NCBI GenBank assembly: GCA_027491155.1
Contig: JAIXWR010000042.1
Location: forward strand, 62,001-126,000
Direction of reading: 5' to 3'
From: Verrucomicrobiaceae bacterium
GTDB lineage: Bacteria > Verrucomicrobiota > Verrucomicrobiia > Verrucomicrobiales > Akkermansiaceae
Length of the DNA: 64,000 nt
Part shown: positions 1 through 64,000 of the stretch, in pieces
Position numbering within the stretch: the stretch's first letter is position 1
How the letters are laid out: each line of letters opens with the position of its first letter
The notes under the pieces: generated by a model
What the model saw: only the letters and a program-made list of their open reading frames with translations
Databases searched by the model: none
What the model was told of the DNA's origin: nothing
Program-made: the position numbers and the translations under genes

Positions 1-805
1 CCCGTCTCCACACGGCGAGCCACTCCCCGCCCGGTGAAAAGGCAAGGCCGCCACCGTCCATCGGACAGCCGTCCAGCTTCCAAGTGCCGGTGCCCAGCTT
101 CTGCGGAGGGGAAAACAAGAGCCCGTCACGACTCGTGGCCACGTAGATGTCGCGCGAACCGCCGACCCAATTTCGCCAAGAGGCTGCGATCTCGCCGGTG
201 GACGAGATGGCGACGTTGGGCGCGCAGCATTCACAGACATGGCCGTCCGGTGAAGCATAGATCCTCGCGTCCGGAGCCCAGGTTGCGCCTGAGTCGCGTG
301 ACAGGCGGAACCACGGATCCATGCCACCGGTTCGCAGATCGAGCCACGCGGCAACGACGAGACCACGGCCGTCACCCGCGAGAGCCTGCAATCCCTCGCG
401 AGCGGAATTCGGAGTGGTGTTGAGCGCAGGAGATTCCTTCCACGTCTTTCCTGCGTCGGGTGAGGACCACGCGTGGAGATTTCCGTCGGCATGGGAGATG
501 GCGGTGACCAGGACTCTTTCATTGGTCGCGGTGACCCGCGGGCCTCGGCGCATTCCCAGCGCTAGCTTTTGGATTTCCCCGACTTTGACAGGTGCCGGAA
601 ATGTCCGGCCGTCTCGCGAGGTGGTGTGATATAGGCTGTTGCTTTTCCCGAAAACGACGTGAATCAGGCCCGAGGGCGTCACGGCTACCTGAGGCTGCAC
701 CGCCCCGCGCAGGTCCGGCGGGACTATTTCGACCGGCGCGGCGAAGAGGTTTGTTGCAATGGCGAGGCACCAGATCAGATACAGGTTCGTTCGCATTGCC
801 GCCAT
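1..805 (-). CDS. Secreted BNR/Asp-box (sialidase-fold) protein, C-terminus cut by window edge
   Basis: Reading the minus strand from the ATG at 805 gives an uninterrupted frame to position 1, so the C-terminus lies outside the window. The first about 20 residues are a signal peptide ending near LFAAP. The body carries repeated Asp-box-like motifs (SRDGRTF, SSPDAGKTW, SRDSGATW, SRDGLLF), the signature of BNR six-bladed beta-propellers related to sialidases. A cysteine cluster VCECCAPN sits between the third and fourth motif and suggests a bound metal or disulfides. No catalytic sialidase residues can be confirmed from the part visible, so it is best read as an exported propeller protein of unknown substrate. 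It is divergent from the lipoprotein gene at 1063. An alternative start is the in-frame ATG at 796. Confidence 0.8.
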   Translation of the reverse strand, partial: MAAMRTNLYLIWCLAIATNLFAAPVEIVPPDLRGAVQPQVAVTPSGLIHVVFGKSNSLYHTTSRDGRTFPAPVKVGEIQKLALGMRRGPRVTATNERVLVTAISHADGNLHAWSSPDAGKTWKESPALNTTPNSAREGLQALAGDGRGLVVAAWLDLRTGGMDPWFRLSRDSGATWAPDARIYASPDGHVCECCAPNVAISSTGEIAASWRNWVGGSRDIYVATSRDGLLFSPPQKLGTGTWKLDGCPMDGGGLAFSPGGEWLAVWRR

Positions 806-1062
806 TGACCACAAAGGCGGGGGCATGTGCAAACCCAGAAGTCACGCCGCGCTACGTGGGCTAGTCGGTTACGCATCTCGATCGCGGGCTACACCGCATT
901 TTCACGGAGCAGGTTCTTGTGAAGCTATCGGAAGAACTGCGTAGGATTGTCGAAATCATGCGCAGCACTCCAAGAATCTTTCAGATAGTTTGCCGATGTT
1001 GGAAGGACCCTTGAAATGGCGCACGATCCATCGCGGGCCTTCTTTAAAAGAAAGACAAGAAC

Positions 1063-1227
1063 ATGAAACGCTACATCATCAAAGTACTAAAAATTTCGGG
1101 CTTCGCCATCTTCGGGCTGCTCGCGAGCTGCGCCGACACTTCGTCCGGCGGCGGCACTCACCAAATGGGCCCTCCGAACAAGGAACACTCGGTTCCCAAT
1201 AAAGCTCACCCGAGTATGGCAAACTGA
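1063..1227 (+). CDS. Small lipoprotein, copy 1 (54 aa)
   Basis: This 54-residue reading frame is probably a lipoprotein. It has a basic N-terminus (MKRYIIK), a hydrophobic stretch and a lipobox LLASC, giving a mature peptide of about 30 residues that starts CADTSSGGG and contains THQMGPP. It is almost the same as the protein at 15703 (shared ADTS, GTHQMGPP, KEH, VP, AHPSMA), which argues strongly that this very short frame is real. A strong Rho-independent terminator follows 15 nt after the stop, so it is a monocistronic unit. The function is unknown. The mature part has His and Met residues that could bind soft metals, and its place beside a metal-efflux block fits that, but this is inference. 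Confidence 0.75.
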   Translation: MKRYIIKVLKISGFAIFGLLASCADTSSGGGTHQMGPPNKEHSVPNKAHPSMAN

Positions 1228-1241
1228 ACCTACTCCAAAAT

Positions 1242-1271
1242 AGGGCCGTGGTCAGCACTACGGCCCTTTTT
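1242..1271 (+). terminator. Rho-independent terminator after lipoprotein copy 1
   Basis: The arms AGGGCCGT (1242-1249) and ACGGCCCT (1260-1267) form a perfect 8-bp stem with a 10-nt loop. A run of five T ending in TTTTT-C follows. Confidence 0.85.
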
Positions 1272-1361
1272 CGTGCCCATCAGGCCCGTTCCAGCGAGCA
1301 TAGGGTTGGTTTAGTATCCCAGAGGCCGCCATCCTCCGATCGATCATCGTCAAACGAAGAA

Positions 1362-1390
1362 CCCGCAGGTGAAATTGCTTCACCTGCGGG
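1362..1390 (-). terminator. Terminator of the minus-strand Cys-rich protein gene
   Basis: A perfect 12-bp stem (CCCGCAGGTGAA with its complement TTCACCTGCGGG) encloses a 5-nt loop, 30 nt beyond the stop codon at 1420. On the minus strand a T-rich tail (TTCTTCGTTTG) follows. Confidence 0.8.
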
Positions 1391-1419
1391 CCTTGGGACT
1401 CAAGCCAACCAGGGGCGAG

Positions 1420-1809
1420 TCATTTCTTGATCGGCACAACAAACATGCACGGTTTTCCATCGGCATTCACATAGGTGACCTTTCTCGAAGTGGTTCCTTT
1501 TCCTGGAGTGCCCGAATGTTTGATGGTGAATTTCTTCTTGCAGGAATCGCAGTGAACGGTGCCCCCGTCGTGACAAAGAGCTTCCCCTTCCTTGTCGTCT
1601 GCGACCTCCTTCACGGTGACGGATTCACACTCCATGCAGACCAAGGCGTAGTGGTCGCCTTTCTTGAGCTTCTGGATTTCTTCTTGGGTGCCGGCTTTGT
1701 GGGAACCGAGATAGATTGTGGTTCCTTTACCCGGAGGCTCGGCTGACACGGTGCCGGCGAGGCCGACCGCAAACGCGGCAACGACGAGGACTTTGAACAT
1801 GGATTTCAT
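1420..1809 (-). CDS. Secreted Cys-rich protein, putative periplasmic metal binder (129 aa)
   Basis: I start this protein at the ATG at 1809 (MKSMFKVLVV), because it places a clean signal peptide (cleavage after TVSA) at the N-terminus; the frame is open further upstream but without features. The mature protein has about 105 residues with two CxxC-type pairs (CMEC and CDSCKKKF), a separate LCHDGG and many Lys and His residues. This pattern suggests a small zinc-ribbon-like fold or a thiolate metal site. I do not recognise a named family. A copy of the 38-nt repeated motif (1913-1950) lies 103 nt upstream, so it is probably co-regulated with the Cus operon. Its own terminator lies at 1362-1390. 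Confidence 0.75.
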   Translation of the reverse strand: MKSMFKVLVVAAFAVGLAGTVSAEPPGKGTTIYLGSHKAGTQEEIQKLKKGDHYALVCMECESVTVKEVADDKEGEALCHDGGTVHCDSCKKKFTIKHSGTPGKGTTSRKVTYVNADGKPCMFVVPIKK

Positions 1810-1912
1810 GGCGATGGGGATTGGGGTTGGAATTATGCTTTCGGAGCTTGTCGAATCATGAGCCGGGCAGGACCCGCTCATGGTGACAACCTAGCGGCGT
1901 GAAATGAGATCC

Positions 1913-1950
1913 GCTCTGCGTCCCTGAGGAAAAACTCCGCATTTCTTCGG
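1913..1950 (-). promoter_or_regulatory. 38-nt bipartite motif, copy C (candidate AraC/PocR operator)
   Basis: On the minus strand this reads CCGAAGAAATGCG, 15 nt of spacer, then GACGCAGAGC. It matches the copies at 3030 and 15553 with identical spacing. It lies between the end of the AraC-type gene (1973) and the start of the secreted Cys-rich protein gene (1809), pointing at the latter. Two half-sites of about 10 nt at this spacing would suit a two-HTH AraC protein or dimer; the pairing with the regulator is inferred. Confidence 0.65.
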
Positions 1951-1972
1951 ATCGCCCGGTGCTGCCTACCCT

Positions 1973-2932
1973 TCAGATGGCGGCCAGTCCGGCGCGGTAT
2001 TCTCTCGGGGAGCAACCTTCGACTCGTTTGAATGCCCGGTTGAATTGCGATAGGGACTGAAAGCCGACCTCGAAGGCAATCTCGCTGATCCGCAAGCGCG
2101 GGTCTCGCAGGAGATCCCGAGCTTTCTGAATTCGGACACGGGTCAGGTACTCGATGAAATTGATCCCGGTCGTCTCCGCGAAGATGCCGCTGAAATAGTT
2201 GGCGCTCATGCCTGCCACGTGAGCCACCGAAGCGAGTGAGATTTCGTCGCTGAAGTTCTGCGCAATGAAGGCGCAGGCCTTCAAAACTTCCGGCCGTGCC
2301 GGTTGTTCCTGATTCAGGATCAGATTATTCCCGCATGAAGCGAGGTTGTGCGCGAATAGGTCGATCAAGTGGATCAGCGCCTCGTATTGTTTCGGCGGGA
2401 TGACCCGGGTCTGAAACCAAACCTCCTCGGCCTCCTTCAAATCAACCTGAACCCCGGAGTTCGCTAGTGCTCGCGAGACAGCGTCAAACTGCGACTTGTC
2501 GGGCCGATGGAGAAGAACCTGGCCGGTTTGGAGGAAGGCCACAAGATTGTCACCGATTCTCACGGGCACGGACGTTTCGCACAATCCAGCAAAGCATTGG
2601 ATTGTCTTGGTCTCCACGCAGGCCTCGGATTCCAATTCGTGCTGGGCGGCATAGCAGGCCTTGCAGCCTTCCACGCTTTTCGCCATCAGCGCGCAGAAGG
2701 GATTCTCCTGCCTTCGCTCGTACCGGACCACCGTGAACATCCCCGGGGCCTGGAGACGCAGTGGTAGTCCGGTGCCGGCGACGAATGCCCGCTCGTAGTC
2801 GCGATAGACTTTCGACCCAGAAAGAACCGTCACAACATTCTTCTCGGCCCGGGGGGCAGGAGTCGCACGGAAGCGGGGTTTGCATAGTCCGGATTTCATG
2901 ACTGACGCAGGGACGGTCACCAAGAAAGGCAA
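1973..2932 (-). CDS. PocR-domain AraC-family transcriptional regulator
   Basis: The protein has 319 residues. The N-terminal half is a PocR-type sensory domain with the typical cysteine pattern: CALMAKSVEGCKACY, then further on CFAGLCETSVPV, with GDNLVAFLQTGQV between it and the linker. In this family the Cys set is thought to bind a small ligand or metal. The C-terminal about 100 residues are an AraC/XylS DNA-binding domain with two HTH motifs, including ISLASVAHVAGMSANYFS and ISEIAFEVGFQSLSQFNRAF. It sits between two copies of the repeated 38-nt motif (1913, 3030) and is divergent from the Cus operon, so I infer that it controls both neighbours and perhaps itself. The start at 2932 is the longest; ATG at 2899 is equally possible. 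Confidence 0.9.
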   Translation of the reverse strand: MPFLVTVPASVMKSGLCKPRFRATPAPRAEKNVVTVLSGSKVYRDYERAFVAGTGLPLRLQAPGMFTVVRYERRQENPFCALMAKSVEGCKACYAAQHELESEACVETKTIQCFAGLCETSVPVRIGDNLVAFLQTGQVLLHRPDKSQFDAVSRALANSGVQVDLKEAEEVWFQTRVIPPKQYEALIHLIDLFAHNLASCGNNLILNQEQPARPEVLKACAFIAQNFSDEISLASVAHVAGMSANYFSGIFAETTGINFIEYLTRVRIQKARDLLRDPRLRISEIAFEVGFQSLSQFNRAFKRVEGCSPREYRAGLAAI

Positions 2933-3236
2933 GACTAACCCTCCACTTCTCCCATTTCAAGATGGGAATCTCGAAGTAGCCAGAACAGATCCACGAAGGA
3001 TTTGCGAGGTCATCCCCGCAACACGCGACCCGAAGAAATGCGGACATTTTTCGAGCGGACGCATAGCAGTGAATCGGCTCGCGCTTCATGTTTAGTCCGC
3101 ATGGTGCTAACAGGACCGCCAACATCCAACCAAGCCCCGGGTGCAATGGAGAGTCCTGACACCATCGCACCCCAGACGGAAACCCAACCGCTGTTCATTG
3201 CCGAACCTTCCGGCAAGACGGCTAAGGATTCACACA
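2933..3236. other. Divergent intergenic region between regulator and Cus operon
   Basis: This 304-nt stretch has no convincing gene. It contains the 38-nt motif at 3030-3067. An open frame from about 3148 (MESPDTIAPQ) runs into the next gene in another frame, but it has no recognisable features. Confidence 0.6.
3030..3067 (+). promoter_or_regulatory. 38-nt bipartite motif, copy A (candidate AraC/PocR operator)
   Basis: The sequence is CCGAAGAAATGCG, 15 nt spacer, GACGCATAGC. It lies 169 nt upstream of the epsilon-like gene that opens the Cus operon and about 100 nt upstream of the divergent regulator gene, so it could serve both promoters. Confidence 0.65.
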
Positions 3237-3524
3237 ATGAAACACCTGACCGTCAAACTCAGCACGCCGAACGGGCTATTCTTTACTGCGAGTGCTTCGT
3301 CGATCGACCTGCGAACCAAGGACGGCTGCTTCCATGTCCATTCAGGCCATCAAAGCTTCCTGAACATGGTCCACGCGACCGAGATCACATGCCTGACCAC
3401 GGATGGCATTTACGTCTTCGACCTCTCAAACGCCGTTGCAGGCCTGAAAGGAAGAACGTTCACCGTACTCGCGGAACGCATCCGCCGGATCGAACCGGAT
3501 GGCGTCCCAAATTCTCCGCCGTGA
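3237..3524 (+). CDS. Stand-alone ATP-synthase-epsilon-like beta-sandwich protein (95 aa)
   Basis: The chosen start (MKHLTVKLSTPNG) gives 95 residues. The pattern follows the N-terminal beta-sandwich of F1F0 ATP synthase subunit epsilon: a TPNG turn, a variable strand, DGCFHVHSGHQSFLNMV in place of the usual DGxxGILPGHxPLL, and FTVLAE near the end in place of VTVLA. The helical C-terminal hairpin of true AtpC is absent, and no other ATP synthase gene is near. It is followed 25 nt later by the outer-membrane factor of a metal efflux operon, so it is probably part of that operon. Its role is unknown; a metal-binding or assembly role is only a guess. His and Cys residues (CFHVHSGH, ITC) are present in the loop region. 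Confidence 0.65.
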   Translation: MKHLTVKLSTPNGLFFTASASSIDLRTKDGCFHVHSGHQSFLNMVHATEITCLTTDGIYVFDLSNAVAGLKGRTFTVLAERIRRIEPDGVPNSPP

Positions 3525-3549
3525 TCCACGTCATCACCCAGCTTTCCCC

Positions 3550-4926
3550 ATGAATTTCAAGTCCCATGGATCAGCCGTCTCGATCTTCTGCCCGCTGACC
3601 AGTGGAGTCCTCGCCGCGTTGCTCCTTGCCGGCTGCACCGGCTTCCCGACGACCGGCGAGCTGGAGGCGCAGCAGGATCTTGCTGCGGTAGGCAGCGAGT
3701 TCCGGCCTGGGGACGGGGGGGCGCCGCTGCCCGCCCTGAGTGCGGACAGCTCGCTCGGGGTTTACCTCCGCTACGCGGTCCTCAATCAGCCTCAAGTCGA
3801 AGCCGCTTACTACGACTGGGCGGCATCGGTGCGAAACATCACCGTGGAAAGATCGCTGCCGGATCCGCGGCTAACCTTCTCCGCCGACGTTACGAGCATG
3901 GTGGAGGCGCTGATGCCCGGGCTGATGATGGACTTGCCCGGGCCGGGCAAACTGAAAGCTGCCGCCGGGGTCGCCACCGCCGAGAGCCGGGCGAAATACT
4001 ACGCCTTCGAATCCAGCGTCCTTCAGGCGGCGTTCGCGCTGAAGAAGGCCTACTACGAGCTTCATTTTCTTGAAGGCAAGGTCCGCGTGAACCAGGAGAC
4101 CCTGAGCCTCGCGAACGACGTGGAGAAGCTGGCTCGTTCCCAGAACGAAGCGGGCAAGGTCACCTTGCAGGACGTGCTGAGAGCCCAGATGGAGCAGGAT
4201 CGCCTCACCACGGAGATCGAGAACTTGGAGGATTCACGGAATCCGGCTGTGGCGCAATTCAAGTCCGCCCTGGGACTCAAGTGGAAAGACTCCGCGCCTC
4301 CGGTCCCGAATCGGTTCGAGTCCACGCCGCTGAACTTGGATTCCGATGAGTTCATGGCGAGCGCACTGGCGCGAAATCCGAGACTGCGGGCGATGGAGGC
4401 CGAGGTCCAGGGTGCGGACGCGTCGCTGCGTCTCGCCTACAAAGCACGCGTGCCGGATTTCTCGGTGGGCCTGGAGGCCGACGTGAAATCGTCACCGCTG
4501 ATGGTGACGCCCCAGTTGGGGATCAGCCTTCCGGTCTGGCGCGACAAGACGGCCGCCCAGATTGCCGCGGCGCAGGCGAACAAATCGGCGGCGGAAGCCC
4601 GGCTCTCGGCGGAGGAGATCGCGCTCGCGGTGGAGTACGCAGAGAAATCATTCCTCCTCCGTGAAGCGAGCCGTAGCCTCGACCTCCTCAGCGGGCGGTT
4701 ACTGCCCAAGGCCCGCCAATCCGTCGAGGTGGCGCAGTCGGGCTATGTCACGGCAAAGGTCGATTTCCTCAACCTGCTGGACGCCCAGCGCACGTTGCGG
4801 GACCTGCAGTTGGCCGAGGTCGAAGCCCGCCTCCAGCGTGAACTCGCACTCGCCGAACTGTCCCTGGTGGTCCTCGGCAAGCTGCCGGAAGACGCGCCGG
4901 TCCTCTCACAGAAAGAGTCGCCATGA
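3550..4926 (+). CDS. TolC-family outer-membrane efflux lipoprotein (CusC-like)
   Basis: The start at 3550 (MNFKSHGSAV) gives 458 residues with a signal peptide ending in the lipobox LLAGC, so the mature protein is acylated as in CusC. The body shows the duplicated long-helix architecture of outer-membrane factors: repeated stretches such as LARSQNEAGKVTLQDVLRAQ and ARQSVEVAQSGYVTAKVDFL precede the pore-forming strands in each half. It would form the trimeric outer-membrane tunnel of the tripartite metal pump. Its stop overlaps the start of the adaptor gene (ATGA at 4923), so the two are translationally coupled. Confidence 0.93.
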   Translation: MNFKSHGSAVSIFCPLTSGVLAALLLAGCTGFPTTGELEAQQDLAAVGSEFRPGDGGAPLPALSADSSLGVYLRYAVLNQPQVEAAYYDWAASVRNITVERSLPDPRLTFSADVTSMVEALMPGLMMDLPGPGKLKAAAGVATAESRAKYYAFESSVLQAAFALKKAYYELHFLEGKVRVNQETLSLANDVEKLARSQNEAGKVTLQDVLRAQMEQDRLTTEIENLEDSRNPAVAQFKSALGLKWKDSAPPVPNRFESTPLNLDSDEFMASALARNPRLRAMEAEVQGADASLRLAYKARVPDFSVGLEADVKSSPLMVTPQLGISLPVWRDKTAAQIAAAQANKSAAEARLSAEEIALAVEYAEKSFLLREASRSLDLLSGRLLPKARQSVEVAQSGYVTAKVDFLNLLDAQRTLRDLQLAEVEARLQRELALAELSLVVLGKLPEDAPVLSQKESP

Positions 4927-6293
4927 AAATCGCAATTCATCGAAAGCCCCTGCTCATCGCGCTCGCGATCCTCGTTCTGGGAGGCGGCCTTGCGGCATGG
5001 TGGGGACGCTCAGCGAATGGGAACGGCGAGACCGCTGCCGCTCATTCTTCCGAAGCGCCGGAAGGCGGTAGCGGATCGATGCTGGAACTGTCCGATCACG
5101 CCCGGGCCATGGCGAGCGTGGCAACAACGCCCGTCGAGCGTCGCAAGATGACCCGCGAGATCCGGGTGGTCGGAAAGGTCGAATACAACGAGACCGCCTT
5201 GGCGATCATCACCACGCGGGTCGAGGGCTACGTTGAGCGGCTCTTTGTGGACTACACCGGTGTCGAGGTGAAAGCCGGGGATCACCTGGTGGAAATCTAC
5301 AGTCCCGACCTTCTCGTCGCGCAGCAGGAGCTGTTGATCGCGATGAGCGGGCAGTCGAACGCCAGCCTCGTCGAGTCGGCCAAGCGGAAGCTGCTACTCT
5401 GGGGCCTCACCCAGGAGCAAGTGGATGCTCTTGTCCGCGACAAGAAGACCAGCGATCGCATCACGCTCTTCTCCCCGATCAAGGGCACGGTCACGGAGAA
5501 GATGGTCGTTCAGAAGGCGATGGTGAAGCCCGGTGAGGTCCTTTACCGGCTGGCGAACCTCGAATCCGTTTGGGTTTACCTCGATCTCTACGAGCACGAG
5601 ATGCCGTGGGTGCAGTATGGCCAGATGGTCGAGGTCAAATCCGAAGCGATCCCCGACCGTACGTTTTCGGGCCGCGTCTGGTTCATCAATCCGGTGCTCA
5701 ATGAGGAAAGCCGCACGGTCAAGGTCTTGCTCAACATCGACAACGCCGACCACAAGCTGAAGCCCGGCATGTATGTGAGCGCGGTCATCCGCGCCGAGAT
5801 CCGCGCCAACGGGAAGGCCGCCGCCACCGGGGTCGAAGGCCAGTGGAGCTGTCCGATGCATCCCCTCATCATGAAGGAGCAGGCAGGACCGTGTCCCGTC
5901 TGCAAGATGGACCTTGTCCAGATTCCCGGCGCCAGCCCCGCCACGCCGCAGGACGACGCTCTCCCGCTGTCCGTCCCCGTGACCGCCGTCCTTGATAGCG
6001 GCATCCGCAAGCTGGTCTATGTCGAGAAGTCCAAGGGCCAGTATGTCCCGGTCGAGATTGTGACCGGACCCCGGACGGACGATGCCTATCCCGTCCTGAG
6101 CGGCCTCGACGAGGGAGACCTCGTCGTCACCCGCGGGAACTTCCTCCTTGATAGCCAGTTCCAGATCCGCGGCCTGCCCAGCCTGTTTTACAAGGAAGGC
6201 CAGGCCGCCGCCGTCGGCCATCAGCATGGCGGCAAGGCGCCGTCAGAGGCCGACCCCAAGGTTCAAACTCCCCCGGCCCCTCACAAGCACTGA
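4923..6293 (+). CDS. cusB: RND periplasmic adaptor with heavy-metal-binding domain (CusB-like)
   Basis: This 456-residue membrane-fusion protein starts with a signal-anchor (PLLIALAILVLGGGLAAWW). It continues with the split barrel-sandwich and helical hairpin typical of CusB (VEGYVERLFVDYTG and later PIKGTVTEKMV). Near residue 308 it carries a small metal-binding insert WSCPMHPLIMKEQAGPCPVC, the heavy-metal-binding domain found in CusB/SilB-type proteins, with Cys, Met and His ligands. A His-rich tail (GHQHGGKAP, PHKH) follows. It would gather Cu(I)/Ag(I)-like ions in the periplasm and deliver them to the pump. It overlaps the upstream gene by 4 nt, and the pump gene starts 3 nt after its stop. 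Confidence 0.93.
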   Translation: MKIAIHRKPLLIALAILVLGGGLAAWWGRSANGNGETAAAHSSEAPEGGSGSMLELSDHARAMASVATTPVERRKMTREIRVVGKVEYNETALAIITTRVEGYVERLFVDYTGVEVKAGDHLVEIYSPDLLVAQQELLIAMSGQSNASLVESAKRKLLLWGLTQEQVDALVRDKKTSDRITLFSPIKGTVTEKMVVQKAMVKPGEVLYRLANLESVWVYLDLYEHEMPWVQYGQMVEVKSEAIPDRTFSGRVWFINPVLNEESRTVKVLLNIDNADHKLKPGMYVSAVIRAEIRANGKAAATGVEGQWSCPMHPLIMKEQAGPCPVCKMDLVQIPGASPATPQDDALPLSVPVTAVLDSGIRKLVYVEKSKGQYVPVEIVTGPRTDDAYPVLSGLDEGDLVVTRGNFLLDSQFQIRGLPSLFYKEGQAAAVGHQHGGKAPSEADPKVQTPPAPHKH

Positions 6294-6296
6294 CCG

Positions 6297-9200
6297 ATGA
6301 TCAATGCCGTCATTCGCTGGTGCTTGACGCACGTCTTCATCGTCGTGCTCGGAGTCGTCGCGATCTGCGGGGTCGGCTACTACGCGATCTCGAACACGCC
6401 CGTCGATGCGATCCCGGACGTCGGCGAGAAGCAGGTCATCGTCTTCGCCGACTGGGCCGGCCGCTCGCCGCAGGACGTGGACAACCAGGTGACCTATCCG
6501 CTGACGACGAGCCTGACCGGCACGCCGGGGGTGAAGTCGATCCGCTCAATGTCGGGGTTCGGGTTCTCGATGGTCTTCGTCATCTTCAAGGACAACGTCG
6601 ATTACTACTGGGCGAGGTCGCGGGTACTCGAACGCATCAATGTCGCCCAACAGCGCTTGCCTGCCGGGGTCACGCCGGTGCTGGGTCCCGATGCCACCGC
6701 GCTCGGCCAAGTGTTCTGGTACACGGTCGAGGGCGAAGGGTTCGACCTCGCTGAACTTCGTTCCATCCAAGACTGGTACCTGCGCTACCAGCTCAACTCG
6801 GTCGATGGCGTGAGCGAGGTCGCCAGCATCGGCGGCCACGTGAAGCAGTACCAGATCGACGTTCACCCGGACAAGCTGCGCGCACAGCGCGTCACGCTGA
6901 TGGACGTTTACGAGGCGGTGCGAAACTCGAACATCGATGTCGGTGCGAAGGTTCTGGAAAAGAACGGCGTCGAGTTCTTCATCCGCGGCGTCGGCTTCAT
7001 CAAGTCGGTCGAGGACTTGGAGAAGATCGTCATCCGGCAGGAAGGCGGCACGCCCATTCAGGTGAAGCATGTCGCCACCGTCAGTCTGGGACCGGAGTTC
7101 CGCCGCGGCTCGCTCGACAAGTCGGGGGTTGAAGCCGTCGGAGGGGTGGTGCTGATGCGCTACGGCGAGAACCCGCTCCATGTCGTCGAACGGGTGAAGG
7201 AAAAGATCCGACAACTGGAGATTGGCCTGCCACAGAAGACCCTCGCGGACGGTCGGATCTCGAAGGTCAAAATTGTCCCCTTCTACGACCGCACCGACAT
7301 TGTGGGCGAAACCATTGACACCCTCAAGGAGGCGCTGACGGAAGAACTGCTGATGGCCAGCGCGGTCATCTTCATTTTCCTGCTTCACCTGCGCAGCACG
7401 GTGTCGGTGATCGTCACGCTACCGCTTTCCGTCGGGCTCTGCTTCATTCTGATGTACTTCTTTGGCGTCGATGCGAACATCATGTCGCTGGCCGGCCTCG
7501 CCATCGCGATCGGCGACGTGGGCGATATGGGGATCATCATGACGGAAAACATCTACCGTCACATCGCCACCGGAGACAAAGGCAGGAGCCATTTCCAAAA
7601 GGTCTTCGACGGTGCCTCCGAAGTCGGTGGCGCGATCGTCACCGCCGTGTCGAACACCCTCGTCTCTTTCATCCCCGTCTTCTTCCTTGCCGGACAAGAA
7701 GGGAAAATGTTCCGGCCTCTCGCGTTCACCAAAACCTTTGCCATCGGAGCCTCGGTGATCCTGGCCCTGACGGTGGTGCCGCTTGTTTGCTACTTCCTGT
7801 TCCGGCCGGTGAAGTTTTCCAAGCGGACCGGTTGGCTGATTGCCAGCGGACTCGGGCTCGTATCGGTCTTCGCCGCCCACTGGGTCTTCATGTGGGTCCT
7901 GGCGGGAAGCCATTACAGCGGCTGGCCGATGTCAGTGGTGGTGGGCGTGATCGTAACCCTTGCGGTCGTACGCATGACCCGGGAGCGCTTTCTGCCGATC
8001 GAAGAGAACCCGGTTTCTCACGGCATCGCCCGGGTTTACACGCCGGCCCTGCGGTGGATTCTCGCCCACAAGAAGACCTACCTCATCGCGCCCGTGACGA
8101 TTCTTCTGATCGGGCTCACCATCTGGCTTGGCATCGGCACCATGCTCGCACCGGTTGGCTGGGTCATCAACCGCTTCGCCCGCGAGAAAGCCTCGCCGGA
8201 GCTGAAGCAGGCGATGTCCCGGGATGCCGCTGACGACGTGACGCGCCCGCTCGTCGAGTTCGACCAACTGCGCTGGCAGCACGTGAAGAGTTCCGACGGC
8301 TCCATGCACCGGCGCATCGCATGGCGGCGGCACGACCCGAAGGAGCACGGCCCCGAGGTCGTCCAGGAGACGCGGATCCTGCCGGGCATCGGCCGGGAGT
8401 TCATGCCGCCGCTCGACGAGGGTTCCTTCCTCTACATGCCGTCGTTGCTGCCGCAGGCCGGCCTCGGTCCCGCGGTCGAGGTCAATGCGAAGCAGGACAT
8501 GGCGATGGCTACCGTGCCCGAAGTCGAATCCGTCGTCGGCAAGCTGGGCCGGGCCGAGTCCGCTCTCGACCCCGCGCCGATCGGCATGATGGAAAGCATC
8601 GTCATCCTCAAGCCGGAGGCGGAGTGGCGGCACGTGCCGGTCGAGCGCTGGTTCTCGGGCTGGCCGGACGGGTTGAAGCAACCGCTGACATGGATCTGGC
8701 CGGAGCACCGGAGCATCACGAAAGACGAGATCCTCACCGAGCTTCAGGAGAAGACCGCCATTCCCGGCGTGCTGCCGACCTTCCTCCAACCGATCCAGAC
8801 CCGCCTGGTCATGCTGCAAACCGGGTTTCGTGCCATGATGGGCGTCAAAATCTACGGCAGCAACCTGAAGGAAATCGAGCGCATCGGCTTGGAGATCGAA
8901 CAGCTCCTCAAGCAGGTTCCCGGCGCGACCGACATCGTCGCCGACCGCATTGTCGGCAAGCCTTACTTGGAGTTTGAAATCGATCGCGACCGCATTGCCC
9001 GCTACGGCGTCAGCATCCGCGACGTGCAGGACGTCATCGAGGTCGCCGTCGGCGGGATGAACATCATGGAGTCGGTCGAAGGTCGGGAACGCTATCCCAT
9101 CCGCGTCCGCTACCTGCGGGAGTTCCGCGAGGACGTTCCCGAGTTGGAGAAAATCCTCGTGCCGAGTTCCAGCGGGGCGCAAATCCCGCTGGCGCAGGTG

Positions 9201-9992
9201 GTCACCATCAAGAGCGTGCTCGGCCCGCAGGAAATCAAGGGCGAGCGTGGTCTGCTGGTCGGTTACGTGACGATGAACACCCGCGACCGCGACGAGGTGA
9301 GCGTGGTCGAGGATGCCGAAGTCCTGCTCCAAAGCGCGGTGCGCGAGGGCCGCCTCAAACTGCCCGCCGGCTACTACTGGGAATGGAGCGGCCAGTTCGA
9401 GAACCAGGTCCGCGCCGCCAAGCGCATGAGCATACTGGTGCCGGTCTGCCTCTTCATCATGTTCGTGATGCTCTACCTCGGCTTCAAGCGCTGGTGGATC
9501 GCACCGATCATCTACTTCGGCATTCTCACCTCGGCGGCCGGCGGCTTCATCATGCTCGCGCTGTGGGACGTGAATCTTTCCATCGCGGTGTGGGTCGGCT
9601 TCCTCGTCCTCTTCGGCGTGGTCGATGACGACGGCGTGATCATATCGACCTACCTCGAAGACAATTTCGACAATGCGACTTTCGGCTCCGTGCAAGACAT
9701 CCGCGAAGCCGTCGTTCAAGCCGGCCTCAAGCGGATCCGTCCCAGCCTGATGACCATCTCGACTACGATCTTCGGCCTGATGCCGATCTTCTGGGCCACC
9801 GGCCGAGGCTCGGACGTGATGCGGCCGATGGCGATCCCGAGCGTGGGCGGCATGGTCGTGAGCGTGCTTGTGACGATCTTTCTCACGCCGTGCCTGTTTT
9901 CCGCAGTCGAGGAGTGGAAATGGAAGCGGAGTCAACGCCGCATGATTTCTGCCCCCGGCAATCCGGAGGCTGATTCAGGGGAACCTGCGTGA
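6297..9992 (+). CDS. cusA: Heavy-metal RND efflux pump, extended CusA/SilA type (1231 aa)
   Basis: The protein has the two-fold repeated topology of HME-RND pumps: an N-terminal TM helix, a large periplasmic loop (WAGRSPQDVDNQVTYPL), a bundle of TM helices, a second loop and a second bundle. TM4 contains an acidic residue in AIGDVGDMGIIMTEN, at the place of the CusA proton-relay aspartate. TM10 has DDDG where CusA has an AEFG-type motif. The usual length is about 1040-1060. Here an extra segment of roughly 170 residues at about 530-700 adds two or three more predicted membrane helices (WVFMWVLAG, IAPVTILLIGLTIWLGIG) and a charged soluble part before REFMPPLDEGSF. It ends the tripartite operon, probably exporting Cu(I)/Ag(I)-type ions, judged mainly from the adaptor. 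Confidence 0.93.
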   Translation: MINAVIRWCLTHVFIVVLGVVAICGVGYYAISNTPVDAIPDVGEKQVIVFADWAGRSPQDVDNQVTYPLTTSLTGTPGVKSIRSMSGFGFSMVFVIFKDNVDYYWARSRVLERINVAQQRLPAGVTPVLGPDATALGQVFWYTVEGEGFDLAELRSIQDWYLRYQLNSVDGVSEVASIGGHVKQYQIDVHPDKLRAQRVTLMDVYEAVRNSNIDVGAKVLEKNGVEFFIRGVGFIKSVEDLEKIVIRQEGGTPIQVKHVATVSLGPEFRRGSLDKSGVEAVGGVVLMRYGENPLHVVERVKEKIRQLEIGLPQKTLADGRISKVKIVPFYDRTDIVGETIDTLKEALTEELLMASAVIFIFLLHLRSTVSVIVTLPLSVGLCFILMYFFGVDANIMSLAGLAIAIGDVGDMGIIMTENIYRHIATGDKGRSHFQKVFDGASEVGGAIVTAVSNTLVSFIPVFFLAGQEGKMFRPLAFTKTFAIGASVILALTVVPLVCYFLFRPVKFSKRTGWLIASGLGLVSVFAAHWVFMWVLAGSHYSGWPMSVVVGVIVTLAVVRMTRERFLPIEENPVSHGIARVYTPALRWILAHKKTYLIAPVTILLIGLTIWLGIGTMLAPVGWVINRFAREKASPELKQAMSRDAADDVTRPLVEFDQLRWQHVKSSDGSMHRRIAWRRHDPKEHGPEVVQETRILPGIGREFMPPLDEGSFLYMPSLLPQAGLGPAVEVNAKQDMAMATVPEVESVVGKLGRAESALDPAPIGMMESIVILKPEAEWRHVPVERWFSGWPDGLKQPLTWIWPEHRSITKDEILTELQEKTAIPGVLPTFLQPIQTRLVMLQTGFRAMMGVKIYGSNLKEIERIGLEIEQLLKQVPGATDIVADRIVGKPYLEFEIDRDRIARYGVSIRDVQDVIEVAVGGMNIMESVEGRERYPIRVRYLREFREDVPELEKILVPSSSGAQIPLAQVVTIKSVLGPQEIKGERGLLVGYVTMNTRDRDEVSVVEDAEVLLQSAVREGRLKLPAGYYWEWSGQFENQVRAAKRMSILVPVCLFIMFVMLYLGFKRWWIAPIIYFGILTSAAGGFIMLALWDVNLSIAVWVGFLVLFGVVDDDGVIISTYLEDNFDNATFGSVQDIREAVVQAGLKRIRPSLMTISTTIFGLMPIFWATGRGSDVMRPMAIPSVGGMVVSVLVTIFLTPCLFSAVEEWKWKRSQRRMISAPGNPEADSGEPA

Positions 9993-10020
9993 GTCCTTCG
10001 ACGTCTAACAACCGAAGACT

Positions 10021-10740
10021 ATGAATTCATCAGTGCTTCAGAAGCCGGCGAGCGAGCGAAGTTGTAGCCGGAACCCAGCGACCGGGGTTCAGATCCGCAT
10101 CGGGGTCATGGGGTCCGCCGCGGAAGCGATCGATCCGGAACAGGTGGAACAATGCCGCCGTCTGGGGCGCGCCCTTGCCGAAGAAGGATGCTGTGTTCTC
10201 ACGGGAGCCTGTCCGGGAATGCCACACGAAGTGGTGCTCGGCGCAAAGGAGGCAGGTGGGCATTCGATGGGCATCTCCCCAGCGATGCACCTCAAGGAGC
10301 ACATCGAAACCTTTGCGTCACCTTACCTGGAATACGACGTGATGGTTTACACCGGCCTCGGCCTGATGGGCCGGGAACTCATCAACATCCGCAGCAGCGA
10401 CATCGTCGTGCTGGCGGGCGGACGCTGCGGCACACTCGGGGAATTCGCCATCGCCTATGAGGAGGGCAAGCTCATCGGCGTTCTCACCGGTACAGGCGGG
10501 ATTACCGATGTGCTGCATGACGTGGTGGCTACCCTTGGCAAAAAGACCGGATCCGAGGTGATCTACGATGCAGACCCGCAGATGCTCATCATCCGGTTGC
10601 TGGAGCGTTTCCAATCGGCTGACTACGCGTGCAACTGCAAGCCGGACTGCTGCCATTGCCAGCCGGCAAAGTCCTCTTTCCCGCAAACTCCGCCGTCCCC
10701 GGATGTCCGAGGCGCGGGTCCCAGCCAGGCATCGCCATGA
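10021..10740 (+). CDS. LOG-family (TIGR00725-like) Rossmann protein with Cys-rich tail
   Basis: This 239-residue protein has a Rossmann nucleotide-binding fold of the LOG/lysine-decarboxylase-like superfamily: IRIGVMGSAAE at the start, LTGACPGMPHE, and the hallmark GGRCGTLGEFAIAYEEGK. Relatives cleave nucleoside monophosphates or bind nucleotides. The last 35-40 residues are not part of the fold and contain a cysteine cluster, CNCKPDCCHCQ, likely a thiolate metal site. The gene follows the Cus pump by 28 nt and overlaps the next gene (ATGA at 10737), so it is probably in the same operon. Its substrate cannot be told from the sequence. Confidence 0.85.
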   Translation: MNSSVLQKPASERSCSRNPATGVQIRIGVMGSAAEAIDPEQVEQCRRLGRALAEEGCCVLTGACPGMPHEVVLGAKEAGGHSMGISPAMHLKEHIETFASPYLEYDVMVYTGLGLMGRELINIRSSDIVVLAGGRCGTLGEFAIAYEEGKLIGVLTGTGGITDVLHDVVATLGKKTGSEVIYDADPQMLIIRLLERFQSADYACNCKPDCCHCQPAKSSFPQTPPSPDVRGAGPSQASP

Positions 10741-12800
10741 AGTCGCCGCGACTATTCCTCGCACTGCTTTGGCACCAGCATCAGCCTTGCTACGGCGACT
10801 TCTCGAAATCGGACACCGGCATTTGCTTTCCCGTGCCTTGGGTCCGTCTCCACTCCTTGCGCGACTACTACTCGATGGCGGCGCTGGTTGCGGAGTTCCC
10901 CGGGATTCACCTCACGATCAATCTCACGCCGATCCTTCTCCGGCAAATCGAGGACTATGCGAAGCGAGACGCCACGGATACCGCACTTGAGTTGACCCGC
11001 ACGCCAACCCGCCATCTGACGGCGGACCAGAGGGAGGTGCTCCAGAGGATATTCTTCGATGCCGACTGGCACAACGAGATCTATCCCCACGCACGCTACA
11101 AGGACCTGTTCGACCGGCGCGGAAGCGGCGTGGCGCTGGACGACCGCGACATCACGGACCTCCGCATGTGGTTCAACCTCGCCTGGTTCGCGCCGGAGTT
11201 CCAGCAAGGGGAGGTGCCATTGCCGGACGGCACCAAGGCTTCGGTGAAGCGCTTCATCGAGAAGGCTTGCGACTTCAGCGAGGAAGACATCGCCGCAATG
11301 GTTCACGAGCAGTTCAAGGTCATCCGGAACGTCGTGGCCATCCACCGGCAACTTCAGGAAGCGGGCCAGATCGAGGTCGCCACCACCCCGTTCGACCATC
11401 CGATTCTGCCCCTCCTACACGATAGCGACCTCGCCATCCTGGATCGCGCGGGTTCCCTGTTGCCGCAACGATTCTCCTATCCGGAGGATGCGGAAGCGCA
11501 AACACGCGAAGCCGTGGAATACTATGAGCAACTGTTCGGGCGGAAGCCGTCCGGGATGTGGCCGGCGGAGGGGGCTGTCGGCGAGTCGGTTATACCGCAT
11601 TTCATGAAACAAGGTCTGCGCTGGATCGCCAGCGACATGGGTGTCCTGCGACGTTCCGGAGAGTGGGGTTACGAAGCGGATCGCCCAGACCTCCGCGGCA
11701 AGGCCTGGCGAGCGGGCAGCGACACCCCGGAGGAATGCGTGTCCATTTTCTTCCGCGACGCCGATCTAAGCGACGCCGTCGGTTTCCGCTATGCCCGTGT
11801 CGAGCCGCATCACGCGGTCGATGACTTCATCTCGACGCTCAAACGCCGCTACGGAGCAGCAGGACCAGGTGACAGGATTGTCTCGGTCATCCTCGACGGC
11901 GAGAATGCGTGGGGCTCCTATCAGCAGGCGGGCAGGCCGTTCTTCGAAGAACTCTATCGGCGTCTGGTTGCGGATGAGGAGATCTGCACGGTCACGTTCG
12001 ATGAATGGCTGCGCGGATCGGCGGCACGGGGTGTCGCGGAGCACCCGATCACGGAGCAGGAGCGAGTGTGCAAGCTGGCCCACGCATCATGGATCGACGA
12101 ATGCGGTTCGCTGCCTGGCAACGATCTGGGCACGTGGATCGGTGAGCACGACGAGAATGCCGCATGGAACTTGCTGCGCGAGACCCGGGATGCGGTGGGC
12201 AAAAGCATGACAGCAGCCACCCTTCCTCACGCCTTCGATGCTCTCCATGCTGCGGAAGGGAGCGATTGGTACTGGTGGTTCGGCGATGATCAGAACTGCG
12301 ACGCCGAACCGCTTTTCGATGATCTCTTCCGCCAGCACCTCCGGGCTGCTTATCTCCTAGGGGGGCTGGAAGCGCCCGCAGCTCTCGATCGTCCCCTCGT
12401 GCCTCATGTCGTGACGTGGAGCTTTCCCGACCGCATCTCGCACCTGTTCCCGGGCGATCTGTTTCGCTTCCGGGCGGGGTGCCCCGGCGTTCTCACCTGG
12501 TGCACGGGCGATTCTGCAGTGATGCGTGAGACGGCCCTCCGCCAGAGCGGTGGAGTGATGGCAGGACTCAATGTCTATACCGCCACGCTGGGTCCTTTCG
12601 ATGAGAATGCCGTTTACGTCGAATTCCGGTTTCAATGCGGCTGCACTCCAATTTGCCACTGCGCGCCGGGAGACCTCTGCTGCAAGGGCGAGCAATACCG
12701 GGTGCTCGTCGGCAACACACCCCCGGATCCTCGATCCAGAGCACACGCGGACTCGTCACCAGTGGAATCACTCTCCGCTCCGCGTCGTGCACGAGCCTAA
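10737..12800 (+). CDS. Glycoside hydrolase family 57 enzyme with Cys-rich C-terminal segment
   Basis: The start overlaps the upstream stop (ATGA). The 687-residue protein has GH57 motifs in order: WHQHQPCY near the N-terminus, IEVATTPFDHPILPLL, WPAEGAVGE with the putative nucleophile Glu, and LDGENAWGSY with the putative acid/base Asp. GH57 enzymes act on alpha-1,4-glucans (amylase, glucanotransferase or branching activities). No signal peptide is seen, so it should be cytoplasmic. Near the C-terminus the segment CGCTPICHCAPGDLCC resembles the Cys cluster of the LOG protein encoded just upstream. A glucan enzyme coupled to a metal-efflux operon is unusual; a link to polysaccharide or glycogen stress metabolism is inference. 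Confidence 0.88.
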   Translation: MKSPRLFLALLWHQHQPCYGDFSKSDTGICFPVPWVRLHSLRDYYSMAALVAEFPGIHLTINLTPILLRQIEDYAKRDATDTALELTRTPTRHLTADQREVLQRIFFDADWHNEIYPHARYKDLFDRRGSGVALDDRDITDLRMWFNLAWFAPEFQQGEVPLPDGTKASVKRFIEKACDFSEEDIAAMVHEQFKVIRNVVAIHRQLQEAGQIEVATTPFDHPILPLLHDSDLAILDRAGSLLPQRFSYPEDAEAQTREAVEYYEQLFGRKPSGMWPAEGAVGESVIPHFMKQGLRWIASDMGVLRRSGEWGYEADRPDLRGKAWRAGSDTPEECVSIFFRDADLSDAVGFRYARVEPHHAVDDFISTLKRRYGAAGPGDRIVSVILDGENAWGSYQQAGRPFFEELYRRLVADEEICTVTFDEWLRGSAARGVAEHPITEQERVCKLAHASWIDECGSLPGNDLGTWIGEHDENAAWNLLRETRDAVGKSMTAATLPHAFDALHAAEGSDWYWWFGDDQNCDAEPLFDDLFRQHLRAAYLLGGLEAPAALDRPLVPHVVTWSFPDRISHLFPGDLFRFRAGCPGVLTWCTGDSAVMRETALRQSGGVMAGLNVYTATLGPFDENAVYVEFRFQCGCTPICHCAPGDLCCKGEQYRVLVGNTPPDPRSRAHADSSPVESLSAPRRARA

Positions 12801-12818
12801 CTTTAGTCCCCGCTTACC

Positions 12819-15533
12819 ATGCAGACCGATCCCGTTTCATCCGAGGCCGTGGCCTGGCATATGCAAGAGCCGCAGGCCGTCCTTCGGCAGCTCCAGACTT
12901 CGAGCGACGGACTGGCCGCCGCGGAGGCCGCCCGCCGCCTTGGCATTGATGGTCCCAACGAGCTGAAGGAAGCCAAGCGCATCAGTCCGTGGCAGATCTT
13001 TCTTGGCCAGTTCAAGAGCCTCATCATCTGGATCCTCATCATTGCCGGCGTGGTCTCGGGCCTGCTCGGGGAAGGGGTGGATGCCATCGCCATCCTCGCA
13101 ATCGTCGTCCTCAACGCCGTCATTGGTTTCTATCAGGAGTACAATGCGGAGAAGTCCATCGCGGCGCTCAAGAAAATGACCGCGCCGCTGGCCAAGGTAA
13201 GGCGCGACGGAGCAGTCGCCTCGATTCCCGCCTCGGGAATTGTCACCGGCGACATTCTCGAATTGGAAGCCGGCGACTTGGTCGCGGCTGATGCCCGGCT
13301 GCTGTCCGCCGCGTCGCTCAAGTGCATCGAAGCCGCACTGACCGGCGAATCGGTGGCGGTGAACAAGCAGCCTGCGGCGCTGGAACAACGGGACGTCCCG
13401 CTGGGCGACCGCGAGAATATGGTTTTCATGGGCACGAGCGTGGCTGCGGGCACCGGCCGCGCCGTGGTGGTGGCCACCGCGATGCAAACCGAACTGGGCC
13501 GCATTGCAGGCCTCATCGAATCCGCCGGCGCTCAAGAAAGCACTCCGCTCCAACAGAAGCTCGATTCGTTCGGTCGCATACTCGTGTGGGCGACGCTCGG
13601 CATCGTCGCGATGCTGTTCGGTCTTGGGTTGCTCCGCGGGACTCCCGCCTTCGAGTTGTTCATGACGTCGGTCAGCCTCGCTGTGGCGGCCGTCCCGGAG
13701 GGCTTGCCCGCCGTCGTCACGGTCTCGCTCGCGCTCGGCGTCCTTCGCATGTCCCGCCGCCGCGCCCTGGTGCGAAAGTTGCCAGCGGTCGAGACCCTCG
13801 GATCGACGACCGTCATCTGCACGGACAAGACCGGCACCTTGACGGTCGGCGAAATGACCGTCCGCTCGCTTCATGTCGGCGGCCAAAGCTACGAAGTCAC
13901 CGGAGAAGGCTACGGGCCCGAGGGCGAAGTGCGCCTTCAAGGGGCGAAGCCTGACGCGCAACATACCGAGTCTTTGCTCGAACTGGCGACCGTCATCATC
14001 GGCTGCAACAACGCCCACCTCGTTCAGGAAGAGGGGACGTGGAAAGTCATCGGCGATCCGACCGAAGGCGCATTGTTGGCCGCGGGCTCCAAAGCCGGCG
14101 GACACCGCCAGCGCATCGAGCAGGACCTGCCCAAGCATCACGAGATCCCCTTCGACTCCGACCGCAAGCGCAGCACCGTGGTCCGCAAGTTGCCGGACGG
14201 AAAACTTCGTGCCTTCATCAACGGCGCGCCCGATGTGCTGTTGGAACGTTGCACGGCACTCTACACCAGCGCTGGAATCCGGCCGCTCACGGACGATGAC
14301 CGCACACGGATCGAGGCGGAGAACGCCAGCATGGCAGGACAGGCCTTGCGGGTTCTCGGCTCCGCCTATCGTGACTTGGATCACGCCCCGCCGGGTTCCC
14401 TGACGGTTGACAGTGTCGAGCGGGACCTCGTGTTCGTCGGGCTCACCGGCATGTATGATCCACCGCGGCAGGAGGCCAAGGAAGCGGTGGCAAAGTGCCG
14501 CGCCGCCGGGATCCGGGTGGTGATGATCACTGGCGATCATCCTCACACCGCGGCAGCCATCTCGCGGGAACTTGGCATTTCTTCGGGTGACAGGATCGCC
14601 GTCACCGGCGCGGACCTCGACAAGATGTCTGACGGCGAACTGAAGCGGATCGCCCCCGAGACGGCCGTTTATGCCCGCGTCACGGCCGAGCACAAGCTGC
14701 GGATCATCCGTGCATGGAAGTCGAACGATGCCGTCGTGGCGATGACAGGCGACGGGGTCAACGACGCCCCCGCCATCAACGGGGCGGACATCGGCATCGC
14801 CATGGGAAGATCGGGCACTGAAGTCACCAAGCAGGCGTCCGACATGATCGTCACCGACGACAACTTCGCCTCCATCGTCGCCGCCGTGGAAGAGGGGCGC
14901 GGGATCTACGACAACATCCGCAAAACGCTCCAATACCTCCTTGCGGGCAACACCGGCGAACTGCTGCTGATGACGGCCTGCGTCCTGGCGGGCCTCCCTG
15001 CGCCGTTGCTCCCGATTCACCTGCTCTGGATCAATCTGGTCACCGACGGTCTGCCCGCGCTTTGCCTGGCGACCGACCCGATCGACCCTGACGTGATGAA
15101 GCGGCGCCCGCGCGCACGGAACGAAAGGATCACCGACGGCGGCTTTCTCAGCATCATGGTCTTTACCGGGATCCTCACGGCCGGCGTCTCATTTGCGGTC
15201 TATTTCCACACGCTGAAATCCGGGACCCCGGAAATGGCGCGGACCCATGCCTTCGCGGTGCTGGTTTTTGCTGAACTCTTGCGTTCCTTTGGTGCCCGCA
15301 GCGCCACCAAGCCGGTCTGGCGCATCCCGCTATCGGGCAATCTGATGCTCTTCGCCGTGGTGAGCGTCACTTTCGCCCTGCAAGTATGGAGTCACCACAA
15401 CGACACGTTGGCGCGATTGCTGAAGACCACCCTGTTGCCGCTCCCGGATTGCTTCATGCTCTTGGCCGTCGGGACCATTCCACTTGTCGTTTTGGAGGGG
15501 TTGAAACTGGTGAAGAAATCCGTGGAAGCATGA
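12819..15533 (+). CDS. P2A-type (Ca2+-ATPase-like) cation-transporting P-type ATPase
   Basis: The protein has 904 residues, normal for bacterial P2 ATPases. Visible elements in order are the cation-ATPase N-terminal domain; the actuator loop TGES (about 175-178); TM4 PEGLP (about 293-297) as in SERCA/PMR1-type pumps; the phosphorylation motif DKTGTLT with Asp336; the MITGDHPHTA and TGDGVNDAP hinge motifs; TM6 NLVTDGLPALCLATDP; and a C-terminal membrane bundle. It likely exports Ca2+ or possibly Mn2+. It begins 18 nt after the GH57 gene and is probably co-transcribed. No heavy-metal CPC motif is present, so it is not a copper or zinc P1B pump. Confidence 0.92.
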   Translation: MQTDPVSSEAVAWHMQEPQAVLRQLQTSSDGLAAAEAARRLGIDGPNELKEAKRISPWQIFLGQFKSLIIWILIIAGVVSGLLGEGVDAIAILAIVVLNAVIGFYQEYNAEKSIAALKKMTAPLAKVRRDGAVASIPASGIVTGDILELEAGDLVAADARLLSAASLKCIEAALTGESVAVNKQPAALEQRDVPLGDRENMVFMGTSVAAGTGRAVVVATAMQTELGRIAGLIESAGAQESTPLQQKLDSFGRILVWATLGIVAMLFGLGLLRGTPAFELFMTSVSLAVAAVPEGLPAVVTVSLALGVLRMSRRRALVRKLPAVETLGSTTVICTDKTGTLTVGEMTVRSLHVGGQSYEVTGEGYGPEGEVRLQGAKPDAQHTESLLELATVIIGCNNAHLVQEEGTWKVIGDPTEGALLAAGSKAGGHRQRIEQDLPKHHEIPFDSDRKRSTVVRKLPDGKLRAFINGAPDVLLERCTALYTSAGIRPLTDDDRTRIEAENASMAGQALRVLGSAYRDLDHAPPGSLTVDSVERDLVFVGLTGMYDPPRQEAKEAVAKCRAAGIRVVMITGDHPHTAAAISRELGISSGDRIAVTGADLDKMSDGELKRIAPETAVYARVTAEHKLRIIRAWKSNDAVVAMTGDGVNDAPAINGADIGIAMGRSGTEVTKQASDMIVTDDNFASIVAAVEEGRGIYDNIRKTLQYLLAGNTGELLLMTACVLAGLPAPLLPIHLLWINLVTDGLPALCLATDPIDPDVMKRRPRARNERITDGGFLSIMVFTGILTAGVSFAVYFHTLKSGTPEMARTHAFAVLVFAELLRSFGARSATKPVWRIPLSGNLMLFAVVSVTFALQVWSHHNDTLARLLKTTLLPLPDCFMLLAVGTIPLVVLEGLKLVKKSVEA

Positions 15534-15552
15534 GGCACGCACGCTTGCAGAA

Positions 15553-15590
15553 CCGAAAAAATGCGCACTTATGCGGACCCGATGCGTAGC
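15553..15590 (+). promoter_or_regulatory. 38-nt bipartite motif, copy B (candidate AraC/PocR operator)
   Basis: The sequence is CCGAAAAAATGCG, 15 nt spacer, GATGCGTAGC. It lies 20 nt after the P-type ATPase stop and 112 nt upstream of lipoprotein copy 2. The spacing is the same as in the two other copies. Confidence 0.65.
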
Positions 15591-15702
15591 GGGAAAAAGG
15601 TCGCGCGAATAGGGTGTCGATGTCGGATGGCTCGCTGGCATGGGATGGTTCCCATGATCGAAAGAGACGTGACACCGATCAAACACCGAATCAAAGCATA
15701 CT

Positions 15703-15870
15703 ATGAATCGCCACCTCAAAACCGCCATCGCTGCGTTGGGCCTCCTCGTCTTTGGCCTGATCGCCAGCTCGTGCGCCGACACTTCGACCGGCAGCGGCAC
15801 TCACCAGATGGGCCCTCCGGGCAAGGAACACCCGGTTCCCGATAGCGCCCACCCGAGTATGGCCCGCTGA
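15703..15870 (+). CDS. Small lipoprotein, copy 2 (55 aa)
   Basis: This 55-residue lipoprotein has a lipobox-like IASSC and a mature part starting CADTSTGSG, GTHQMGPPG. It is a close paralog of the protein at 1063; the mature parts differ at only a few positions. The two copies bracket the regulator and Cus block. Copy 2 is preceded by a copy of the 38-nt motif and followed by a strong hairpin at 15900, so it is a separate regulated unit. The function is unknown. Confidence 0.75.
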   Translation: MNRHLKTAIAALGLLVFGLIASSCADTSTGSGTHQMGPPGKEHPVPDSAHPSMAR

Positions 15871-15899
15871 CCTTCCACGAAGGTTCAAGTCGTCTCCCG

Positions 15900-15937
15900 A
15901 GCAGCGTCAGGATCTCATTCCTGACGCTGCTTGCTTT
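15900..15937 (+). terminator. Terminator after lipoprotein copy 2
   Basis: A perfect 13-bp stem (AGCAGCGTCAGGA and its complement at 15919-15931) encloses a 6-nt loop. The tail TGCTTT is only weakly T-rich. Confidence 0.75.
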
Positions 15938-16236
15938 AGGGGCAAGACCGTCGGAAGTAGCCGCTCGACCTCTTTTCAAATCTTATGCGGAACGGAAACG
16001 TCCACGGGTCCGCTCACCTCGGCGATAGCCGTCGAGCGAATGCCGCGTTTGGCAATGCCATTCCCATTGCCGATCTGCTCCGGTTGCCAGAGTGCTGGGG
16101 CTACGCGGCCGGGAGTTCAGAAACAGATCCTTGATTCAGTCCTTGGGTCACCCGGTGAATTCCCCGGACTACTAGGCGGGCGAATTTTTCAGAAACTCGG
16201 CCAAGCACCGAGCGGGCATGTTAGCGTGGGCATGGT
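15938..16236. other. Gene-poor stretch before the DUF4062 gene
   Basis: I see no convincing gene in these 299 nt on either strand, only short frames without features. It presumably holds the promoter of the gene at 16237. Confidence 0.5.
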
Positions 16237-17331
16237 ATGAAGCCAAAGCACACGAAACTGACCATCACGTTATGCGGCCCCGGCGATGTCATCCGCGAGA
16301 TCGGGATCGCGGAAAATGTCATCGACTCATGGAACCGGACGAGCCGGACGCTGACCGGCTGCGAGCTTGCTTGTCAGCACTGGAACACTCACGCGGTCCC
16401 TGACATGAAGGCCCGGGGCCAGGAGGTCATCAACCACCAGTTAATCGACAAGTCCGATCTCGTGATCGCGATTTTCTGGGCCAGGTTGGGAACGCCCACC
16501 GGCTTGGCGGATTCGGGCACCGTCGAGGAGGTCCAGCGGGCGATGGCGCGCGGTATTCGTGTCATGCTGTATTTTTCGGATCTCGCCGCACCCATGCAGC
16601 AAGGTGACGAGGCGCAGCGAGCCAAGGTTAAAGATTTCAGGAAGCGGGTCATGGACACCGGCTTCGCCTGGAGCTTCTCCAGTCGTCTGAAGTTCGAGAA
16701 CGAACTGCGCGAGCATCTGGGGATGGTGGTCGCGGAGCTGCTTGAGAAGAAGACGCGTGTTGTTCCGAAGAAGGCCGCCCGAAAATCCCCGTCGATCCGC
16801 CAGAGTAGCAGCCGGAACACACAAGTCGTCGGCGATCACAATACGATCTACGCCTCCCCGCATCCTCCAGCAAAGATCGTGATCGGTCCGGCTCCGGGAC
16901 AGGTGACCGCTGCGGAGCAGACCACGATTCTCAAATGGTTGGACGAGCTCGCGGTGCTTTCCGCAGAGCTGATGGAAAAGACGCTTGGCGAGCGGAAGGC
17001 GGAGTGGCGCAGCCGGCTGCTGAAGAGGTTTCATGCCCCGCGGTACAACGCCCTGATGTCCGAGCAGATGCCAGAAGTCGAAAAGTGGTACCGGCAGGCC
17101 AAGGGGCGCTTCTTGAGAAAGCCGAAAGCCAAGAAGAGCCGTGCATCCGCCGTCGGGTGGAAGAAGTCGATCAAGGCCCGCATGACGGCGATGGGACAGA
17201 CAAACGAAGATTACTATCCCGAAATTGCCGTCCGGCTCGGCCTCACGAAATTCACGTCGCTGAACGAACTTTCACCGCCCGATCTGGAGCGGTTTTACAA
17301 CCTGGTCGGGCGGGATGCTCGACCAAAGTGA
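16237..17331 (+). CDS. DUF4062-like sensor domain fused to an ORF6C-like domain
   Basis: The 364-residue protein has an N-terminal domain (about 1-165) of the DUF4062 type, a TIR/SLOG-related Rossmann-like fold: ITLCGPGDVIREI, then INHQLIDKSDLVIAIFWAR, LGTPTG, SGTVEEV, and VMLYFSD. A basic linker and the motif NTQVVGDHNTIY follow, then GPAPGQVTAAEQ and a helical region ending KRFHAPRYNALM. That part resembles the ORF6C domain of phage antirepressors and of effector-associated proteins. The last 60 residues form a further small domain (TSLNELSPPDLERFYNLV). Such modular proteins are usually found in defence or nucleotide-signalling contexts. No catalytic residue can be assigned. It is flanked by unrelated genes and looks horizontally acquired. 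Confidence 0.75.
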   Translation: MKPKHTKLTITLCGPGDVIREIGIAENVIDSWNRTSRTLTGCELACQHWNTHAVPDMKARGQEVINHQLIDKSDLVIAIFWARLGTPTGLADSGTVEEVQRAMARGIRVMLYFSDLAAPMQQGDEAQRAKVKDFRKRVMDTGFAWSFSSRLKFENELREHLGMVVAELLEKKTRVVPKKAARKSPSIRQSSSRNTQVVGDHNTIYASPHPPAKIVIGPAPGQVTAAEQTTILKWLDELAVLSAELMEKTLGERKAEWRSRLLKRFHAPRYNALMSEQMPEVEKWYRQAKGRFLRKPKAKKSRASAVGWKKSIKARMTAMGQTNEDYYPEIAVRLGLTKFTSLNELSPPDLERFYNLVGRDARPK

Positions 17332-17483
17332 GCACCGCGGGCTGCTAAACGCTGGGACCGGTGGTCGGTGCCTTTTTCGCCAAGCGCATCAGGAATAGAT
17401 CAGCCGGAACTGCCTCCCACCTACAGACGGGTGGCGTCTCAGTGTGCCGCTCAACACCATCCGGAGGCCTAAGCGCTCAAGCC

Positions 17484-18206
17484 ATGGACAAGGAACAAGC
17501 CAGGTTCGTTCTCCGCTGTGCACGTCCGGGCAAGATCGAGACGGAGCGCAATGAATTTGCGGCTGCACTTGCACATGCCGCAAGCGATCAAGAACTCCGC
17601 GAGTGGCTGGCTGATGAGCACACCCGCGACAACACCTTCGCCGCGGCTCTCCGAGCGGTGCCAGTGCCTGCTTCGCTGCGCCGCGAGCTGTGTATCGGCA
17701 TGGAATGGACCGCCAGATCCGGCAAGCCTCTTAATCGCTTCTCCTCCGCGTGGGCAACCATTCGTCGTCACTTCGGATCGAAGTACGGTGGCCACACTCC
17801 ACCGCGTCCGCAGCCTCATGTTAGCAGTCCAACCGAACATCGTGCCATGAACACGAAACGCGCACTCACTTTGGGCAAGTTCATCCTGATTCTAAGCTCC
17901 GCATTGCTGGCGACCTCCGCCGAGGTCTCCGCCAAGCATCCGCGACCACGCGTTGCCATTGGGTCCATCGAGGTGATCGACTGGACCACCCGCACGCTGC
18001 GCATCAAGACCGACACCGATCCCGGATCGCTGACGCTGGTGTGGAACGATCGCACCCTCTTCACCGCGGGAAACGGAAAGGCGTCCGCGGCAGAGCTGGC
18101 GCGCCGGAAGCCGGTGACGGTGTGGTATTACACCCCATGGATAGGACAGCGATTTGCCTCGCGGATCATCCTCCGGAAGGATGGCAGTCTGCCCTTGCGA
18201 CGGTGA
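17484..18206 (+). CDS. Anti-sigma-like N-terminus continuous with an exported beta-domain protein
   Basis: From the ATG at 17484 the first about 80 residues (MDKEQARFVLRCARPG, later ELREWLADEHTRDNTFAAAL and VPASLRREL) resemble the cytoplasmic N-terminus of anti-sigma-factor-like proteins of Planctomycetes and Verrucomicrobia. After a Pro-rich linker, a second in-frame ATG at 17847 begins a hydrophobic segment (KFILILSSALLATSAEVSA) and a small domain with IEVIDWTTRTLRIKTD. There is no stop between them. It may be one single-pass membrane protein with anti-sigma topology. Alternatively it is a decayed anti-sigma gene merged with an independent secreted 119-aa protein starting at 17847. No sigma factor gene is adjacent. 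Confidence 0.55.
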   Translation: MDKEQARFVLRCARPGKIETERNEFAAALAHAASDQELREWLADEHTRDNTFAAALRAVPVPASLRRELCIGMEWTARSGKPLNRFSSAWATIRRHFGSKYGGHTPPRPQPHVSSPTEHRAMNTKRALTLGKFILILSSALLATSAEVSAKHPRPRVAIGSIEVIDWTTRTLRIKTDTDPGSLTLVWNDRTLFTAGNGKASAAELARRKPVTVWYYTPWIGQRFASRIILRKDGSLPLRR

Positions 18207-18306
18207 TGGCACCGCCGCGGCCACGCCCACATGAATAATCCCGGATGCGCCGCGTCCCAGTTCCGGCGCCGCTTGCTTGCGGCGAAGTCTGAAAACTAAC
18301 ATCAAC

Positions 18307-18579
18307 ATGAAAATCCTTGGAGCCTTGTTCAGCCTTGTCTGTGGCCTAGCCGTGATGACACCCGTTGCCGCGGAGGCTCGGGATCAACACCGTGACGAAG
18401 GCCGCCATCAGCGGAGTGACGGTGGCCATCACGAAAGTGCGCATCGGCACAAATCACACGGCCATCAACAGGCCCACCGACGCGATCGTCATCACCACCA
18501 TGATGAGGGCCACCGGCAAGAATCGAGAAATCACGATCGCGATTACAGGGATCACTCCCATCGCAGCCGAGGTCATTGA
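18307..18579 (+). CDS. Secreted His-rich protein, putative metal buffer (90 aa)
   Basis: A clear signal peptide (MKILGALFSLVCGLAVM to VAAEA) precedes about 65 residues made almost entirely of His, Arg, Asp, Glu and Ser, including a run of four His (DRHHHHDEGH). There is no cysteine. The composition indicates a disordered periplasmic or secreted chelator for Ni2+, Zn2+, Co2+ or Cu2+. It is convergent with the czc operon that ends at 18655, and a symmetrical hairpin separates them. Confidence 0.7.
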   Translation: MKILGALFSLVCGLAVMTPVAAEARDQHRDEGRHQRSDGGHHESAHRHKSHGHQQAHRRDRHHHHDEGHRQESRNHDRDYRDHSHRSRGH

Positions 18580-18608
18580 CTTTCCAAGTGGTTGAATTCC
18601 AGTCGGCA

Positions 18609-18639
18609 CCGGGGACCGAAGCGTCGCTAGGGTCCCCGG
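18609..18639. terminator. Bidirectional hairpin between convergent genes
   Basis: CCGGGGACC (18609-18617) pairs perfectly with GGTCCCCGG (18631-18639) over a 13-nt loop, midway between the His-rich gene and the czc operon end. Confidence 0.65.
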
Positions 18640-18654
18640 GAGTAAGACACTAAG

Positions 18655-19098
18655 TCACTCGTCGCAAGTGCAGGCGTATTCCGGGTTGCTGCAACCGCCG
18701 CAGGTGGTGAGGTCCAGCTTGATGCGGAAGTTCTTCGGCTTCGCGTCAGCCGTTGGCTTCACCTGAAGGACCACGGTGTAGTGCTCGCCTTCCGGAAGCG
18801 GGGTTTTAGAGACGAGCAGGTCACCCTTTTTCTCAAATTCCAGCTTCTGCTTCCCGCTTGGGGCTTCGGCAGTGGCGGTCACGGTCTGGGCTGCGACGGG
18901 CTCGTTCTTTTTCAACTCCTTGTCCAGAAAGGCGATGCTGACGGTGCGGTCCTTCTCGACGAAGAACTCGGCATGGTGGCCGTCGACTTCCAGAACACGG
19001 CCTTTGCGGGGACCGGCCTTGATGGTGACATCGGCGAGAGTGCTGCCGGCAAAGGCAACGAACAGGGTGGCGGTGATGAGACGAACGATGGTTTTCAT
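18655..19098 (-). CDS. Periplasmic metal-binding protein with C-terminal Cys motif, copy 1
   Basis: The start at 19098 (MKTIVRLITATLFVAFAG) gives 147 residues with a signal peptide ending SLA-type (TLADV). The mature part is a small beta-rich domain (VLEVDGHHAEFFVEKDRTV, LPEGEHYTVVLQVKP) followed by a terminal thiolate cluster, TCGGCSNPEYACTCDE. The protein at 31236 has the same layout and the same ending (CxxC, EYACTC). It is the last gene of the second czc operon and overlaps the pump stop by 4 nt (ATGA). It probably binds the exported metal or hands it to the pump in the periplasm. Confidence 0.8.
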   Translation of the reverse strand: MKTIVRLITATLFVAFAGSTLADVTIKAGPRKGRVLEVDGHHAEFFVEKDRTVSIAFLDKELKKNEPVAAQTVTATAEAPSGKQKLEFEKKGDLLVSKTPLPEGEHYTVVLQVKPTADAKPKNFRIKLDLTTCGGCSNPEYACTCDE

Positions 19099-22000
19099 GG
19101 CGTTACTGGCGTTTGGTTTCTCGGTTTGGTTTTTCTCTCCAGCCACTCGTAGAGCAGAGGCACCACGAGCAGGGTGAGGAAAGTAGAGGTGACGATGCCA
19201 CCAATGACGACGGTCGCAATCGGACGTTGGACCTCGGCACCGGCGCCCGTGGCGAGCGCCATAGGAAGGAAGCCCAGCGAGGCGACGAGCGCAGTCATCA
19301 ACTTCGGCCGCAAGCGGGTCAGCGTGCCCTCGACGACGGCATCGCGCAGGGTTCTCCCCTCTTCGCGAAGCTGGTTGATGAACGAGATCAACATGATGCC
19401 GTTCAGCACCGCAATGCCGCTGAGCGCGATGAAGCCGACCGCCGCCGAAATGGTGAAGGGCATTTCCCGCAACGAGAGCGCGAAGATACCACCGGTCACG
19501 GCGAGCGGCACGCAAAGGAAAATGAGGGCCGCTTGCCTCAGCGAATTGAAGCTGAGGAAAATCAGCACGAAGATCAGCGCGAGGGCCAGCGGGACCACGA
19601 TCATGAGACGCTGCTTCGCTTCCTGGAGGTTCTTGAACTGGCCGCCGAACTCGAAGTAGTAGCCCGCCGGAAACTTCACCCTCTCGTGGATCGCTTGGGT
19701 CGCCTCATGCACGAAGCTGGCGGTATCGCGGCCACGGACATTGATCAGGACGGATACGCGGCGTTGGGTGTCCTCGCGGGCGATCTGGTTGACCTGGTCC
19801 ACCAGCTTCACTTTCGCGACTTGCCCCAAAGCGAGCAGGCCGCCTTCTTCGGTCCGCAATGGAAGGCGTTCCAACGAGGGGAGATCGGCACGGCGGCTTT
19901 CGGAAAGGCGCACGATGATAGGAGTCCGGCGGTTGCCTTCGATAAGTGTCCCGACCTCTCCACCGGCCAACGCAGTCTCGATCAACCGATTCACGTCGTC
20001 GGCATGCACGTTGAATTTTTGCATGGCTTCGCGGTCGGGTTGGATCTCAATCATAGGCACTTTCCCGATGGCATCGAACTCGGTCTCCGCTCCGCCGGGA
20101 ATGCTGTTGATGACCTGGCGTACTTCACCGGCGAGTCGTTCCAACTCGTCGTAGCTGTCGCCGTAAATCTTGCACAAGAGATCGGCCCGCGATCCGGCCA
20201 TGATCTCGTTGAAGCGCATCTGGATCGGCTGGGAGACGAGGATATTCTGGCCGGGAACCTGATCGAGCAAACGTCGGCGCATGATGTCGCCAAGCGCTTC
20301 CTTCTCGATGGGCTTTCCGTCCACCTTCCGCCAGGTCTCGCGGGGTTGGAGCATCACGTAGGTATCTGAGACGTTCGGTCCCATCGGGTCCGAGGCAATC
20401 TCCGCGGTGCCGATGCGGGAAAAGATGTCGCGGATCTCAGGAAACTCGCGTCGGAGGACGGCTTCCGACTGCTTTTGAAGATCGACCGATGCTGTCAGTC
20501 CGGCACTGCTGCTGCGGATGAGCTGGAAGGTGAAGTCGCCTTCATCGAGCTGCGGGATGAACTCGGAGCCGAGTTTAGAGAAGACGACCGTGGACCAGCC
20601 GAAGAGCGCGAACATGGGCAGCACGATGAGCCATCGGAAGCGAAGGCCGAACTTGAGCAGGGGCGTGTAGATCGCCTTTACGAGCGTTACCAGCCAGTTG
20701 TCTTTCTCCTTGATGTTGCCGCCGAGAAGGTAAGAGCAGAGGACCGGCATGAGGGTGAGCGCCAGCACCAGCGAGCCGCCGAGCGCGAGCATCACCACCA
20801 CGGCCATCGGCTTGAACATTTTCCCCTCGATCCCTTGGAGCGCGAGGATCGGCAGGTACACGACGGTGATGATGAGCACGCCGAAGAACATGGGGTTGGC
20901 AACTTCCTTCGCGGAGCGCAGGACTTCCCTGGATCGCTCCTGAACGGTTAGCCGCCTTCCCAGCTCGTGCTGCTTCTCCCCCAGGTGTCGGACGATGTTT
21001 TCCACCATCACCACCGCGCCGTCGATGATCAGTCCGAAGTCCACCGCACCCAGGCTCATCAGGTTTCCCGAGACACCCATGCGGACCATGCCGGTCATCG
21101 CCATGAGCATCGAAAGCGGGATGACCAGCGCGACGATGAAGGCGGCGCGGAAGTTCCCCAACAACAGGAACAGCACCACCACAACGAGGATCGCCCCTTC
21201 GGAAAGATTCTTTTCCACCGTATGAATGGTCCGGTTGACCAGTTCGCTGCGGTCGTACACCGACTTGATCGCAACCCCGGGTGGAAGCTTCTCTTGAATC
21301 TCTTCCAGCTTGGTCCTGACGGCTTCGGCGACGAGGCGGGTGTTCTCTCCCGCAAGCATGATCGCCGCGCCCACCAATGCCTCCTCGCCTTCATGCGTAC
21401 TGGCACCGGTTCGGAAAGAACTGCCGATGGCCACAGTGGCGACCTCGCTCAGCAGGATCGGCTTCACCCCCGCGCCGAACTTCAAGGGCAACTTGGAAAT
21501 TTCCTCCGCGCTGGTGACCCGGGTGGGAGCGCGAACGATAAGCTGCTCCCCACCGATTTCGACATAGCCGCCGCCGGCGTTGGCCGTGTTCTGCTCAACG
21601 ATCTCCGCGAGGCTGTCGAGGGAAAGTCCGGTCGCGGCGAGCTTGGCCGGGTCCGGCTGGATGACCAACTGGCGCTCGTAGCCACCGCTGGTATTGACTT
21701 CGGCGACACCTTGCGTACCCCGCAGCAGCGGCTTCACCGTGTATTCCTGAATCTGGCGGAGAGCCATCAACTGCTCCTCGCGGGTAGCGGGTTTGTCGGC
21801 TGCCTCTGCCGTGTAGTCCAAGGTGTAGTAGAAGATTTCCCCGAGGCCGGTGGCGATGGGCGCGAGCTTGGGGCTGAGGCCGGGCGGCAGCTCGTCCAGC
21901 ACGCCTTGCAAACGCTCGGTGACGAGCTGGCGGGTGCGGTAAAGGTCCACGCCATCCTTGAACGTCATCGTGATCTGCGACAGGCCGAACTTGGAGAGCG

Positions 22001-22250
22001 AACGCAGTTCCACCATGTCGGGGAGGCCCGACATTTCGCTCTCGATGGGAAAGCTCACGAGCTTCTCCACTTCTTCCGGCGCGAGAGCGGGAACGGCGGT
22101 ATTGATCTGCACCTGCGGATTGGTGATGTCCGGGACGGCATCAATCGGCAGGCGCAGCATGGCCCAAGTCCCCACGCCGAGCAGCACGAGGGTGGCGAGC
22201 AGCACCGCCACGCGCTGGCGCATGGCGAAGTTCAGGAGGTGATCCAGCAT
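19095..22250 (-). CDS. czcA: Heavy-metal RND efflux pump, CzcA type
   Basis: The 1051-residue protein has the usual length and topology of HME-RND pumps. The N-terminus contains PIDAVPDITNPQVQINT, a CzcA hallmark. TM4 holds two acidic residues in GAVDFGLIIDGAVVMVEN, the DFxxxxD motif of the Co/Zn/Cd-type subgroup (HME1). The second half keeps GQFKNLQEAKQRL and GIAVLNGIMLISF. It should export divalent cations such as Zn2+, Co2+ or Cd2+. It lies 6 nt downstream of a short adaptor gene and 4-nt-overlaps the metal-binding protein gene. Confidence 0.95.
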   Translation of the reverse strand: MLDHLLNFAMRQRVAVLLATLVLLGVGTWAMLRLPIDAVPDITNPQVQINTAVPALAPEEVEKLVSFPIESEMSGLPDMVELRSLSKFGLSQITMTFKDGVDLYRTRQLVTERLQGVLDELPPGLSPKLAPIATGLGEIFYYTLDYTAEAADKPATREEQLMALRQIQEYTVKPLLRGTQGVAEVNTSGGYERQLVIQPDPAKLAATGLSLDSLAEIVEQNTANAGGGYVEIGGEQLIVRAPTRVTSAEEISKLPLKFGAGVKPILLSEVATVAIGSSFRTGASTHEGEEALVGAAIMLAGENTRLVAEAVRTKLEEIQEKLPPGVAIKSVYDRSELVNRTIHTVEKNLSEGAILVVVVLFLLLGNFRAAFIVALVIPLSMLMAMTGMVRMGVSGNLMSLGAVDFGLIIDGAVVMVENIVRHLGEKQHELGRRLTVQERSREVLRSAKEVANPMFFGVLIITVVYLPILALQGIEGKMFKPMAVVVMLALGGSLVLALTLMPVLCSYLLGGNIKEKDNWLVTLVKAIYTPLLKFGLRFRWLIVLPMFALFGWSTVVFSKLGSEFIPQLDEGDFTFQLIRSSSAGLTASVDLQKQSEAVLRREFPEIRDIFSRIGTAEIASDPMGPNVSDTYVMLQPRETWRKVDGKPIEKEALGDIMRRRLLDQVPGQNILVSQPIQMRFNEIMAGSRADLLCKIYGDSYDELERLAGEVRQVINSIPGGAETEFDAIGKVPMIEIQPDREAMQKFNVHADDVNRLIETALAGGEVGTLIEGNRRTPIIVRLSESRRADLPSLERLPLRTEEGGLLALGQVAKVKLVDQVNQIAREDTQRRVSVLINVRGRDTASFVHEATQAIHERVKFPAGYYFEFGGQFKNLQEAKQRLMIVVPLALALIFVLIFLSFNSLRQAALIFLCVPLAVTGGIFALSLREMPFTISAAVGFIALSGIAVLNGIMLISFINQLREEGRTLRDAVVEGTLTRLRPKLMTALVASLGFLPMALATGAGAEVQRPIATVVIGGIVTSTFLTLLVVPLLYEWLERKTKPRNQTPVTP

Positions 22251-22256
22251 GGCGGT

Positions 22257-22982
22257 TCAGTGTCCGCAGGTGCAGGCTTTGCCTCCGCGGAGCACTTGCA
22301 GCTCCGCCATCCACAGCGACATGACAGGCGTGGTCACGATCTGGTCCCCGGAGTAGAGACCGTCCGTGATCTCCACCAAGGTGCCGTCCGACGGCCCGGC
22401 GGTGACCGGAGTGCGGACATAGAAGCCATCGTTGACCGCGTAAACGAACGAGCCTTCGGCAGTCTTGAGCAAGGCCGTTGCCGGAACCACTGGCACCACA
22501 TCGCTTTCCGCTCCTTTGAAGGTCGCGGTCAGCGGGGTGCCTGCCGGGAGCGAGTCTTCCGTGGTGATGGTCAACTCATGATCGCCCAGCGAGCCGAGAG
22601 GCATCTGCTCGATGCTCTTCACTATGCCCTTGAAGGAATCGGTGGAGGTGGCGCTTTGAAGGCGCGCCTCCATTCCGGCCCGGATCACTTTCGCCTGATC
22701 GGGAGTAATCCAGCCGCAAGCTTCGTGGGCTTGCACGCTGTCCAAGCTGATCGTGATCGTTGGCGCGATGGATTCCTCGGCGACCTCGGACACCTGCAAG
22801 CCGATCGCCTGCTTCATTTCATCGGTGATCGCGAGGCCCCGCCCTTCCTTGAATTGGGCGCCGTTTTCGGGCAAAGGAGCGCTTTCCTTGGCGGCCGACG
22901 CTTCGGACTTGAGGCAAGACGTGTTGAGGGTGGCGAAGGCCAGAGCGCCGATGCCGGTGAGAACGAACGATAAAGATTTCAT
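22257..22982 (-). CDS. Short RND adaptor lipoprotein with Cys-His tail
   Basis: This 241-residue protein has a signal peptide with a lipobox-like NTSC. It then shows ITDEMKQAIGLQVSEVAEES and the membrane-proximal and beta-barrel parts typical of CzcB adaptors (AGTPLTATFKG, VPATALLKTAEGSFVYAVNDG, YSGDQIVTT). It is 100-150 residues shorter than normal adaptors. I cannot find a lipoyl half-motif or a helical hairpin, so it may not bridge to TolC by the usual route. The end GGKACTCGH is a thiolate/His motif like that of the downstream metal-binding protein. The gene lies between the outer-membrane factor and the pump in one operon. Confidence 0.75.
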   Translation of the reverse strand: MKSLSFVLTGIGALAFATLNTSCLKSEASAAKESAPLPENGAQFKEGRGLAITDEMKQAIGLQVSEVAEESIAPTITISLDSVQAHEACGWITPDQAKVIRAGMEARLQSATSTDSFKGIVKSIEQMPLGSLGDHELTITTEDSLPAGTPLTATFKGAESDVVPVVPATALLKTAEGSFVYAVNDGFYVRTPVTAGPSDGTLVEITDGLYSGDQIVTTPVMSLWMAELQVLRGGKACTCGH

Positions 22983-22993
22983 GGTGAAGAATA

Positions 22994-24289
22994 CTATTTG
23001 GTTGAGGTTTTGACAGCGGGAGTTCCAACAAGTTGCTCCAAGTCCAATGCGGCCCGGAGAACCTCCAGCCGGGTGGCATTGATTGCTTCAGTCGCTTCGA
23101 GATATTTCTCCTGCATTTCAATATAGGTGCTCAGTGGCACGGCTCCGAGGCGGTAGTGGCGATCTGCCTGCCGCGCGGCTTCGGCGAAGGACTGCTGGGC
23201 CTCGGGTTTCCAGCCATCGAGCCGCTTCCGCTGGGTTTCCAGCAGCAGCCAAGCGCCGGTGATCTGGCGTTCCACTTCGCGCATGGTCGCTTGCAAGGAG
23301 GCCTCTCCCTGCATCCGCCTCGCGATGCTGGCATCCACTGCGGGCTGGCCATTGTCCCACAGCGGCAGGGGCACCGACAGCGATAGGCCGATGACGGTTT
23401 CATTCTCTCCTGCCCGTTCCTGCGACAGGCTAGGCCCGACGGTGAACGTCGGGTAGCGCTCGTTTTTGGCCAGCGCCACCTGGAGGCCTTGCTTTTCAAG
23501 CTCGGCGGCGCTCACGAGCAGGTCGTAATTGTGCCGCGCCGCTTCGTTGAGCAGGGACACCAGTTCGGTGCGCGATGGCGGCTTGAACTCGGTGCGTTGC
23601 ACTTGCAGCGGTGAATCGGCGCGCCGGCCCATCAGTTGATTGAGCTCAAGCAGCGCCTCCTGCATTTCCACGGCGGCTTCACCCGCCTCCCGCTGGATCA
23701 CGATCTCAGCGGCCTCGATGATCTTCGCCTCAAGCATCGGCGCGACCCCTCCGGGTTCCCGCTGGACCACCACCTCTTTCACCGAGGTGAAGCGGTCCGC
23801 GACCTCCGCGGCGGTGGCGGCGATCTCCTGCTGGGTGGCCAAGGCGTAGCCCAAGACCTTCACCCGCGCGGCAAGGTAGGCGCTGAAGCGTTCCAGCCCG
23901 AGTTCTGCGAGCGCGATGTCGCGGTCCGCGATGGCCTTGCGCAGCCCAAGCCGGCCGGGCCATTCGATCGGTTGGGCAAGCGTCACGGAGTAGGCGATGC
24001 CTTCCGCCTTCGCATCCCCGCCGGTGACCTTTTTGCGGCCGACTTCGAGGTCGAGTTCCGGGTTTGGGAGTTTGCCCGCCGATTTCCTGCCGGCCTTGGC
24101 GACGGCGATCTCCGCCTTGTAGTAGCGGAGTTCGGGATTGCGGGCGAGTGCTTGCGTCACCAGCCCGTCGATGGTGACGGGCACGGGTTCTGGGTCGGCT
24201 CCGGCTGCCAAGCAACCGAGCGAAAAGACGAGAAGGATGCGGACAGCGGCCCGCCGTGGATTGGGAAAATCTGGTAGTCCTGGGACCAT
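22994..24289 (-). CDS. TolC-family outer-membrane factor (CzcC-like)
   Basis: Starting at 24289 (MVPGLPDFPNPRRAAVRILL) the protein has 431 residues and a signal peptide ending near LAAGADP. It is rich in long amphipathic helices, with ALARNPELRYYKAE in the first half and HNYDLLVSAAELEKQGLQVA in the second, the duplicated outer-membrane-factor pattern. PNPELDLEVGRKK is typical of the CzcC branch. The frame is open further upstream, but that part lacks features. It would form the outer-membrane channel of the second Czc system. Confidence 0.9.
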   Translation of the reverse strand: MVPGLPDFPNPRRAAVRILLVFSLGCLAAGADPEPVPVTIDGLVTQALARNPELRYYKAEIAVAKAGRKSAGKLPNPELDLEVGRKKVTGGDAKAEGIAYSVTLAQPIEWPGRLGLRKAIADRDIALAELGLERFSAYLAARVKVLGYALATQQEIAATAAEVADRFTSVKEVVVQREPGGVAPMLEAKIIEAAEIVIQREAGEAAVEMQEALLELNQLMGRRADSPLQVQRTEFKPPSRTELVSLLNEAARHNYDLLVSAAELEKQGLQVALAKNERYPTFTVGPSLSQERAGENETVIGLSLSVPLPLWDNGQPAVDASIARRMQGEASLQATMREVERQITGAWLLLETQRKRLDGWKPEAQQSFAEAARQADRHYRLGAVPLSTYIEMQEKYLEATEAINATRLEVLRAALDLEQLVGTPAVKTSTK

Positions 24290-24437
24290 GGCATGAAAAG
24301 TTGGAACAAATGGAAAGCGGGGCCTGGATCGCACGCGCTGCCGGCTGACCGGCCGGGAAGGGATGCACCGGAGTACGATGCGAAAACATAGATCCACCCG
24401 GAAGTGGGTGATCTTCAACAGGGCGGACAACCCCGGA

Positions 24438-24863
24438 TCAAATGTTCCAAATGCCCAGCAGGGCTCGTCGGATGGATCCCGATGTCGGGCCGCGGATGGG
24501 CTCCGCGGCAGAGAACACATCGGTTACGCAATCCACCGGCCGCTCGACATGGACCGAGTAGTCCTTGAGCTCAACCGGCAGGACAGGCTGCACCCCGAAC
24601 GGAGCCGAGGGCTCCGGCGCATCAGGCAGCTTGTGGATCTCCACACAGCAGGGATCCCCGCCATGTTCCTCATCACCGCAGTCGGGGCAGCATTTCGCCT
24701 TGGTCGAGCCATCATCACCGGTGGTGACCCCGAAGGACTCGAAGCTCCCCAAATACACCTCGGATTCCAGAAAGCAAACGCGCACCGGCGAGGCCATGGT
24801 CGGGATTAACATCCCGAAACAGGCCAGCAAGAGGATGGCGATAAACTGCCGCGTCATCTGCAT
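24438..24863 (-). CDS. Secreted Cys-rich small protein preceding the czc operon
   Basis: This 141-residue protein starts with a signal peptide (FIAILLLACFGMLIPTMAS). The mature part carries CCPDCGDEEHGGDPCC, a dense cysteine cluster with acidic and His residues, and further Cys at VRVCFLES and DCVTD. It lies upstream of, and in the same direction as, the czcC-like gene, 148 nt away. I do not recognise a named family. A periplasmic metal-sensing or buffering role is plausible from composition and context. ATG at 24857 is an alternative start. Confidence 0.65.
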   Translation of the reverse strand: MQMTRQFIAILLLACFGMLIPTMASPVRVCFLESEVYLGSFESFGVTTGDDGSTKAKCCPDCGDEEHGGDPCCVEIHKLPDAPEPSAPFGVQPVLPVELKDYSVHVERPVDCVTDVFSAAEPIRGPTSGSIRRALLGIWNI

Positions 24864-25069
24864 GAGGAATCAGTTCAAAACGCCCTTCACGTCAATCCAT
24901 TTCACGGCTCCGGGCAAAGCCGCGCTACCCATGCAAGAGTCGAGAGGGTGCAAGATATTCCCGGCAGCATCGTGTCGGTCACCATTCCCACGGAGGACGC
25001 CATCGGATCGGCATCCGCCGAGATTTCGCTTGCCCTGAGAGGAGACGGGGGCTAGCTGCTATTTCAGGT

Positions 25070-25423
25070 TTGAGAAGCATTCTGTCATGGCTCCTGGTGC
25101 TCGGCGTTCTCGTCGGCGTGGGTGTGCGTGCTTTGACATCGGGTGCTGATCAGACCAGCGCATGCAAAACCGAGTGTCACGAGAGTGGTCATCCCGGCGA
25201 TGATCTTCCTTGCACGGAATCCCATGATTCCAAGCAGGAATGCCCGCAGGGCCCCCACCATCACCACAGTGGTATGTGCGCGCATTCGACCCCGATGACG
25301 TTGGATTCCACGACCGGAATCCGCCTGCCGTTGCCTGATGCGCTGCTAATGGGGCTTCAGTTGTCCAAACTGTTGCCCCCCGAAGGACCCGTTTTCGAGT
25401 TGGATAAGCCTCCGCTGATCTGA
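25070..25423 (+). CDS. Small exported Cys/His-rich protein preceding the third efflux operon (TTG start)
   Basis: The frame opens with TTG at 25070, giving a hydrophobic N-terminus (SWLLVLGVLVGVGVRAL). A 60-residue segment rich in Cys and His follows (CKTECHESGH, CPQGPHHHHSGMCAHS), then a conserved-looking end ALLMGLQLSKLLPPEGP and DKPPLI. There is no in-frame ATG before the Cys/His segment, so TTG is the likely start. It is divergent from the gene at 24863 and precedes the TolC gene of the third efflux system by 142 nt. The role is probably periplasmic metal binding or sensing. Confidence 0.6.
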   Translation: MRSILSWLLVLGVLVGVGVRALTSGADQTSACKTECHESGHPGDDLPCTESHDSKQECPQGPHHHHSGMCAHSTPMTLDSTTGIRLPLPDALLMGLQLSKLLPPEGPVFELDKPPLI

Positions 25424-25565
25424 GCGCCGCTTGATTGCGCTCCGGCGTGCCCTGATGGGACGCCGTCACTCCGCTTGGCACCCTTGTCGCCCGCGGATTT
25501 CTTGTCCGGCTTTTATCCGATCCCATGTCCCGGTCTTTCCCGGGCGGATCACAAATTTACCATTC

Positions 25566-26792
25566 ATGTACTCATTCCCATTTTGTGCCGTCATGGCATT
25601 TACCCTCTCGATCTCCGCGCTTCAGGCGGAGACCGGCGTGGTCGTCTCGCTCGCCAGCATCGGCGACCGCGTCCGCGCCCAGAATCCCGACCTTGCCGCC
25701 GCCCGCCTCCGCATCCGCGAGGCGCTCGGCCGCATGAATCAATCCGGCCGCCTGGCGAACCCGGAACTCGAAGCTGGCTTTGAACACGATCCGCGGCTGC
25801 GCGACCGGAAGTTCGAGATCGGCTTCACCCAACGCTTCCCGATCACCAACCGCCTCCGCTTGGAAAAGGAAGTCACGGCCGCCGAATACAAGGCCTCGGA
25901 GGCCGAGGTCCGCGAGGTCGAGCGCCGCATCATCGCCGAAGCCCGCGAGGGCGTAATCAACGTACTCGCTATCCGGCAGCGGAGAGATCTGCTGGACCAA
26001 CAGGCAGGCCTGTCGAAAGAGTTCTCCGGCTTTCTTGCCGAGATCGCGGCGAAGGGCGAAGGATCGCCCCTTGATGCCGGGCAGGCGAAGCTCGAAGCGG
26101 CCGGTCTCGCTTTGGAAATGCGCCAGCTTGACGCAACCGAGGTCGCCGCGGTCGGTGCCTTGAAACCTCTGCTCGGCATGAGGCCCGGTGAAGTCCTGTT
26201 GGTCGGAGGCACGCTGCCCGCACCGGCCATCCCGCAGGCTGGGGCCAACCATGCGAATCGCCCCGACTACCAGGCTGCCGCGCTTGAGGCCGCCGCCGCG
26301 GGGAAAGGCGTGTCGCTGGAGCAGGCCAAGAAATACGAGGACCTGGAAGCCGGCCTGTTTGCCGCCGCCGAGAGGACCGAGGACGCGCCGGAAGGCTACG
26401 ACAAGGAGGCCCTGGTCGGTTTCCGCTTCAAACTCCCGCTTCCGCTCTGGAACAAGAATGAAGGGGCCATTCAAGAAGCTCAGGCCAAGAAGGAGCGAAA
26501 GGACCTCGAAGCGACCGCCCTTGCCCGGTCCATCCACCTCGAAGCGGAGGCCGCATATGCCGAAATGGAGGAATGGTCGAAGCTGTTGGGGGAACTCAGC
26601 GGCACCCTGATCCCGCTCGCGGAAGAGCAGGCCGCCGCCGCAGAGGATGTCTTCCGCAAGGGCCAGGGAGAAATCCAAACCGTGTTCCGCACCCGCGAAA
26701 AGCGCTTGCAGCTCTCCGCCGCGAGACTCGACGCCTTGCTCCAATTCAACCTCGCCCGCGTCCGCCACGAGGCGGCGATTGGCCAACGATAA
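25566..26792 (+). CDS. TolC-family outer-membrane factor (CzcC-like)
   Basis: The start at 25566 (MYSFPFCAVMAFTLSISAL) gives 408 residues with a signal peptide. The protein shows the CzcC pattern: ARLRIREALGRMNQSGRLANPE, GFEHDPR and FTQRFPITNRLRLEKE, followed by a second helical repeat and ENEGAIQEAQAKKERKDLE-like coiled helices. It is the outer-membrane channel of the third efflux system and is followed 13 nt later by the adaptor gene. Confidence 0.9.
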   Translation: MYSFPFCAVMAFTLSISALQAETGVVVSLASIGDRVRAQNPDLAAARLRIREALGRMNQSGRLANPELEAGFEHDPRLRDRKFEIGFTQRFPITNRLRLEKEVTAAEYKASEAEVREVERRIIAEAREGVINVLAIRQRRDLLDQQAGLSKEFSGFLAEIAAKGEGSPLDAGQAKLEAAGLALEMRQLDATEVAAVGALKPLLGMRPGEVLLVGGTLPAPAIPQAGANHANRPDYQAAALEAAAAGKGVSLEQAKKYEDLEAGLFAAAERTEDAPEGYDKEALVGFRFKLPLPLWNKNEGAIQEAQAKKERKDLEATALARSIHLEAEAAYAEMEEWSKLLGELSGTLIPLAEEQAAAAEDVFRKGQGEIQTVFRTREKRLQLSAARLDALLQFNLARVRHEAAIGQR

Positions 26793-26805
26793 TCCTTTTT
26801 CACCC

Positions 26806-27981
26806 ATGAAATTCTCAACCTCTCTCCATACCACCCTTTGCTCGGCGGCTCTCCTCCTCGCCCCGCTGAAACTCGGTGCCGAGGAAAACAACTCCAACAC
26901 CATCGTGCTCGATGAGACCGGGGTGAAAAACCTCCGCATCGAAACGGTCATGGTCGAAGAAACCGACTTCGAGGAGTCGGTCTTCTCGCTCGGCCGCATC
27001 GAAGCCATCCCCGGCAAGATGGCTGGCGTCAGCACCCGCATTCCCGGGCGTATCGTCGAACTGCAAGCCCATGTCGGCGACACTGTCCAAGCTGGGCAGG
27101 AAGTCGCCAAGATCGAGAGCCGCCAGCCGGGCGACCCGCCGCCTGTCATCGCGCTCAAGGCCCCGATCGGGGGGCTGGTGACCCGCGCGAGCGTGCGTCT
27201 TGGCGACCCCCTGGAGCCGGACACCTCGCTTCTGGAAATCACCGACCTCAGTGAGGTGTACGCCATCGCCCGCGTCCCCGAGCATCAGGCAGGGCGGATG
27301 AAACCCGGCACCGTGGCCCACATCAAGGTGGCCGCATTGCCGGATCAGAAATTCACCGGCGAGCTGCTGCGCTTCGGCACCTCCGCCGACCGCGAAAGCG
27401 GCACGCTCGATGCGATCTTCCGTCTGCCGAACAAGGACGGCCTGCTCCGCTCGGACATGCGCGCGGAGTTCTCCATCGTCATCAGCAAGCGTCCCAATGT
27501 CCTGGCGGTCCCGCGTGCCGCGCTTCAAGGCGAGGCCAGCAACCGCATCGTTTACGTCAAACACTTCGATCTCCCGAATGCCTTCATCAAGACGCCCGTT
27601 CAGGTCGGAGAGATCAACGATCGCTTCGCGGAAATCATCGGGGGCTTGTTCCCGGCGGATGAGGTCGTGACCCGCGGTGCCTATTCGCTCTCCTTTGCCG
27701 GGGCCAGCAGCGTTTCGCTCAAGGAAGCGCTCGATGCCGCGCACGGCCACGAGCACGCGGCCGACGGCTCCGAACTCACGCCGGACAAGGCGGCAGAGAT
27801 GGATGCCGCGAAGAACGGAGGACAAGCTGCCGGCGCGACAGGTTCGGGCAACCCGATCTGGATTTATGTCAGCGGCGTCCTCGGCCTGCTGTTGATCGTG
27901 TCCTTGGTCAGCAAGAAGCGCGGACCGTCTTCCGACGATGCCGCGGACACCTCCTCGAAATCCAACCAGGAGGCACACTGA
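26806..27981 (+). CDS. RND periplasmic adaptor (CzcB-like) with C-terminal membrane helix
   Basis: The 391-residue protein has a signal peptide (ALLLAPLKLGAEE). It continues with the adaptor core: GRIVELQAHVGDTVQAGQEV and APIGGLVTRASVRLGDPL are the two lipoyl half-motifs, with only a minimal connecting hairpin. The beta-barrel and membrane-proximal domains follow. The C-terminus has a His-containing linker (AAHGHEHAADG) and a predicted TM helix (IWIYVSGVLGLLLIVSLV) with a basic tail, unusual for adaptors, which are normally anchored at the N-terminus. It stands 3 nt before the pump gene. Confidence 0.88.
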   Translation: MKFSTSLHTTLCSAALLLAPLKLGAEENNSNTIVLDETGVKNLRIETVMVEETDFEESVFSLGRIEAIPGKMAGVSTRIPGRIVELQAHVGDTVQAGQEVAKIESRQPGDPPPVIALKAPIGGLVTRASVRLGDPLEPDTSLLEITDLSEVYAIARVPEHQAGRMKPGTVAHIKVAALPDQKFTGELLRFGTSADRESGTLDAIFRLPNKDGLLRSDMRAEFSIVISKRPNVLAVPRAALQGEASNRIVYVKHFDLPNAFIKTPVQVGEINDRFAEIIGGLFPADEVVTRGAYSLSFAGASSVSLKEALDAAHGHEHAADGSELTPDKAAEMDAAKNGGQAAGATGSGNPIWIYVSGVLGLLLIVSLVSKKRGPSSDDAADTSSKSNQEAH

Positions 27982-27984
27982 CCG

Positions 27985-30900
27985 ATGCTCAACAAAATGA
28001 TTCATTGGTCGCTCGCCAACCGGGCGATCATCATCGGGTTTTCCCTCCTGCTCATGGCTTTCGGGCTGAGGACCGCTACAGTGCTCCCCGTGGAAGTGCT
28101 GCCGGATTTGACCAAGCCAACCGTGGTCATCCTCACCGAGGCTCCGGGACTCGCGCCCGAGGAAGTGGAAACGCGGGTGACCCAGCCCATTGAAAGCTCA
28201 CTGATGGGTGTGGCGGGATTGACCCGGCTCCGCTCCAACAGCGATGTCGCTCTCTCCCTCGTCTATGTCGAATTCGGCTGGGGCACCGACATCTACAAGG
28301 CCCGCATGCTGGTTCAGGAGCGCCTGCAGGGCGCACGGGAGCAGTTACCGGAAGACGTCCAGCCCTTCATGACGCCGGTGGCGTCACTGATGGGCGAAAT
28401 CCTGCTCGTCGGCGTGCGCTCCACGATCAAGGAAGGTGAGGAGGGTTACATCCATCCCCGCGATGTACGCTCGATCGCCGACTGGACGATCAAGCGTCGC
28501 CTCCAGAGCATTTCCGGCATCGCCGAAGTCCTCAACATGGGCGGCGGCGTGAAGCAAATCGAGATCCAGCCGGACCCCTATCGGATGCAGGCCAATGGGG
28601 TGAGCTTCGAGGAACTCGAAAAAGCGGCGGAATCCGCTGCCAATACCACGACCGGCGGCTTCCTCAACACCGGCCCGACCGAAATCATGGTGCGGAATCT
28701 GTCCATGACCGTGGAGTTGGCTGACATCGGCAACACCATCATCAAGAAGGTGAACGACCGCCCCATCGCCATTAGCGACGTGGCCAAGGTTGATTGGGGG
28801 ACCCAGCCGATGCGTGGTGATGCCACTGTCAGCCAGAGCCCCGAGAAATCAGCGACCTATGGCGTGATCATGACGATCACCAAGGCTCCGGGTTTCGACA
28901 CCCGTGCCTTGACCGAAGAAATCAAGAAGGCCTTGGAGGAACTTGGTCCAACCTTCCCGAGGGGGATGGAGACGACGCTGCTGTTCCAGCAGAAGGACTT
29001 CATCGATCACGCCATCGGCAATCTCACCGAGGCTATCCGTGACGGTGCGATCATGGTCACCCTGATCCTGTTCCTGTTTCTGCTGAACTTCCGGACCACG
29101 TTCATCACGCTGATGGCCATGCCGATGTCCTTCGCGATCACGATGCTCGTCTTCTTGGGATTCGACATCAGCGTGAACTCGATGACCCTCGGCGGCCTGG
29201 CCGTGGCCATCGGAATGGTCGTGGATGATGCCATCGTCGATGTGGAAAACGTCTTCCGGCGCCTACGGGAAAATGCCGCGCTGGAGCATCCGCATCCGCG
29301 CTTGAAGGTGATCGCGAAAGCGTCGGGCGAGGTCCGGAATTCCATCCTTTACGCCACGGTGCTGATCATCCTGGTGTTCCTGCCGTTGCTTGGCCTGACT
29401 GGTGTGGAGGGCAAGCTCTTCGCGCCCATCGCCATCGCCACGATCATTTCCATGATCGCGTCGTTCGTCGTGTCGCTTACGGTAATTCCCGTACTTTGCT
29501 CCTTCTTGCTCAATCCGAAAGGCGGCCACGAGCACAAGGACGGACGCCTGGTCCGGGGAATGAAATGGCTGCTGGAGCACACGCTCCTACGCTTCGCCCT
29601 GAGCCAGCCCGCCATGGTGCTGGTGATCGCACTCGTCCTGCTGGCGGCCGCGTTCTCCCTCTATCCGAAGATGAACAAGGACTTCCTGCCGAAGTTCCAG
29701 GAAGAGACCGCGCTGGTGGCCGCCACGGCAGCCCCCGGCACCTCGCTGGAGGAAATGAACCGCATCTCCGATGTTATCGAGCAGCAGATCCTTTCCGTGC
29801 CGGAGGTTCGGAAAGTGGGCCGCCGCCTTGGTCGTGCAGAGCGGGGCGACCACGTGGTGCCCGTCTCCACGGCAGAGTTCGACGTGGACTTCCGCGAGAT
29901 CGAAGGGGAACACGGGGACAAGGGTAGGAAGCGCAAGGAGATCCTCGAGGACATCGGCGCGAAGGTGAAAACCGTGCCGGGCGTCTTCGCGGTCGTCAGC
30001 GGGCCGCTGGCGGACCGCATCGGTCACATGATGAGCGGTGTCTCGGCACCGGTCGCCGTGAAAGTCTTCGGGCCCGACCTCGAGAAGCTCCGGGAAATCG
30101 GCATCGAGATCCAGAATATCTCGAAGACGATTCCCGGCTTCGAGGATGCCAAGCTGGACCAGACCTCTTCCATTCCCCAGCTCCGGGTCGAGGCTGACCG
30201 CGACAGGGCCAAGGCCTACGGGATCTCACCGGGCGAACTGAATGACGAGCTCTCCGCCTTGATCGGTGGCAAGGAGGTAGCCGAATTGCGTGATGGTCAG
30301 AAGTCCGTGAACCTCGTCACCCGCCTGCCGCTCGAATGGCGGGACTCGCCCGAGAAGATCGCGCAGTTGCCCATCGAGGTCTCCAATGGCCAGCGGGTAC
30401 CCTTGTCATTGGTGGCGGACGTGCGCGAGGCCAAGGGGCCCAACGTGATCTTCCGCGAGAACGGCCAGCGCCGGTTTGCCATCGCCATCAAGCCGACCGT
30501 GCGCGACGTGTCGAACCTCGTGGTCACGCTGCAAGAGAAGGTCGCTGCCGGGGTGAAGCTACCTGAGGGCTACTTCATCACCTTTGAGGGTGAATTCCAG
30601 GCACAGAAGGAAGCGACCCAGCGTATCGTGATGTTTTCATCCATCGTCTTCGTCGCGGTGTTCATGATGCTTTTCGGCTACTTCAAGAGTTCCATGCTCG
30701 CACTCCAGGTGCTGGTTAACATCCCGCTCGCCTTAATGGGCGGGCTCGCATTCACCTACTTCAAGCTGAACAACATCAGCATCGCCACCCTGGTCGGCTT
30801 CATTGCCGTCGGCGGCGTGGCTGCGAGAAACGGCATCATGATGATCTCGCACTACCTGCACCTGATGCAGCACGAGGGCGAGGGCTTCACCCGCAAGATG

Positions 30901-31155
30901 GTGGTCCGAGGCACGCTGGAGCGGCTCGTGCCGGTGATGATGACGGCGCTCGCCGCGGGCATCGGCCTGATCCCGCTGGTCCTCGCCGCCGACCAACCGG
31001 GCAAGGAAATCCTGCACCCGGTGGCGGTCGTCATCGTCGGTGGCCTGATCTCCTCCACCTTCCTGGACATGGCTGTGACCCCCGCGATGTTCTGGCTGTT
31101 CGGGCGCAAGGCCGCCGCCAAATCCATCGAACTCGAGTCCGCCGCATCTCATTGA
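27985..31155 (+). CDS. czcA: Heavy-metal RND efflux pump, CzcA-like (third system)
   Basis: The 1056-residue protein has standard RND architecture. The N-terminus reads LPVEVLPDLTKPTVVILTEA. TM4 has GGLAVAIGMVVDDAIVDVEN with two adjacent acidic residues. The second bundle contains GGVAARNGIMMISHYLHLM. It belongs to the HME-RND family but is clearly different from the pump at 19095 in the TM4 motif, so it probably has a different metal range. It is followed by a metal-binding protein gene 80 nt downstream. Confidence 0.94.
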   Translation: MLNKMIHWSLANRAIIIGFSLLLMAFGLRTATVLPVEVLPDLTKPTVVILTEAPGLAPEEVETRVTQPIESSLMGVAGLTRLRSNSDVALSLVYVEFGWGTDIYKARMLVQERLQGAREQLPEDVQPFMTPVASLMGEILLVGVRSTIKEGEEGYIHPRDVRSIADWTIKRRLQSISGIAEVLNMGGGVKQIEIQPDPYRMQANGVSFEELEKAAESAANTTTGGFLNTGPTEIMVRNLSMTVELADIGNTIIKKVNDRPIAISDVAKVDWGTQPMRGDATVSQSPEKSATYGVIMTITKAPGFDTRALTEEIKKALEELGPTFPRGMETTLLFQQKDFIDHAIGNLTEAIRDGAIMVTLILFLFLLNFRTTFITLMAMPMSFAITMLVFLGFDISVNSMTLGGLAVAIGMVVDDAIVDVENVFRRLRENAALEHPHPRLKVIAKASGEVRNSILYATVLIILVFLPLLGLTGVEGKLFAPIAIATIISMIASFVVSLTVIPVLCSFLLNPKGGHEHKDGRLVRGMKWLLEHTLLRFALSQPAMVLVIALVLLAAAFSLYPKMNKDFLPKFQEETALVAATAAPGTSLEEMNRISDVIEQQILSVPEVRKVGRRLGRAERGDHVVPVSTAEFDVDFREIEGEHGDKGRKRKEILEDIGAKVKTVPGVFAVVSGPLADRIGHMMSGVSAPVAVKVFGPDLEKLREIGIEIQNISKTIPGFEDAKLDQTSSIPQLRVEADRDRAKAYGISPGELNDELSALIGGKEVAELRDGQKSVNLVTRLPLEWRDSPEKIAQLPIEVSNGQRVPLSLVADVREAKGPNVIFRENGQRRFAIAIKPTVRDVSNLVVTLQEKVAAGVKLPEGYFITFEGEFQAQKEATQRIVMFSSIVFVAVFMMLFGYFKSSMLALQVLVNIPLALMGGLAFTYFKLNNISIATLVGFIAVGGVAARNGIMMISHYLHLMQHEGEGFTRKMVVRGTLERLVPVMMTALAAGIGLIPLVLAADQPGKEILHPVAVVIVGGLISSTFLDMAVTPAMFWLFGRKAAAKSIELESAASH

Positions 31156-31235
31156 ATTTCCAATGGGAAGCTTCGTCCGAAACAACGGAGCAACCCAAAG
31201 GCGCATCCCAACCGAAACCAAAGAAATAACAGAAC

Positions 31236-31772
31236 ATGAAAACGAAAATCAGCATCCTGCTCGCCGTCCTCGGCCTCGCCCTTTCCCCCTCGATCCGCGC
31301 TGCGGAGGAGGACCACAAGGATCACGATCACAAGGAAGGCGAACACAAGGAACACGCCGACAAGGGCAAAAAAGAAGCCGGCCCGAACGGCGGCCGAATC
31401 GTTACCGCCACCGAGCCGCATTTCGAGTTCCTCGTCATGCCTGATGGCAAGGTGAAGATCACCTTCCTCGGCGAAGACGGCAAAGCCATCGCCGTGAAGG
31501 ATCAGAGCGTGACTGCCATCGGCGGCGACCGTGCCAAGCCGACCAAGCTCGCCTTCGCCAAAGACGGTGGCTCGCTGCTCTCCGACAAGCCGTTGCCCGA
31601 AGGGAAGATGATTCCCATCGTGCTGATGGTGAAAATGACCGCGGACGCGAAGACCGTGACCGAGAAGTTCAACGTGAACCTCGCCGATTGCCCGACGTGC
31701 AAATACAAGGAATACGCCTGTACTTGCGCCCACGGTGCCGACGAAGAGGGCCACGAAGGCCACGATCATTGA
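31236..31772 (+). CDS. Periplasmic metal-binding protein with His-rich N-terminus and Cys motif, copy 2
   Basis: The 178-residue protein has a signal peptide (SILLAVLGLALSPSIRA). A His/Lys/Glu-rich region follows (DHKDHDHKEGEHKEHADK), then a beta-rich domain (GGRIVTATEPHFEFLVMPDG, LPEGKMIPIVLMVKMTADAK) and the ending CPTCKYKEYACTC with a His tail. Its fold segments and the ending match the protein at 18655; the His-rich insert is extra. It closes the third efflux set and probably buffers the exported metal. Confidence 0.82.
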   Translation: MKTKISILLAVLGLALSPSIRAAEEDHKDHDHKEGEHKEHADKGKKEAGPNGGRIVTATEPHFEFLVMPDGKVKITFLGEDGKAIAVKDQSVTAIGGDRAKPTKLAFAKDGGSLLSDKPLPEGKMIPIVLMVKMTADAKTVTEKFNVNLADCPTCKYKEYACTCAHGADEEGHEGHDH

Positions 31773-31794
31773 TTTCCCGGCTGGTTGTTTGCTG

Positions 31795-31826
31795 GCCCCT
31801 TCCCGCGGCGCATCGCGGGGAGGGGC
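31795..31826 (+). terminator. Hairpin between efflux set and the HAMP-protein gene
   Basis: A 13-bp stem with one G-U pair (31795-31807 with 31814-31826) encloses a 6-nt loop, 22 nt after the stop at 31772. TTCC follows rather than a T run, so it may be a partial terminator or a stabilising hairpin. Confidence 0.5.
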
Positions 31827-31854
31827 TTCCTCCAGCCACTTCTTTCCCACCATC

Positions 31855-32478
31855 ATGTCGAATTCCCTCACCCCTTCGTCCACCTTGGAAGTAAGGGAAT
31901 CGAGTGCGCTTCACAGCGCCGTCACCCGCTGGACCCTTGGTGCCACCGTCATCGGAATGGCGCTCTATTCCCTCGCCGAATTCCTGATCGAGCGGCCCTC
32001 GGACTGGCAAAATTTCCTTCTCCATCACTTGCTCCATGTCGCCCTCATCGGCGTCGCCGTATGGATCTCCTCCATGCTGGTAATCCGGCGCTTCGTCATC
32101 GAGCCGGTTGACCATATTTTCGTTCACCTTCGCCGGGTTGCCGCGGGACGGCTTGAATACCTCGATTGTACGGTGCGCGCCCGCGAAGTCGGCGGGGTGG
32201 TCGCGAGCGTGAACCATCTGATTTCACGGCTCCGTCGTGTTCCTGATCCGGACGTGGCCTCCCAGGCGCTGGACCATCTACGAGCCTTGCGGGAGCAGCT
32301 CAAAGTGTCGTCCGACAAGCTCGGCAACGATGTGGTGCCCGTCATGCGTCTTGTCACCGCCCTTGAAGGCGACCTTCTCGACCTCTTGCAGCTCACCGAG
32401 ACCTCGCAGGAATCCACCGGCCGCCGCATCGAGGCTGATTCCTTGACGGAGGGATATCGCAAAGTAATCGCACGATGA
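31855..32478 (+). CDS. Membrane protein with HAMP-like domain
   Basis: The 207-residue protein has two hydrophobic segments (LGATVIGMALYSLAEFLI and LLHVALIGVAVWISSMLVI). A HAMP-like region starting RRFVIEPVDHIFVHLRRVAAG follows, then a cytoplasmic helical tail. There is no kinase, cyclase or methyl-accepting domain after the HAMP region, so it looks like a truncated or adaptor sensor. It overlaps the next gene by 4 nt (ATGA at 32475), which suggests translational coupling. Confidence 0.65.
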   Translation: MSNSLTPSSTLEVRESSALHSAVTRWTLGATVIGMALYSLAEFLIERPSDWQNFLLHHLLHVALIGVAVWISSMLVIRRFVIEPVDHIFVHLRRVAAGRLEYLDCTVRAREVGGVVASVNHLISRLRRVPDPDVASQALDHLRALREQLKVSSDKLGNDVVPVMRLVTALEGDLLDLLQLTETSQESTGRRIEADSLTEGYRKVIAR

Positions 32479-33062
32479 AAGGTCGCGAAAGCAGCATGCC
32501 CGAAGCTCGACAGTGGGAGGAGTTTTTCCATCCGGGCGCGGTTGTCGAACTCCTCGGCTGTGCAAGCATGCCGGGCGACGTGGCAGAGTTCGGGTGCGGC
32601 TACGGGACCTTCACCCTGCCGGTCGCCCGCAAGGTTACCGGAACTGTCCACGCCTTCGATATCGACCCGGAAATGATCGCCAGCGTCACTCGTGCTGCTG
32701 CCGAGTGTTCCTTGGGAAATGTCGTGGCGACCCGGCGTGATTTCATGGAGGACGGCTCCGGCTTGCCGGACGGCTCAATGGTGCATGCCATGGTCTTCAA
32801 TATCCTGCACATCGAGAACTCGATGAAGATTCTTCGGGACGCCTACCGGGTGCTCGCACCCGGCGGCAAGGTTTCCATCATTCACTGGAGGACGGATATC
32901 GAAACTCCCCGCGGCCCCTCGTTGGACATCCGGCCGACACCCGGCCAATGCCTCGGGATGGCGGCGCGGGCAGGATTCCGGCACAGGCACACCGTCCCTC
33001 TGGGAAAGGCTGCACCGTGGCACTACGGCCTGGTCCTCGATAAACAGCGTCACGAACACTGA
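32475..33062 (+). CDS. Class I SAM-dependent methyltransferase
   Basis: The 195-residue protein has the methyltransferase-11/25 pattern: motif I VAEFGCGYGTFTLPVA, an acidic motif AFDIDPEM at the end of strand 2, and RVLAPGGKVSIIHW. The substrate is unknown. It is tied by overlap to the HAMP-protein gene and precedes the P1B ATPase gene by 12 nt, so a role in the metal-resistance operon is likely, by context only. Confidence 0.85.
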   Translation: MKGRESSMPEARQWEEFFHPGAVVELLGCASMPGDVAEFGCGYGTFTLPVARKVTGTVHAFDIDPEMIASVTRAAAECSLGNVVATRRDFMEDGSGLPDGSMVHAMVFNILHIENSMKILRDAYRVLAPGGKVSIIHWRTDIETPRGPSLDIRPTPGQCLGMAARAGFRHRHTVPLGKAAPWHYGLVLDKQRHEH

Positions 33063-33074
33063 ACATTTCTACCC

Positions 33075-35033
33075 ATGTCCGATCATCACGAAGGCGAATC
33101 GCAACACCCACTCGGCGGCTGCGAACACGGACACGACGACACACGCCTGCCGCGGACCTTTCTCGTCGCCGCCTCCGGCACACTGACAGGCGTCGGGCTA
33201 TTTCTCGGCTGGCTCAATGTTGGCCCCGAGTGGCTTCGCACCGTGGCTTTCGCGCTGGCGACGCTGGCCGGCGGCATGCTCGTATTTCCCGCTGCATGGA
33301 AAGCCCTGCTCGCCCGGCGGCTGGACATGAACGTCCTGATGACCGTCGCCGTCGCCGGGGCCTGGATCATAGGCGAGCACGCGGAAGCGGCGGCCGTGGT
33401 CTTCCTTTTCGCGCTCTCGGAGCTGCTTGAATCGTGGGCTGCCACCCGTGCACGGCGCGCTGTCACCGCGTTGCTGGAACTTTCGCCGCCGACCGCCATC
33501 GTCATCGGCGACGATGGCTCGGAACGCGAGTTCCCCGTGGCCGAGGTCGCCGTGGGTGCGGAGATCCGCATCCGCAGCGGCAGCCGGATCGCGCTCGATG
33601 GAGAGGTGATCGCGGGCGCGTCGTCCGTCGATCAGGCCCCGATCACCGGCGAGTCCGTGCCGGTCGATAAGGCGCCGGGCGACCCCGTCTTCGCCGGCAC
33701 CGTCAACGGCGAAGGATCACTCACGGTCCGCGTTACCAAGGCCGCCGGCGATTCCACCCTCGCGCGGATCATCCAGCTCGTCGGGGAAGCGGAAGAACAG
33801 AAACCGCCCACTCAACGCTGGGTGGACCGCTTTGCCGCGATCTACACTCCCGCGGTCTTCGCCATCGCCATCCTGGTGGCAGTCATCCCGCCGCTGCTCA
33901 TGGGCCAGCCGTGGGGCGCGTGGATCTACCGGGCGCTGGTGCTCCTCGTCATCGCTTGCCCCTGCGCTTTGGTCATCGCCACGCCGGTGAGCATCGTTTC
34001 CGGGCTGACCGCGCTCGCCCGCTGCGGCGTCCTGGTGAAAGGCGGCGTCTATCTCGAAGCCGTCGGCAAGCTCCGCGCCCTCGCCGTGGATAAGACCGGC
34101 ACCATCACCCAGGGCAAACCCCAGGTCGTCTCCATCCAATCGGTCACAGATCTGCCGGAGGAAGAGGTCCTCCGCCGCGCCGCCGCGATCAACACGCACT
34201 CCGAGCATCCGTTGGCCGTTGCGATCGTCGAAGCGGCCCGTGCCCGTGGCATAGTGTTCGAGTCCGCCCCGGACTACCTCTCCGTCACCGGCCAAGGGGC
34301 ACGCGCCACCATCGAAGGACATCCGCACTTCATCGGCAATCACCGGATGGCGCACGAGACCGGCGTCTGTTCCCAGGAGATCGAAGCCCTCCTTTCCGGT
34401 ATCGAGTCCAAAGGGCAGTCGCTCGCCGTGCTCGGGCACGCTCCCCACGATGGATGCGCGGGCGAAGTCATCGGCATCATCGCCATCGCCGACACCTTGA
34501 GACCGGAAGTCACCGAGGCACTCCGCCGCATCCATGCCGCCGGGATCGAAAAGGTCATCATGCTCAGCGGCGACAACCAGCGCACCGCCTCCGCCATCGC
34601 CGCACAGGCTGGCATTGATGAAGCCATCGGCGACCTCATGCCCGATCAGAAGGTCGAGCATGTCCGCAAGCTCGTGAGTGACTACACCCACGTCGGCATG
34701 ATCGGCGATGGCGTGAACGACGCGCCCGCCCTGGCCATCGCCAGCGTCGGATTTGCCATGGGAGCCATCGGCAGCGACACCGCCATCGAGACGGCGGACA
34801 TCGCGCTGATGAAGGACGACCTGACCAAGGTCGCGGAAGCCATCACCTTGGGCCGCCGCGCGGTAGGAATCATCCGTTTCAACGTGATCTTCGCCTTGGC
34901 GATCAAGGCTCTCTTCCTCATCCTCGCCTTCGCGGGTATCGCCGGGCTGTGGCTGGCCATTCTCGCCGACACCGGAGCAACACTGCTGGTGATCCTCAAC
35001 TCACTTCGCCTTCTGGGTTCACCCAAGCCATGA
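33075..35033 (+). CDS. P1B-type Zn/Cd/Pb-transporting ATPase
   Basis: The 652-residue ATPase has a His-rich N-terminus (SDHHEGESQHPLGGCEHGHDD) in place of the usual HMA domain. The actuator motif is TGESVP. The CPC motif is ACPCALVIATPVSIVSGL with Cys295 and Cys297, and the phosphorylation site DKTGTITQG has Asp339. GDGVNDAPAL and a last TM with ADTGATLLVILN follow. The CPC context and the Asp in the last TM are typical of the ZntA/CadA (P1B-2) group. It exports Zn2+, Cd2+ or Pb2+ from the cytoplasm to the periplasm, where the Czc pumps can pass it on. It overlaps the next gene by 4 nt. Confidence 0.93.
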   Translation: MSDHHEGESQHPLGGCEHGHDDTRLPRTFLVAASGTLTGVGLFLGWLNVGPEWLRTVAFALATLAGGMLVFPAAWKALLARRLDMNVLMTVAVAGAWIIGEHAEAAAVVFLFALSELLESWAATRARRAVTALLELSPPTAIVIGDDGSEREFPVAEVAVGAEIRIRSGSRIALDGEVIAGASSVDQAPITGESVPVDKAPGDPVFAGTVNGEGSLTVRVTKAAGDSTLARIIQLVGEAEEQKPPTQRWVDRFAAIYTPAVFAIAILVAVIPPLLMGQPWGAWIYRALVLLVIACPCALVIATPVSIVSGLTALARCGVLVKGGVYLEAVGKLRALAVDKTGTITQGKPQVVSIQSVTDLPEEEVLRRAAAINTHSEHPLAVAIVEAARARGIVFESAPDYLSVTGQGARATIEGHPHFIGNHRMAHETGVCSQEIEALLSGIESKGQSLAVLGHAPHDGCAGEVIGIIAIADTLRPEVTEALRRIHAAGIEKVIMLSGDNQRTASAIAAQAGIDEAIGDLMPDQKVEHVRKLVSDYTHVGMIGDGVNDAPALAIASVGFAMGAIGSDTAIETADIALMKDDLTKVAEAITLGRRAVGIIRFNVIFALAIKALFLILAFAGIAGLWLAILADTGATLLVILNSLRLLGSPKP

Positions 35034-35449
35034 AACGGCAAAGAAAGCATCGGACTCCCAAGTTCACGCGGATCGAAAAGGTCCGGGTGAAGAAGGTGCT
35101 GGAGCCGGCGTCACCGTGGACATGGAAAGACAAGCTGAGCGTATGGGGCACCCTGGGCGGGGTGATGCTGCTGGTCTGCATTCCCTTCTTCGACCAGTAC
35201 ATGGACCTGCGGAACATCATTGAGGATCGCCTCAAATCGTGGCGCGTTGAATACCACTTGTCCGATCAGCAGGTGAATGAGATCCGGAAGATCGAGCGGG
35301 ACTTTCACCGTTTCGGCAGACTCTTTTCCAGTGATCTGCCCCCTACACCGGAAGAGATCTCCCGGCACCATGAGGAGATTGCGTCGCACCTGGATCCCGC
35401 CACCGCCAAGGTCTTCTTGGAGAACGAGGATGGGCACGATGAAAAGTGA
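35030..35449 (+). CDS. Small membrane protein downstream of the P1B ATPase
   Basis: The start at 35030 overlaps the ATPase stop (ATGA). The 139-residue protein has a basic N-terminus, one TM helix (VWGTLGGVMLLVCIPFF) and a periplasmic helical part (YHLSDQQVNEIRKIERDF, TPEEISRHHEEIASHLDPA). The latter loosely resembles the hooked helices of CnrX/ZraP-like periplasmic metal sensors. No Cys ligand is present in that part. It is probably an accessory of the ATPase; low certainty. Confidence 0.6.
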   Translation: MKRQRKHRTPKFTRIEKVRVKKVLEPASPWTWKDKLSVWGTLGGVMLLVCIPFFDQYMDLRNIIEDRLKSWRVEYHLSDQQVNEIRKIERDFHRFGRLFSSDLPPTPEEISRHHEEIASHLDPATAKVFLENEDGHDEK

Positions 35450-35573
35450 GACTTTGACGTGGGGGCCACCCGTGGCGACAAGCTCCATTGCTTGAACTCA
35501 ATAAGCTCGCCGCGAGCAGCGCTTGGAATTTCATCTTTGCCTGGCACTGCCACGGATGGTTGTGTTTCGAGCC

Positions 35574-36377
35574 ATGCTCCGTCCCCACGTCATCCACGCA
35601 CTGCTGACCCGATACGTGCTGCTATACATCAAAAGCCCGATGCGGGCCTTTGAGCTGTTTTTCTGGCCGCTGGTGCAGCTCCTGGTGTGGGGCTTTGTCA
35701 CCATGTTCCTTCAGAAGGCCGGCGGCGGCGGCGAGTTCCCGCAGTTCATCACCTTCCTGATCGGCGGCATTATCCTTTGGGACGCATTGTTCCGTGCCCA
35801 GCAGGGCGTTTCGATCTCGTTCCTCGAAGACGTCTGGACGCGAAACCTGCTCAACATCTTCGCTGCTCCGGTGCGGATGACCGACTACATCGCGGCAACC
35901 TTCGCCGTGGGACTGCTGCGCGTGGGAATCACGGCCATCGTGTTGGCGGTCGTCGCGGCGGCCGCCTATTCCTTCAATCTCTTCCAGTTCCAATGGGGCC
36001 TGATCGCCTACTACGCGAACCTCATGCTATTCGGTTGGGTGCTGGGCATCGTATCGATCGCTCTGATCCTGCGCTGGGGTCACGGGGCGGAATCGCTAGC
36101 TTGGGCGCTACCCTTCATGGTCCAACCCTTCGCTTGCGTCTTCTATCCGATGGAAATCCTTCCCGGCTGGATGCGCGGCATCGCCTCGATCTTTCCACCC
36201 GCCCACGTGTTCGAAGGAATGCGTGACGCGATTCTTCACGGCGGCTTCGACATCCGGCGCTTCGCAATCGCGCTCGCGCTGAATGCCGTCTACCTCTCGC
36301 TGGCGGGCTGGGCGTTCGCCTCGGTTTTGCGCACGGCGCGGGAAAAGGGCCTTCTCGTGAAAACCAGCTCAAGTTGA
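35574..36377 (+). CDS. ABC-2 type transporter permease
   Basis: Starting at 35574 (MLRPHVIHALLTRYVLLYIK) the 267-residue protein has the six-helix ABC-2 permease layout (FFWPLVQLLVWGFVTMFL, FLIGGIILWDALF, AVGLLRVGITAIVLAVV, ANLMLFGWVLGIVSIALI, and a C-terminal pair) with PAHVFEGMRDAILHG near the end. No ATPase gene is beside it on the same strand. The nearest is the minus-strand ATPase at 37446. Its N-terminus matches the remnant at 36663-36722, which suggests that this gene replaces the lost native permease. Confidence 0.85.
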   Translation: MLRPHVIHALLTRYVLLYIKSPMRAFELFFWPLVQLLVWGFVTMFLQKAGGGGEFPQFITFLIGGIILWDALFRAQQGVSISFLEDVWTRNLLNIFAAPVRMTDYIAATFAVGLLRVGITAIVLAVVAAAAYSFNLFQFQWGLIAYYANLMLFGWVLGIVSIALILRWGHGAESLAWALPFMVQPFACVFYPMEILPGWMRGIASIFPPAHVFEGMRDAILHGGFDIRRFAIALALNAVYLSLAGWAFASVLRTAREKGLLVKTSSS

Positions 36378-36390
36378 GACAACCTCAAGC

Positions 36391-36636
36391 CTAGCTAGCC
36401 GCGTGGTAGCCACCACAAAGAAGGAACGCTTTGATCTTATCGGCAAAGGGAGGTGCCGGAACCCTTCGATTTCTCTCCCATGCGATGACCGTGATCCTGT
36501 GAACCCCCAGCGCGTCCGCCACTTGCTGTTGCTGCATTTCGCGCTCCATGCGGCACACACGCAGATGATCTCCGAGGCTCTGCGGCACCAGTAGTGTTGC
36601 TCTCTCCTCCTCAGGAGAAAATCCCGTGAGAGTCAT
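36391..36636 (-). CDS. Small XRE-like HTH regulator
   Basis: From the ATG at 36636 the 81-residue protein contains a compact HTH: LGDHLRVCRMEREMQQQQVA then DALGVHRITVIAWERNRRVP. This is the single-domain XRE-like type often found in accessory regions. A frame extension to 36660 runs into the permease remnant and is less likely to be the true start. It may be a regulator left at the edge of the acquired region. Confidence 0.75.
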   Translation of the reverse strand: MTLTGFSPEEERATLLVPQSLGDHLRVCRMEREMQQQQVADALGVHRITVIAWERNRRVPAPPFADKIKAFLLCGGYHAAS

Positions 36637-36662
36637 TTTGTAAATTTGCAATGCCTCCAATT

Positions 36663-36722
36663 CTTCGCGTAAAGCAGCACGTAGCGGGTGAGCAGCGCGC
36701 GGATGACGGAGGGGCGGAACAT
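36663..36722 (-). pseudogene. Remnant of an ABC-2 permease gene (first 20 codons)
   Basis: The minus strand from ATG at 36722 encodes MFRPSVIRALLTRYVLLYAK, with 16 of 20 residues identical to the N-terminus of the intact permease at 35574. The similarity stops abruptly and the frame ends a few codons later next to the XRE gene. It lies downstream of and codirectional with the ABC ATPase gene at 37446, where a native permease would be expected, so it is probably the 5' stub of that gene. Confidence 0.7.
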
Positions 36723-36723
36723 T

Positions 36724-36755
36724 CTGAAAGGCTGAAAGGCTGAAAGGCTGAAAGG
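36724..36755. repeat. Four tandem copies of an 8-bp repeat
   Basis: CTGAAAGG is repeated four times without change. On the minus strand it lies directly upstream of the permease remnant start codon, reading CCTTTCAG four times. Confidence 0.9.
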
Positions 36756-36768
36756 GACGATGATTCGC

Positions 36769-37167
36769 TCAGGGGAGTTCGCGGGCGAGCCTGACTTGCG
36801 GCAAGTGCTCGAAATGGGCGTCGCGGGTGGCGAGTTCCCCATTCAGCTCATGAGTAATGGCGCTGATCCAGATGTCGTTGGTGGGGATCGGCGTGCCTTG
36901 GGTCTGGAGATGATCGAGGAACTGGCCGTAAAGTTCGGCGGTGCGGCGGGTGAGGGTCGCCAGTTCGACCTGGGGTTGGCTCAGGAAATCATCGAGCTTT
37001 GCGATGTTCTCGGCGGCGCGCCCTCCTTTGCCAAATCCGTGAAGGAGCTCGCCGAGGACGATGCAAGGAATCACGACCCGGTCGGCGATGGCGATGTTGG
37101 CGTGCCAGCGGCCGGAGCGACGCCAGTCGCTGTAGGCGTTGGTATCGAGCACCACGATCAGGTCCAT
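36769..37167 (-). CDS. vapC: VapC-type PIN-domain toxin
   Basis: The 132-residue PIN-domain ribonuclease has the acidic active-site residues in place: Asp8 (VLDTN), Glu40 (VLGELLHGF), Asp98 (PTNDIWI) and Asp116 (ATRDAHFE). It overlaps the antitoxin gene by 10 nt, the classic toxin-antitoxin arrangement. Members cut tRNA or rRNA when not bound by antitoxin. The pair lies between an ABC ATPase and the permease remnant, so it has separated two genes that belong together. Confidence 0.9.
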   Translation of the reverse strand: MDLIVVLDTNAYSDWRRSGRWHANIAIADRVVIPCIVLGELLHGFGKGGRAAENIAKLDDFLSQPQVELATLTRRTAELYGQFLDHLQTQGTPIPTNDIWISAITHELNGELATRDAHFEHLPQVRLARELP

Positions 37168-37406
37168 AGCTCCGGGTCGGTGCGATGGAGGTCCTTGTCG
37201 AGGTAGTCATCCCAGCCCGGGCCGAAGTCGGAGTCGCCGGCGAAACGGTCGAGGTTGGATTTGGGGAGTCGCTCACCTTTGACGTTGAGGCCGCGGGCCA
37301 AGGCCTCGAGCAGAAGCTGGTTCATCGACACGCCGCGGGCGGCGGCCTCGGCCTTCGCCTTGGCCACCCAAGCCTCCTCGACGCCGCGAACGGTGAGCTG
37401 GGTCAT
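37158..37406 (-). CDS. vapB: VapB-type antitoxin
   Basis: From the ATG at 37406 (MTQLTVRGVEEAWVAKAKAE) the 82-residue protein has a ribbon-helix-helix N-terminus (RGVSMNQLLLEALARGL) and an acidic, aromatic C-terminus (SDFGPGWDDYLDKDLH) suited to wrap the toxin. It should neutralise the PIN toxin and repress the operon. Confidence 0.85.
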   Translation of the reverse strand: MTQLTVRGVEEAWVAKAKAEAAARGVSMNQLLLEALARGLNVKGERLPKSNLDRFAGDSDFGPGWDDYLDKDLHRTDPELWT

Positions 37407-37445
37407 GCATGCACTTTCCCCGGAAAGATGCATGCGGTCAAGCCG

Positions 37446-38174
37446 TCACCCGCCGCGGGCAATCTTGATGAAGACGTCCTCGAGGTCGTCTTCCTGGAAG
37501 TGCTTGGTGATTTCGTCCGGGGTGCCTTCCGCCAGGATCTTGCCGCCGTGGAGGAAGAGGACGCGGTCGCAGACTTCCTCGATGTCCCGCATGTTGTGCG
37601 AGGTGTAGAGAATGGCGGGGTGGCGTTCTTTCTGCACCCGGCGGACCAGTTTGCGGACCTTGTCGGCGATGTCGGGGTCGAGCGAGGCGGTGGGCTCGTC
37701 GAGCAGCAGCAGGTCGGGGTCGTTGAGCAGGGCCTTGGCGAGGTTGACGCGGGTGGACTCCCCGGCGCTGAGCTGGCCGGTGGTTTTTTCGGCGAGCCGG
37801 GAGATTTCGAGCAGCTCCAGCAGCTCGGCGACCTTTTGCTTCGGCTGGGGAACCGAGTAGAGGCGGGCGAAGATCTCCAGGTTGCTGCGGACCTTCAGGT
37901 TGCCCGGAAGGGTCGCGTAGGTGGTGCAGAAATTCGCGCGCTGGAGGATTTCCAGCCGGTGCGTCTGCAAGTCCATGCCGAAAGCCCGGATCGACCCGGC
38001 GGTCGGGGTGATCAGGCCGAGGATCATGTTCATCAGCGTGGTCTTGCCGGCGCCGTTGACGCCCAGCAGGCCGACCGTTTCCCCGGCCCGGACTTGCAGC
38101 GACACGCCGTCGACCGCCGTGAATCCGTCGAAGCGCTTCACCACCTTGTCGATTTCCAGGATGATCTCGGCCAC
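37446..38174 (-). CDS. ABC transporter ATP-binding protein
   Basis: The protein has Walker [15 protein letters not shown], a Q-loop area, the signature [19 protein letters not shown], Walker [15 protein letters not shown] and the switch His (YTSHNM). It belongs to the type that pairs with ABC-2 permeases. I take GTG at 38174 ([15 protein letters not shown]) as the start, because homology begins there; the frame is open further upstream. The expected permease partner is missing downstream except for a stub at 36663-36722. It is divergent from fusA. Confidence 0.9.
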
Positions 38175-38334
38175 GGCGTGGAGATTCGGGAGGATTTCGC
38201 TTCCGTCCAGCCGGGAGATTGCCCCGGAGGGGGGCGGAAAATCCCCCGCTTCGGGGTTGCCATTTGTCGCCGGCCGACTAAGGAAGTCGCCCCCGGCGCG
38301 TCCCGTCGGCCCGAACCGCATCACACTCAAAGGC

Positions 38335-40425
38335 ATGAAGGACCTCACCAAATACCGCAACATTGGCATTTTCGCTCACGTGGATGCGGGGAAGACGACG
38401 ACCACCGAACGCATTCTCAAGCTCACCGGCAAGATCCACAAGATCGGTGAAGTGCACGATGGCGCCTCCACCATGGACTTCATGGAACAGGAAGCCGAGC
38501 GCGGCATCACCATCCAGTCCGCCGCCACCACCTGCTTCTGGAAGGGCCACCAGTTCAACGTGATCGACACCCCGGGCCACGTCGATTTCACCATCGAGGT
38601 CTACCGCTCGCTGAAGGTGCTCGACGGCGGCATCGGCGTGTTCTGCGGCTCCGGCGGCGTCGAGCCCCAGTCCGAAACCAACTGGCGCTACGCCAACGAT
38701 TCCAAGGTCTCCCGCGTCATCTACGTCAACAAGCTGGACCGCATCGGCGCCGACTTCTACCGCGTGGTCGCCCAGGTCAAGAAGGTCCTCGGCGCGCACC
38801 CGCTCGTCATGGTCCTGCCGATCGGCACCGAGTCCGAATTCGTCGGCGTGGTCGACCTGCTCACCCGCAAGGCCCACATCTGGGACGAGTCCGGCCAGCC
38901 CGAGAACTTCAAGGTCGTCGACGTGCCCGCCGACATGGTGGACAAGGTCGAGGAATACCGCGCCGCCCTCATCGAGACCGCCGTGGAGCAGGACGACGAG
39001 GTGATGGAGAAATACCTCGAAGGCGTGGAGCCCGACATCGACACCATCAAGCGCTGCATCCGCAAGGGCACCATCGACATGGCGTTCTTCCCGACCTACT
39101 GCGGCTCCTCCTTCAAGAACAAGGGGCTCCAGCTGGTCCTCGACGCCGTCGTGGACTTCCTGCCTTCCCCGCCGGAAGTGAAGCCGCTGCCGGAAGTCGA
39201 TGCCGAGGGCAACGAGACCGGCGAGTTCGCCGTCAGCGATCCGACCAAGCCGCTCCGCGCGCTCGCCTTCAAGATCATGGACGACAAGTTCGGCGCCCTG
39301 ACTTTCACCCGCATCTACTCGGGCACGGTGAAGAAGGGTGATGTCATCCTGAACTCCTTCACCGGCAAGACCGAGCGCGTCAGCCGCATGGTCGAAATGC
39401 ACGCCGACGACCGCAACGAGATCGAGTCCGCCCAGGCGGGCGACATCGTCGCCATCGTGGGTCTCAAGAACGTCCAGACCGGCCACACCCTCTGCGACGA
39501 GAAGAACCCGGCCACCCTGGAGCCGATGGTGTTCCCGGATCCCGTCATCTCGATCGCCATCGCGCCGAAGGACAAGGCCAACGCCGAGAAGCTGGCCAAC
39601 GCGATCGGCAAGATGGTGCAGGAAGACCCATCCTTCCGCGTCGAGACCGACGAGGAAACCAACGAGATGATCCTCAAGGGCATGGGCGAGCTTCACCTCG
39701 ACATCAAGATCGACATCCTCAAGCGCACCCACAAGGTCGAGGTCAACGTCGGTGCCCCGCAGGTCGCCTACCGTGAAACCATCACCAAGGCGGTCACCGA
39801 CAGCTACACCCACAAGAAGCAGTCCGGTGGTTCCGGCCAGTACGCGAAGATCGATTACACCATCGAGCCCGGCGAGCCCGGCTCCGGCTTCATCTTCGAA
39901 TCGAGGGTCGTCGGTGGCAGCATCCCGAAGGAGTTCATCCCCGCCGTCGACAAGGGCTTCAAGACCTCCGTCGACAAGGGACCGCTTGCCGGCTATCCCT
40001 GCCTGGACTTCAAGGTGATCCTGAACGAAGGCGGCTTCCACGCGGTGGACTCCAGCAACATCGCCTTCGAAATCGCCGCCAAGGCCGCCTATCGCCAGAC
40101 CATGCCGAAGTGCGCGCCGCAGATCCTCGAGCCGATGATGAAGCTCGATGTCTTCGCGCCCGAGGAGAAGGTCGGCGACGTGATCGGCGACCTCAACCGC
40201 CGCCGCGGCATGATCCAGGGCCAGGAGCCGACCCCGGGTGGTGTCCGCGTCAAGGCCGAGGCTCCGCTGTCCGCGATGTTCGGCTACATCGGCGACCTCC
40301 GCACCATGACCTCCGGCCGCGGCCAGTTCTCCATGGAGTTCAGCCACTACGCCGCGTGCCCGAAGAACATCTCCGACGAGGTGATCAAGGCCGCCAAGGA
40401 GCGCGAGGAAGCGAAGAAGAAGTAA
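38335..40425 (+). CDS. fusA: Translation elongation factor G
   Basis: The 696-residue GTPase catalyses ribosomal translocation. The P-loop is [15 protein letters not shown] (about residues 14-28), the switch regions contain [18 protein letters not shown] and [12 protein letters not shown], and the base-recognition motif is NKLDRIG. Domains II-V follow, with the conserved [14 protein letters not shown] and [11 protein letters not shown]. The length is typical. It stands alone here, without rpsL, rpsG or tuf, so the str operon is dispersed. A GNRA-loop terminator follows 18 nt after the stop. Confidence 0.97.
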
Positions 40426-40443
40426 TCGCGAGCGGTTCTTTCC

Positions 40444-40477
40444 AAAGCCCGCCATCCGAAAGGGTGGCGGGCTTTTT
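40444..40477 (+). terminator. fusA terminator
   Basis: A 12-bp stem (AGCCCGCCATCC with GGGTGGCGGGCT, one T-G pair) has a GAAA tetraloop and is followed by TTTTT. Confidence 0.92.
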
Positions 40478-40490
40478 CGTTGGAATGTAG

Positions 40491-40509
40491 CGGCGGTCTG
40501 CGACCGCCG
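40491..40509. repeat. Short palindromic intergenic hairpin
   Basis: CGGCGGTC and GACCGCCG form a perfect 8-bp stem with a 3-nt loop. This kind of GC-rich palindrome is common between genes in this group; no function is seen. Confidence 0.6.
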
Positions 40510-40584
40510 GTGGCCCGATTACAAACCACCGCATTGCCCCCGCCGCGGGATCGGTTAGAACGATCCCAAGTTCGTTGAGAACGA

Positions 40585-40750
40585 TTCCGTCAGCCGAGTG
40601 CACCGGACGAGTGGTCCGGAGCAGCGGGGGAACCAATCCCGGCCGTCTGTCCAAGGTGCGTTGCCTTGGAACATGGCCTTGGGGCATGCGGTGCCTGCGG
40701 CACCGGGAGCACGTGGTGGCTCCAGCCCGACAGCTAACCCCGTAGGCATC
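40585..40750 (+). promoter_or_regulatory. Probable ydaO/yuaA-type c-di-AMP riboswitch
   Basis: This untranslated segment carries the conserved blocks of the c-di-AMP riboswitch: GCCGAGTGC, a P2-like hairpin (CCGGAC, loop, GTCCGG), AGCGGGGGAACCAAT at about 40623, a peripheral hairpin (CCAAGG with CCTTGG), CTTGGGGCATGC, a hairpin GGTGCC/GGCACC, and the 3' block GCCCGACAGCTAACCCCGTA at 40725. The final GGC can pair with GCC at 40593. It lies about 150 nt upstream of the SPFH-domain gene, which it should control. A direct fold with covariance support was not possible here. Confidence 0.75.
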
Positions 40751-40898
40751 ACCGCGGGGCGCGGATCGATCGGTGTTTCTCCTGACAAGGGACCGCCGGA
40801 GCCGCCGCCGCTTCGCCAGTCCCCGAAAAAACATCCGGCCCCTGCCTCCCGCAGGTGGGGCAGGACCGGTCATCGAAAGAAAAAGGAGAACACAACAC

Positions 40899-42956
40899 AT
40901 GATCGCTGACATCTGGTTCAGCTTGGGAGTCACCGTGGCGTCGATCGTCGCGCTGGCTGCGTCCGTCTATCTCTTCCTCGGCGTGCGGTACATTCCGCAC
41001 CGCCGGGTCGGGATCATCGAGAAACTCTGGTCGGCCAGCGGCTCGCTGACCGATGGCCGGATCATCGCCCTCAACGGCGAGGCCGGCTTCCAGGCCAAAG
41101 TCCTGCGCGGCGGCCTCTACGTGGGCTATCCGTTCTGGAAATACACCATCCACAAGGTGCCGCTCGTCACCGTGGCGGAAGGCCGCATCGGCTACGTCTA
41201 TGCCCGCGACGGCCAACCGCTGCCTCCGTCCGAAACGCTCGGCCGCATCGTCGATAGCAACGGCTTCCAGGACGCCGTCGGCTTCCTCGAAACCGGCGGC
41301 CAGCGCGGCCGCCAGCGCGGCATCCTGCGCGAAGGCGTCTATGCCATCAACACCGCGGTCTTCATGGTGATCACCGAGACGGGCGTCCACACCGGCCCGA
41401 TCTCCAGCGAGGAGAACCGCATGGCCCAGCACTGGCTGGAGGAACTCCAGGCCCAGTCCGGATTCACCCCGGTGCTGGTCGGGAATCCGCGCAGCAACAA
41501 GGTGGAACCGCCCGATTCCGCGACCGGTCTTACCGGCTCCGACAACATCGGCGTGATCACCGTCCATGACGGTCCGACACTCGACGCGGGCGAAGTCATC
41601 GCGCCCGAAGTCCGCGACGAGAAAGGCGGCCCGGGCCACAACTACTTCCAGGACCCCGAGACCTTCCTCCGTCTCGGCGGCCGCCGCGGCAAGCAGCTCC
41701 AGGTGCTGACGGACGGCACCTACTTCATCAACCGCTGGTTCGCCACCGTCGAGCTGAAGCCCAAGACGCTGATCCCGATCGGCTACGTCGGGGTGGTGAT
41801 CGGTTACTTCGGCGGCGACGGCACCGACGTCTCCGGCTCGACCTTCCGCTACGGCGAGCAGGTCGAGATCGGCCGCCGCGGGGTGTGGAAGCAGGCGCTC
41901 ACGCCGGGCAAGTATGCGCTGAATCCCTACGCGCTGAAAGTCGAGCTGGTTCCTACGGTGAACTTCGTACTTCGCTGGATTAGCGGGCAGACGGAGACCC
42001 ACAAGTACGACGAGCACCTGAGCAGCATCCCGCTGATCACCGCCGACGGCTACGAGCCGCTCCTGCCGCTGAGCCTGGTCCTCCACATCGACTACCAGAA
42101 GGCCCCGCGCGTCATCCAGCGCTTCGGCGACGTGAACCGGCTGATCAGCCAGACGCTCGATCCGATCCTGACCGCCTACTTCCGCGACGTCGCGCAGAGC
42201 AGCCACATGCTCGACCTGCTGACTCGCCGCGAGGAGATCCAGCGGCATGCGACGGAGGAACTCGGCCGCCGTTTCGAAGGCTACGATATCAACTGCGTCG
42301 CGGTGCTGATCGGCCGGCCGGAAAGCGCGCGCCGCAAGGATGGCGAGGACCCGATCGACAGCCTCTTCGACCAGCTCCGCCAGCGTCGCCTGGCCGAGGA
42401 GCAGAAGGAGACCTTCGGCAAGCAGCAGGAAGCCGCGGCCCGCTTGAAGGAACTCAATCAGGCCCAGGCCGAAGCCGCACGGCAGACGCACCTGACCGAA
42501 ACGCAAATCGAGATCCAGGTCGCGGCCAACCGCGGTTCGGCGCAGTTCGCCGAGGCCGAGCAGCTTGCGAAACGCGAGATCGCGCTGGCGCAGGGCCAGG
42601 CCCGGGTGGCGGAACTGATCGGCCAGGGCGAGGCGGCACGGATCCGCCAGATCGCGGAGGCGGAGGCCGGGAAGATCGCGTGCATCGGCGAAGCCGAAGC
42701 GGAAGTCAGCCGCCAGAAGGTCTCGGCCTTCGGCGACAACCGGCTCTACGCGCTGAACCTGGTGGCCGGCGAGCTTTCCCACAGCACCCAGCCGCTGGTC
42801 CCGGAGAAACTCGTGATGCTCGGCGGCGACGGCCAGAGCTCGCCGCAAGCCGGGGTGTTCCAAGCGATGATGCAACTGCTCACCGCGTGGGATGCCTTGA
42901 AAGAGGAGGCACCGGTGGTGGAAGTGAAGGAGATCGAGCCGCCGAAAGCGGCGTGA
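40899..42956 (+). CDS. SPFH/band-7 (flotillin-like) membrane protein
   Basis: The ATG at 40899 is preceded at 8 nt by a good Shine-Dalgarno (AAAAGGAGAA), rare in this window. The 685-residue protein has one N-terminal TM helix (GVTVASIVALAASVYLFLGV), two SPFH/band-7-like segments (VRYIPHRRVGIIEKLW and PIGYVGVVIGYFGGDG), and a long Ala/Gln/Glu-rich coiled coil (LAEEQKETFGKQQEAAARLK, ARIRQIAEAEAGKI) before a short tail. Such proteins form membrane scaffolds. The probable c-di-AMP riboswitch upstream suggests a role in envelope or osmotic stress. Confidence 0.88.
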   Translation: MIADIWFSLGVTVASIVALAASVYLFLGVRYIPHRRVGIIEKLWSASGSLTDGRIIALNGEAGFQAKVLRGGLYVGYPFWKYTIHKVPLVTVAEGRIGYVYARDGQPLPPSETLGRIVDSNGFQDAVGFLETGGQRGRQRGILREGVYAINTAVFMVITETGVHTGPISSEENRMAQHWLEELQAQSGFTPVLVGNPRSNKVEPPDSATGLTGSDNIGVITVHDGPTLDAGEVIAPEVRDEKGGPGHNYFQDPETFLRLGGRRGKQLQVLTDGTYFINRWFATVELKPKTLIPIGYVGVVIGYFGGDGTDVSGSTFRYGEQVEIGRRGVWKQALTPGKYALNPYALKVELVPTVNFVLRWISGQTETHKYDEHLSSIPLITADGYEPLLPLSLVLHIDYQKAPRVIQRFGDVNRLISQTLDPILTAYFRDVAQSSHMLDLLTRREEIQRHATEELGRRFEGYDINCVAVLIGRPESARRKDGEDPIDSLFDQLRQRRLAEEQKETFGKQQEAAARLKELNQAQAEAARQTHLTETQIEIQVAANRGSAQFAEAEQLAKREIALAQGQARVAELIGQGEAARIRQIAEAEAGKIACIGEAEAEVSRQKVSAFGDNRLYALNLVAGELSHSTQPLVPEKLVMLGGDGQSSPQAGVFQAMMQLLTAWDALKEEAPVVEVKEIEPPKAA

Positions 42957-42967
42957 TCAAGGAGAAG

Positions 42968-43023
42968 GGCGGACACTCTTGTCCGCCATGAATCCGGGAG
43001 GGGCGACAGGAATGTCGCCCCTC
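42968..43023. terminator. Two consecutive hairpins between convergent genes
   Basis: The first stem is GGCGGACA with TGTCCGCC (42968-42987, 4-nt loop). The second is GAGGGGCGACA with TGTCGCCCCTC (42998-43023, GGAA loop). They sit between the SPFH gene and the convergent flavoprotein gene and can act in both directions. Confidence 0.75.
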
Positions 43024-43024
43024 C

Positions 43025-44170
43025 TCATTTCCACGCCGCGGCTATCCCTACCATCGTCCCCGTCGCGAAGCACCCCTGCATCAGATACCCTCCGGTCGGG
43101 GCTTCCCAATCGATCATCTCCCCGGCGACGAAGACACCCGGCAGCTTCTTCAGCATGAGGTTCGCATCGAGTTCATCCCAGCGCACGCCGCCGGCGGACG
43201 AGATCGCCTCGGCGATCGGCCTTGGTCCGGTGAAGTCGACCGGGCAGGCCTTGGCGCGGGCGGCGAGGTCTTGCGGCGAGATGCTGGAAGGCACTCCGCA
43301 ACGCAGGATCGCCTCGGCGGCGGGCGAAAGCTTCCACGATCCCTTCCGCGCAAGTTCCTCCGCCGTGAAAGTCGGCTTGAAGTCGATGTGGATCCGCGGC
43401 TGCGGCATCGCGCGCAGGGTGGCGCCGAGCTGATAGAGTGCTCCGCCTTCGAGCCCGTAGGCGGTGACCATGAGTTCGCCCGCCGCTTCGTGATCCCCGG
43501 CACGGATTACCAGGTTCTTCAGAGGCTGTCCTTCCGCGATCGCCAGCACTTCCGCGGGCCACGGCGTTTCCCAACCGCAGTTCGCGGGAACCAGCGGGTT
43601 CACGCCGATCCCGAGCGATTCCAACAGCGTGGCCCAGCTCCCATCCGATCCGGTGAGCGGCCATGACGCGCCGCCGAGGGCGAGGATCACGGCATCGGCG
43701 GTGAAAGTACGACGTTCCTCGTCGACGGCGAATTCCAACTCGTGCGGCGTGCCGGGCTTGAGGCCGGTCCAGCGGTGCTTCATCTCGAAGGTCACGCCCA
43801 ATCCGCGCAGCCGCTCGACCCAGCGGCGGAGTAGGGGCGCGGCCTTCATTTCCTTCGGATAGACCCGGCCGGTGCGCTGCTCGAAGGTCTCGATCCCCAG
43901 CCCGGCCGCCCATTCGCGGAGGTCGGCGGGGGTGAAGGAGGCCAGCAGGTTCTCCCAGAATCGGTCGGGCTGCCCGGGCCCGGAGTAGCGGGTGACGAAG
44001 CGGGAAAAGTCCTCGCCGTGGGTCAGGTTCAGCCCGCCGCGCCCGGCGACCAGCAGCTTGCGGCCGACCGAGGGCTTGGTGTCGAAGAGCGTGACTTCCG
44101 CGCCCGCCGCCGCCGCCACCTCCGCCGCCCGCAGCCCGGCCGGCCCGCCGCCGATGACGGCGATCTTCAT
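43025..44170 (-). CDS. HI0933/TIGR03862-type FAD-dependent oxidoreductase
   Basis: From the ATG at 44170 the 381-residue flavoprotein begins with the dinucleotide-binding motif IAVIGGGPAGLRAAEVAAAA, followed by KLLVAGRGGLNLTHGE, GRVYPKEMKAAPLLRRW, ALGGASWPLTGSDG, and the C-terminal FAD motif GVFVAGEMIDWEAPTGGYLM. The family is close to BaiN; its physiological substrate is not established. The frame extends 17 codons further upstream without features. Confidence 0.92.
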   Translation of the reverse strand: MKIAVIGGGPAGLRAAEVAAAAGAEVTLFDTKPSVGRKLLVAGRGGLNLTHGEDFSRFVTRYSGPGQPDRFWENLLASFTPADLREWAAGLGIETFEQRTGRVYPKEMKAAPLLRRWVERLRGLGVTFEMKHRWTGLKPGTPHELEFAVDEERRTFTADAVILALGGASWPLTGSDGSWATLLESLGIGVNPLVPANCGWETPWPAEVLAIAEGQPLKNLVIRAGDHEAAGELMVTAYGLEGGALYQLGATLRAMPQPRIHIDFKPTFTAEELARKGSWKLSPAAEAILRCGVPSSISPQDLAARAKACPVDFTGPRPIAEAISSAGGVRWDELDANLMLKKLPGVFVAGEMIDWEAPTGGYLMQGCFATGTMVGIAAAWK

Positions 44171-44226
44171 GGGACGGAGGGAATCACGGGGCTGGTCATC
44201 GGAGCGGGGCGTGGGCAGCATTCAGC

Positions 44227-44418
44227 ATGAAGCTGCAGCAAAACCAAGTGTGGAAGAAGGGCGCGGAGTTCATCCGCATCACCCGGCTTGAGCGCTGGGA
44301 GGTGGCCTACAAGACCATGGCCGATCTCACGACCAAGGAAGGCGAGCATCATGTGCTGCCGAAGAAGGAATTCTGCCGCCTGATCAAGGGGGCGAGGCTG
44401 CTGGAGCCCGAACCGTAG
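44227..44418 (+). CDS. Small conserved-looking protein (63 aa), function unknown
   Basis: This 63-residue protein (MKLQQNQVWKKGAEFIRITR, ending RLLEPEP) is hydrophilic, with no cysteine cluster or TM. VWKKGAEFIRITRLERWEV suggests a small SH3-like barrel. It is divergent from the flavoprotein gene. Confidence 0.65.
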   Translation: MKLQQNQVWKKGAEFIRITRLERWEVAYKTMADLTTKEGEHHVLPKKEFCRLIKGARLLEPEP

Positions 44419-44465
44419 CCGGCGGGCCGCCTTTTCGGACCGGGGTGCCCCGGCCCTTCCGGAGG

Positions 44466-45296
44466 CTACTTCAGGAGCGCGCGGATGGCGGAGGCGGGGA
44501 CGCAGTTCTTGACGACCATCTGGAGCGGGCCTTTCGGCTGGCCGTTGTTGGACTCGTAGTAGATCGACTGGGTGCTGGAGACCATGCCGACGACCTTGCC
44601 GGCCTCGTCGATGACCGGGCCGCCGGAGGAGCCCTTGGCGTAGTCGGCGGTGATGCTCATCCAGACAGCGGCCCCTTTGTCCTTGCGGGCGGGCTGGCGG
44701 TGGTAGCGGGAGACCTCGCCGGAGGTCTGCATGAAAAAGCGGCGGTCGGGGTGGCTGATGACGCGGATTCCGGCCCCGATCTCGGCGGGAGCGCCGAGGG
44801 CGAGCGGCTTCAGGTCGTCCGCCTTGACGCGGAAGATGGCGACGTCCGCGGCCTTGTCGGCGGCGAGGATTTCCACGATGGGGTACGTTTTGCCATCACG
44901 GTCACAGACGCCCATGGCGGCGCCGGTGGCTTTTTCGAACACGTGGAAATTGCTGGCCATCACACCGTCGGTGGTGAGCGCCCAAGCGGAAGCGATGCCG
45001 CCGGGGTGCCAGCGGTCGCATTTGCCGCATTTGTAAACGGAGCCGATCATGTAAACGCCGGTGGCCGGGTCGTCGGGACTGGCGTCGGGAAGCTTGAGGC
45101 CGGCGACGCTTTGCGGCGCGTCTTTCAGGGCCTTGGCGAGGTCGTCGGCAGTGATGTGCTCTTTCGAGTCGGCGATGGCTCCGACCCCGTTCTCGAAGGA
45201 GAGGATCAGCTTGTTGTCATCGACCACGAAGGGTTCTTCGGCAGCCAGAGCGGTGATGAGGAGGACGAGGGGCAGGAATTTCACAGACGACGCCAT
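44466..45296 (-). CDS. Secreted trypsin-like serine protease (S1C-like)
   Basis: Starting at 45296 (MASSVKFLPLVLLITALAAE) the 276-residue exported protein has a chymotrypsin-fold protease domain with the triad His118 (ASNFHVFE), Asp151 (AADVAIFR) and Ser224 (GSSGGPV). A CKCGKC-type pair (YKCGKCDRWHPGG) before the His probably binds zinc or forms a disulfide. No PDZ domain follows, so it is not a full DegP. The first 16 nt overlap the end of the methyltransferase gene upstream, which suggests coupled expression. Confidence 0.87.
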   Translation of the reverse strand: MASSVKFLPLVLLITALAAEEPFVVDDNKLILSFENGVGAIADSKEHITADDLAKALKDAPQSVAGLKLPDASPDDPATGVYMIGSVYKCGKCDRWHPGGIASAWALTTDGVMASNFHVFEKATGAAMGVCDRDGKTYPIVEILAADKAADVAIFRVKADDLKPLALGAPAEIGAGIRVISHPDRRFFMQTSGEVSRYHRQPARKDKGAAVWMSITADYAKGSSGGPVIDEAGKVVGMVSSTQSIYYESNNGQPKGPLQMVVKNCVPASAIRALLK

Positions 45297-46033
45297 ACGC
45301 TGAGGAGCGAAGCGGTCCACTGGAATTTTCTCGCGGTTTCGCGGATCAGGAAGGGTTCGTCGGACTGGCGGAGGAGTTCGAAGTGGCTGCCGAGGGACGA
45401 TTCCAGCCATTCGAGCGTGCTGCCTTCCGGCCAGTTTTCGGGCGGGGTGTATTCGCCGAGCCAGGTGCAGGGGGTGGCGAGGACGAGCTCGCCGCCGGGT
45501 TTCACGAGGTCGGGCAGGCGGTCCAGCAGGAGCTGCGGCTCGGTGAGGCGGCAGAGGAGGTTGGCGGCGTGGACGCGGTCGAAGGTGCTGAGGTCGGGGC
45601 GCAGGTGCATGGCGTCGCCGGTTTCGAAGGCGACCTTGCCGTCAGGGAGGCCAGCCGGGAGGCGGGCGAGAAGGGATGTGCGGAGATGGGCTTCGTCGAG
45701 CCGCTGGTAGGGCAGCGGGCCCTCGGCGAGGGCGGCGGCGGCGCGGATGAAGCTTTGGGAGAAGTCGATGCCGATCGTCTCCTCGCTGTGGCGGGACAGT
45801 TCGTAGGTCGAACGGCCGACGGCGCAGCCGAGATCGAGGGTGCGCGCGACCGGTCCGGTCGAAAAGTGGCGGGTGGTGCGGACGGCGAAATCGAGGGCGT
45901 CCTTCATCCCGGGAGGAGCGCTGGCGGGGAGGATCTCGTCCGAGGTGCCGTAGTGGAACAGCAGGTATTCGGCGAGCAGGCGCTCGGTTTCGTAGGGGTT
46001 GGTGCTCAAGTCGGGGGTGGGGAAGCTTTCCAT
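45281..46033 (-). CDS. OvoA-C-terminal-like SAM methyltransferase (putative 4-mercaptohistidine N1-methyltransferase)
   Basis: From the ATG at 46033 the 250-residue enzyme shows NPYETERLLAEYLLFHYGTS, PPGMKDALDFAVRTTRHF and the SAM-binding motif TLDLGCAVGRSTYELSRH. In ovothiol biosynthesis this domain is the C-terminal third of OvoA and methylates 5- or 4-thiohistidine. Here it stands alone, without the sulfoxide-synthase (FGE-like) and DinB domains. It overlaps the cupin gene by ATGA and the protease gene by 16 nt. The reaction is inferred from the family. Confidence 0.88.
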   Translation of the reverse strand: MESFPTPDLSTNPYETERLLAEYLLFHYGTSDEILPASAPPGMKDALDFAVRTTRHFSTGPVARTLDLGCAVGRSTYELSRHSEETIGIDFSQSFIRAAAALAEGPLPYQRLDEAHLRTSLLARLPAGLPDGKVAFETGDAMHLRPDLSTFDRVHAANLLCRLTEPQLLLDRLPDLVKPGGELVLATPCTWLGEYTPPENWPEGSTLEWLESSLGSHFELLRQSDEPFLIRETARKFQWTASLLSVWRRL

Positions 46034-46410
46034 CAATGGACGGGCGTCTCGCCGGCTTTGGCTGCACCTTCGTCGTAGTAGAAGTCGTTGTCGTGGTGCT
46101 TGGGCACGGGGATGTTGAGGATCTTCATCTTGCCGATGGCGCGGTGGCGGCAACCGGGGCGGATCATCACGGCGCTGAGCGGCTTGACCGGCACGCGGTC
46201 GCCATCGAGTTCGAGGAAGCCCTCGCCTTCGAGCACCACGTAGATCTCGGTCGTCTTGAGATGGTAGTGGCTGGTGGGCTCGTCCTTGACTTCGAGATAG
46301 TGGGCGGAAGCCGGGGCATCGGGGAGATCGACGAAAGCGCGCCGGGTGGTGCCGCAGCAGCAGGCGATGGGCGGGAGATCGGCGAGTTCGACGGGGTGGT
46401 AGCGTTTCAT
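46033..46410 (-). CDS. Cupin-domain metalloprotein
   Basis: This 125-residue single cupin has the two motifs SHYHLKTTEIYVVLEGEGFL and PGCRHRAIGKMKIL, giving three His and one Glu for a metal (probably Fe2+). An N-terminal ACCCGT cysteine run is unusual. It is directly upstream of the OvoA-C-like methyltransferase with a 4-nt overlap, so the two probably act on the same sulfur-containing small molecule. A dioxygenase or a binding role cannot be told apart. Confidence 0.85.
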   Translation of the reverse strand: MKRYHPVELADLPPIACCCGTTRRAFVDLPDAPASAHYLEVKDEPTSHYHLKTTEIYVVLEGEGFLELDGDRVPVKPLSAVMIRPGCRHRAIGKMKILNIPVPKHHDNDFYYDEGAAKAGETPVH

Positions 46411-46423
46411 CGGAGGAGGGAAA

Positions 46424-46512
46424 GTTCACCGCCAAGACGGCAAGGACGCCAAGGTTTAAAATCGTCGGACCCTCCGTCCGACGGCTTCGAGAACCTGGCG
46501 TCCCGGCGTTTC
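46424..46512. repeat. Intergenic GCCAAG-type repeat with internal hairpin
   Basis: The segment contains CCGCCAAGACGGCAAGGACG followed by CCAAGG, a hairpin (CGTCGGA with TCCGACG at 46463-46483) and CCTGGCGTCCCGGCG, a loosely inverted copy. Similar GCCAAG-rich intergenic repeats are common in Verrucomicrobiota and other phyla. It also separates two minus-strand genes. Confidence 0.5.
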
Positions 46513-46528
46513 AAATCCCGGCCCAAAC

Positions 46529-47734
46529 TCAATCCTCGGAAGCCAGAGCGTCCATGAGGTAGCGGGCGGGGCGGAAGTTCTCGATGACCACCTCGCGCTG
46601 GTTGCCACGCTTCATGCGGACCTGCTTGAGGTTGAAGTTCGGCGTCTTGTGGGGCGCGAACAGGATGTCGTCGTGGGTCGAGTTCTCGTGCTTCTTGAAC
46701 ATCTCCGGCACGATGTCGCCGCCGAGATGATCGTCGCGGCCGGTGGCGAGGTGGCAGGTGCCGAGAACCTTCTCGTCCTGGATGTCGGCGTAGGAAACGG
46801 GCAGCACCTGGGTGCCGAAGCCGAGTTCGCCGAGGGTGCCGGTCATCGGGTCGTCCTGGAGGCGGGCGTTGTGGCGGTCGATGGTGGCTTGGTTGCCGGC
46901 GATCAGCTCGGACTTGACGATGCAGCGGTCCACGACGGTGAGCACGCCCAGGGTGCCGTCCTCGTACTTCATCGGGAAGTGGCCCCGGGCGTCCTGCGGG
47001 ACGAAGTAGACCTCGCCGGCGGGAAGGTTGGCGATGTCGGGCGTTTTGCCCTGGCAGAGCCCGTGCGACTTCTGGGCCTCCTGGCCGCCGAGGCCGAGCC
47101 AGGCGGTGAGGATGCGGCCGTCCTCGAGCTCGAAGTCGATCTCGATGTCATCGGCCTTGGTGAGGGCGAGCCGGAGCTTTTCGGCATCGTGCGAGACCTC
47201 GTGGTAATCCACGGCGAGGCCGGAGTTGAGGATGATGTCGTTCAGTCCGTGAAGCGTGGCACCGCGGAAGCCGTGGACCTTGCACTTGGCGGTGAGCGGT
47301 GCGGTGGCGGAGTAGGTGGAGACGCAGAGGATGAGGTCGTAGACCGGGTAGATGTCCTTTTCCAGCGAGAGCTGCCGGCCGGCGCTGTCCCAGACCTCGT
47401 CGGCGAGGTCGAGGTTCGAGCCGCCGGTGATCTTGTAGGCGAACATTTCGCCGCCGCTCATCCCGAGTTCGTCGAGGGCGCCGTTCTTGAGGCCGAGGTA
47501 GAACACCTCGTGGGCCTTCTTCTGGACGGGGAACCCGGGCTGGCGGAGGAAGGAGAAGTCCTTCATCAGCGCGGCGGGATCGTCGAAATCGGTGAGGATG
47601 CAGACGCGGCAGCCCCGGGTCGGCTGGAAGACGGTGCCGAGGAGGCGCACGAGGTCGAAGGGCGGGAATTCGCGCTTCTCGGGGTGAAGCAGAATGTCCT
47701 CGGCGAGGTAGGCGGGGAGACTGGCGGTTGACAT
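46529..47734 (-). CDS. M29-like aminopeptidase family protein
   Basis: From the ATG at 47734 the 401-residue protein has the C-terminal pattern of thermophilic (M29) aminopeptidases: GEVYFVPQDARGHFPMKYED, LGELGFGTQV, DEKVLGTCHLATG and a terminal HDDILFAPHKT. These hold the Glu and His ligands for two metal ions. It differs enough from AmpS/AmpT that the exact activity is uncertain. It is cytoplasmic by appearance. The frame is open further upstream, but that part is not homologous. Confidence 0.8.
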   Translation of the reverse strand: MSTASLPAYLAEDILLHPEKREFPPFDLVRLLGTVFQPTRGCRVCILTDFDDPAALMKDFSFLRQPGFPVQKKAHEVFYLGLKNGALDELGMSGGEMFAYKITGGSNLDLADEVWDSAGRQLSLEKDIYPVYDLILCVSTYSATAPLTAKCKVHGFRGATLHGLNDIILNSGLAVDYHEVSHDAEKLRLALTKADDIEIDFELEDGRILTAWLGLGGQEAQKSHGLCQGKTPDIANLPAGEVYFVPQDARGHFPMKYEDGTLGVLTVVDRCIVKSELIAGNQATIDRHNARLQDDPMTGTLGELGFGTQVLPVSYADIQDEKVLGTCHLATGRDDHLGGDIVPEMFKKHENSTHDDILFAPHKTPNFNLKQVRMKRGNQREVVIENFRPARYLMDALASED

Positions 47735-47784
47735 GACCCCCAAGGCTAGGACCGGACCCACGGCGCGCAAGGGTGGTTTTTGTA

Positions 47785-48243
47785 TCACCCGCCGCCGAGG
47801 TCCATGCCCTTGTCGCGCATGTCCTGGAGGACGGACGACATGTCCTCCAGTTTCTCCCAGAGGTCCTGCACGACGAACATCGGGGCACCGGCGCGGACGG
47901 CGATGGCGATGCAGTCGCTGGGGCGGGCGTCGATCTCGACGATCTTGCGTTCCATGATCTCGTTCTGCGCTTCGAGGATCAGGCGGGCGAAGTAGATTTC
48001 CTGTTCGACGTGGACGATCACCGCGCGGCTGACTTTCGCGCCGAAGGCCTGGAGGGTCAGCAGGTAGAGGTCGTGGGTGAGCGGCCGCGGCGGGGTTTCG
48101 CCGGCGAGGGCGGCATTGATCGAGGCGCCGATGGCGAGGTCGATGTAGAAGACGATCGCCTTGTGGCCGTCGCCGAGGAACACGGCGCAACCGGCCGGTG
48201 TGGGCAGCAGGGCGATGGGTTCGACGCGGACAAGGGCGGGCAC
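47785..48243 (-). CDS. Bifunctional-nuclease (BFN/DUF151) domain protein
   Basis: The 152-residue reading from GTG at 48243 covers the BFN domain: VFLGDGHKAIVFYIDLAIGA, RPLTHDLYLLTLQAFGAKV, IVHVEQEIYFARL, IDARPSDCIAIAVRAGAPMF. Members are reported as nucleases or stress regulators. The start is uncertain because the frame stays open into the divergent dinB region. Confidence 0.82.
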   Translation of the reverse strand: MPALVRVEPIALLPTPAGCAVFLGDGHKAIVFYIDLAIGASINAALAGETPPRPLTHDLYLLTLQAFGAKVSRAVIVHVEQEIYFARLILEAQNEIMERKIVEIDARPSDCIAIAVRAGAPMFVVQDLWEKLEDMSSVLQDMRDKGMDLGGG

Positions 48244-48364
48244 GACGACTATGTCGCCCGGCCGGCGGCGTCTGTCCAAGGTGAAAGCGTGGAGGCTTGA
48301 GATTCCGGGGCCGCGGCGGCGCTTGCCGGCGAACCGGCGCGTGGCAGAATCCCGGCAGGACCGC

Positions 48365-49399
48365 ATGCGGAAGATCGTCCACATCGACATGGATTGCTTT
48401 TACGCGGCGATCGAGGAGCGCGAGGACCCCACGTTGCGCGGCAAGCCGGTGGGCGTGGCGGGCAGTTCACGGCGCGGGGTGCTGACCACGGCGAACTACG
48501 AGGCGCGGAAGTTCGGCTGCCGCTCGGCGATGCCGGTCTTCAAGGCGCTGGAGCTGTGCCCGCAGCTCGTGCTGGTGCCGGTGCGCTTCGAGCTTTACCA
48601 GGCGGAGAGCGCGCGGATCCGGGCGATTTTCGGCAGGTTCACGGAGAAGATCGAGCCGCTGTCGCTGGACGAGGCGTATCTCGATCTTTCGCATCTCCAG
48701 ACCCCGGCGGCGACCGTGGCGCGGGAGATCCGCAACCAGATCCGGGAGGAGACCGGTTTAACAGCGTCGGCGGGGATCGGGCCGAACAAGCTGATCGCGA
48801 AGATCGCCAGCGACTGGAACAAGCCGGACGGCCAGCACGAGATCCGGCCGGACGAGGTGGAGGCGTTCATGAAAGAGCTGCCGGTCGGGAAGCTGTGGGG
48901 CGTGGGTGGCAAGATGCGGGCGAAGCTGGAGACGCTGGGCGTGCGGACCTGCGGCGACTTGCAGCGTTTCGACAAGATCGGGATGTCGCGGCGTTTCGGG
49001 AAGTGGGGACTGGAGCTGTGGGAGCTGTGCCGGGGGATCGATGCCCGCGAGGTCGAAAGCCACCGGATCCGCAAGTCGGTCAGCAGCGAGAACACCTTCC
49101 GCGAGAACCTGACCTGCCTCGACGACCTGCGGCCGCCGATGCACTCGATGCTCGACGGATTGGCGGAAGACCTGGTGCGGCACGACGACCGCGAGATCCG
49201 CTCGCTGGTGGTGAAGATGAAGTTCGCCGACTTCACCCGGACCACCGCGGAGAAGGCGCACGCGGTGCTGGATGCGGGGATTTTCGAGGAGCTGCTGGCC
49301 GAGGCGTGGCAGCGCGGGCAAGGGAAGCCGGTGCGGCTGTTAGGCGTCGGAGTGCGGTTCCGCGATCCGGAGGAGAAGGTGCAGTTGGAGCTGCTGTAG
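48365..49399 (+). CDS. dinB: DNA polymerase IV (Y-family)
   Basis: From the ATG at 48365 the 344-residue translesion polymerase has the catalytic residues in HIDMDCFYAAIEERED and PLSLDEAYLDLSH. GVLTTANYEARKFGCRSAMP is the fingers signature, and ASAGIGPNKLIAKIASDW and an HhH (LWGVGGKMRAKLETLGV) follow. The length is typical for Pol IV without a long C-terminal clamp tail; QLELL at the very end may serve as the beta-clamp motif. Confidence 0.95.
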   Translation: MRKIVHIDMDCFYAAIEEREDPTLRGKPVGVAGSSRRGVLTTANYEARKFGCRSAMPVFKALELCPQLVLVPVRFELYQAESARIRAIFGRFTEKIEPLSLDEAYLDLSHLQTPAATVAREIRNQIREETGLTASAGIGPNKLIAKIASDWNKPDGQHEIRPDEVEAFMKELPVGKLWGVGGKMRAKLETLGVRTCGDLQRFDKIGMSRRFGKWGLELWELCRGIDAREVESHRIRKSVSSENTFRENLTCLDDLRPPMHSMLDGLAEDLVRHDDREIRSLVVKMKFADFTRTTAEKAHAVLDAGIFEELLAEAWQRGQGKPVRLLGVGVRFRDPEEKVQLELL

Positions 49400-49403
49400 G
49401 TGG

Positions 49404-49913
49404 TTACCGCGCCAGGTATTTCCGTGACTGCACCACGTATTTCTCCGCCCAGGATTTCACCTTGGACTGCTCGTCGAGGGACAGGGTGCGCACGACTTTC
49501 GCCGGGGAGCCGAGGACCAGCGAGCCGGGCGGGATGAAGGTGCCGCCGGTGACCAAGGCGCCCGCGCCGATGATCGAGCGCTCGCCGATGACCGCGCCGT
49601 CGAGGACGATGGCCCCCATGCCGACCAGCACCTCGTCCTTCACCGTGCAGGCGTGGAGGATGGCCGAGTGGCCGACGGTGACGAGTTCGCCGACGTGGCA
49701 GCCGTAGTCGTCGGCGAGGTGGATGACCGCGTTGTCCTGGATGTTCGAGCGCGGGCCGACGACGATTTCGTTGATGTCGCCGCGGAGGGTGGCCTGGTAC
49801 CAGACGCTGCTTTCCTCGCCGAGGGTGACCCGCCCGATCACGTCGGCGCTGGCGGCGACGAAGGCGGAGGGGGCGATGTCGGGGCTGAAGGACTCGTAGC
49901 GTTCGATGGCCAT
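49404..49913 (-). CDS. Gamma-carbonic-anhydrase-like hexapeptide-repeat protein
   Basis: The ATG at 49913 gives 169 residues forming a left-handed beta-helix of hexapeptide repeats (VIGRVTLGEESSVWYQATLR, IVVGPRSNIQDNAVI). Three metal-ligand His residues sit at DNAVIHLADD, TVGHSAILHACTV, as in the gamma-class/YrdA family. The actual carbonic anhydrase activity is not certain. It is convergent with dinB. Confidence 0.9.
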   Translation of the reverse strand: MAIERYESFSPDIAPSAFVAASADVIGRVTLGEESSVWYQATLRGDINEIVVGPRSNIQDNAVIHLADDYGCHVGELVTVGHSAILHACTVKDEVLVGMGAIVLDGAVIGERSIIGAGALVTGGTFIPPGSLVLGSPAKVVRTLSLDEQSKVKSWAEKYVVQSRKYLAR

Positions 49914-50118
49914 GGCGGGGGAAATCTGCCGCCGGGGGGCGTCGCGGGCCAGCGGATTTCCGGGCCGGGTGGATGGGGCGGTGCCGGAGTCCGCCCCGAC
50001 GAATCGCTGGACAGGTCGGCGGAACCGGCGGACAAGTCGAAGTCGGCCATCGCGGCGACCCCCGATGTCAGGCTTGACGGCGGGCCGAGCGGCGCTTGGG
50101 TTCCGCCTTCCCCATTCC

Positions 50119-50937
50119 ATGCGCTCCTGCCTCATCGTCCTCGGACTTTTCGTCCTCGCCATCGCCCTGCGCTCCGCGCGCAAGGCCCTGTGGCGGAAGC
50201 TGGGCGCGCTGGTCTTCCTGGTGGCGAGCTTCATGGCCTTTTACTACATGACCGGGCGCTGGTGGGGCGGGCTGATCGGGGTGGTGATGTGGTTTTTCCT
50301 CCCCTGGGTGGAGCTGCTGACCCGGATCCGCCGGATGCGGCTGCCGATGGAGAACCGCCTGCGCTCCCGGAACGCCCCCGACCCCTCGTTTTTCCCGAAT
50401 GCCGTCGAGGCCGCCGCGGCGATGGAGGAGGCGGGCTTCGAGCACGTGGACGACTGCGGCTGGGAATGGGGCGGGATGAAGCAGCACTTCCGGCTGTTCT
50501 GGCATCCGGAAGAACGGGCGGTCAGCGCCGTCTGCCTGTGCGAGCAGGGCGACGTCGCCTTCGCGTTCATCTCGGTGACTTCCCGCGACAAGGCCGGGCG
50601 GCTGTGGCGGACGACCAATTTCCCGTTCTCCGCCACCCTGAAGTGCCCGCCGCAGATGCGTTGGAATCACGTGCCCTGCGAGCGGAACTGCTTCCATCAG
50701 ATCCTCGGCGACCACCATTCGTTTCTCCGCAAACTGAAGATCGAGCCGGACAGCCTGCGGGTGCCGGACCCGGATGAGATCGAAAGTTCGATCGAGGCCG
50801 AGATGAAGTCCCAGATCCGCCACAACCTCGAGGCCGGGATCATCCGGGAGACCGGAAGCGGTCATTTCGAATACACCTTCCGCGGCCTGCTGTTCCTGTG
50901 GGGGCAGTTCGTGAAGGACATGGTGCGGCTGTGCTGA
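50119..50937 (+). CDS. Membrane protein of unknown function
   Basis: From the ATG at 50119 the 272-residue protein has two N-terminal TM helices (SCLIVLGLFVLAIAL and LGALVFLVASFMAFYYM with a third hydrophobic run GLIGVVMWFFLPWVELL). A soluble domain follows with CGWEWGGMKQHFRLFWHP and PCERNCFHQILGDHH. It resembles no family I can name. It is 49 nt upstream of the rhomboid gene, same strand. Confidence 0.75.
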   Translation: MRSCLIVLGLFVLAIALRSARKALWRKLGALVFLVASFMAFYYMTGRWWGGLIGVVMWFFLPWVELLTRIRRMRLPMENRLRSRNAPDPSFFPNAVEAAAAMEEAGFEHVDDCGWEWGGMKQHFRLFWHPEERAVSAVCLCEQGDVAFAFISVTSRDKAGRLWRTTNFPFSATLKCPPQMRWNHVPCERNCFHQILGDHHSFLRKLKIEPDSLRVPDPDEIESSIEAEMKSQIRHNLEAGIIRETGSGHFEYTFRGLLFLWGQFVKDMVRLC

Positions 50938-50986
50938 GCGCCAGATTTCCATCGACGGCCCGGCACGGGTCCGGCGGAATCGTGGC

Positions 50987-51745
50987 GTGATTTTTCCGAT
51001 CAGCGACGACGACCGCCACCTGCTGCGCCCGGCCTACGTGAGCATCGGGCTGGTGGTGATGAACGTGCTCCTGTTCCTGTGGCAGCAGCTTCATCCGGAG
51101 TTCACCTACGGCTGGAGCGTGATCCCGCGGGAGATCAGCACCGGGCAGGACCTGGTGGGAAAAGTGGTGCTGCCATCCGGCGTGCTGCAATTGCTGGAGA
51201 GCCCCAGCCCGGTTTATCTGACGATCTTTTCGGCGATGTTCATGCACGGCGACCTGATGCACCTCGGGGGCAACCTGCTTTACCTGTGGATCTTCGGCGA
51301 CAACGTGGAGCACCGCTTCGGCGGGCTGAAGTTCCTCGCCTTCTATTTGGTCAGCGGGATCGTGGCGACCTTCGCGCAGGTGGCGATGAATCCGCAGGGG
51401 CTGATCCCGAACCTCGGGGCGTCGGGCGCGATTTCCGGCGTGCTGGGGGCTTATCTGGTGCTCTTCCCGCGGAACAAGGTGAACGCGATTTTCTTCTTCC
51501 GGCTGGTCTCGGTGCCGGCGGTGGTGGTGCTCGGGATGTGGGGCTTGATGCAGTTCGTCAGCGGGGCGGGCGAGTATTCGGCCGGTGGTGAAGAGCGCGG
51601 CGGGGTAGCCTATGCGGCGCACATCGGCGGCTTCGTGGCGGGGCTGGCGATGGGGCTGTTCGCGCGGATGACGATGAAGACGGAGCCCGACTCGGTGTTC
51701 CGGCGGCAGTACGAGCGGGACCCGAGGGTGCGGCGGTATTGGTGA
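50987..51745 (+). CDS. Rhomboid-family intramembrane serine protease
   Basis: The 252-residue protein begins with GTG at 50987. It has the rhomboid core: HGDLMHLGGNLLYLWIFGDN on TM2, the active-site Ser146 in GASGAISG and the catalytic His212 in YAAHIGGFVAGL, with a six-TM topology. It should cleave TM segments of membrane proteins. Confidence 0.92.
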   Translation: MIFPISDDDRHLLRPAYVSIGLVVMNVLLFLWQQLHPEFTYGWSVIPREISTGQDLVGKVVLPSGVLQLLESPSPVYLTIFSAMFMHGDLMHLGGNLLYLWIFGDNVEHRFGGLKFLAFYLVSGIVATFAQVAMNPQGLIPNLGASGAISGVLGAYLVLFPRNKVNAIFFFRLVSVPAVVVLGMWGLMQFVSGAGEYSAGGEERGGVAYAAHIGGFVAGLAMGLFARMTMKTEPDSVFRRQYERDPRVRRYW

Positions 51746-51758
51746 GATTTTTTTGGAG

Positions 51759-51894
51759 TGCGACGGCACGACGTCGCTGTCGCTGGGGGTGAAGACCTTC
51801 CCACCTGCTTGCTTGGGGCGGAAATGGAAGGCGGTTCGCGGCCGTTCCAGAGGAGGCGCCGCTCTCCAAGCCAAAGCGACGTCGTGCCGTCGCA
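51759..51894. repeat. 136-nt intergenic element with 20-bp perfect inverted ends
   Basis: The ends are TGCGACGGCACGACGTCGCT (51759-51778) and its exact complement (51875-51894). The interior has a second complementary tract. It lies between the rhomboid and vsr genes, has no coding potential, and looks like a miniature dispersed repeat. Confidence 0.8.
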
Positions 51895-51900
51895 CACACG

Positions 51901-52365
51901 TCACTCCTCCGCCACCTTGGCGACGGACTTGCGGGGCTTTCCTTCGATCAGCACCGGGAGGCGGGCTTCGAGCCAGTCGCGGGCGCCGCGGGTTTTCACC
52001 GCGCAGGCCCAGAGGGTGACGACGTGCCAGCCGAGGCAGTGGAGTTCGTTCGCGACCCGGGCGTCGCGGGCGCGGTTGCCCTCGATCTTGGCGGTCCACC
52101 AGTCGGTGCGGGACTTCGGCATCTTGAAGTCCGGGCAGCCCGCGTGGCCGTGCCAGAAGCAGCCGTGGACGAAGACGACCACGCGGTGCTTCGGCAGGAC
52201 GAGATCCGGCCGGCCGGGCAGCGACTTGTTTTTCGGGCCGCGCACGGTGAAGCGGTAGCCGAGGCGGTGGAGCATCGAGCGCACCTGCAGCTCCGGCTTG
52301 GTGTCGCTGCCGCGGATCCGCGACATGACCTCGGAGCGCTTTTCCGCGGACCAGATGTCGGTCAT
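51901..52365 (-). CDS. vsr: Very short patch repair endonuclease
   Basis: From the ATG at 52365 the 154-residue protein has the Vsr signature: SRIRGSDTKPELQVRSMLHR, PGRPDLVLPKHRVVVFVHGC and FWHGHAGC. Asp54 and the His67/His72 pair are the active-site equivalents of E. coli Asp51, His64 and His69. It nicks T-G mismatches arising from 5-methylcytosine deamination. No cytosine methyltransferase gene is adjacent in this window. Confidence 0.95.
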   Translation of the reverse strand: MTDIWSAEKRSEVMSRIRGSDTKPELQVRSMLHRLGYRFTVRGPKNKSLPGRPDLVLPKHRVVVFVHGCFWHGHAGCPDFKMPKSRTDWWTAKIEGNRARDARVANELHCLGWHVVTLWACAVKTRGARDWLEARLPVLIEGKPRKSVAKVAEE

Positions 52366-52449
52366 GGCCGCACTAGGGCGGAGACGGAAGCCGGGAGCAA
52401 GCCGCGACTTTCGCTGGCCCCGGCGGTTTTTCCCTGACAGTTTCCGAGC

Positions 52450-53106
52450 ATGAATCTCCTGCCATCCTCGCGCCGCCGCTTCCTGCAGAACTTCACGCTG
52501 GGGGCCGCCGGCCTCTGGGTGCCGGGGGCTTTCGCCGAAGCCCTCTCGCTGACGCCGAAGCAGACCGAAGGGCCGTTTTATCCGGTCGATCTCCCGCTGG
52601 ACACCGACAACGACCTGATCGTCCTCAACGACGGCCTGACGCCCGCCGTGGGGCAGATCACCCACCTCAGCGGCCGGGTGACCGATGCCAAGGGCGAGCC
52701 GATCCGCAACGCGCTGGTGGAGATCTGGCAGGTCGATCACCACGGCGTCTATCTCCACAAGGGCAGCGCGGGGGCCGACAAGCGCGACAAGAATTTCCAA
52801 GGCTTCGGCCGCTTCCTCACCGGCGCCACGGGCGAGTACTACTTCCGCACCATCAAGCCGGTGGCCTATCCCGGCCGCACGCCTCACATCCACGTCGCGG
52901 TGAAAATGAAGGGCCGCGAGAAGTGGACGACGCAGTGCTACATCAAGGGCGAGAAGCAGAACGAGAGCGACATGGTGATCCGCGGGATCAAGGACGAGAA
53001 GCAGCGCGCGGCGGTGATCGTCGACTTCGCCCCGCTGCCCGGCAGCAAGGCCGGCGAACTGGCGGCACGCTTCGACATCGTCATGGGATTCACTCCCATG
53101 GACTAA
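52450..53106 (+). CDS. Exported intradiol ring-cleavage dioxygenase
   Basis: The 218-residue protein starts with a Tat-like signal (SRRRFLQNFTLGAAGLWVPG). It then has the intradiol dioxygenase pattern: TEGPFYP at the start of the domain, SGRVTDAKGEPIRNALVEIW, and the Fe(III) ligands Tyr101, Tyr140, His146 and His148 (VAYPGRTPHIHV). It would cleave catechol-like diols, here outside the cytoplasm. A lone secreted enzyme of this family suggests processing of polyphenolic material rather than a full beta-ketoadipate pathway. Confidence 0.9.
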   Translation: MNLLPSSRRRFLQNFTLGAAGLWVPGAFAEALSLTPKQTEGPFYPVDLPLDTDNDLIVLNDGLTPAVGQITHLSGRVTDAKGEPIRNALVEIWQVDHHGVYLHKGSAGADKRDKNFQGFGRFLTGATGEYYFRTIKPVAYPGRTPHIHVAVKMKGREKWTTQCYIKGEKQNESDMVIRGIKDEKQRAAVIVDFAPLPGSKAGELAARFDIVMGFTPMD

Positions 53107-53135
53107 GGGGTTTGCTCCCGTGGCCGGTATCCGGC

Positions 53136-54014
53136 ATGCTTTGCCCCGTGAGACGACTCGCTTTGCTCTTCCTCGCTTTTCTGGCCAGCGCCGCGGCCCA
53201 GGAGCTCAAGGAAATCCGCGGCTGCCGCCATGTGCCGACCGATTGGGCGGACGGCGACAGCTTCCAGATCGCGATGCCCGACGGCAAGGCGCTGACGGTC
53301 CGGCTTTACGGCGCGGACTGCATCGAGTGGCACGTCACCGATGAAAGCGACGCGCGGCGGCTGAGGGAACAGCGGCGCTATTTCGGCATTTCCGGGCCGG
53401 CCGGGAAGTCGGCGGAATCGATCCGGCAGGCCAAGGATTTCGGCAAGGCGGCGGCGGAAGAGACGGCGCGGGCGCTGGCGAAGCCCTTCACGATCCACAC
53501 CACCTTCGCCGATGCCCGGGGCGACGGGAAATACCAGCGGGTTTATGCCTTCGTGACCACCGCGGAGGGCGAGGACCTCAGCGCGCGGCTGGTGAAGCTG
53601 GGCCTGGCCCGGGCTTTCGGCGTGTATCGGGCAACTGCGGACGGGGTATCGAAGGAGGAGCTGGAAGAACGCTTCGACGATCTGGAGCTGCAAGCCGCTC
53701 GGCTCGGCAAGGGCATCTGGGCGAAGACCGATTGGAACGCATTGCCCGACGAACGGCGGGCGCAGCGGGAAGAGGAAGCCGAGCTGGCCGAAGCGCAGGG
53801 CGCGGCCAAGCTGCCCGCCGGCGTGAAGATCGACCCGAACACCGCGGCGCGCGACGAGCTGATGCGGCTGCCGGGGATCGGGGAAAAGACCGCGAACCTG
53901 ATCATCGGCGGCCGTCCCTACCGGACCCTCGCGGATTTGGACCGGATCGACGGCATCGGCGAGGCCACCTTGAAGCGGCTGAAGCCGTTCCTGGTCTTCA
54001 ACAAGGCACCTTGA
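53136..54014 (+). CDS. Exported SNase-like nuclease with C-terminal helix-hairpin-helix
   Basis: The 292-residue protein (or GTG at 53148, equally good) has a signal peptide (ALLFLAFLASAAAQ). A thermonuclease-like domain follows (VRLYGADCIEW, GKYQRVYAFVT, LSARLVKLGLARAFG). A ComEA-type HhH module ends it (IDPNTAARDELMRLPGIGEK, IDGIGEATLKRLKPF). The combination is a DNA-binding secreted nuclease, possibly for DNA turnover or uptake. The Arg of VRLYGAD and the YQR motif are consistent with the SNase active site, though it diverges. Confidence 0.82.
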   Translation: MLCPVRRLALLFLAFLASAAAQELKEIRGCRHVPTDWADGDSFQIAMPDGKALTVRLYGADCIEWHVTDESDARRLREQRRYFGISGPAGKSAESIRQAKDFGKAAAEETARALAKPFTIHTTFADARGDGKYQRVYAFVTTAEGEDLSARLVKLGLARAFGVYRATADGVSKEELEERFDDLELQAARLGKGIWAKTDWNALPDERRAQREEEAELAEAQGAAKLPAGVKIDPNTAARDELMRLPGIGEKTANLIIGGRPYRTLADLDRIDGIGEATLKRLKPFLVFNKAP

Positions 54015-54023
54015 GGCACGCTT

Positions 54024-54932
54024 TCAGCGCAGCTCCCAGTGCTCCTCCCGATCTTCCGCCGAGCGGGGCTCGAGGTGGGAGATGACGCGCACGTCCTGGC
54101 CGATCGTGGCGGCCACGCGGCCTTCGAGTTCGGTCGCCACCTCGTGGGCGTCGAGCAGGCCGGCATCGTCGGGGAAAACCAGGTGGAATTCGATCCAGTG
54201 GGTGCGCCCCGAGTGGCGGTGCCGGAGGTTGTGGTAGGAAAGCCCGCGGGCCGTGCATTCGGCATCCAGCGTTTCGCGGAGTTCCTTTTCCACCGCCAGA
54301 TCCGCCTGGTCCATCAGCCCGCCCAGGCTTTCGCGCATCAGCCGGAAGCCGGTCCACAGCAGCTTGCCGGCCGCCAGCACGGCGAAGATCGGATCCCACC
54401 ACCGCCAGCCGGTGAAGTGCACCAGCGCGAGGGCCGCGAGCACGCCGCCGCTGGTCCAGACATCGGCCAGGACGTGCTCGCCATTGGCCCGCAGCACGGC
54501 GGAATGGCGCCTTTTCCCCACCCGCAGCAGGGCGAGGCCGAGCACCAGATTCACCGCGGCGGCCGCGGCGGTGAGGATCATGCCGACGCCGAGGCTGGCG
54601 ATCTCCGCGCCGACCAGCATCTGGCGGCCGGTCTCGTACACGATCAGCAGGGCGGCGGCGCTGATCATCGCGCCTTCGAAGCCCGACGAGACGAAGGCCA
54701 CCTTGTCGTGGCCGAAGTGGTGGGTGTCGTCGGACGGCTTGTGCGCCAGCCGCAGCGCCCATGCCGCGAAGGCCACGGCCAGCACGTGGGTGACGGACTC
54801 GGCGGCGTCGGAGTAAATGGCCGATGAGCCGGTGATCGCCGCCGCGAAGATCTTGGCGAAGAGCAGTAGCACGGCGACGGCCAGCGAGAGGTTCATCACC
54901 TTCGCCTGGTCGTCGGAGAGCCTCGCGTTCAC
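54024..54932 (-). CDS. Cation diffusion facilitator transporter
   Basis: The CDF protein has six TM segments with the metal-site motifs SDAAESVTHV in TM2 and an HHFGHDKVAF turn, a His/Asp pair in TM5 (LADVWTSGG), and a C-terminal cytoplasmic ferredoxin-like domain (HSGRTHWIEFHLVFPDD). It would export Zn2+, Fe2+, Mn2+ or similar. I take GTG at 54932 as the start; the frame is open further. It is convergent with the SNase gene. Confidence 0.9.
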   Translation of the reverse strand: MNARLSDDQAKVMNLSLAVAVLLLFAKIFAAAITGSSAIYSDAAESVTHVLAVAFAAWALRLAHKPSDDTHHFGHDKVAFVSSGFEGAMISAAALLIVYETGRQMLVGAEIASLGVGMILTAAAAAVNLVLGLALLRVGKRRHSAVLRANGEHVLADVWTSGGVLAALALVHFTGWRWWDPIFAVLAAGKLLWTGFRLMRESLGGLMDQADLAVEKELRETLDAECTARGLSYHNLRHRHSGRTHWIEFHLVFPDDAGLLDAHEVATELEGRVAATIGQDVRVISHLEPRSAEDREEHWELR

Positions 54933-55027
54933 GGCGAAAGGCGATGCCTTTTCACGGGGCCCTGCAACCTTCGAAATAATCCTTCGCCGCGGGCCGTACA
55001 AGTGATTGATTCCGTTCGATCCGAGTG

Positions 55028-55825
55028 ATGAGGCGTTGCCTAACAATCTTAGCCTTGGCAGGACTTTTATGCGCCGTCTGCTGGGTCTTCCGCGCCCGTT
55101 TGACGGAGGCATGGGTCGCGGTGCAGCGGCCCTTGGCGACGGTCGCCGGGCCCGCGGGTCCCAAGCCGGAGCCGGCGCGTTATGCGACCTTGAAGAAGGA
55201 GGTCGAGCGCTGGCGGAAGGATTTCGCGAAGCGCCACGCCGCGGCCCGCACCGCGGCGGAAAAGGACCGGGTGCTGGAGGAGAGCGGCCGCTTCCTCGAC
55301 ACCGTGCTGCCGGAAATGATGCGCTGCTGGCTGGGCACGAAGTGGGATTTCAACGGAACCAGCGAGGTCCCGGGCGAAGGCAGCGTGGCCTGCGGATACT
55401 TCGTCGCCACGGTGATGAGGGATGCCGGGTTCCGGGTCGACCGCTACAAGCTGGCGCGCCAGCCGTCGCAGAACATCCTGCGCAGCTTCCTGCCGCGCGA
55501 GGCGATGTCGCTGAAGGTCGGCGTGCCCTACGAGCGCTATGCCGAGGATCTGGAAAAGGCCGCGCCGGGGATCCGGATCGTCGGGCTGGACAGCCACGTC
55601 GCCTTCCTGGTCACCGGGCCGGACGGCTTCCGTTTCATCCACTCGTCGGGCTCGAAGCCGTGGTGCGTGGTCGATGAAGGCCGGCAGGACGCGGAGGTGC
55701 TGCGCCGGTCGAACTACCGGGTCGAGGGTCTGCTGACGAAGGACAAGGCCCTGCTGCGCCGCTGGCTGGCCGGGGAAAAGATCGCCGTCCAGGGAGACGC
55801 CTCCGCCACGGCGGCCCGGCGGTGA
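55028..55825 (+). CDS. Exported putative cysteine peptidase (NlpC/P60-like)
   Basis: The ATG at 55028 follows an in-frame GTG at 55025. The 265-residue protein has a signal/TM segment (CLTILALAGLLCAVCWVF) and a helical linker. An NlpC/P60- or CHAP-like pattern follows: SVACGYFVATVMRDAGF with Cys122 as likely nucleophile, and GLDSHVAFLVTG with His190. HSSG and a Trp/Cys turn (KPWCVVDEG) follow. The similarity is weak, so peptidoglycan peptidase activity is only likely. Confidence 0.6.
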   Translation: MRRCLTILALAGLLCAVCWVFRARLTEAWVAVQRPLATVAGPAGPKPEPARYATLKKEVERWRKDFAKRHAAARTAAEKDRVLEESGRFLDTVLPEMMRCWLGTKWDFNGTSEVPGEGSVACGYFVATVMRDAGFRVDRYKLARQPSQNILRSFLPREAMSLKVGVPYERYAEDLEKAAPGIRIVGLDSHVAFLVTGPDGFRFIHSSGSKPWCVVDEGRQDAEVLRRSNYRVEGLLTKDKALLRRWLAGEKIAVQGDASATAARR

Positions 55826-55875
55826 AGCGGATGCCTGGTCGCACGGTTCATTCAGCGTCCCAAAGGGACCGCATT

Positions 55876-56059
55876 CCAAAGCCCGGGGTTGCGAGGTACG
55901 AGCTACCCCGGGGTGAGCGGACCCATCTTGCTACGCCAACGGCGTTGTGGGGATTCGGTGCCCGCAACACCTTCGCGGCCGTCCCCGTGCGCAACCTCTT
56001 CGAGGTAGTCTCTCCTTGACGCGAAAACCCGGGGTAGCTTCCGCAACCCCGGGCTTTGG
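55876..56059. repeat. 184-nt intergenic element with 18-bp perfect inverted ends
   Basis: CCAAAGCCCGGGGTTGCG (55876-55893) and its exact complement (56042-56059) flank a GC-rich interior that contains a second ACCCCGGGGT-type tract. The element lies in the 288-nt gap between the peptidase-like gene and the TPR gene. It has no coding potential. Confidence 0.75.
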
Positions 56060-56113
56060 GAAGAAGTCCCCTCGGGACATCAAGCCGATCGTGACCTCCG
56101 GTCGAGGGAAGGC

Positions 56114-57001
56114 CTAGACCGCGGCCGCGCCTTGAAGGCGGGACGCGATGGCATCCGCGGCGGCGAAGTCCCCCTCCTCGCGGAGGAAGGCGCAGTAGTT
56201 TTCGGCCACGGCTTCGAGGTCCTCGGAATACTCGATCCCCAGCACCTCGAAGGCATCGAGCGCCTTTTCGAAGTGACGGCGCGCCATGGCGGTTTCGCCG
56301 GTGGCGAGCAGGGCGAGCGCCAGGTTGTTGTGGGATTGGGCGGTGTCCGGATGCGCTTCCCCGAAGAGCTTGCGGCGGGCGTCGAGCGCCATCATGTGCA
56401 TTTCCCGGGCCTGCTCGTAGAAGCCGGAGCTCTGGTAAAGGGCACCGATGTTGTTCGACACGGCGGCGGTTTCCTCGTGGTCCGGGCCGAGCTCGGTGTG
56501 GAGGATCTGCAGCGCCCGAAGGAAGTGGGCTTCAGCGCCTTCGATGTCGCCGGCGGCCTTCTTCAGGTAGGCGAGGTTGTTAGAGAGAGTCGCGATGTCG
56601 AGCGAGGCCGGCGGTTCGGCCGCTTCGAAGTAATGGACCGCCTGCTGCCAGAGTTCGGCCGCGCGCTCGGAATTGCCGAGCTGGTCGTGCACCGCGCCGT
56701 AGCCGGCGAAGAGGCGGCCGAGCTGGGCGAGGCGGTCCGGGCGGTTTTCCAGCTGGTCGATCGCCTGCTTGTAGTCGTCCCGGGCCTCGTCGAGGTGGCC
56801 GAGCTGGCGGTAGACGTTCGCCCGGACTTCCAGGGAACTGGCGAATTCGTCGATGCTGCCGAGGTCCTCGCTCAGCATCTGCTGGGCCTTCAGGACGGCG
56901 GCATTGGCGGCGTGGAGGGCCTCGTCGAGATCGCCGAGGGCGACTTGTTCTTCGACGCGGCCCCGGAGAATCTGGATGAGTGTGCTAGTTGGTGAGTCCA
57001 T
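56114..57001 (-). CDS. Tetratricopeptide-repeat protein
   Basis: The 295-residue cytoplasmic protein consists almost wholly of TPR units, for example LGHLDEARDDYKQAIDQLEN, NNLAYLKKAAGDIEGAEAHF, NNIGALYQSSGFYEQAREMH and NNLALALLATGETAMARRHF. The longer 42-residue spacing is typical of kinesin-light-chain-like TPRs (TPR_10/12). It is a scaffold for protein contacts; the partner is unknown. Confidence 0.87.
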   Translation of the reverse strand: MDSPTSTLIQILRGRVEEQVALGDLDEALHAANAAVLKAQQMLSEDLGSIDEFASSLEVRANVYRQLGHLDEARDDYKQAIDQLENRPDRLAQLGRLFAGYGAVHDQLGNSERAAELWQQAVHYFEAAEPPASLDIATLSNNLAYLKKAAGDIEGAEAHFLRALQILHTELGPDHEETAAVSNNIGALYQSSGFYEQAREMHMMALDARRKLFGEAHPDTAQSHNNLALALLATGETAMARRHFEKALDAFEVLGIEYSEDLEAVAENYCAFLREEGDFAAADAIASRLQGAAAV

Positions 57002-57034
57002 GGCTTGTATTTACTTTAAATCACGGGATGCGGT

Positions 57035-57589
57035 TCATGCAACGGGGAAATCCGGGCTCGGGGAAAGACGTTCGAGCAGCTGGGCGCGCTGCGGCGGCAG
57101 CCCGCCGAGGCTCTCCCGCAGCGCCGGAGCCGCCTGCCGGCGCTCCTGGGAAATCCCCAGAAGCTTCGCGAGTTCCTGCTCGAAATGCGTCAGCGCGCGG
57201 ACCGAGGCGCCCTGGGCCGCGACGTGGTCCAGCGCCCGCCGCAGAAGGCCGGCGATCTCCGGCTCGGGGTGATCGCGCTCGACCGCCTGCTCCAAAAGAC
57301 GGCAGCAATAGCCTGACAAAAGCATTGCATTGTAATCACCGCGGATCGCTTCCCGGGTCGCGGTGACGGACACCTCGCGCAGCCCGTGGAGTTCCCCGCC
57401 GCGGGCCTTGGCCCAGGTGATCTCGGCGTCGAAAAAGAGGTCGAGCTTGCCGGCGAAGGGGCTTTTGGGGCTGCGGGCCCCCTTGGCCACGGTCTTGATC
57501 AGGCCGTGCCCGGCCGTGAACCAGTGGACGATCCAACTGGTGTCGGTCAGCTTGGTCAGCCGGATCAGGGTGCCGTGGCAGTGTTCCAT
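57035..57589 (-). CDS. recO: DNA repair protein RecO
   Basis: The 184-residue protein begins with the RecO OB-fold pattern (GTLIRLTKLTDTSWIVHWFT, LIKTVAKGARSPKSPFAGKL, DLFFDAEITW) and a helical C-terminal domain (LLSGYCCRLLEQAVERDHPE, ALTHFEQELAKLLG). It is shorter than E. coli RecO (242 aa) and lacks a zinc-binding Cys set. RecO loads RecA with RecR. Confidence 0.87.
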   Translation of the reverse strand: MEHCHGTLIRLTKLTDTSWIVHWFTAGHGLIKTVAKGARSPKSPFAGKLDLFFDAEITWAKARGGELHGLREVSVTATREAIRGDYNAMLLSGYCCRLLEQAVERDHPEPEIAGLLRRALDHVAAQGASVRALTHFEQELAKLLGISQERRQAAPALRESLGGLPPQRAQLLERLSPSPDFPVA

Positions 57590-57663
57590 CGCTTCAGGAA
57601 AGGGTAACCCGCGGAACGGCCGAACGTTTCAGGAAGGGAGGATTCGCGGAGGAATTGGCGCAA

Positions 57664-58734
57664 TCAGAAGAGGCTGTCCTTTTCGCCTTCGGCGGCGAGC
57701 AGCGGCGGCGGGGCCTCGAAGTGAAGCAGGGGCTCGACCAGGTTGGCGGGCAAGGGGAACTGTTTTTCGTAGATCCCCGGTGCCAGCTCGTTGGCCTGGG
57801 TGTAGGCGTCCTTCATCATCTCCAGCTTGGCGTCTAGGTTGTCGACGTAGTGCAGGGCGATCGCCTCCGGCGTCCGCGGCAGGGTGGGCGAGCCGAACTG
57901 GTATTCGCCGTGATGGCTGGCGACCAGATGAAGCAGGTGGAGGCGGACGGTTTCGCTGGCCGGTTCCAGGGTCAGCCAGCCTTTCGCCTTCGGGCCTTCG
58001 GCGACGTCGCGCCAGAGCTTGTTGACCAGCTCGATGCCCAGCGGGATGTGGCCGAGCATTTCGCCGTGGAGCGAGTAGCCCTGCGCGAAGCCTTTCTCGC
58101 CATACTGGTTTTCCCAAAGCTTGCCGCAGTCGTGGAAAAGCACGCCGGCCAGCATCAGGTCGCGGTGGAGATACGGGTAAACGCCGCAGATCGCATCGGC
58201 CGAGCGCATCATTTGGGCGACGTGCTCCACCAGTCCGCCGCGGCGGGCGTGGTGGTTGCGGCGCGCGGCGGCGGCGCGGCGGAACTTCGTGCCGAGGTCG
58301 GTCAGGAAATGGTCGGCCAGCGCGTGGAGGCGCGGGTCTTTGATCGACGCGCAGTAGGTGCGGATGCTCTCCCAATCGCGCCGCTGCTTTTCCGCGGTGG
58401 CCGCGTCGCCGGCGTAGAAGGCATCGAGCGCGTCGCCGTCGAGCCGTTCCCATGCGACGCCCGCGGCGTTGAGGCCGTACTGGTTCTGCGTCCACTCGGC
58501 ATCGAGCCGGACCACCGTGCCGTCGGGCATTCCCTGGGCGGCTTCGAACAGCGGGGCGTCGGACCAGGCGTTCAGGTTGAAGCTGCCGGTGGCGTCGGCA
58601 AAGGTCAGCACCAGGTAGGGCTTGCCGCCCTTGGTCTGGCGGTGGCTGCGCGACTGGAGCTCGCAGTCCACGGCGGCGGCGATGGCCTGCTCGCCGGCTT
58701 GTTCCTTGAGGGAGGAAATGGTCAGGAAGTTCAC
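57664..58734 (-). CDS. YhaM-like OB-HD 3'-5' exoribonuclease
   Basis: The 356-residue protein has an N-terminal OB fold (SRSHRQTKGGKPYLVLTFAD, FNLNAWSDAPLF) and an HD domain: HHARRGGLVEHVAQMMRSAD, AGVLFHDCGKLWE, with later His and Asp residues in HHGEYQFGSP and YVDNLDAKLEMM. The order and the terminal HYVDNLDAK motif are typical of YhaM/CbpA-type nucleases. It probably trims RNA or short DNA. Confidence 0.88.
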   Translation of the reverse strand: MNFLTISSLKEQAGEQAIAAAVDCELQSRSHRQTKGGKPYLVLTFADATGSFNLNAWSDAPLFEAAQGMPDGTVVRLDAEWTQNQYGLNAAGVAWERLDGDALDAFYAGDAATAEKQRRDWESIRTYCASIKDPRLHALADHFLTDLGTKFRRAAAARRNHHARRGGLVEHVAQMMRSADAICGVYPYLHRDLMLAGVLFHDCGKLWENQYGEKGFAQGYSLHGEMLGHIPLGIELVNKLWRDVAEGPKAKGWLTLEPASETVRLHLLHLVASHHGEYQFGSPTLPRTPEAIALHYVDNLDAKLEMMKDAYTQANELAPGIYEKQFPLPANLVEPLLHFEAPPPLLAAEGEKDSLF

Positions 58735-58876
58735 CGCGGAAGCATCGCCGGATCGCGGCGGCTGTCACGAACGGATGAGGTGAAGGGAATCGGGCTGCTC
58801 TCCGGCACGGCGTCGCCCGGATCTTGCCGGAGCAGCGGTCGCGTCGAAGGATGGGTGGTGAGCCGGAACCACAGCA

Positions 58877-59563
58877 TCACTTGCCGGGAGAAAGCGGCGG
58901 GTCACCATCCCAGCGGTAGCCGACCCCGCGGACCGCTTGGAGGGGTTCTCCCGCAACCTTGAGCTTTTGCCGCAGCGTCTTGACGGCGCGGTCGACGCTC
59001 CGCTCGGTGACGAAAAGTCCGGGGCCCCAAACCTCGCGGAGGAGCCGCTGCCGCGAATGGGCGCGGCCGCCGTTCCGGACAAAATAGGCGAGCAGATCGA
59101 ATTCCTTCGGCGTGAGTTCGGCACCGAGGCCATCGATGCGGCGGGCCTCGAAGTCCAGGACGAGGCCGCCGCCGAGCGGGTGGCGCGCTTCGCGCGGCCT
59201 GACGCGCTCCAGCATGCGCCGCACCCGCGCGATGAGTTCGGCCAGCGCGAAGGGCTTCACCACGTAGTCGTCGGCGCCGAGATCGAGGCCGCGCACCACG
59301 TCCTCGGTCTGGCCGCGCGCCGTGAGCATCAGGATCGGGGTCTCGATCTTCTCCAAGCGGATGCTACGACAGATCTCGTAGCCGTTGACGCCGGGCAGCA
59401 TGACGTCGAGCAGGATGAGGTCGGCCTGCCAGCCGAGGGCGAGTTCGAGGCCCTGGTTCCCGTCGGCGGCATCGCGCACCTCCCAGCCTTGGGCCAGCAG
59501 GTTGTCCCGCAGGCCCAGGCGCAGGTCGGCGTCGTCCTCGATGAGCAGGATGCGCGCACTCAT
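58877..59563 (-). CDS. OmpR-family response regulator
   Basis: The 228-residue protein starts at 59563 (MSARILLIEDDADLR) and overlaps the kinase stop by ATGA. The receiver domain has the phospho-acceptor Asp53 (LILLDVMLPG) and Lys in DYVVKPFALAE. The output domain is a winged helix (LTPKEFDLLAYFVRNGGRAH, RSVDRAVKTLRQKL). It acts with the kinase encoded immediately upstream. Its targets are unknown; the exported protein and sigma factor gene cluster upstream may be linked. Confidence 0.94.
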   Translation of the reverse strand: MSARILLIEDDADLRLGLRDNLLAQGWEVRDAADGNQGLELALGWQADLILLDVMLPGVNGYEICRSIRLEKIETPILMLTARGQTEDVVRGLDLGADDYVVKPFALAELIARVRRMLERVRPREARHPLGGGLVLDFEARRIDGLGAELTPKEFDLLAYFVRNGGRAHSRQRLLREVWGPGLFVTERSVDRAVKTLRQKLKVAGEPLQAVRGVGYRWDGDPPLSPGK

Positions 59564-61137
59564 GGGTCGCATTCCGGAAGGATCACGCGAAAGGTCGAGC
59601 CCCGTCCAGCCTCGCTTTCGAGTTCGACCCGGCCGCCGTGGGCTTCCACCAGCCGGGCGACGATGGTGAGCCCCAGCCCGAGGCCGTCGACCTGGCGGTC
59701 GAGGCCGCTCTCGGCCCGCCAGAACTGCCGGAAGGCCTTGCGCTGCTGGCCGGGATCGAAACCGATGCCGCGGTCCTCCACCTCGAGTTCGAGCCGGTCG
59801 CCGTTGCGGCAGGCGCGGATCGCGATCCACTTCGGTCCGCGGGTGTATTTCCAGGCGTTTTCGAGCAGGTTCCCCAGGATGGATGCCATCGCGCCGCGGT
59901 CGACCAAGGCCTTCAAGTCATCCGCGATTTCCACGTGGCACTCGTCGAAAGGCTGCTCGCGGGATTGCAAGATCTCGTTCACCAGTTCCAGCACGGGCGT
60001 TTCGCTTCGGTCGATGCGGAGCACGCCCCGGTCGAGGCGGGAGAAGGTCAGGAATTGCTCGGCGAGGGAACCAAGGCGCTGGTTCGATCCGAGGATGCGC
60101 CGGAGGTAGTCCTTCCGCTTCTCCGGATCCTGCCCGATGCCGCCGAGCAGGCTTTCGATGAGCAGGCGCTGTCCCGCGAGCGGGGTTCGCAATTCGTGGG
60201 CGAAGGAAGCGGAGAGGTCGGTGCGAAGGCGGGCGATCCTGCGGTCGCGCCACCCGGACCAGAGCGCTCCTGCGACGGCGGCGGCGAAGAGCAAACCGCT
60301 GCCCAAGCCGACCCGGCGGACCAACGCGGTGCTGGTCGTGAACGCGGTGTTGCCGAGGTCGGTGCCGACGGGTTTCGCCCGGACGGACGAGGGCCATGGG
60401 GTGAAACGCTGGCCGTTTTCCCCGAGGGTCACGCCGACCCCCGCCTGTTCGAAGCGCTCCATGAGCTGTCGCTCGCTCCACCACAGCGTCGCCGTTTCGA
60501 TGGGTTTGCCGACGCCGCCCGCGGGCAAGCCGCCGGCGGCCCGTGCGGCCTCGGCGGTGGCGAGGTCGGCCAGCACGGGGTCCGGCCCGCTTTCGAGGAA
60601 GCGCTCGATCGAGCGGTGGCGGAACGAGGCCTTCATCGGGGGACCTGCCGCCCCGAGCAGGCGGTCCCGCAGCGCGGCCCGCACCGGGGCCTCGTCGAGC
60701 CGCCCGAGCAAGGCTGAAACCACCGGGTCGCGGCCGCTTTCGTCGCTGCCCCAGTGGATTTCGCCCGACACGAGGGTCGCCGCGTCGGGCACCACGCCTT
60801 CGACCGCGGTGAAGGGCTCCTCCGGCAGCAGGCAGGCGCTGACGAGGCCCTGTTCCATCAGAGGTGCGACCTTGGCCGGATCCGGCGGGTCTCCCAGCGC
60901 GCGGGCGGCTTCACCGAGATCTCGGACAAGACCCGCCTCGACCGTCTTGAGGGCCCGTTCGAAGCGGCTCAGCGCCTCGCTTTCCAAGCGGCGGGAGAGC
61001 GCTTCGCGCTCGTTGGCCAGGGTCCGCTGCATCAGCCACCACCAACCGCCGAAGCCGGCGGCGAGCAGCAGCAGGATTGCCAGCCGGACCACCCACGGGT
61101 GATCCGGCCTGGTGTGACTTGGCGAGAACAGGGACAT
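59560..61137 (-). CDS. Membrane sensor histidine kinase
   Basis: The ATG at 61137 gives 525 residues; a TTG at 61146 is the only earlier option. Two TM helices (LAILLLLAAGFGGWWWL and GSGLLFAAAVAGALWSG) enclose a periplasmic region of about 250 residues of unknown fold. The cytoplasmic part has the H-box SFAHELRTPLAGQ with His314, N-box NLLENAWKYTRG, G1 VEDRGIGFDPG and G2 GLGLGLTIVARL. It phosphorylates the downstream regulator. Confidence 0.94.
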   Translation of the reverse strand: MSLFSPSHTRPDHPWVVRLAILLLLAAGFGGWWWLMQRTLANEREALSRRLESEALSRFERALKTVEAGLVRDLGEAARALGDPPDPAKVAPLMEQGLVSACLLPEEPFTAVEGVVPDAATLVSGEIHWGSDESGRDPVVSALLGRLDEAPVRAALRDRLLGAAGPPMKASFRHRSIERFLESGPDPVLADLATAEAARAAGGLPAGGVGKPIETATLWWSERQLMERFEQAGVGVTLGENGQRFTPWPSSVRAKPVGTDLGNTAFTTSTALVRRVGLGSGLLFAAAVAGALWSGWRDRRIARLRTDLSASFAHELRTPLAGQRLLIESLLGGIGQDPEKRKDYLRRILGSNQRLGSLAEQFLTFSRLDRGVLRIDRSETPVLELVNEILQSREQPFDECHVEIADDLKALVDRGAMASILGNLLENAWKYTRGPKWIAIRACRNGDRLELEVEDRGIGFDPGQQRKAFRQFWRAESGLDRQVDGLGLGLTIVARLVEAHGGRVELESEAGRGSTFRVILPECDP

Positions 61138-61142
61138 CGGGC

Positions 61143-62630
61143 TCAAAAGCTCAGGTAGATCTCTACGAGCAGTTTCTCAGCCTTGGCACCCGCTCCCAAC
61201 TCGTGCTCGAAGCCGCCCAGAATCATCCCGTCCTTCCCATGGCCCAGCAGCGTGGTGAATTCGGATTTCTGCCCGCCACGTTCGATCCGGTAGCGGCTGG
61301 TCAGGCTGAACTTGCCGCCGGCATTCGACAGCTGGCGCGCGTCCACGATCTCATCGATCACGGTGCCCGGTTTCTCCACGACCTTCAACAGGACTTTCGT
61401 GGCTTCCGGTGAAAGCCATTCCTGCTCAATCGCTGCGCGTTCCTCCGGAGCAAGCGGAAGATACTCGATTATACCCGCCCGGACGCGCAGCTGAGTGTCG
61501 TAAATCCTCACCCGCTTGCCCTCCGGCTTGGCATCCGCTCCGGCTTCATCGGAATCATCGAAGGCCACCAGCCCGCGGGGCACGGTGAAGGAAAGGCTAC
61601 CGGGCTTGCCGGCTTCGGGGAAGCGGTAGGATTCATCGGGCTTCCAGCCGTCTCGCACCGACAGCAGGGTGGCGGTCATCGGTCCCATTTCGAGTTTGAC
61701 GAGTTTCCGTCGGCCCTCGGTTTCGACCCAATACGTCTCACCTGCCGGAATCGCGTCGGAGCTGACCCGATAGCCAATGCAATCGAACTTGCCCGCGGGA
61801 GTCTCGATCTTCGAGGGATCGGTCGCCGTGACGGTATAGGTCACCTTCTCCGCCGGGTTGCGGGCAGAGATCATCGGAAGGGTGGAGGACGTGCCGGGAG
61901 CCAGATCGAGGACGCGCACGAGATCGGCCACCTGCATGAAATGATAAACGGGAGCACCTTCCCCTTGCGGCGGAAACGAGGCGATGGGTCGGTCCACTCC
62001 CTTGTTGCGCAGGACCACCTCGCCGGATTTCCCCGTGTTGAGGGTATGGTTGCCGTGAGGCATCGAATGGAACAACCCACTGATGGGGCGATAATCCGTC
62101 CCATTGAACGTGTAGGTGGAGATGTCGAACTCGCTGAACGACCAGGCGGACCAGACGCGATCGTCCGCTTCGCCACCCGCGGCGATCAGCGAAGCGAACC
62201 GGCCGGCGTCCATCGCTTCGCCCTCGTGCTCGACCGTCGCGCCGTAGGTCAGGAGTTCGCCGCCGGCCCATGGGGCATCGCGGAAAACCGCGGGCCGCGC
62301 GGGGAGCAGCGTCCCGGCTCGGACCACCCATTCGTTCTCGGCCGGCCAGCCGTCGCGGAGCTTGGTCACGCAGCGCAAGGCCGCCGCCTCGTCTCCGAGC
62401 GCGAGGTGGCACTTCGCCAGGTGATACCATGCCTCTGCGGCAAGGCGGTTCGAGTCTTCTCCCTGGCGGATGACCGCCTCGAAATGCGGGATCGCCTTGC
62501 CGACCGTCGCTTCGGCCGCCATGAGTTCGACGCCGCGCTCGAGCTCCGATGCGGCGGTGGGTGCGGCGATGCCGGGGACGCTCGAGAGAACGAAGCCGGC
62601 ACCGATGCTGAGCAATGTATTCCTATTCAT
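61143..62630 (-). CDS. Exported protein with short TPR region and beta-rich domain
   Basis: The 495-residue protein begins at 62630 with a signal peptide (LLSIGAGFVLSSVPGIAAP). TPR-like helices follow (AEAWYHLAKCHLALGDEAAA), then a long beta-rich part with KVTYTVTATDPSKIETPAGK and FDCIGYRVSSDAIPAGETYW resembling DUF3108-type periplasmic domains. The stop lies 5 nt before the kinase start, so it may be co-transcribed with the two-component system. The molecular role is unknown. Confidence 0.75.
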   Translation of the reverse strand: MNRNTLLSIGAGFVLSSVPGIAAPTAASELERGVELMAAEATVGKAIPHFEAVIRQGEDSNRLAAEAWYHLAKCHLALGDEAAALRCVTKLRDGWPAENEWVVRAGTLLPARPAVFRDAPWAGGELLTYGATVEHEGEAMDAGRFASLIAAGGEADDRVWSAWSFSEFDISTYTFNGTDYRPISGLFHSMPHGNHTLNTGKSGEVVLRNKGVDRPIASFPPQGEGAPVYHFMQVADLVRVLDLAPGTSSTLPMISARNPAEKVTYTVTATDPSKIETPAGKFDCIGYRVSSDAIPAGETYWVETEGRRKLVKLEMGPMTATLLSVRDGWKPDESYRFPEAGKPGSLSFTVPRGLVAFDDSDEAGADAKPEGKRVRIYDTQLRVRAGIIEYLPLAPEERAAIEQEWLSPEATKVLLKVVEKPGTVIDEIVDARQLSNAGGKFSLTSRYRIERGGQKSEFTTLLGHGKDGMILGGFEHELGAGAKAEKLLVEIYLSF

Positions 62631-62695
62631 AACGGGGCGACGATGCCTGGAAATTGTGACCGATTGATGACCTCGAGGCGACCATTCGGTGACCT

Positions 62696-63439
62696 TCAGC
62701 GGAACCTCAAGACCTCGATGAGGTAGCGGAGTTCCCCGGCGATCTCCTCCTCGCTGCCAACCGTGTCGGCGATTTCCTGGCGGATCGCATCGCCGAATTT
62801 CTGCCGCAGGCGGTGGATGGCGACTTTGACCGCGCCGCCGGTCATGCCGAGTTGCGCTGCGGCGTCGGCTTGGGTGAGACCCTCGGGGTCGCCCATGAGC
62901 CAGGGTTTCAGGAGATCGAACTGCCCGTCTTTTCCCGAGCCGGCGAATGATTCCCTCACCCGCTGCAGCCCTCGCTCCATCACCGCGAGCGCCCAGTGAC
63001 GGTCGAACCAGGCGTCGTCCGCCGCCGCCCCGGGATCGGCCACCTGCAAGCCGGGAGACGTTTCGGAACCGCCGCTGTCGATCGACTCCACAAGGAGGCC
63101 GCCGCCGCGCTTTTCGCGGTTCGCATCGCGCCGGTGATTGGCGAGGAAGTGCTTGAGGGAACCGAGCAGGTAGGAGCGGAAGCGGCCCTTGGCGGGATCG
63201 GCCTCGCCAATGCCGGGGCCCGCGAGCACCTTGGCAAAGAAGGCTTGGGTGAGTTCCCGGGCTTCGTCCTCGCCGCGGCCCTCGCGGCGCAGGAATTGGA
63301 AGACCGGGTTCCAATAGGCCTCGCAGAGATCCCCGAGCGCGGCGCGGGCCTCCGGCGATTCACCCCTCGCCCGGCTGACCAGTGTCCAGCGTGTGGTGAA
63401 GAAAACCGGAGCCGCGCGGGGTGAGGAAGGAGAAGTCAT
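62696..63439 (-). CDS. ECF-type RNA polymerase sigma factor
   Basis: The 247-residue protein has a region-2-like part (LGDLCEAYWNPVFQFLRREG, ELTQAFFAKVL, KGRFRSYLLGSLKHFLANHR) and a region-4 HTH (LTQADAAAQLGMTGGAVKVA, IHRLRQKFGDAIRQEIADTV). The insertion between them and the RWTLVSRARG start are typical of Verrucomicrobiota/Planctomycetes ECF sigmas. No anti-sigma partner is visible beside it within the window. Confidence 0.9.
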   Translation of the reverse strand: MTSPSSPRAAPVFFTTRWTLVSRARGESPEARAALGDLCEAYWNPVFQFLRREGRGEDEARELTQAFFAKVLAGPGIGEADPAKGRFRSYLLGSLKHFLANHRRDANREKRGGGLLVESIDSGGSETSPGLQVADPGAAADDAWFDRHWALAVMERGLQRVRESFAGSGKDGQFDLLKPWLMGDPEGLTQADAAAQLGMTGGAVKVAIHRLRQKFGDAIRQEIADTVGSEEEIAGELRYLIEVLRFR

Positions 63440-63450
63440 GAGTGGGAAGG

Positions 63451-64000
63451 CTACTCGCTTTCCGAGGAATCGCGGGTCACGAAAAGGGTGAGGGTGCCGG
63501 AGCGGGACGGCGTGCCGTCTTCGTTCAAGGTGGCGATCACGTATCTCTGGTGTCCCGTTGCGGCGGGATCAATCTTCGACTCATATTCGGCATCGAATAC
63601 CCACCCCTCTAGGTCAAGGTTGCTGTGGAGGGAGCCGCCTTTCGGAGCGATCCATTGGACGACCAATTCCTGGATCCCTCCCGGAGGGCCGCTGACAGTC
63701 TTGAGTTGCGTTCCCAACTCGAGAACGGCCGGTCTTTCCAAGGGACCGGACAGCTCCGTTTCCCAGATCGTCTCCGGGGCATCATGGTTCATCTGCAGTT
63801 CCAATTGGAGTTGGAGCCGCTCCCCGGCCGGCAGGCTGAACGGCACGCTGATCTCGGGTTTGCGGAGCCGCCACTCGCGCATCCGTCCGTCGGATGTGGG
63901 ATTTGACTCCGAGATTTCCACCATCGTCGGGATTTCCATCTCCAGGTAGCTACGGGCGTAATCGTCTTGTTCCTGCGACCCGCCAGAAAGCCGGCCGATC
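63451..64000 (-). CDS. Protein of unknown function, N-terminus beyond window edge
   Basis: The frame is open from the right edge (reading IGRLSGGSQEQDDYARSYLE just upstream of an internal Met at 63939) to the stop at 63451, so the true N-terminus lies outside. The visible part is beta-rich (VPFSLPAGERLQLQLELQMN, YVIATLNEDGTPSRSGTLTL) with an acidic end and no membrane segment. I do not recognise it. It precedes the sigma factor gene by 11 nt on the same strand. Confidence 0.65.
   Translation of the reverse strand, partial: IGRLSGGSQEQDDYARSYLEMEIPTMVEISESNPTSDGRMREWRLRKPEISVPFSLPAGERLQLQLELQMNHDAPETIWETELSGPLERPAVLELGTQLKTVSGPPGGIQELVVQWIAPKGGSLHSNLDLEGWVFDAEYESKIDPAATGHQRYVIATLNEDGTPSRSGTLTLFVTRDSSESE

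Follow-up and report, generated by a model that had tools for sequence, protein, structure and literature searches.

Class II activation by AraC-type proteins, exemplified by AraC at araI1-I2 and by the class II complexes of SoxS and RamA, places the proximal half-site of the operator on the -35 element at a fixed distance from the -10 element. The regulons of FNR and ANR, whose regulator carries four conserved cysteines, include genes for cbb3 oxidase, CcoG, HemN, PFOR, universal stress proteins (Usp) and cytochromes, and metal systems of the CusCFBA/CueR type join an RND metal pump to regulators of the MerR, CusRS or CsoR type. A PocR sensor is combined with an AraC-type helix-turn-helix (HTH) in Salmonella PocR (cob/pdu), whose sensing of 1,2-propanediol is abolished by R51A and disrupted by the change of D64 to Ala, as reported in PMC11264322. 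No account of the system described below was found among the papers listed from the open PMC literature, judged by titles and the openings of abstracts.

The regulator of the present locus, encoded in a stretch of 64,000 nucleotides (the window), resembles Salmonella PocR in pairing a PocR sensor (PF10114, 72.3 bits against a cut-off of 23.9) with a double AraC/XylS-type HTH domain at its C-terminus, but differs from it in its targets and reaches 89.1 bits against a cut-off of 500 for NF047788, the NCBIfam PocR equivalog. It carries a GAF/PAS-like PocR sensor where AraC has a sugar cupin, and the domain search, which returned PocR and AraC only, gave no CRP-type HTH or cNMP-binding fold. A fold match for comparison with AraC-type complexes was found in PDB 7bef. 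Among the neighbouring genes (Table 1), the Cys-rich protein has no match in Pfam or NCBIfam, the SLOG/TIGR00725-like protein scores 76.2 bits, below that model's cut-off, and the epsilon-like protein is distinct from the product of the ordinary atpC (137 aa), located elsewhere in the genome (C23). The genes from the SLOG-like protein to the P-type ATPase are the probable remainder of the epsilon-like/Cus operon, because they lie on the same strand with short gaps.

Table 1. Operators, -10-like hexamers and genes of the locus, in window coordinates.
Feature	Position	Strand	Basis
Operator s0, before lipoprotein copy 1	929..966	+	leave-one-out matrix
-10-like hexamer TAGTTT of s0	986..991	+	position +20..+25 from operator end
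Small lipoprotein copy 1, 54 aa	1063..1227	+	78% homologue in G008
Secreted Cys-rich protein, 129 aa	1420..1809	-	142 homologues at E <= 0.001
-10-like hexamer TAGGTT of s1	1888..1893	-	spacing from operator
Operator s1, before Cys-rich gene	1913..1950	-	exact pattern
PocR-AraC regulator, 308 aa	1973..2899	-	PocR sensor 38-188, AraC HTH 226-303
Operator s2, between regulator and epsilon-like/Cus operon	3030..3067	+	exact pattern
-10-like hexamer CATGTT of s2	3087..3092	+	spacing from operator
Stand-alone ATP synthase epsilon beta-sandwich protein, 95 aa	3237..3524	+	PF02823 32.6 bits
CusC-, CusB-, CusA-type RND efflux genes	3550..9992	+	CusA: TIGR00914 910.4 bits
SLOG/TIGR00725-like protein, GH57 enzyme, P-type cation ATPase	10021..15533	+	domain models
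Operator s3, before lipoprotein copy 2	15553..15590	+	exact pattern
-10-like hexamer TAGGGT of s3	15610..15615	+	spacing from operator
Small lipoprotein copy 2, 55 aa	15703..15870	+	ORF downstream of s3

An earlier note on this DNA had described three exact copies of a 38-nt bipartite motif (s1, s2 and s3) as intergenic, 103-169 nt upstream of genes and facing them, with the PocR-AraC gene between two of them, and had judged the motif far beyond chance. Pattern search returns all three, each oriented towards its downstream gene, the distance from motif end to start codon being 103 nt for the Cys-rich gene, 169 nt for the epsilon-like gene and 112 nt for lipoprotein copy 2; the regulator gene indeed lies between s1 and s2, and 100 dinucleotide shuffles give an expectation of 0.00 exact copies. 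When the genome (5,729,541 bases, 46 contigs) was scanned with the pattern minus its first C, the same three places were the only exact matches and the reversed pattern gave none. A fourth, diverged copy, s0 (CGGAAGAACTGCG-N15-CATGCGCAGC), had been overlooked; it ends 96 nt upstream of lipoprotein copy 1, scores 21.0 with a matrix derived from s1, s2 and s3 (best non-site in the window, 11.6), and is also the one place in the genome that matches the Opitutus-type pattern, with three mismatches. Leave-one-out matrices recover each of the four sites. A relaxed pattern (at most two mismatches), which had been broadened to take in s0, matches four sites in the whole genome without mismatch and three more at two mismatches, the latter being noise because the reversed control also gives three. 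All four genomic sites are clustered within 15 kb, and the repeated motif is, to all appearances, a real regulatory site.

The motif is a direct repeat with a 21-bp period, a structure that the note had missed: among 13 sites of the window type (dialect A), period 21 gives 7.85 of 14 matches, the runner-up being 6.15 at 26, and among 213 sites of a second dialect (B) it gives 8.01, against 4.54 for the runner-up. Likewise missed was the -10-like hexamer at +20 to +25 from the operator end, present after four of four window copies, with an A..T pair at +20 in each (P 0.00075, circular shift). This rule is broken at exactly +20 by two of the 13 dialect-A sites, both at locus L048, and the hexamer of L050 is displaced by one base. 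Like the AraC class II systems, the window thus combines an AraC-type HTH with head-to-tail half-sites of about 17 bp, a 21-bp-period repeat on or next to the -35, and a fixed -10 distance; on sequence grounds, this is how a class II AraC-type promoter is laid out, its proximal half-site on the -35.

The sites keep company with the regulator. In the weight-matrix search of relatives that the note had recommended, they accompany a PocR-AraC gene in a Luteolibacter relative (three sites), an Akkermansiaceae MAG (four) and a Spartobacteria MAG (two), the three loci being G008, L048 and L049, and more weakly in L050. The regulator loci of G008, L048 and L049 also share small lipoproteins and the epsilon-like gene, the Cys-rich gene being present in G008 and L048. 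In G008, whose regulator is 72% identical to that of the window, the corresponding site positions are retained, the counterpart of s0 lying at L012:378-415, and at five of five loci with the Cys-rich gene but without a close regulator relative no operator was found. Within family f9, 19 of 20 regulator-bearing genomes have sites, against none of the four that lack the gene (Fisher P 4.7e-4). Beyond this family the link is looser: of the 41 genomes checked in all, 32 encode the regulator (E <= 1e-40), 23 of them with dialect-B sites and nine without, and G307 has one site despite having no regulator. The 59% paralogue (L041), too, has no recognisable operator within 18 kb. Co-occurrence, the siteless regulator-free loci and the activator geometry all back the note's proposal that the PocR-AraC protein binds the motif, which is well supported as the predicted operator of this protein.

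Relatives of the regulator are encoded in 413 stretches of the searched genome contigs, and in Verrucomicrobiota the same operator geometry is found before genes for cbb3 oxidase, CcoG, HemN, HemH, PFOR and Usp. Curated models confirm CcoNO, CcoG, HemN, HemH, PFOR and DHOD-like targets, to which Usp and cytochrome c are added. The discovery of dialect B is not independent, because the search began from the dialect-A matrix; its controls were the reversed sequence, sites outside the training set and the presence of the regulator. At 80 loci collected by the regulator alone, 146 sites were scored by operator columns alone (four in reversed sequence), and CcoNO is present at 47 of these loci, 44 of which have a site. 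Of the 146 sites, 114 lay outside the training set, and 82 of these (71.9%) carry an A..T pair at +20, the mean at other offsets being 3.9%. The window genome's own cbb3 cluster has three sites near its own PocR-AraC gene, the sequence pattern of these sites recurring in 15 of 18 genomes of the genus (reversed control, 0), and the hexamer following the site before its ccoNO, TCCACT, departs from the -10 rule. Many dialect-B targets have their ATG 31-33 nt beyond the site and their transcripts are probably leaderless, in contrast to AraC class II systems.

These kinds of target are shared with FNR and ANR, as are four conserved cysteines (Cys69, Cys79, Cys82 and Cys102 in the sensor of the window regulator), which are nearly invariant, being kept in 106-107 of 111 aligned regulators and in 120 of 120 further homologues of the cbb3-linked copy among the matches listed. 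In contrast to FNR, however, the regulator is of the PocR-AraC type rather than CRP-fold, its operator is a direct repeat rather than the FNR palindrome, and an Fe-S cluster is putative here. The microaerobic or anaerobic regulon is seen for the homologous regulators, whereas the window's four target transcripts include no recognised low-oxygen unit.

The earlier note had read the motif as a metal-response regulon governed by a PocR-AraC sensor of Cu, Ag or Zn acting through its Cys residues. As in CusCFBA/CueR-type systems, RND metal pump genes are present, the s2 operon encoding a CusA/CzcA-family pump; the 59% paralogue L041 lies behind a second CusCBA-like operon (CusA-like, 50%) with ORFs that resemble multicopper oxidases by eye, and cbb3 assembly is likewise copper-dependent, the C14 regulator being preceded by a P-type ATPase whose N-terminus is CcoI-like. 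Yet the regulator is of a different type from those of the known metal systems, and G008 (36 kb) keeps the sites and core targets with no Cus match and no Cus gene after the epsilon-like gene. No Cus gene follows it within L048 (4.4 kb) or L049 (13.1 kb) either, stretches so short that a more distant pump is possible. CusA-like matches occur at two of the 80 regulator loci and are weak (27% and 23%), many of these contigs being short. Linkage to metal genes is therefore not general among relatives, the L041 paralogue being an exception. The same four cysteines are found in regulators at cbb3 loci, and two of them are replaced in the G008 orthologue (C82S and C102G), the operators of which are kept, and one in that of L048 (C82S). 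Since the closest orthologues are without some sensor cysteines, a common sensing chemistry is not to be assumed for the window's branch, and since many relatives lie beside low-oxygen respiration genes, the motif may belong to a low-oxygen rather than a metal response. Metal sensing is thus unlikely, and of the note's model the operator and its likely binder are supported, the metal regulon is not.

Still less probable is an operator of some other DNA-binding factor that happens to share the locus, be it a protein of the CRP/FNR type or an alternative sigma factor. A strong CRP-type protein is indeed encoded close to the cco cluster in some Opitutaceae-type genomes (G190 and G304), and the constant operator to -10 spacing would also suit a sigma-factor promoter, but the operator is not a palindrome and the f9 sites track the PocR-AraC gene. 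A strong full-length CRP/FNR-type match is missing in four of nine genomes examined; the window genome, G008, G157 and G195 are without one to HTH_Crp_2, and G157 and G195 have five sites each. That the motif is a dispersed repeat of no regulatory role, as several like copies in a single cluster might suggest, can hardly be maintained, given two blocks conserved while spacers diverge, positions retained in G008, and four copies all before genes, with none elsewhere in the genome.

The operator and the hexamer 20 nt downstream would then together make up a complete promoter that depends on the PocR-AraC protein as its activator, and on it two protomers are proposed to bind head to tail, their two half-sites 21 bp apart. 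With the proximal half-site over the -35 position, RNA polymerase would be recruited as by a class II AraC activator, and four transcripts would be activated, those of the two small lipoproteins, the Cys-rich secreted protein and the epsilon-like/Cus/P-type ATPase operon. The activators of this family would respond to oxygen or redox state in the manner of FNR, perhaps via an Fe-S cluster held by the four cysteines; the window protein, in what we regard as the probable explanation of the whole, represents a duplicated branch of this low-oxygen family that has an operator dialect of its own, the low-oxygen or redox input presumably retained.

Taken further, and only tentatively, PocR-AraC proteins may be an FNR of Verrucomicrobiota, the GAF/PAS-like PocR domain holding a four-cysteine, possibly Fe-S, oxygen site and governing cbb3 oxidase, haem and fermentative genes via 21-bp tandem operators. 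A copy duplicated in the Luteolibacter lineage would have gained, through an altered first HTH, a private dialect and regulon. This regulon would comprise surface lipoproteins, a second epsilon without C-terminal helices, which might let ATP synthase reverse when oxygen is scarce, and a Cus pump protecting from Cu(I), a form at its most toxic under anoxia. The analysis yields a hypothesis, open to experimental test, of how low-oxygen respiration may be governed in Verrucomicrobiota; its operators, -10 elements and predicted start sites can serve in mapping the regulon, and a role is suggested for the PocR-AraC regulators, a large group so far uncharacterised.

The operator is real. The three copies first described (s1, s2 and s3) lie exactly where the earlier note had placed them, with a chance expectation of none, and the whole-genome scan proposed there finds no further exact copy in G000, the 5.73-Mb genome whose contig C9 carries the window at 62001-126000. 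The geometry proposed for them was correct, but one copy and the promoter had been overlooked. This fourth copy, s0, spotted by eye upstream of the first lipoprotein gene (ATG at 1063), scores 21.0 with a matrix from s1-s3, the best unrelated window position scoring 11.6, and together with its -10 is the sole G000 match, at three mismatches, when the phylum is scanned using a pattern derived from other species. A relaxed pattern gives four perfect matches in G000, all within the window cluster, and three two-mismatch matches, equalled in number by the reversed control.

Each of the two blocks of the motif repeats the same half-site, in which N-A-G/C comes after an ATGCG-like core (positions 9-13 and 30-34). 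The best self-match falls at a 21-bp period, with 26 bp as runner-up, in the window sites (7.75/14 and 6.5), in 13 sites of dialect A, the type of the window and its closest relatives (7.85 and 6.15), and in 213 sites of dialect B, the type found at low-oxygen genes near homologous regulators (8.01 and 4.54). Exactly 20 nt beyond each window operator starts a -10-like hexamer with invariant A2 and T6, and three corresponding sites of the Luteolibacter relative G008 read TAGGTT, TACGTT and CAGATT there. This placement has P 0.00075 (circular shift) or 0.0005 (shuffling) for the four window sites alone and was reached in 0 of 20,000 shifts for seven sites from the window and G008, three of them orthologous to three others. 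Were the spacer 17 bp long, the -35 would lie across the final four motif bases, an arrangement matching the proximal AraC half-site at araBAD, which overlaps the -35 in like manner.

Operators, genes and neighbouring features (C14, contig of G000; L, fetched loci)
Feature	Sequence	Position (strand)	-10-like hexamer	Predicted leader (nt)	Remark
s0	window	929-966 (+)	TAGTTT	65	before lipoprotein copy 1
s1	window	1913-1950 (-)	TAGGTT	72	before Cys-rich gene
s2	window	3030-3067 (+)	CATGTT	138	before epsilon-like/Cus operon
s3	window	15553-15590 (+)	TAGGGT	~81	before lipoprotein copy 2
C14 site	C14		TAGTCT		before 173-aa ORF
C14 site	C14		TCCACT		before ccoNO
C14 site	C14		CATCGT		before ccoG
PocR-AraC regulator	window	1973-2899 (-)			308 aa
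Second ATP synthase epsilon-like protein	window	3237-3524			95 aa, beta-sandwich domain only
Tiny lipoproteins, H-x-M-G core	window	1063-1227, 15703-15870			
Tiny lipoproteins	L048	194-616, 848-1009, 3564-3722			one copy with H-x-M-G unit twice
Tiny lipoprotein	L049	after 11851			
Second CusA-like RND pump	window	18655-24520 (-)			with adaptor-/outer-membrane-like ORFs (by eye); no operator copy upstream
Copper-type island	L041 (G000:C9, before window)	935-17404			mostly judged by eye
Conserved ~155-185-aa protein	L153	1651-2130			
Conserved ~155-185-aa protein	L092	12450-12941			
ORF after Chthoniobacterales operator	L050	10970-11944			resembles DoxX membrane protein by eye

The window operator most likely belongs to the adjoining protein, a PocR sensor joined to an AraC HTH and its predicted binder. 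This regulator forms one clade (support 0.957; FastTree, midpoint-rooted) with its closest relative in G008 (72%), those of an Akkermansiaceae MAG (L048, 59%), a Spartobacteria MAG (L049, 56%) and a Chthoniobacterales MAG (L050, 53%), and a paralogue in G000 itself (L041, 59%). The pairing of regulator and operator suggested earlier holds up among these relatives, with three sites in G008, four in L048 (preceding three small lipoprotein genes and an epsilon-like gene), two in L049 and a weaker one in L050, scores in the three MAGs being 18.7-34.8 and the best reversed-matrix score in 80 loci 17.4. Homologues of the Cys-rich protein (30-58%) occur in five of 288 genomes of the order besides G000 and G008; by tblastn these five loci have no close relative of the regulator, a partial 32% match lying near one end of each of L204 and L205, and they contain no operator-like site (best scores 8.8-15.0, reversed control <=12.4), a -10 being absent from all six top-scoring positions of each locus. 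Across 18 genomes of the genus, the relaxed pattern (<=1 mismatch) matches four times in G000, three in G008 and once in G005, the control pattern once, in G001. Counting against the link, no operator was found at the paralogue's locus.

The homologous PocR-AraC proteins appear to form a low-oxygen regulatory family. Scanning 80 regulator loci (L048-L127) with a matrix of 13 dialect-A sites, a -10 score being required and at most eight matches taken per locus, gave at least 52 matches, spread over 35 loci and including five training sites, and none in reversed sequence. A second matrix, retrained on 33 first-scan matches and scoring operator columns only, found 146 sites in the 80 loci (1.24 Mb) and four in reversed sequence, these counts and those that follow not being independent events because related genomes share ancestry. 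An A..T pair stands at +20 in 82 of 114 untrained sites (71.9%; mean of other offsets 3.9%) and ATG at +31 to +33 in 38 (mean 1.5 per other offset), an enrichment suggesting that many operator-driven transcripts are probably leaderless. Start codons 31-33 nt past the operator, ~6-8 nt past the -10, were observed in L048-L127 and L163-L170.

CcoNO genes (E <= 1e-30) occur in 47 of the 80 loci and sites in 62, with both in 44 of the 47. Downstream of sites, curated models confirm the cbb3 bifunctional subunit I/II (NF011053, 1184 bits), CcoG, HemN, ferrochelatase, pyruvate:ferredoxin oxidoreductase, a dihydroorotate dehydrogenase-like protein, a universal stress protein and cytochrome c; a 90-aa protein, which we take to be CcoS-like, a conserved ~155-aa protein and the C14 173-aa ORF gave no Pfam match. 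The conserved protein (~155-185 aa), present in 44 of the 80 loci, often lies downstream of an operator near ccoS/ccoNO; the lack of a Pfam match refers to its L153 copy, the sole one tested. When a pattern that takes in the -10 is run on 288 genomes of the phylum, <=3 mismatches being allowed, 25 genomes match it and none its reverse. Family f9, 24 genomes taken to be Opitutaceae, has sites in 19 of 20 genomes with the regulator and 0 of 4 without (Fisher P 4.7e-4); over all 41 genomes tested for it, 17 of which, beyond f9, were chosen with site counts already known, the figures are 23 of 32 and 1 of 9 (G307).

G000 repeats the scheme of regulator, operator and cbb3 genes on contig C14, which carries its only ccoN over the cut-off. 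Here the genome's third PocR-AraC gene (36% against the window regulator) follows a CcoI-like P-type ATPase gene, and three sites of a third dialect precede the 173-aa ORF, ccoNO and ccoG (scores 19.4, 19.1 and 16.6; next best -4.8, reversed -7.4), the hexamer of the ccoNO site lacking A2. Of 18 genomes in the genus, 15 match the C14-site pattern and none the control, neighbours having been viewed for part of the matches. The second HTH, QSLSQFNR, is identical across 14 sequences compared and the 3' part of the half-site, GCG-N-AG, mostly unchanged; the first HTH varies (SANYFS in the window, SAFYFC in the Opitutaceae type, SESHFC on C14), as does the 5' part, differences whose pattern in the sequences fits co-evolution.

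A metal-response regulon, as proposed in the earlier note, is the weaker reading. The s2 operon does include a CusA/CzcA-type pump (TIGR00914, 910.4 bits), but no Cus match lies in the 36 kb of sequence at the G008 locus, where an ORF resembling inositol monophosphatase by eye follows the epsilon-like gene, and a weak CusA-like match occurs in two of the 80 named-genome regulator loci. A further operator and its lipoprotein gene lie directly beyond the epsilon-like gene in both L048 and L049; since those contigs are short, a Cus pump farther off is possible. Metal sensing through the regulator's cysteines loses ground as well: C69, C79, C82 and C102 are Cys in 107, 107, 106 and 107 of 111 aligned regulators (non-gap departures: H at 79 once, S at 82 twice, in G008 and L048, and G at 102 once, in G008) and invariant in the best 120 listed homologues of the cbb3-linked copy, and are thus a trait of the regulator group, and the nearest orthologue, that of G008, keeps its operators despite the loss of two. 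The AlphaFold model of the window regulator (mean pLDDT 83.5) is weaker at residues 51-90, the stretch with three of the four cysteines, and matches AraC HTH and, for the sensor, GAF-like folds.

The copper-type island before the window holds a MerR-like gene, a CusCBA-like operon, the 59% paralogue, a small Cys protein and two multicopper-oxidase-like genes, with no operator of known dialects. The epsilon-like gene has the same kind of operator upstream in G008 and L048 and lies near the regulator in L049; the ordinary atpC of G000 (137 aa) is on contig C23.

Searches of the open PMC literature, which took in PMC11784639, PMC9768040 and PMC8498564, brought up no description of PocR-AraC as a low-oxygen regulator; Salmonella PocR is associated with 1,2-propanediol (PMC11264322). 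FNR is a CRP-type protein, and strong full-length HTH_Crp_2 matches are found in G190, G304, G123, G134 and G096; the window genome, G008, G157 and G195 have none. Judged from this distribution, PocR-AraC may substitute for FNR in some genomes, whereas in others a CRP-type protein stands alongside it; the window holds a diverged branch of this homologous PocR-AraC family.
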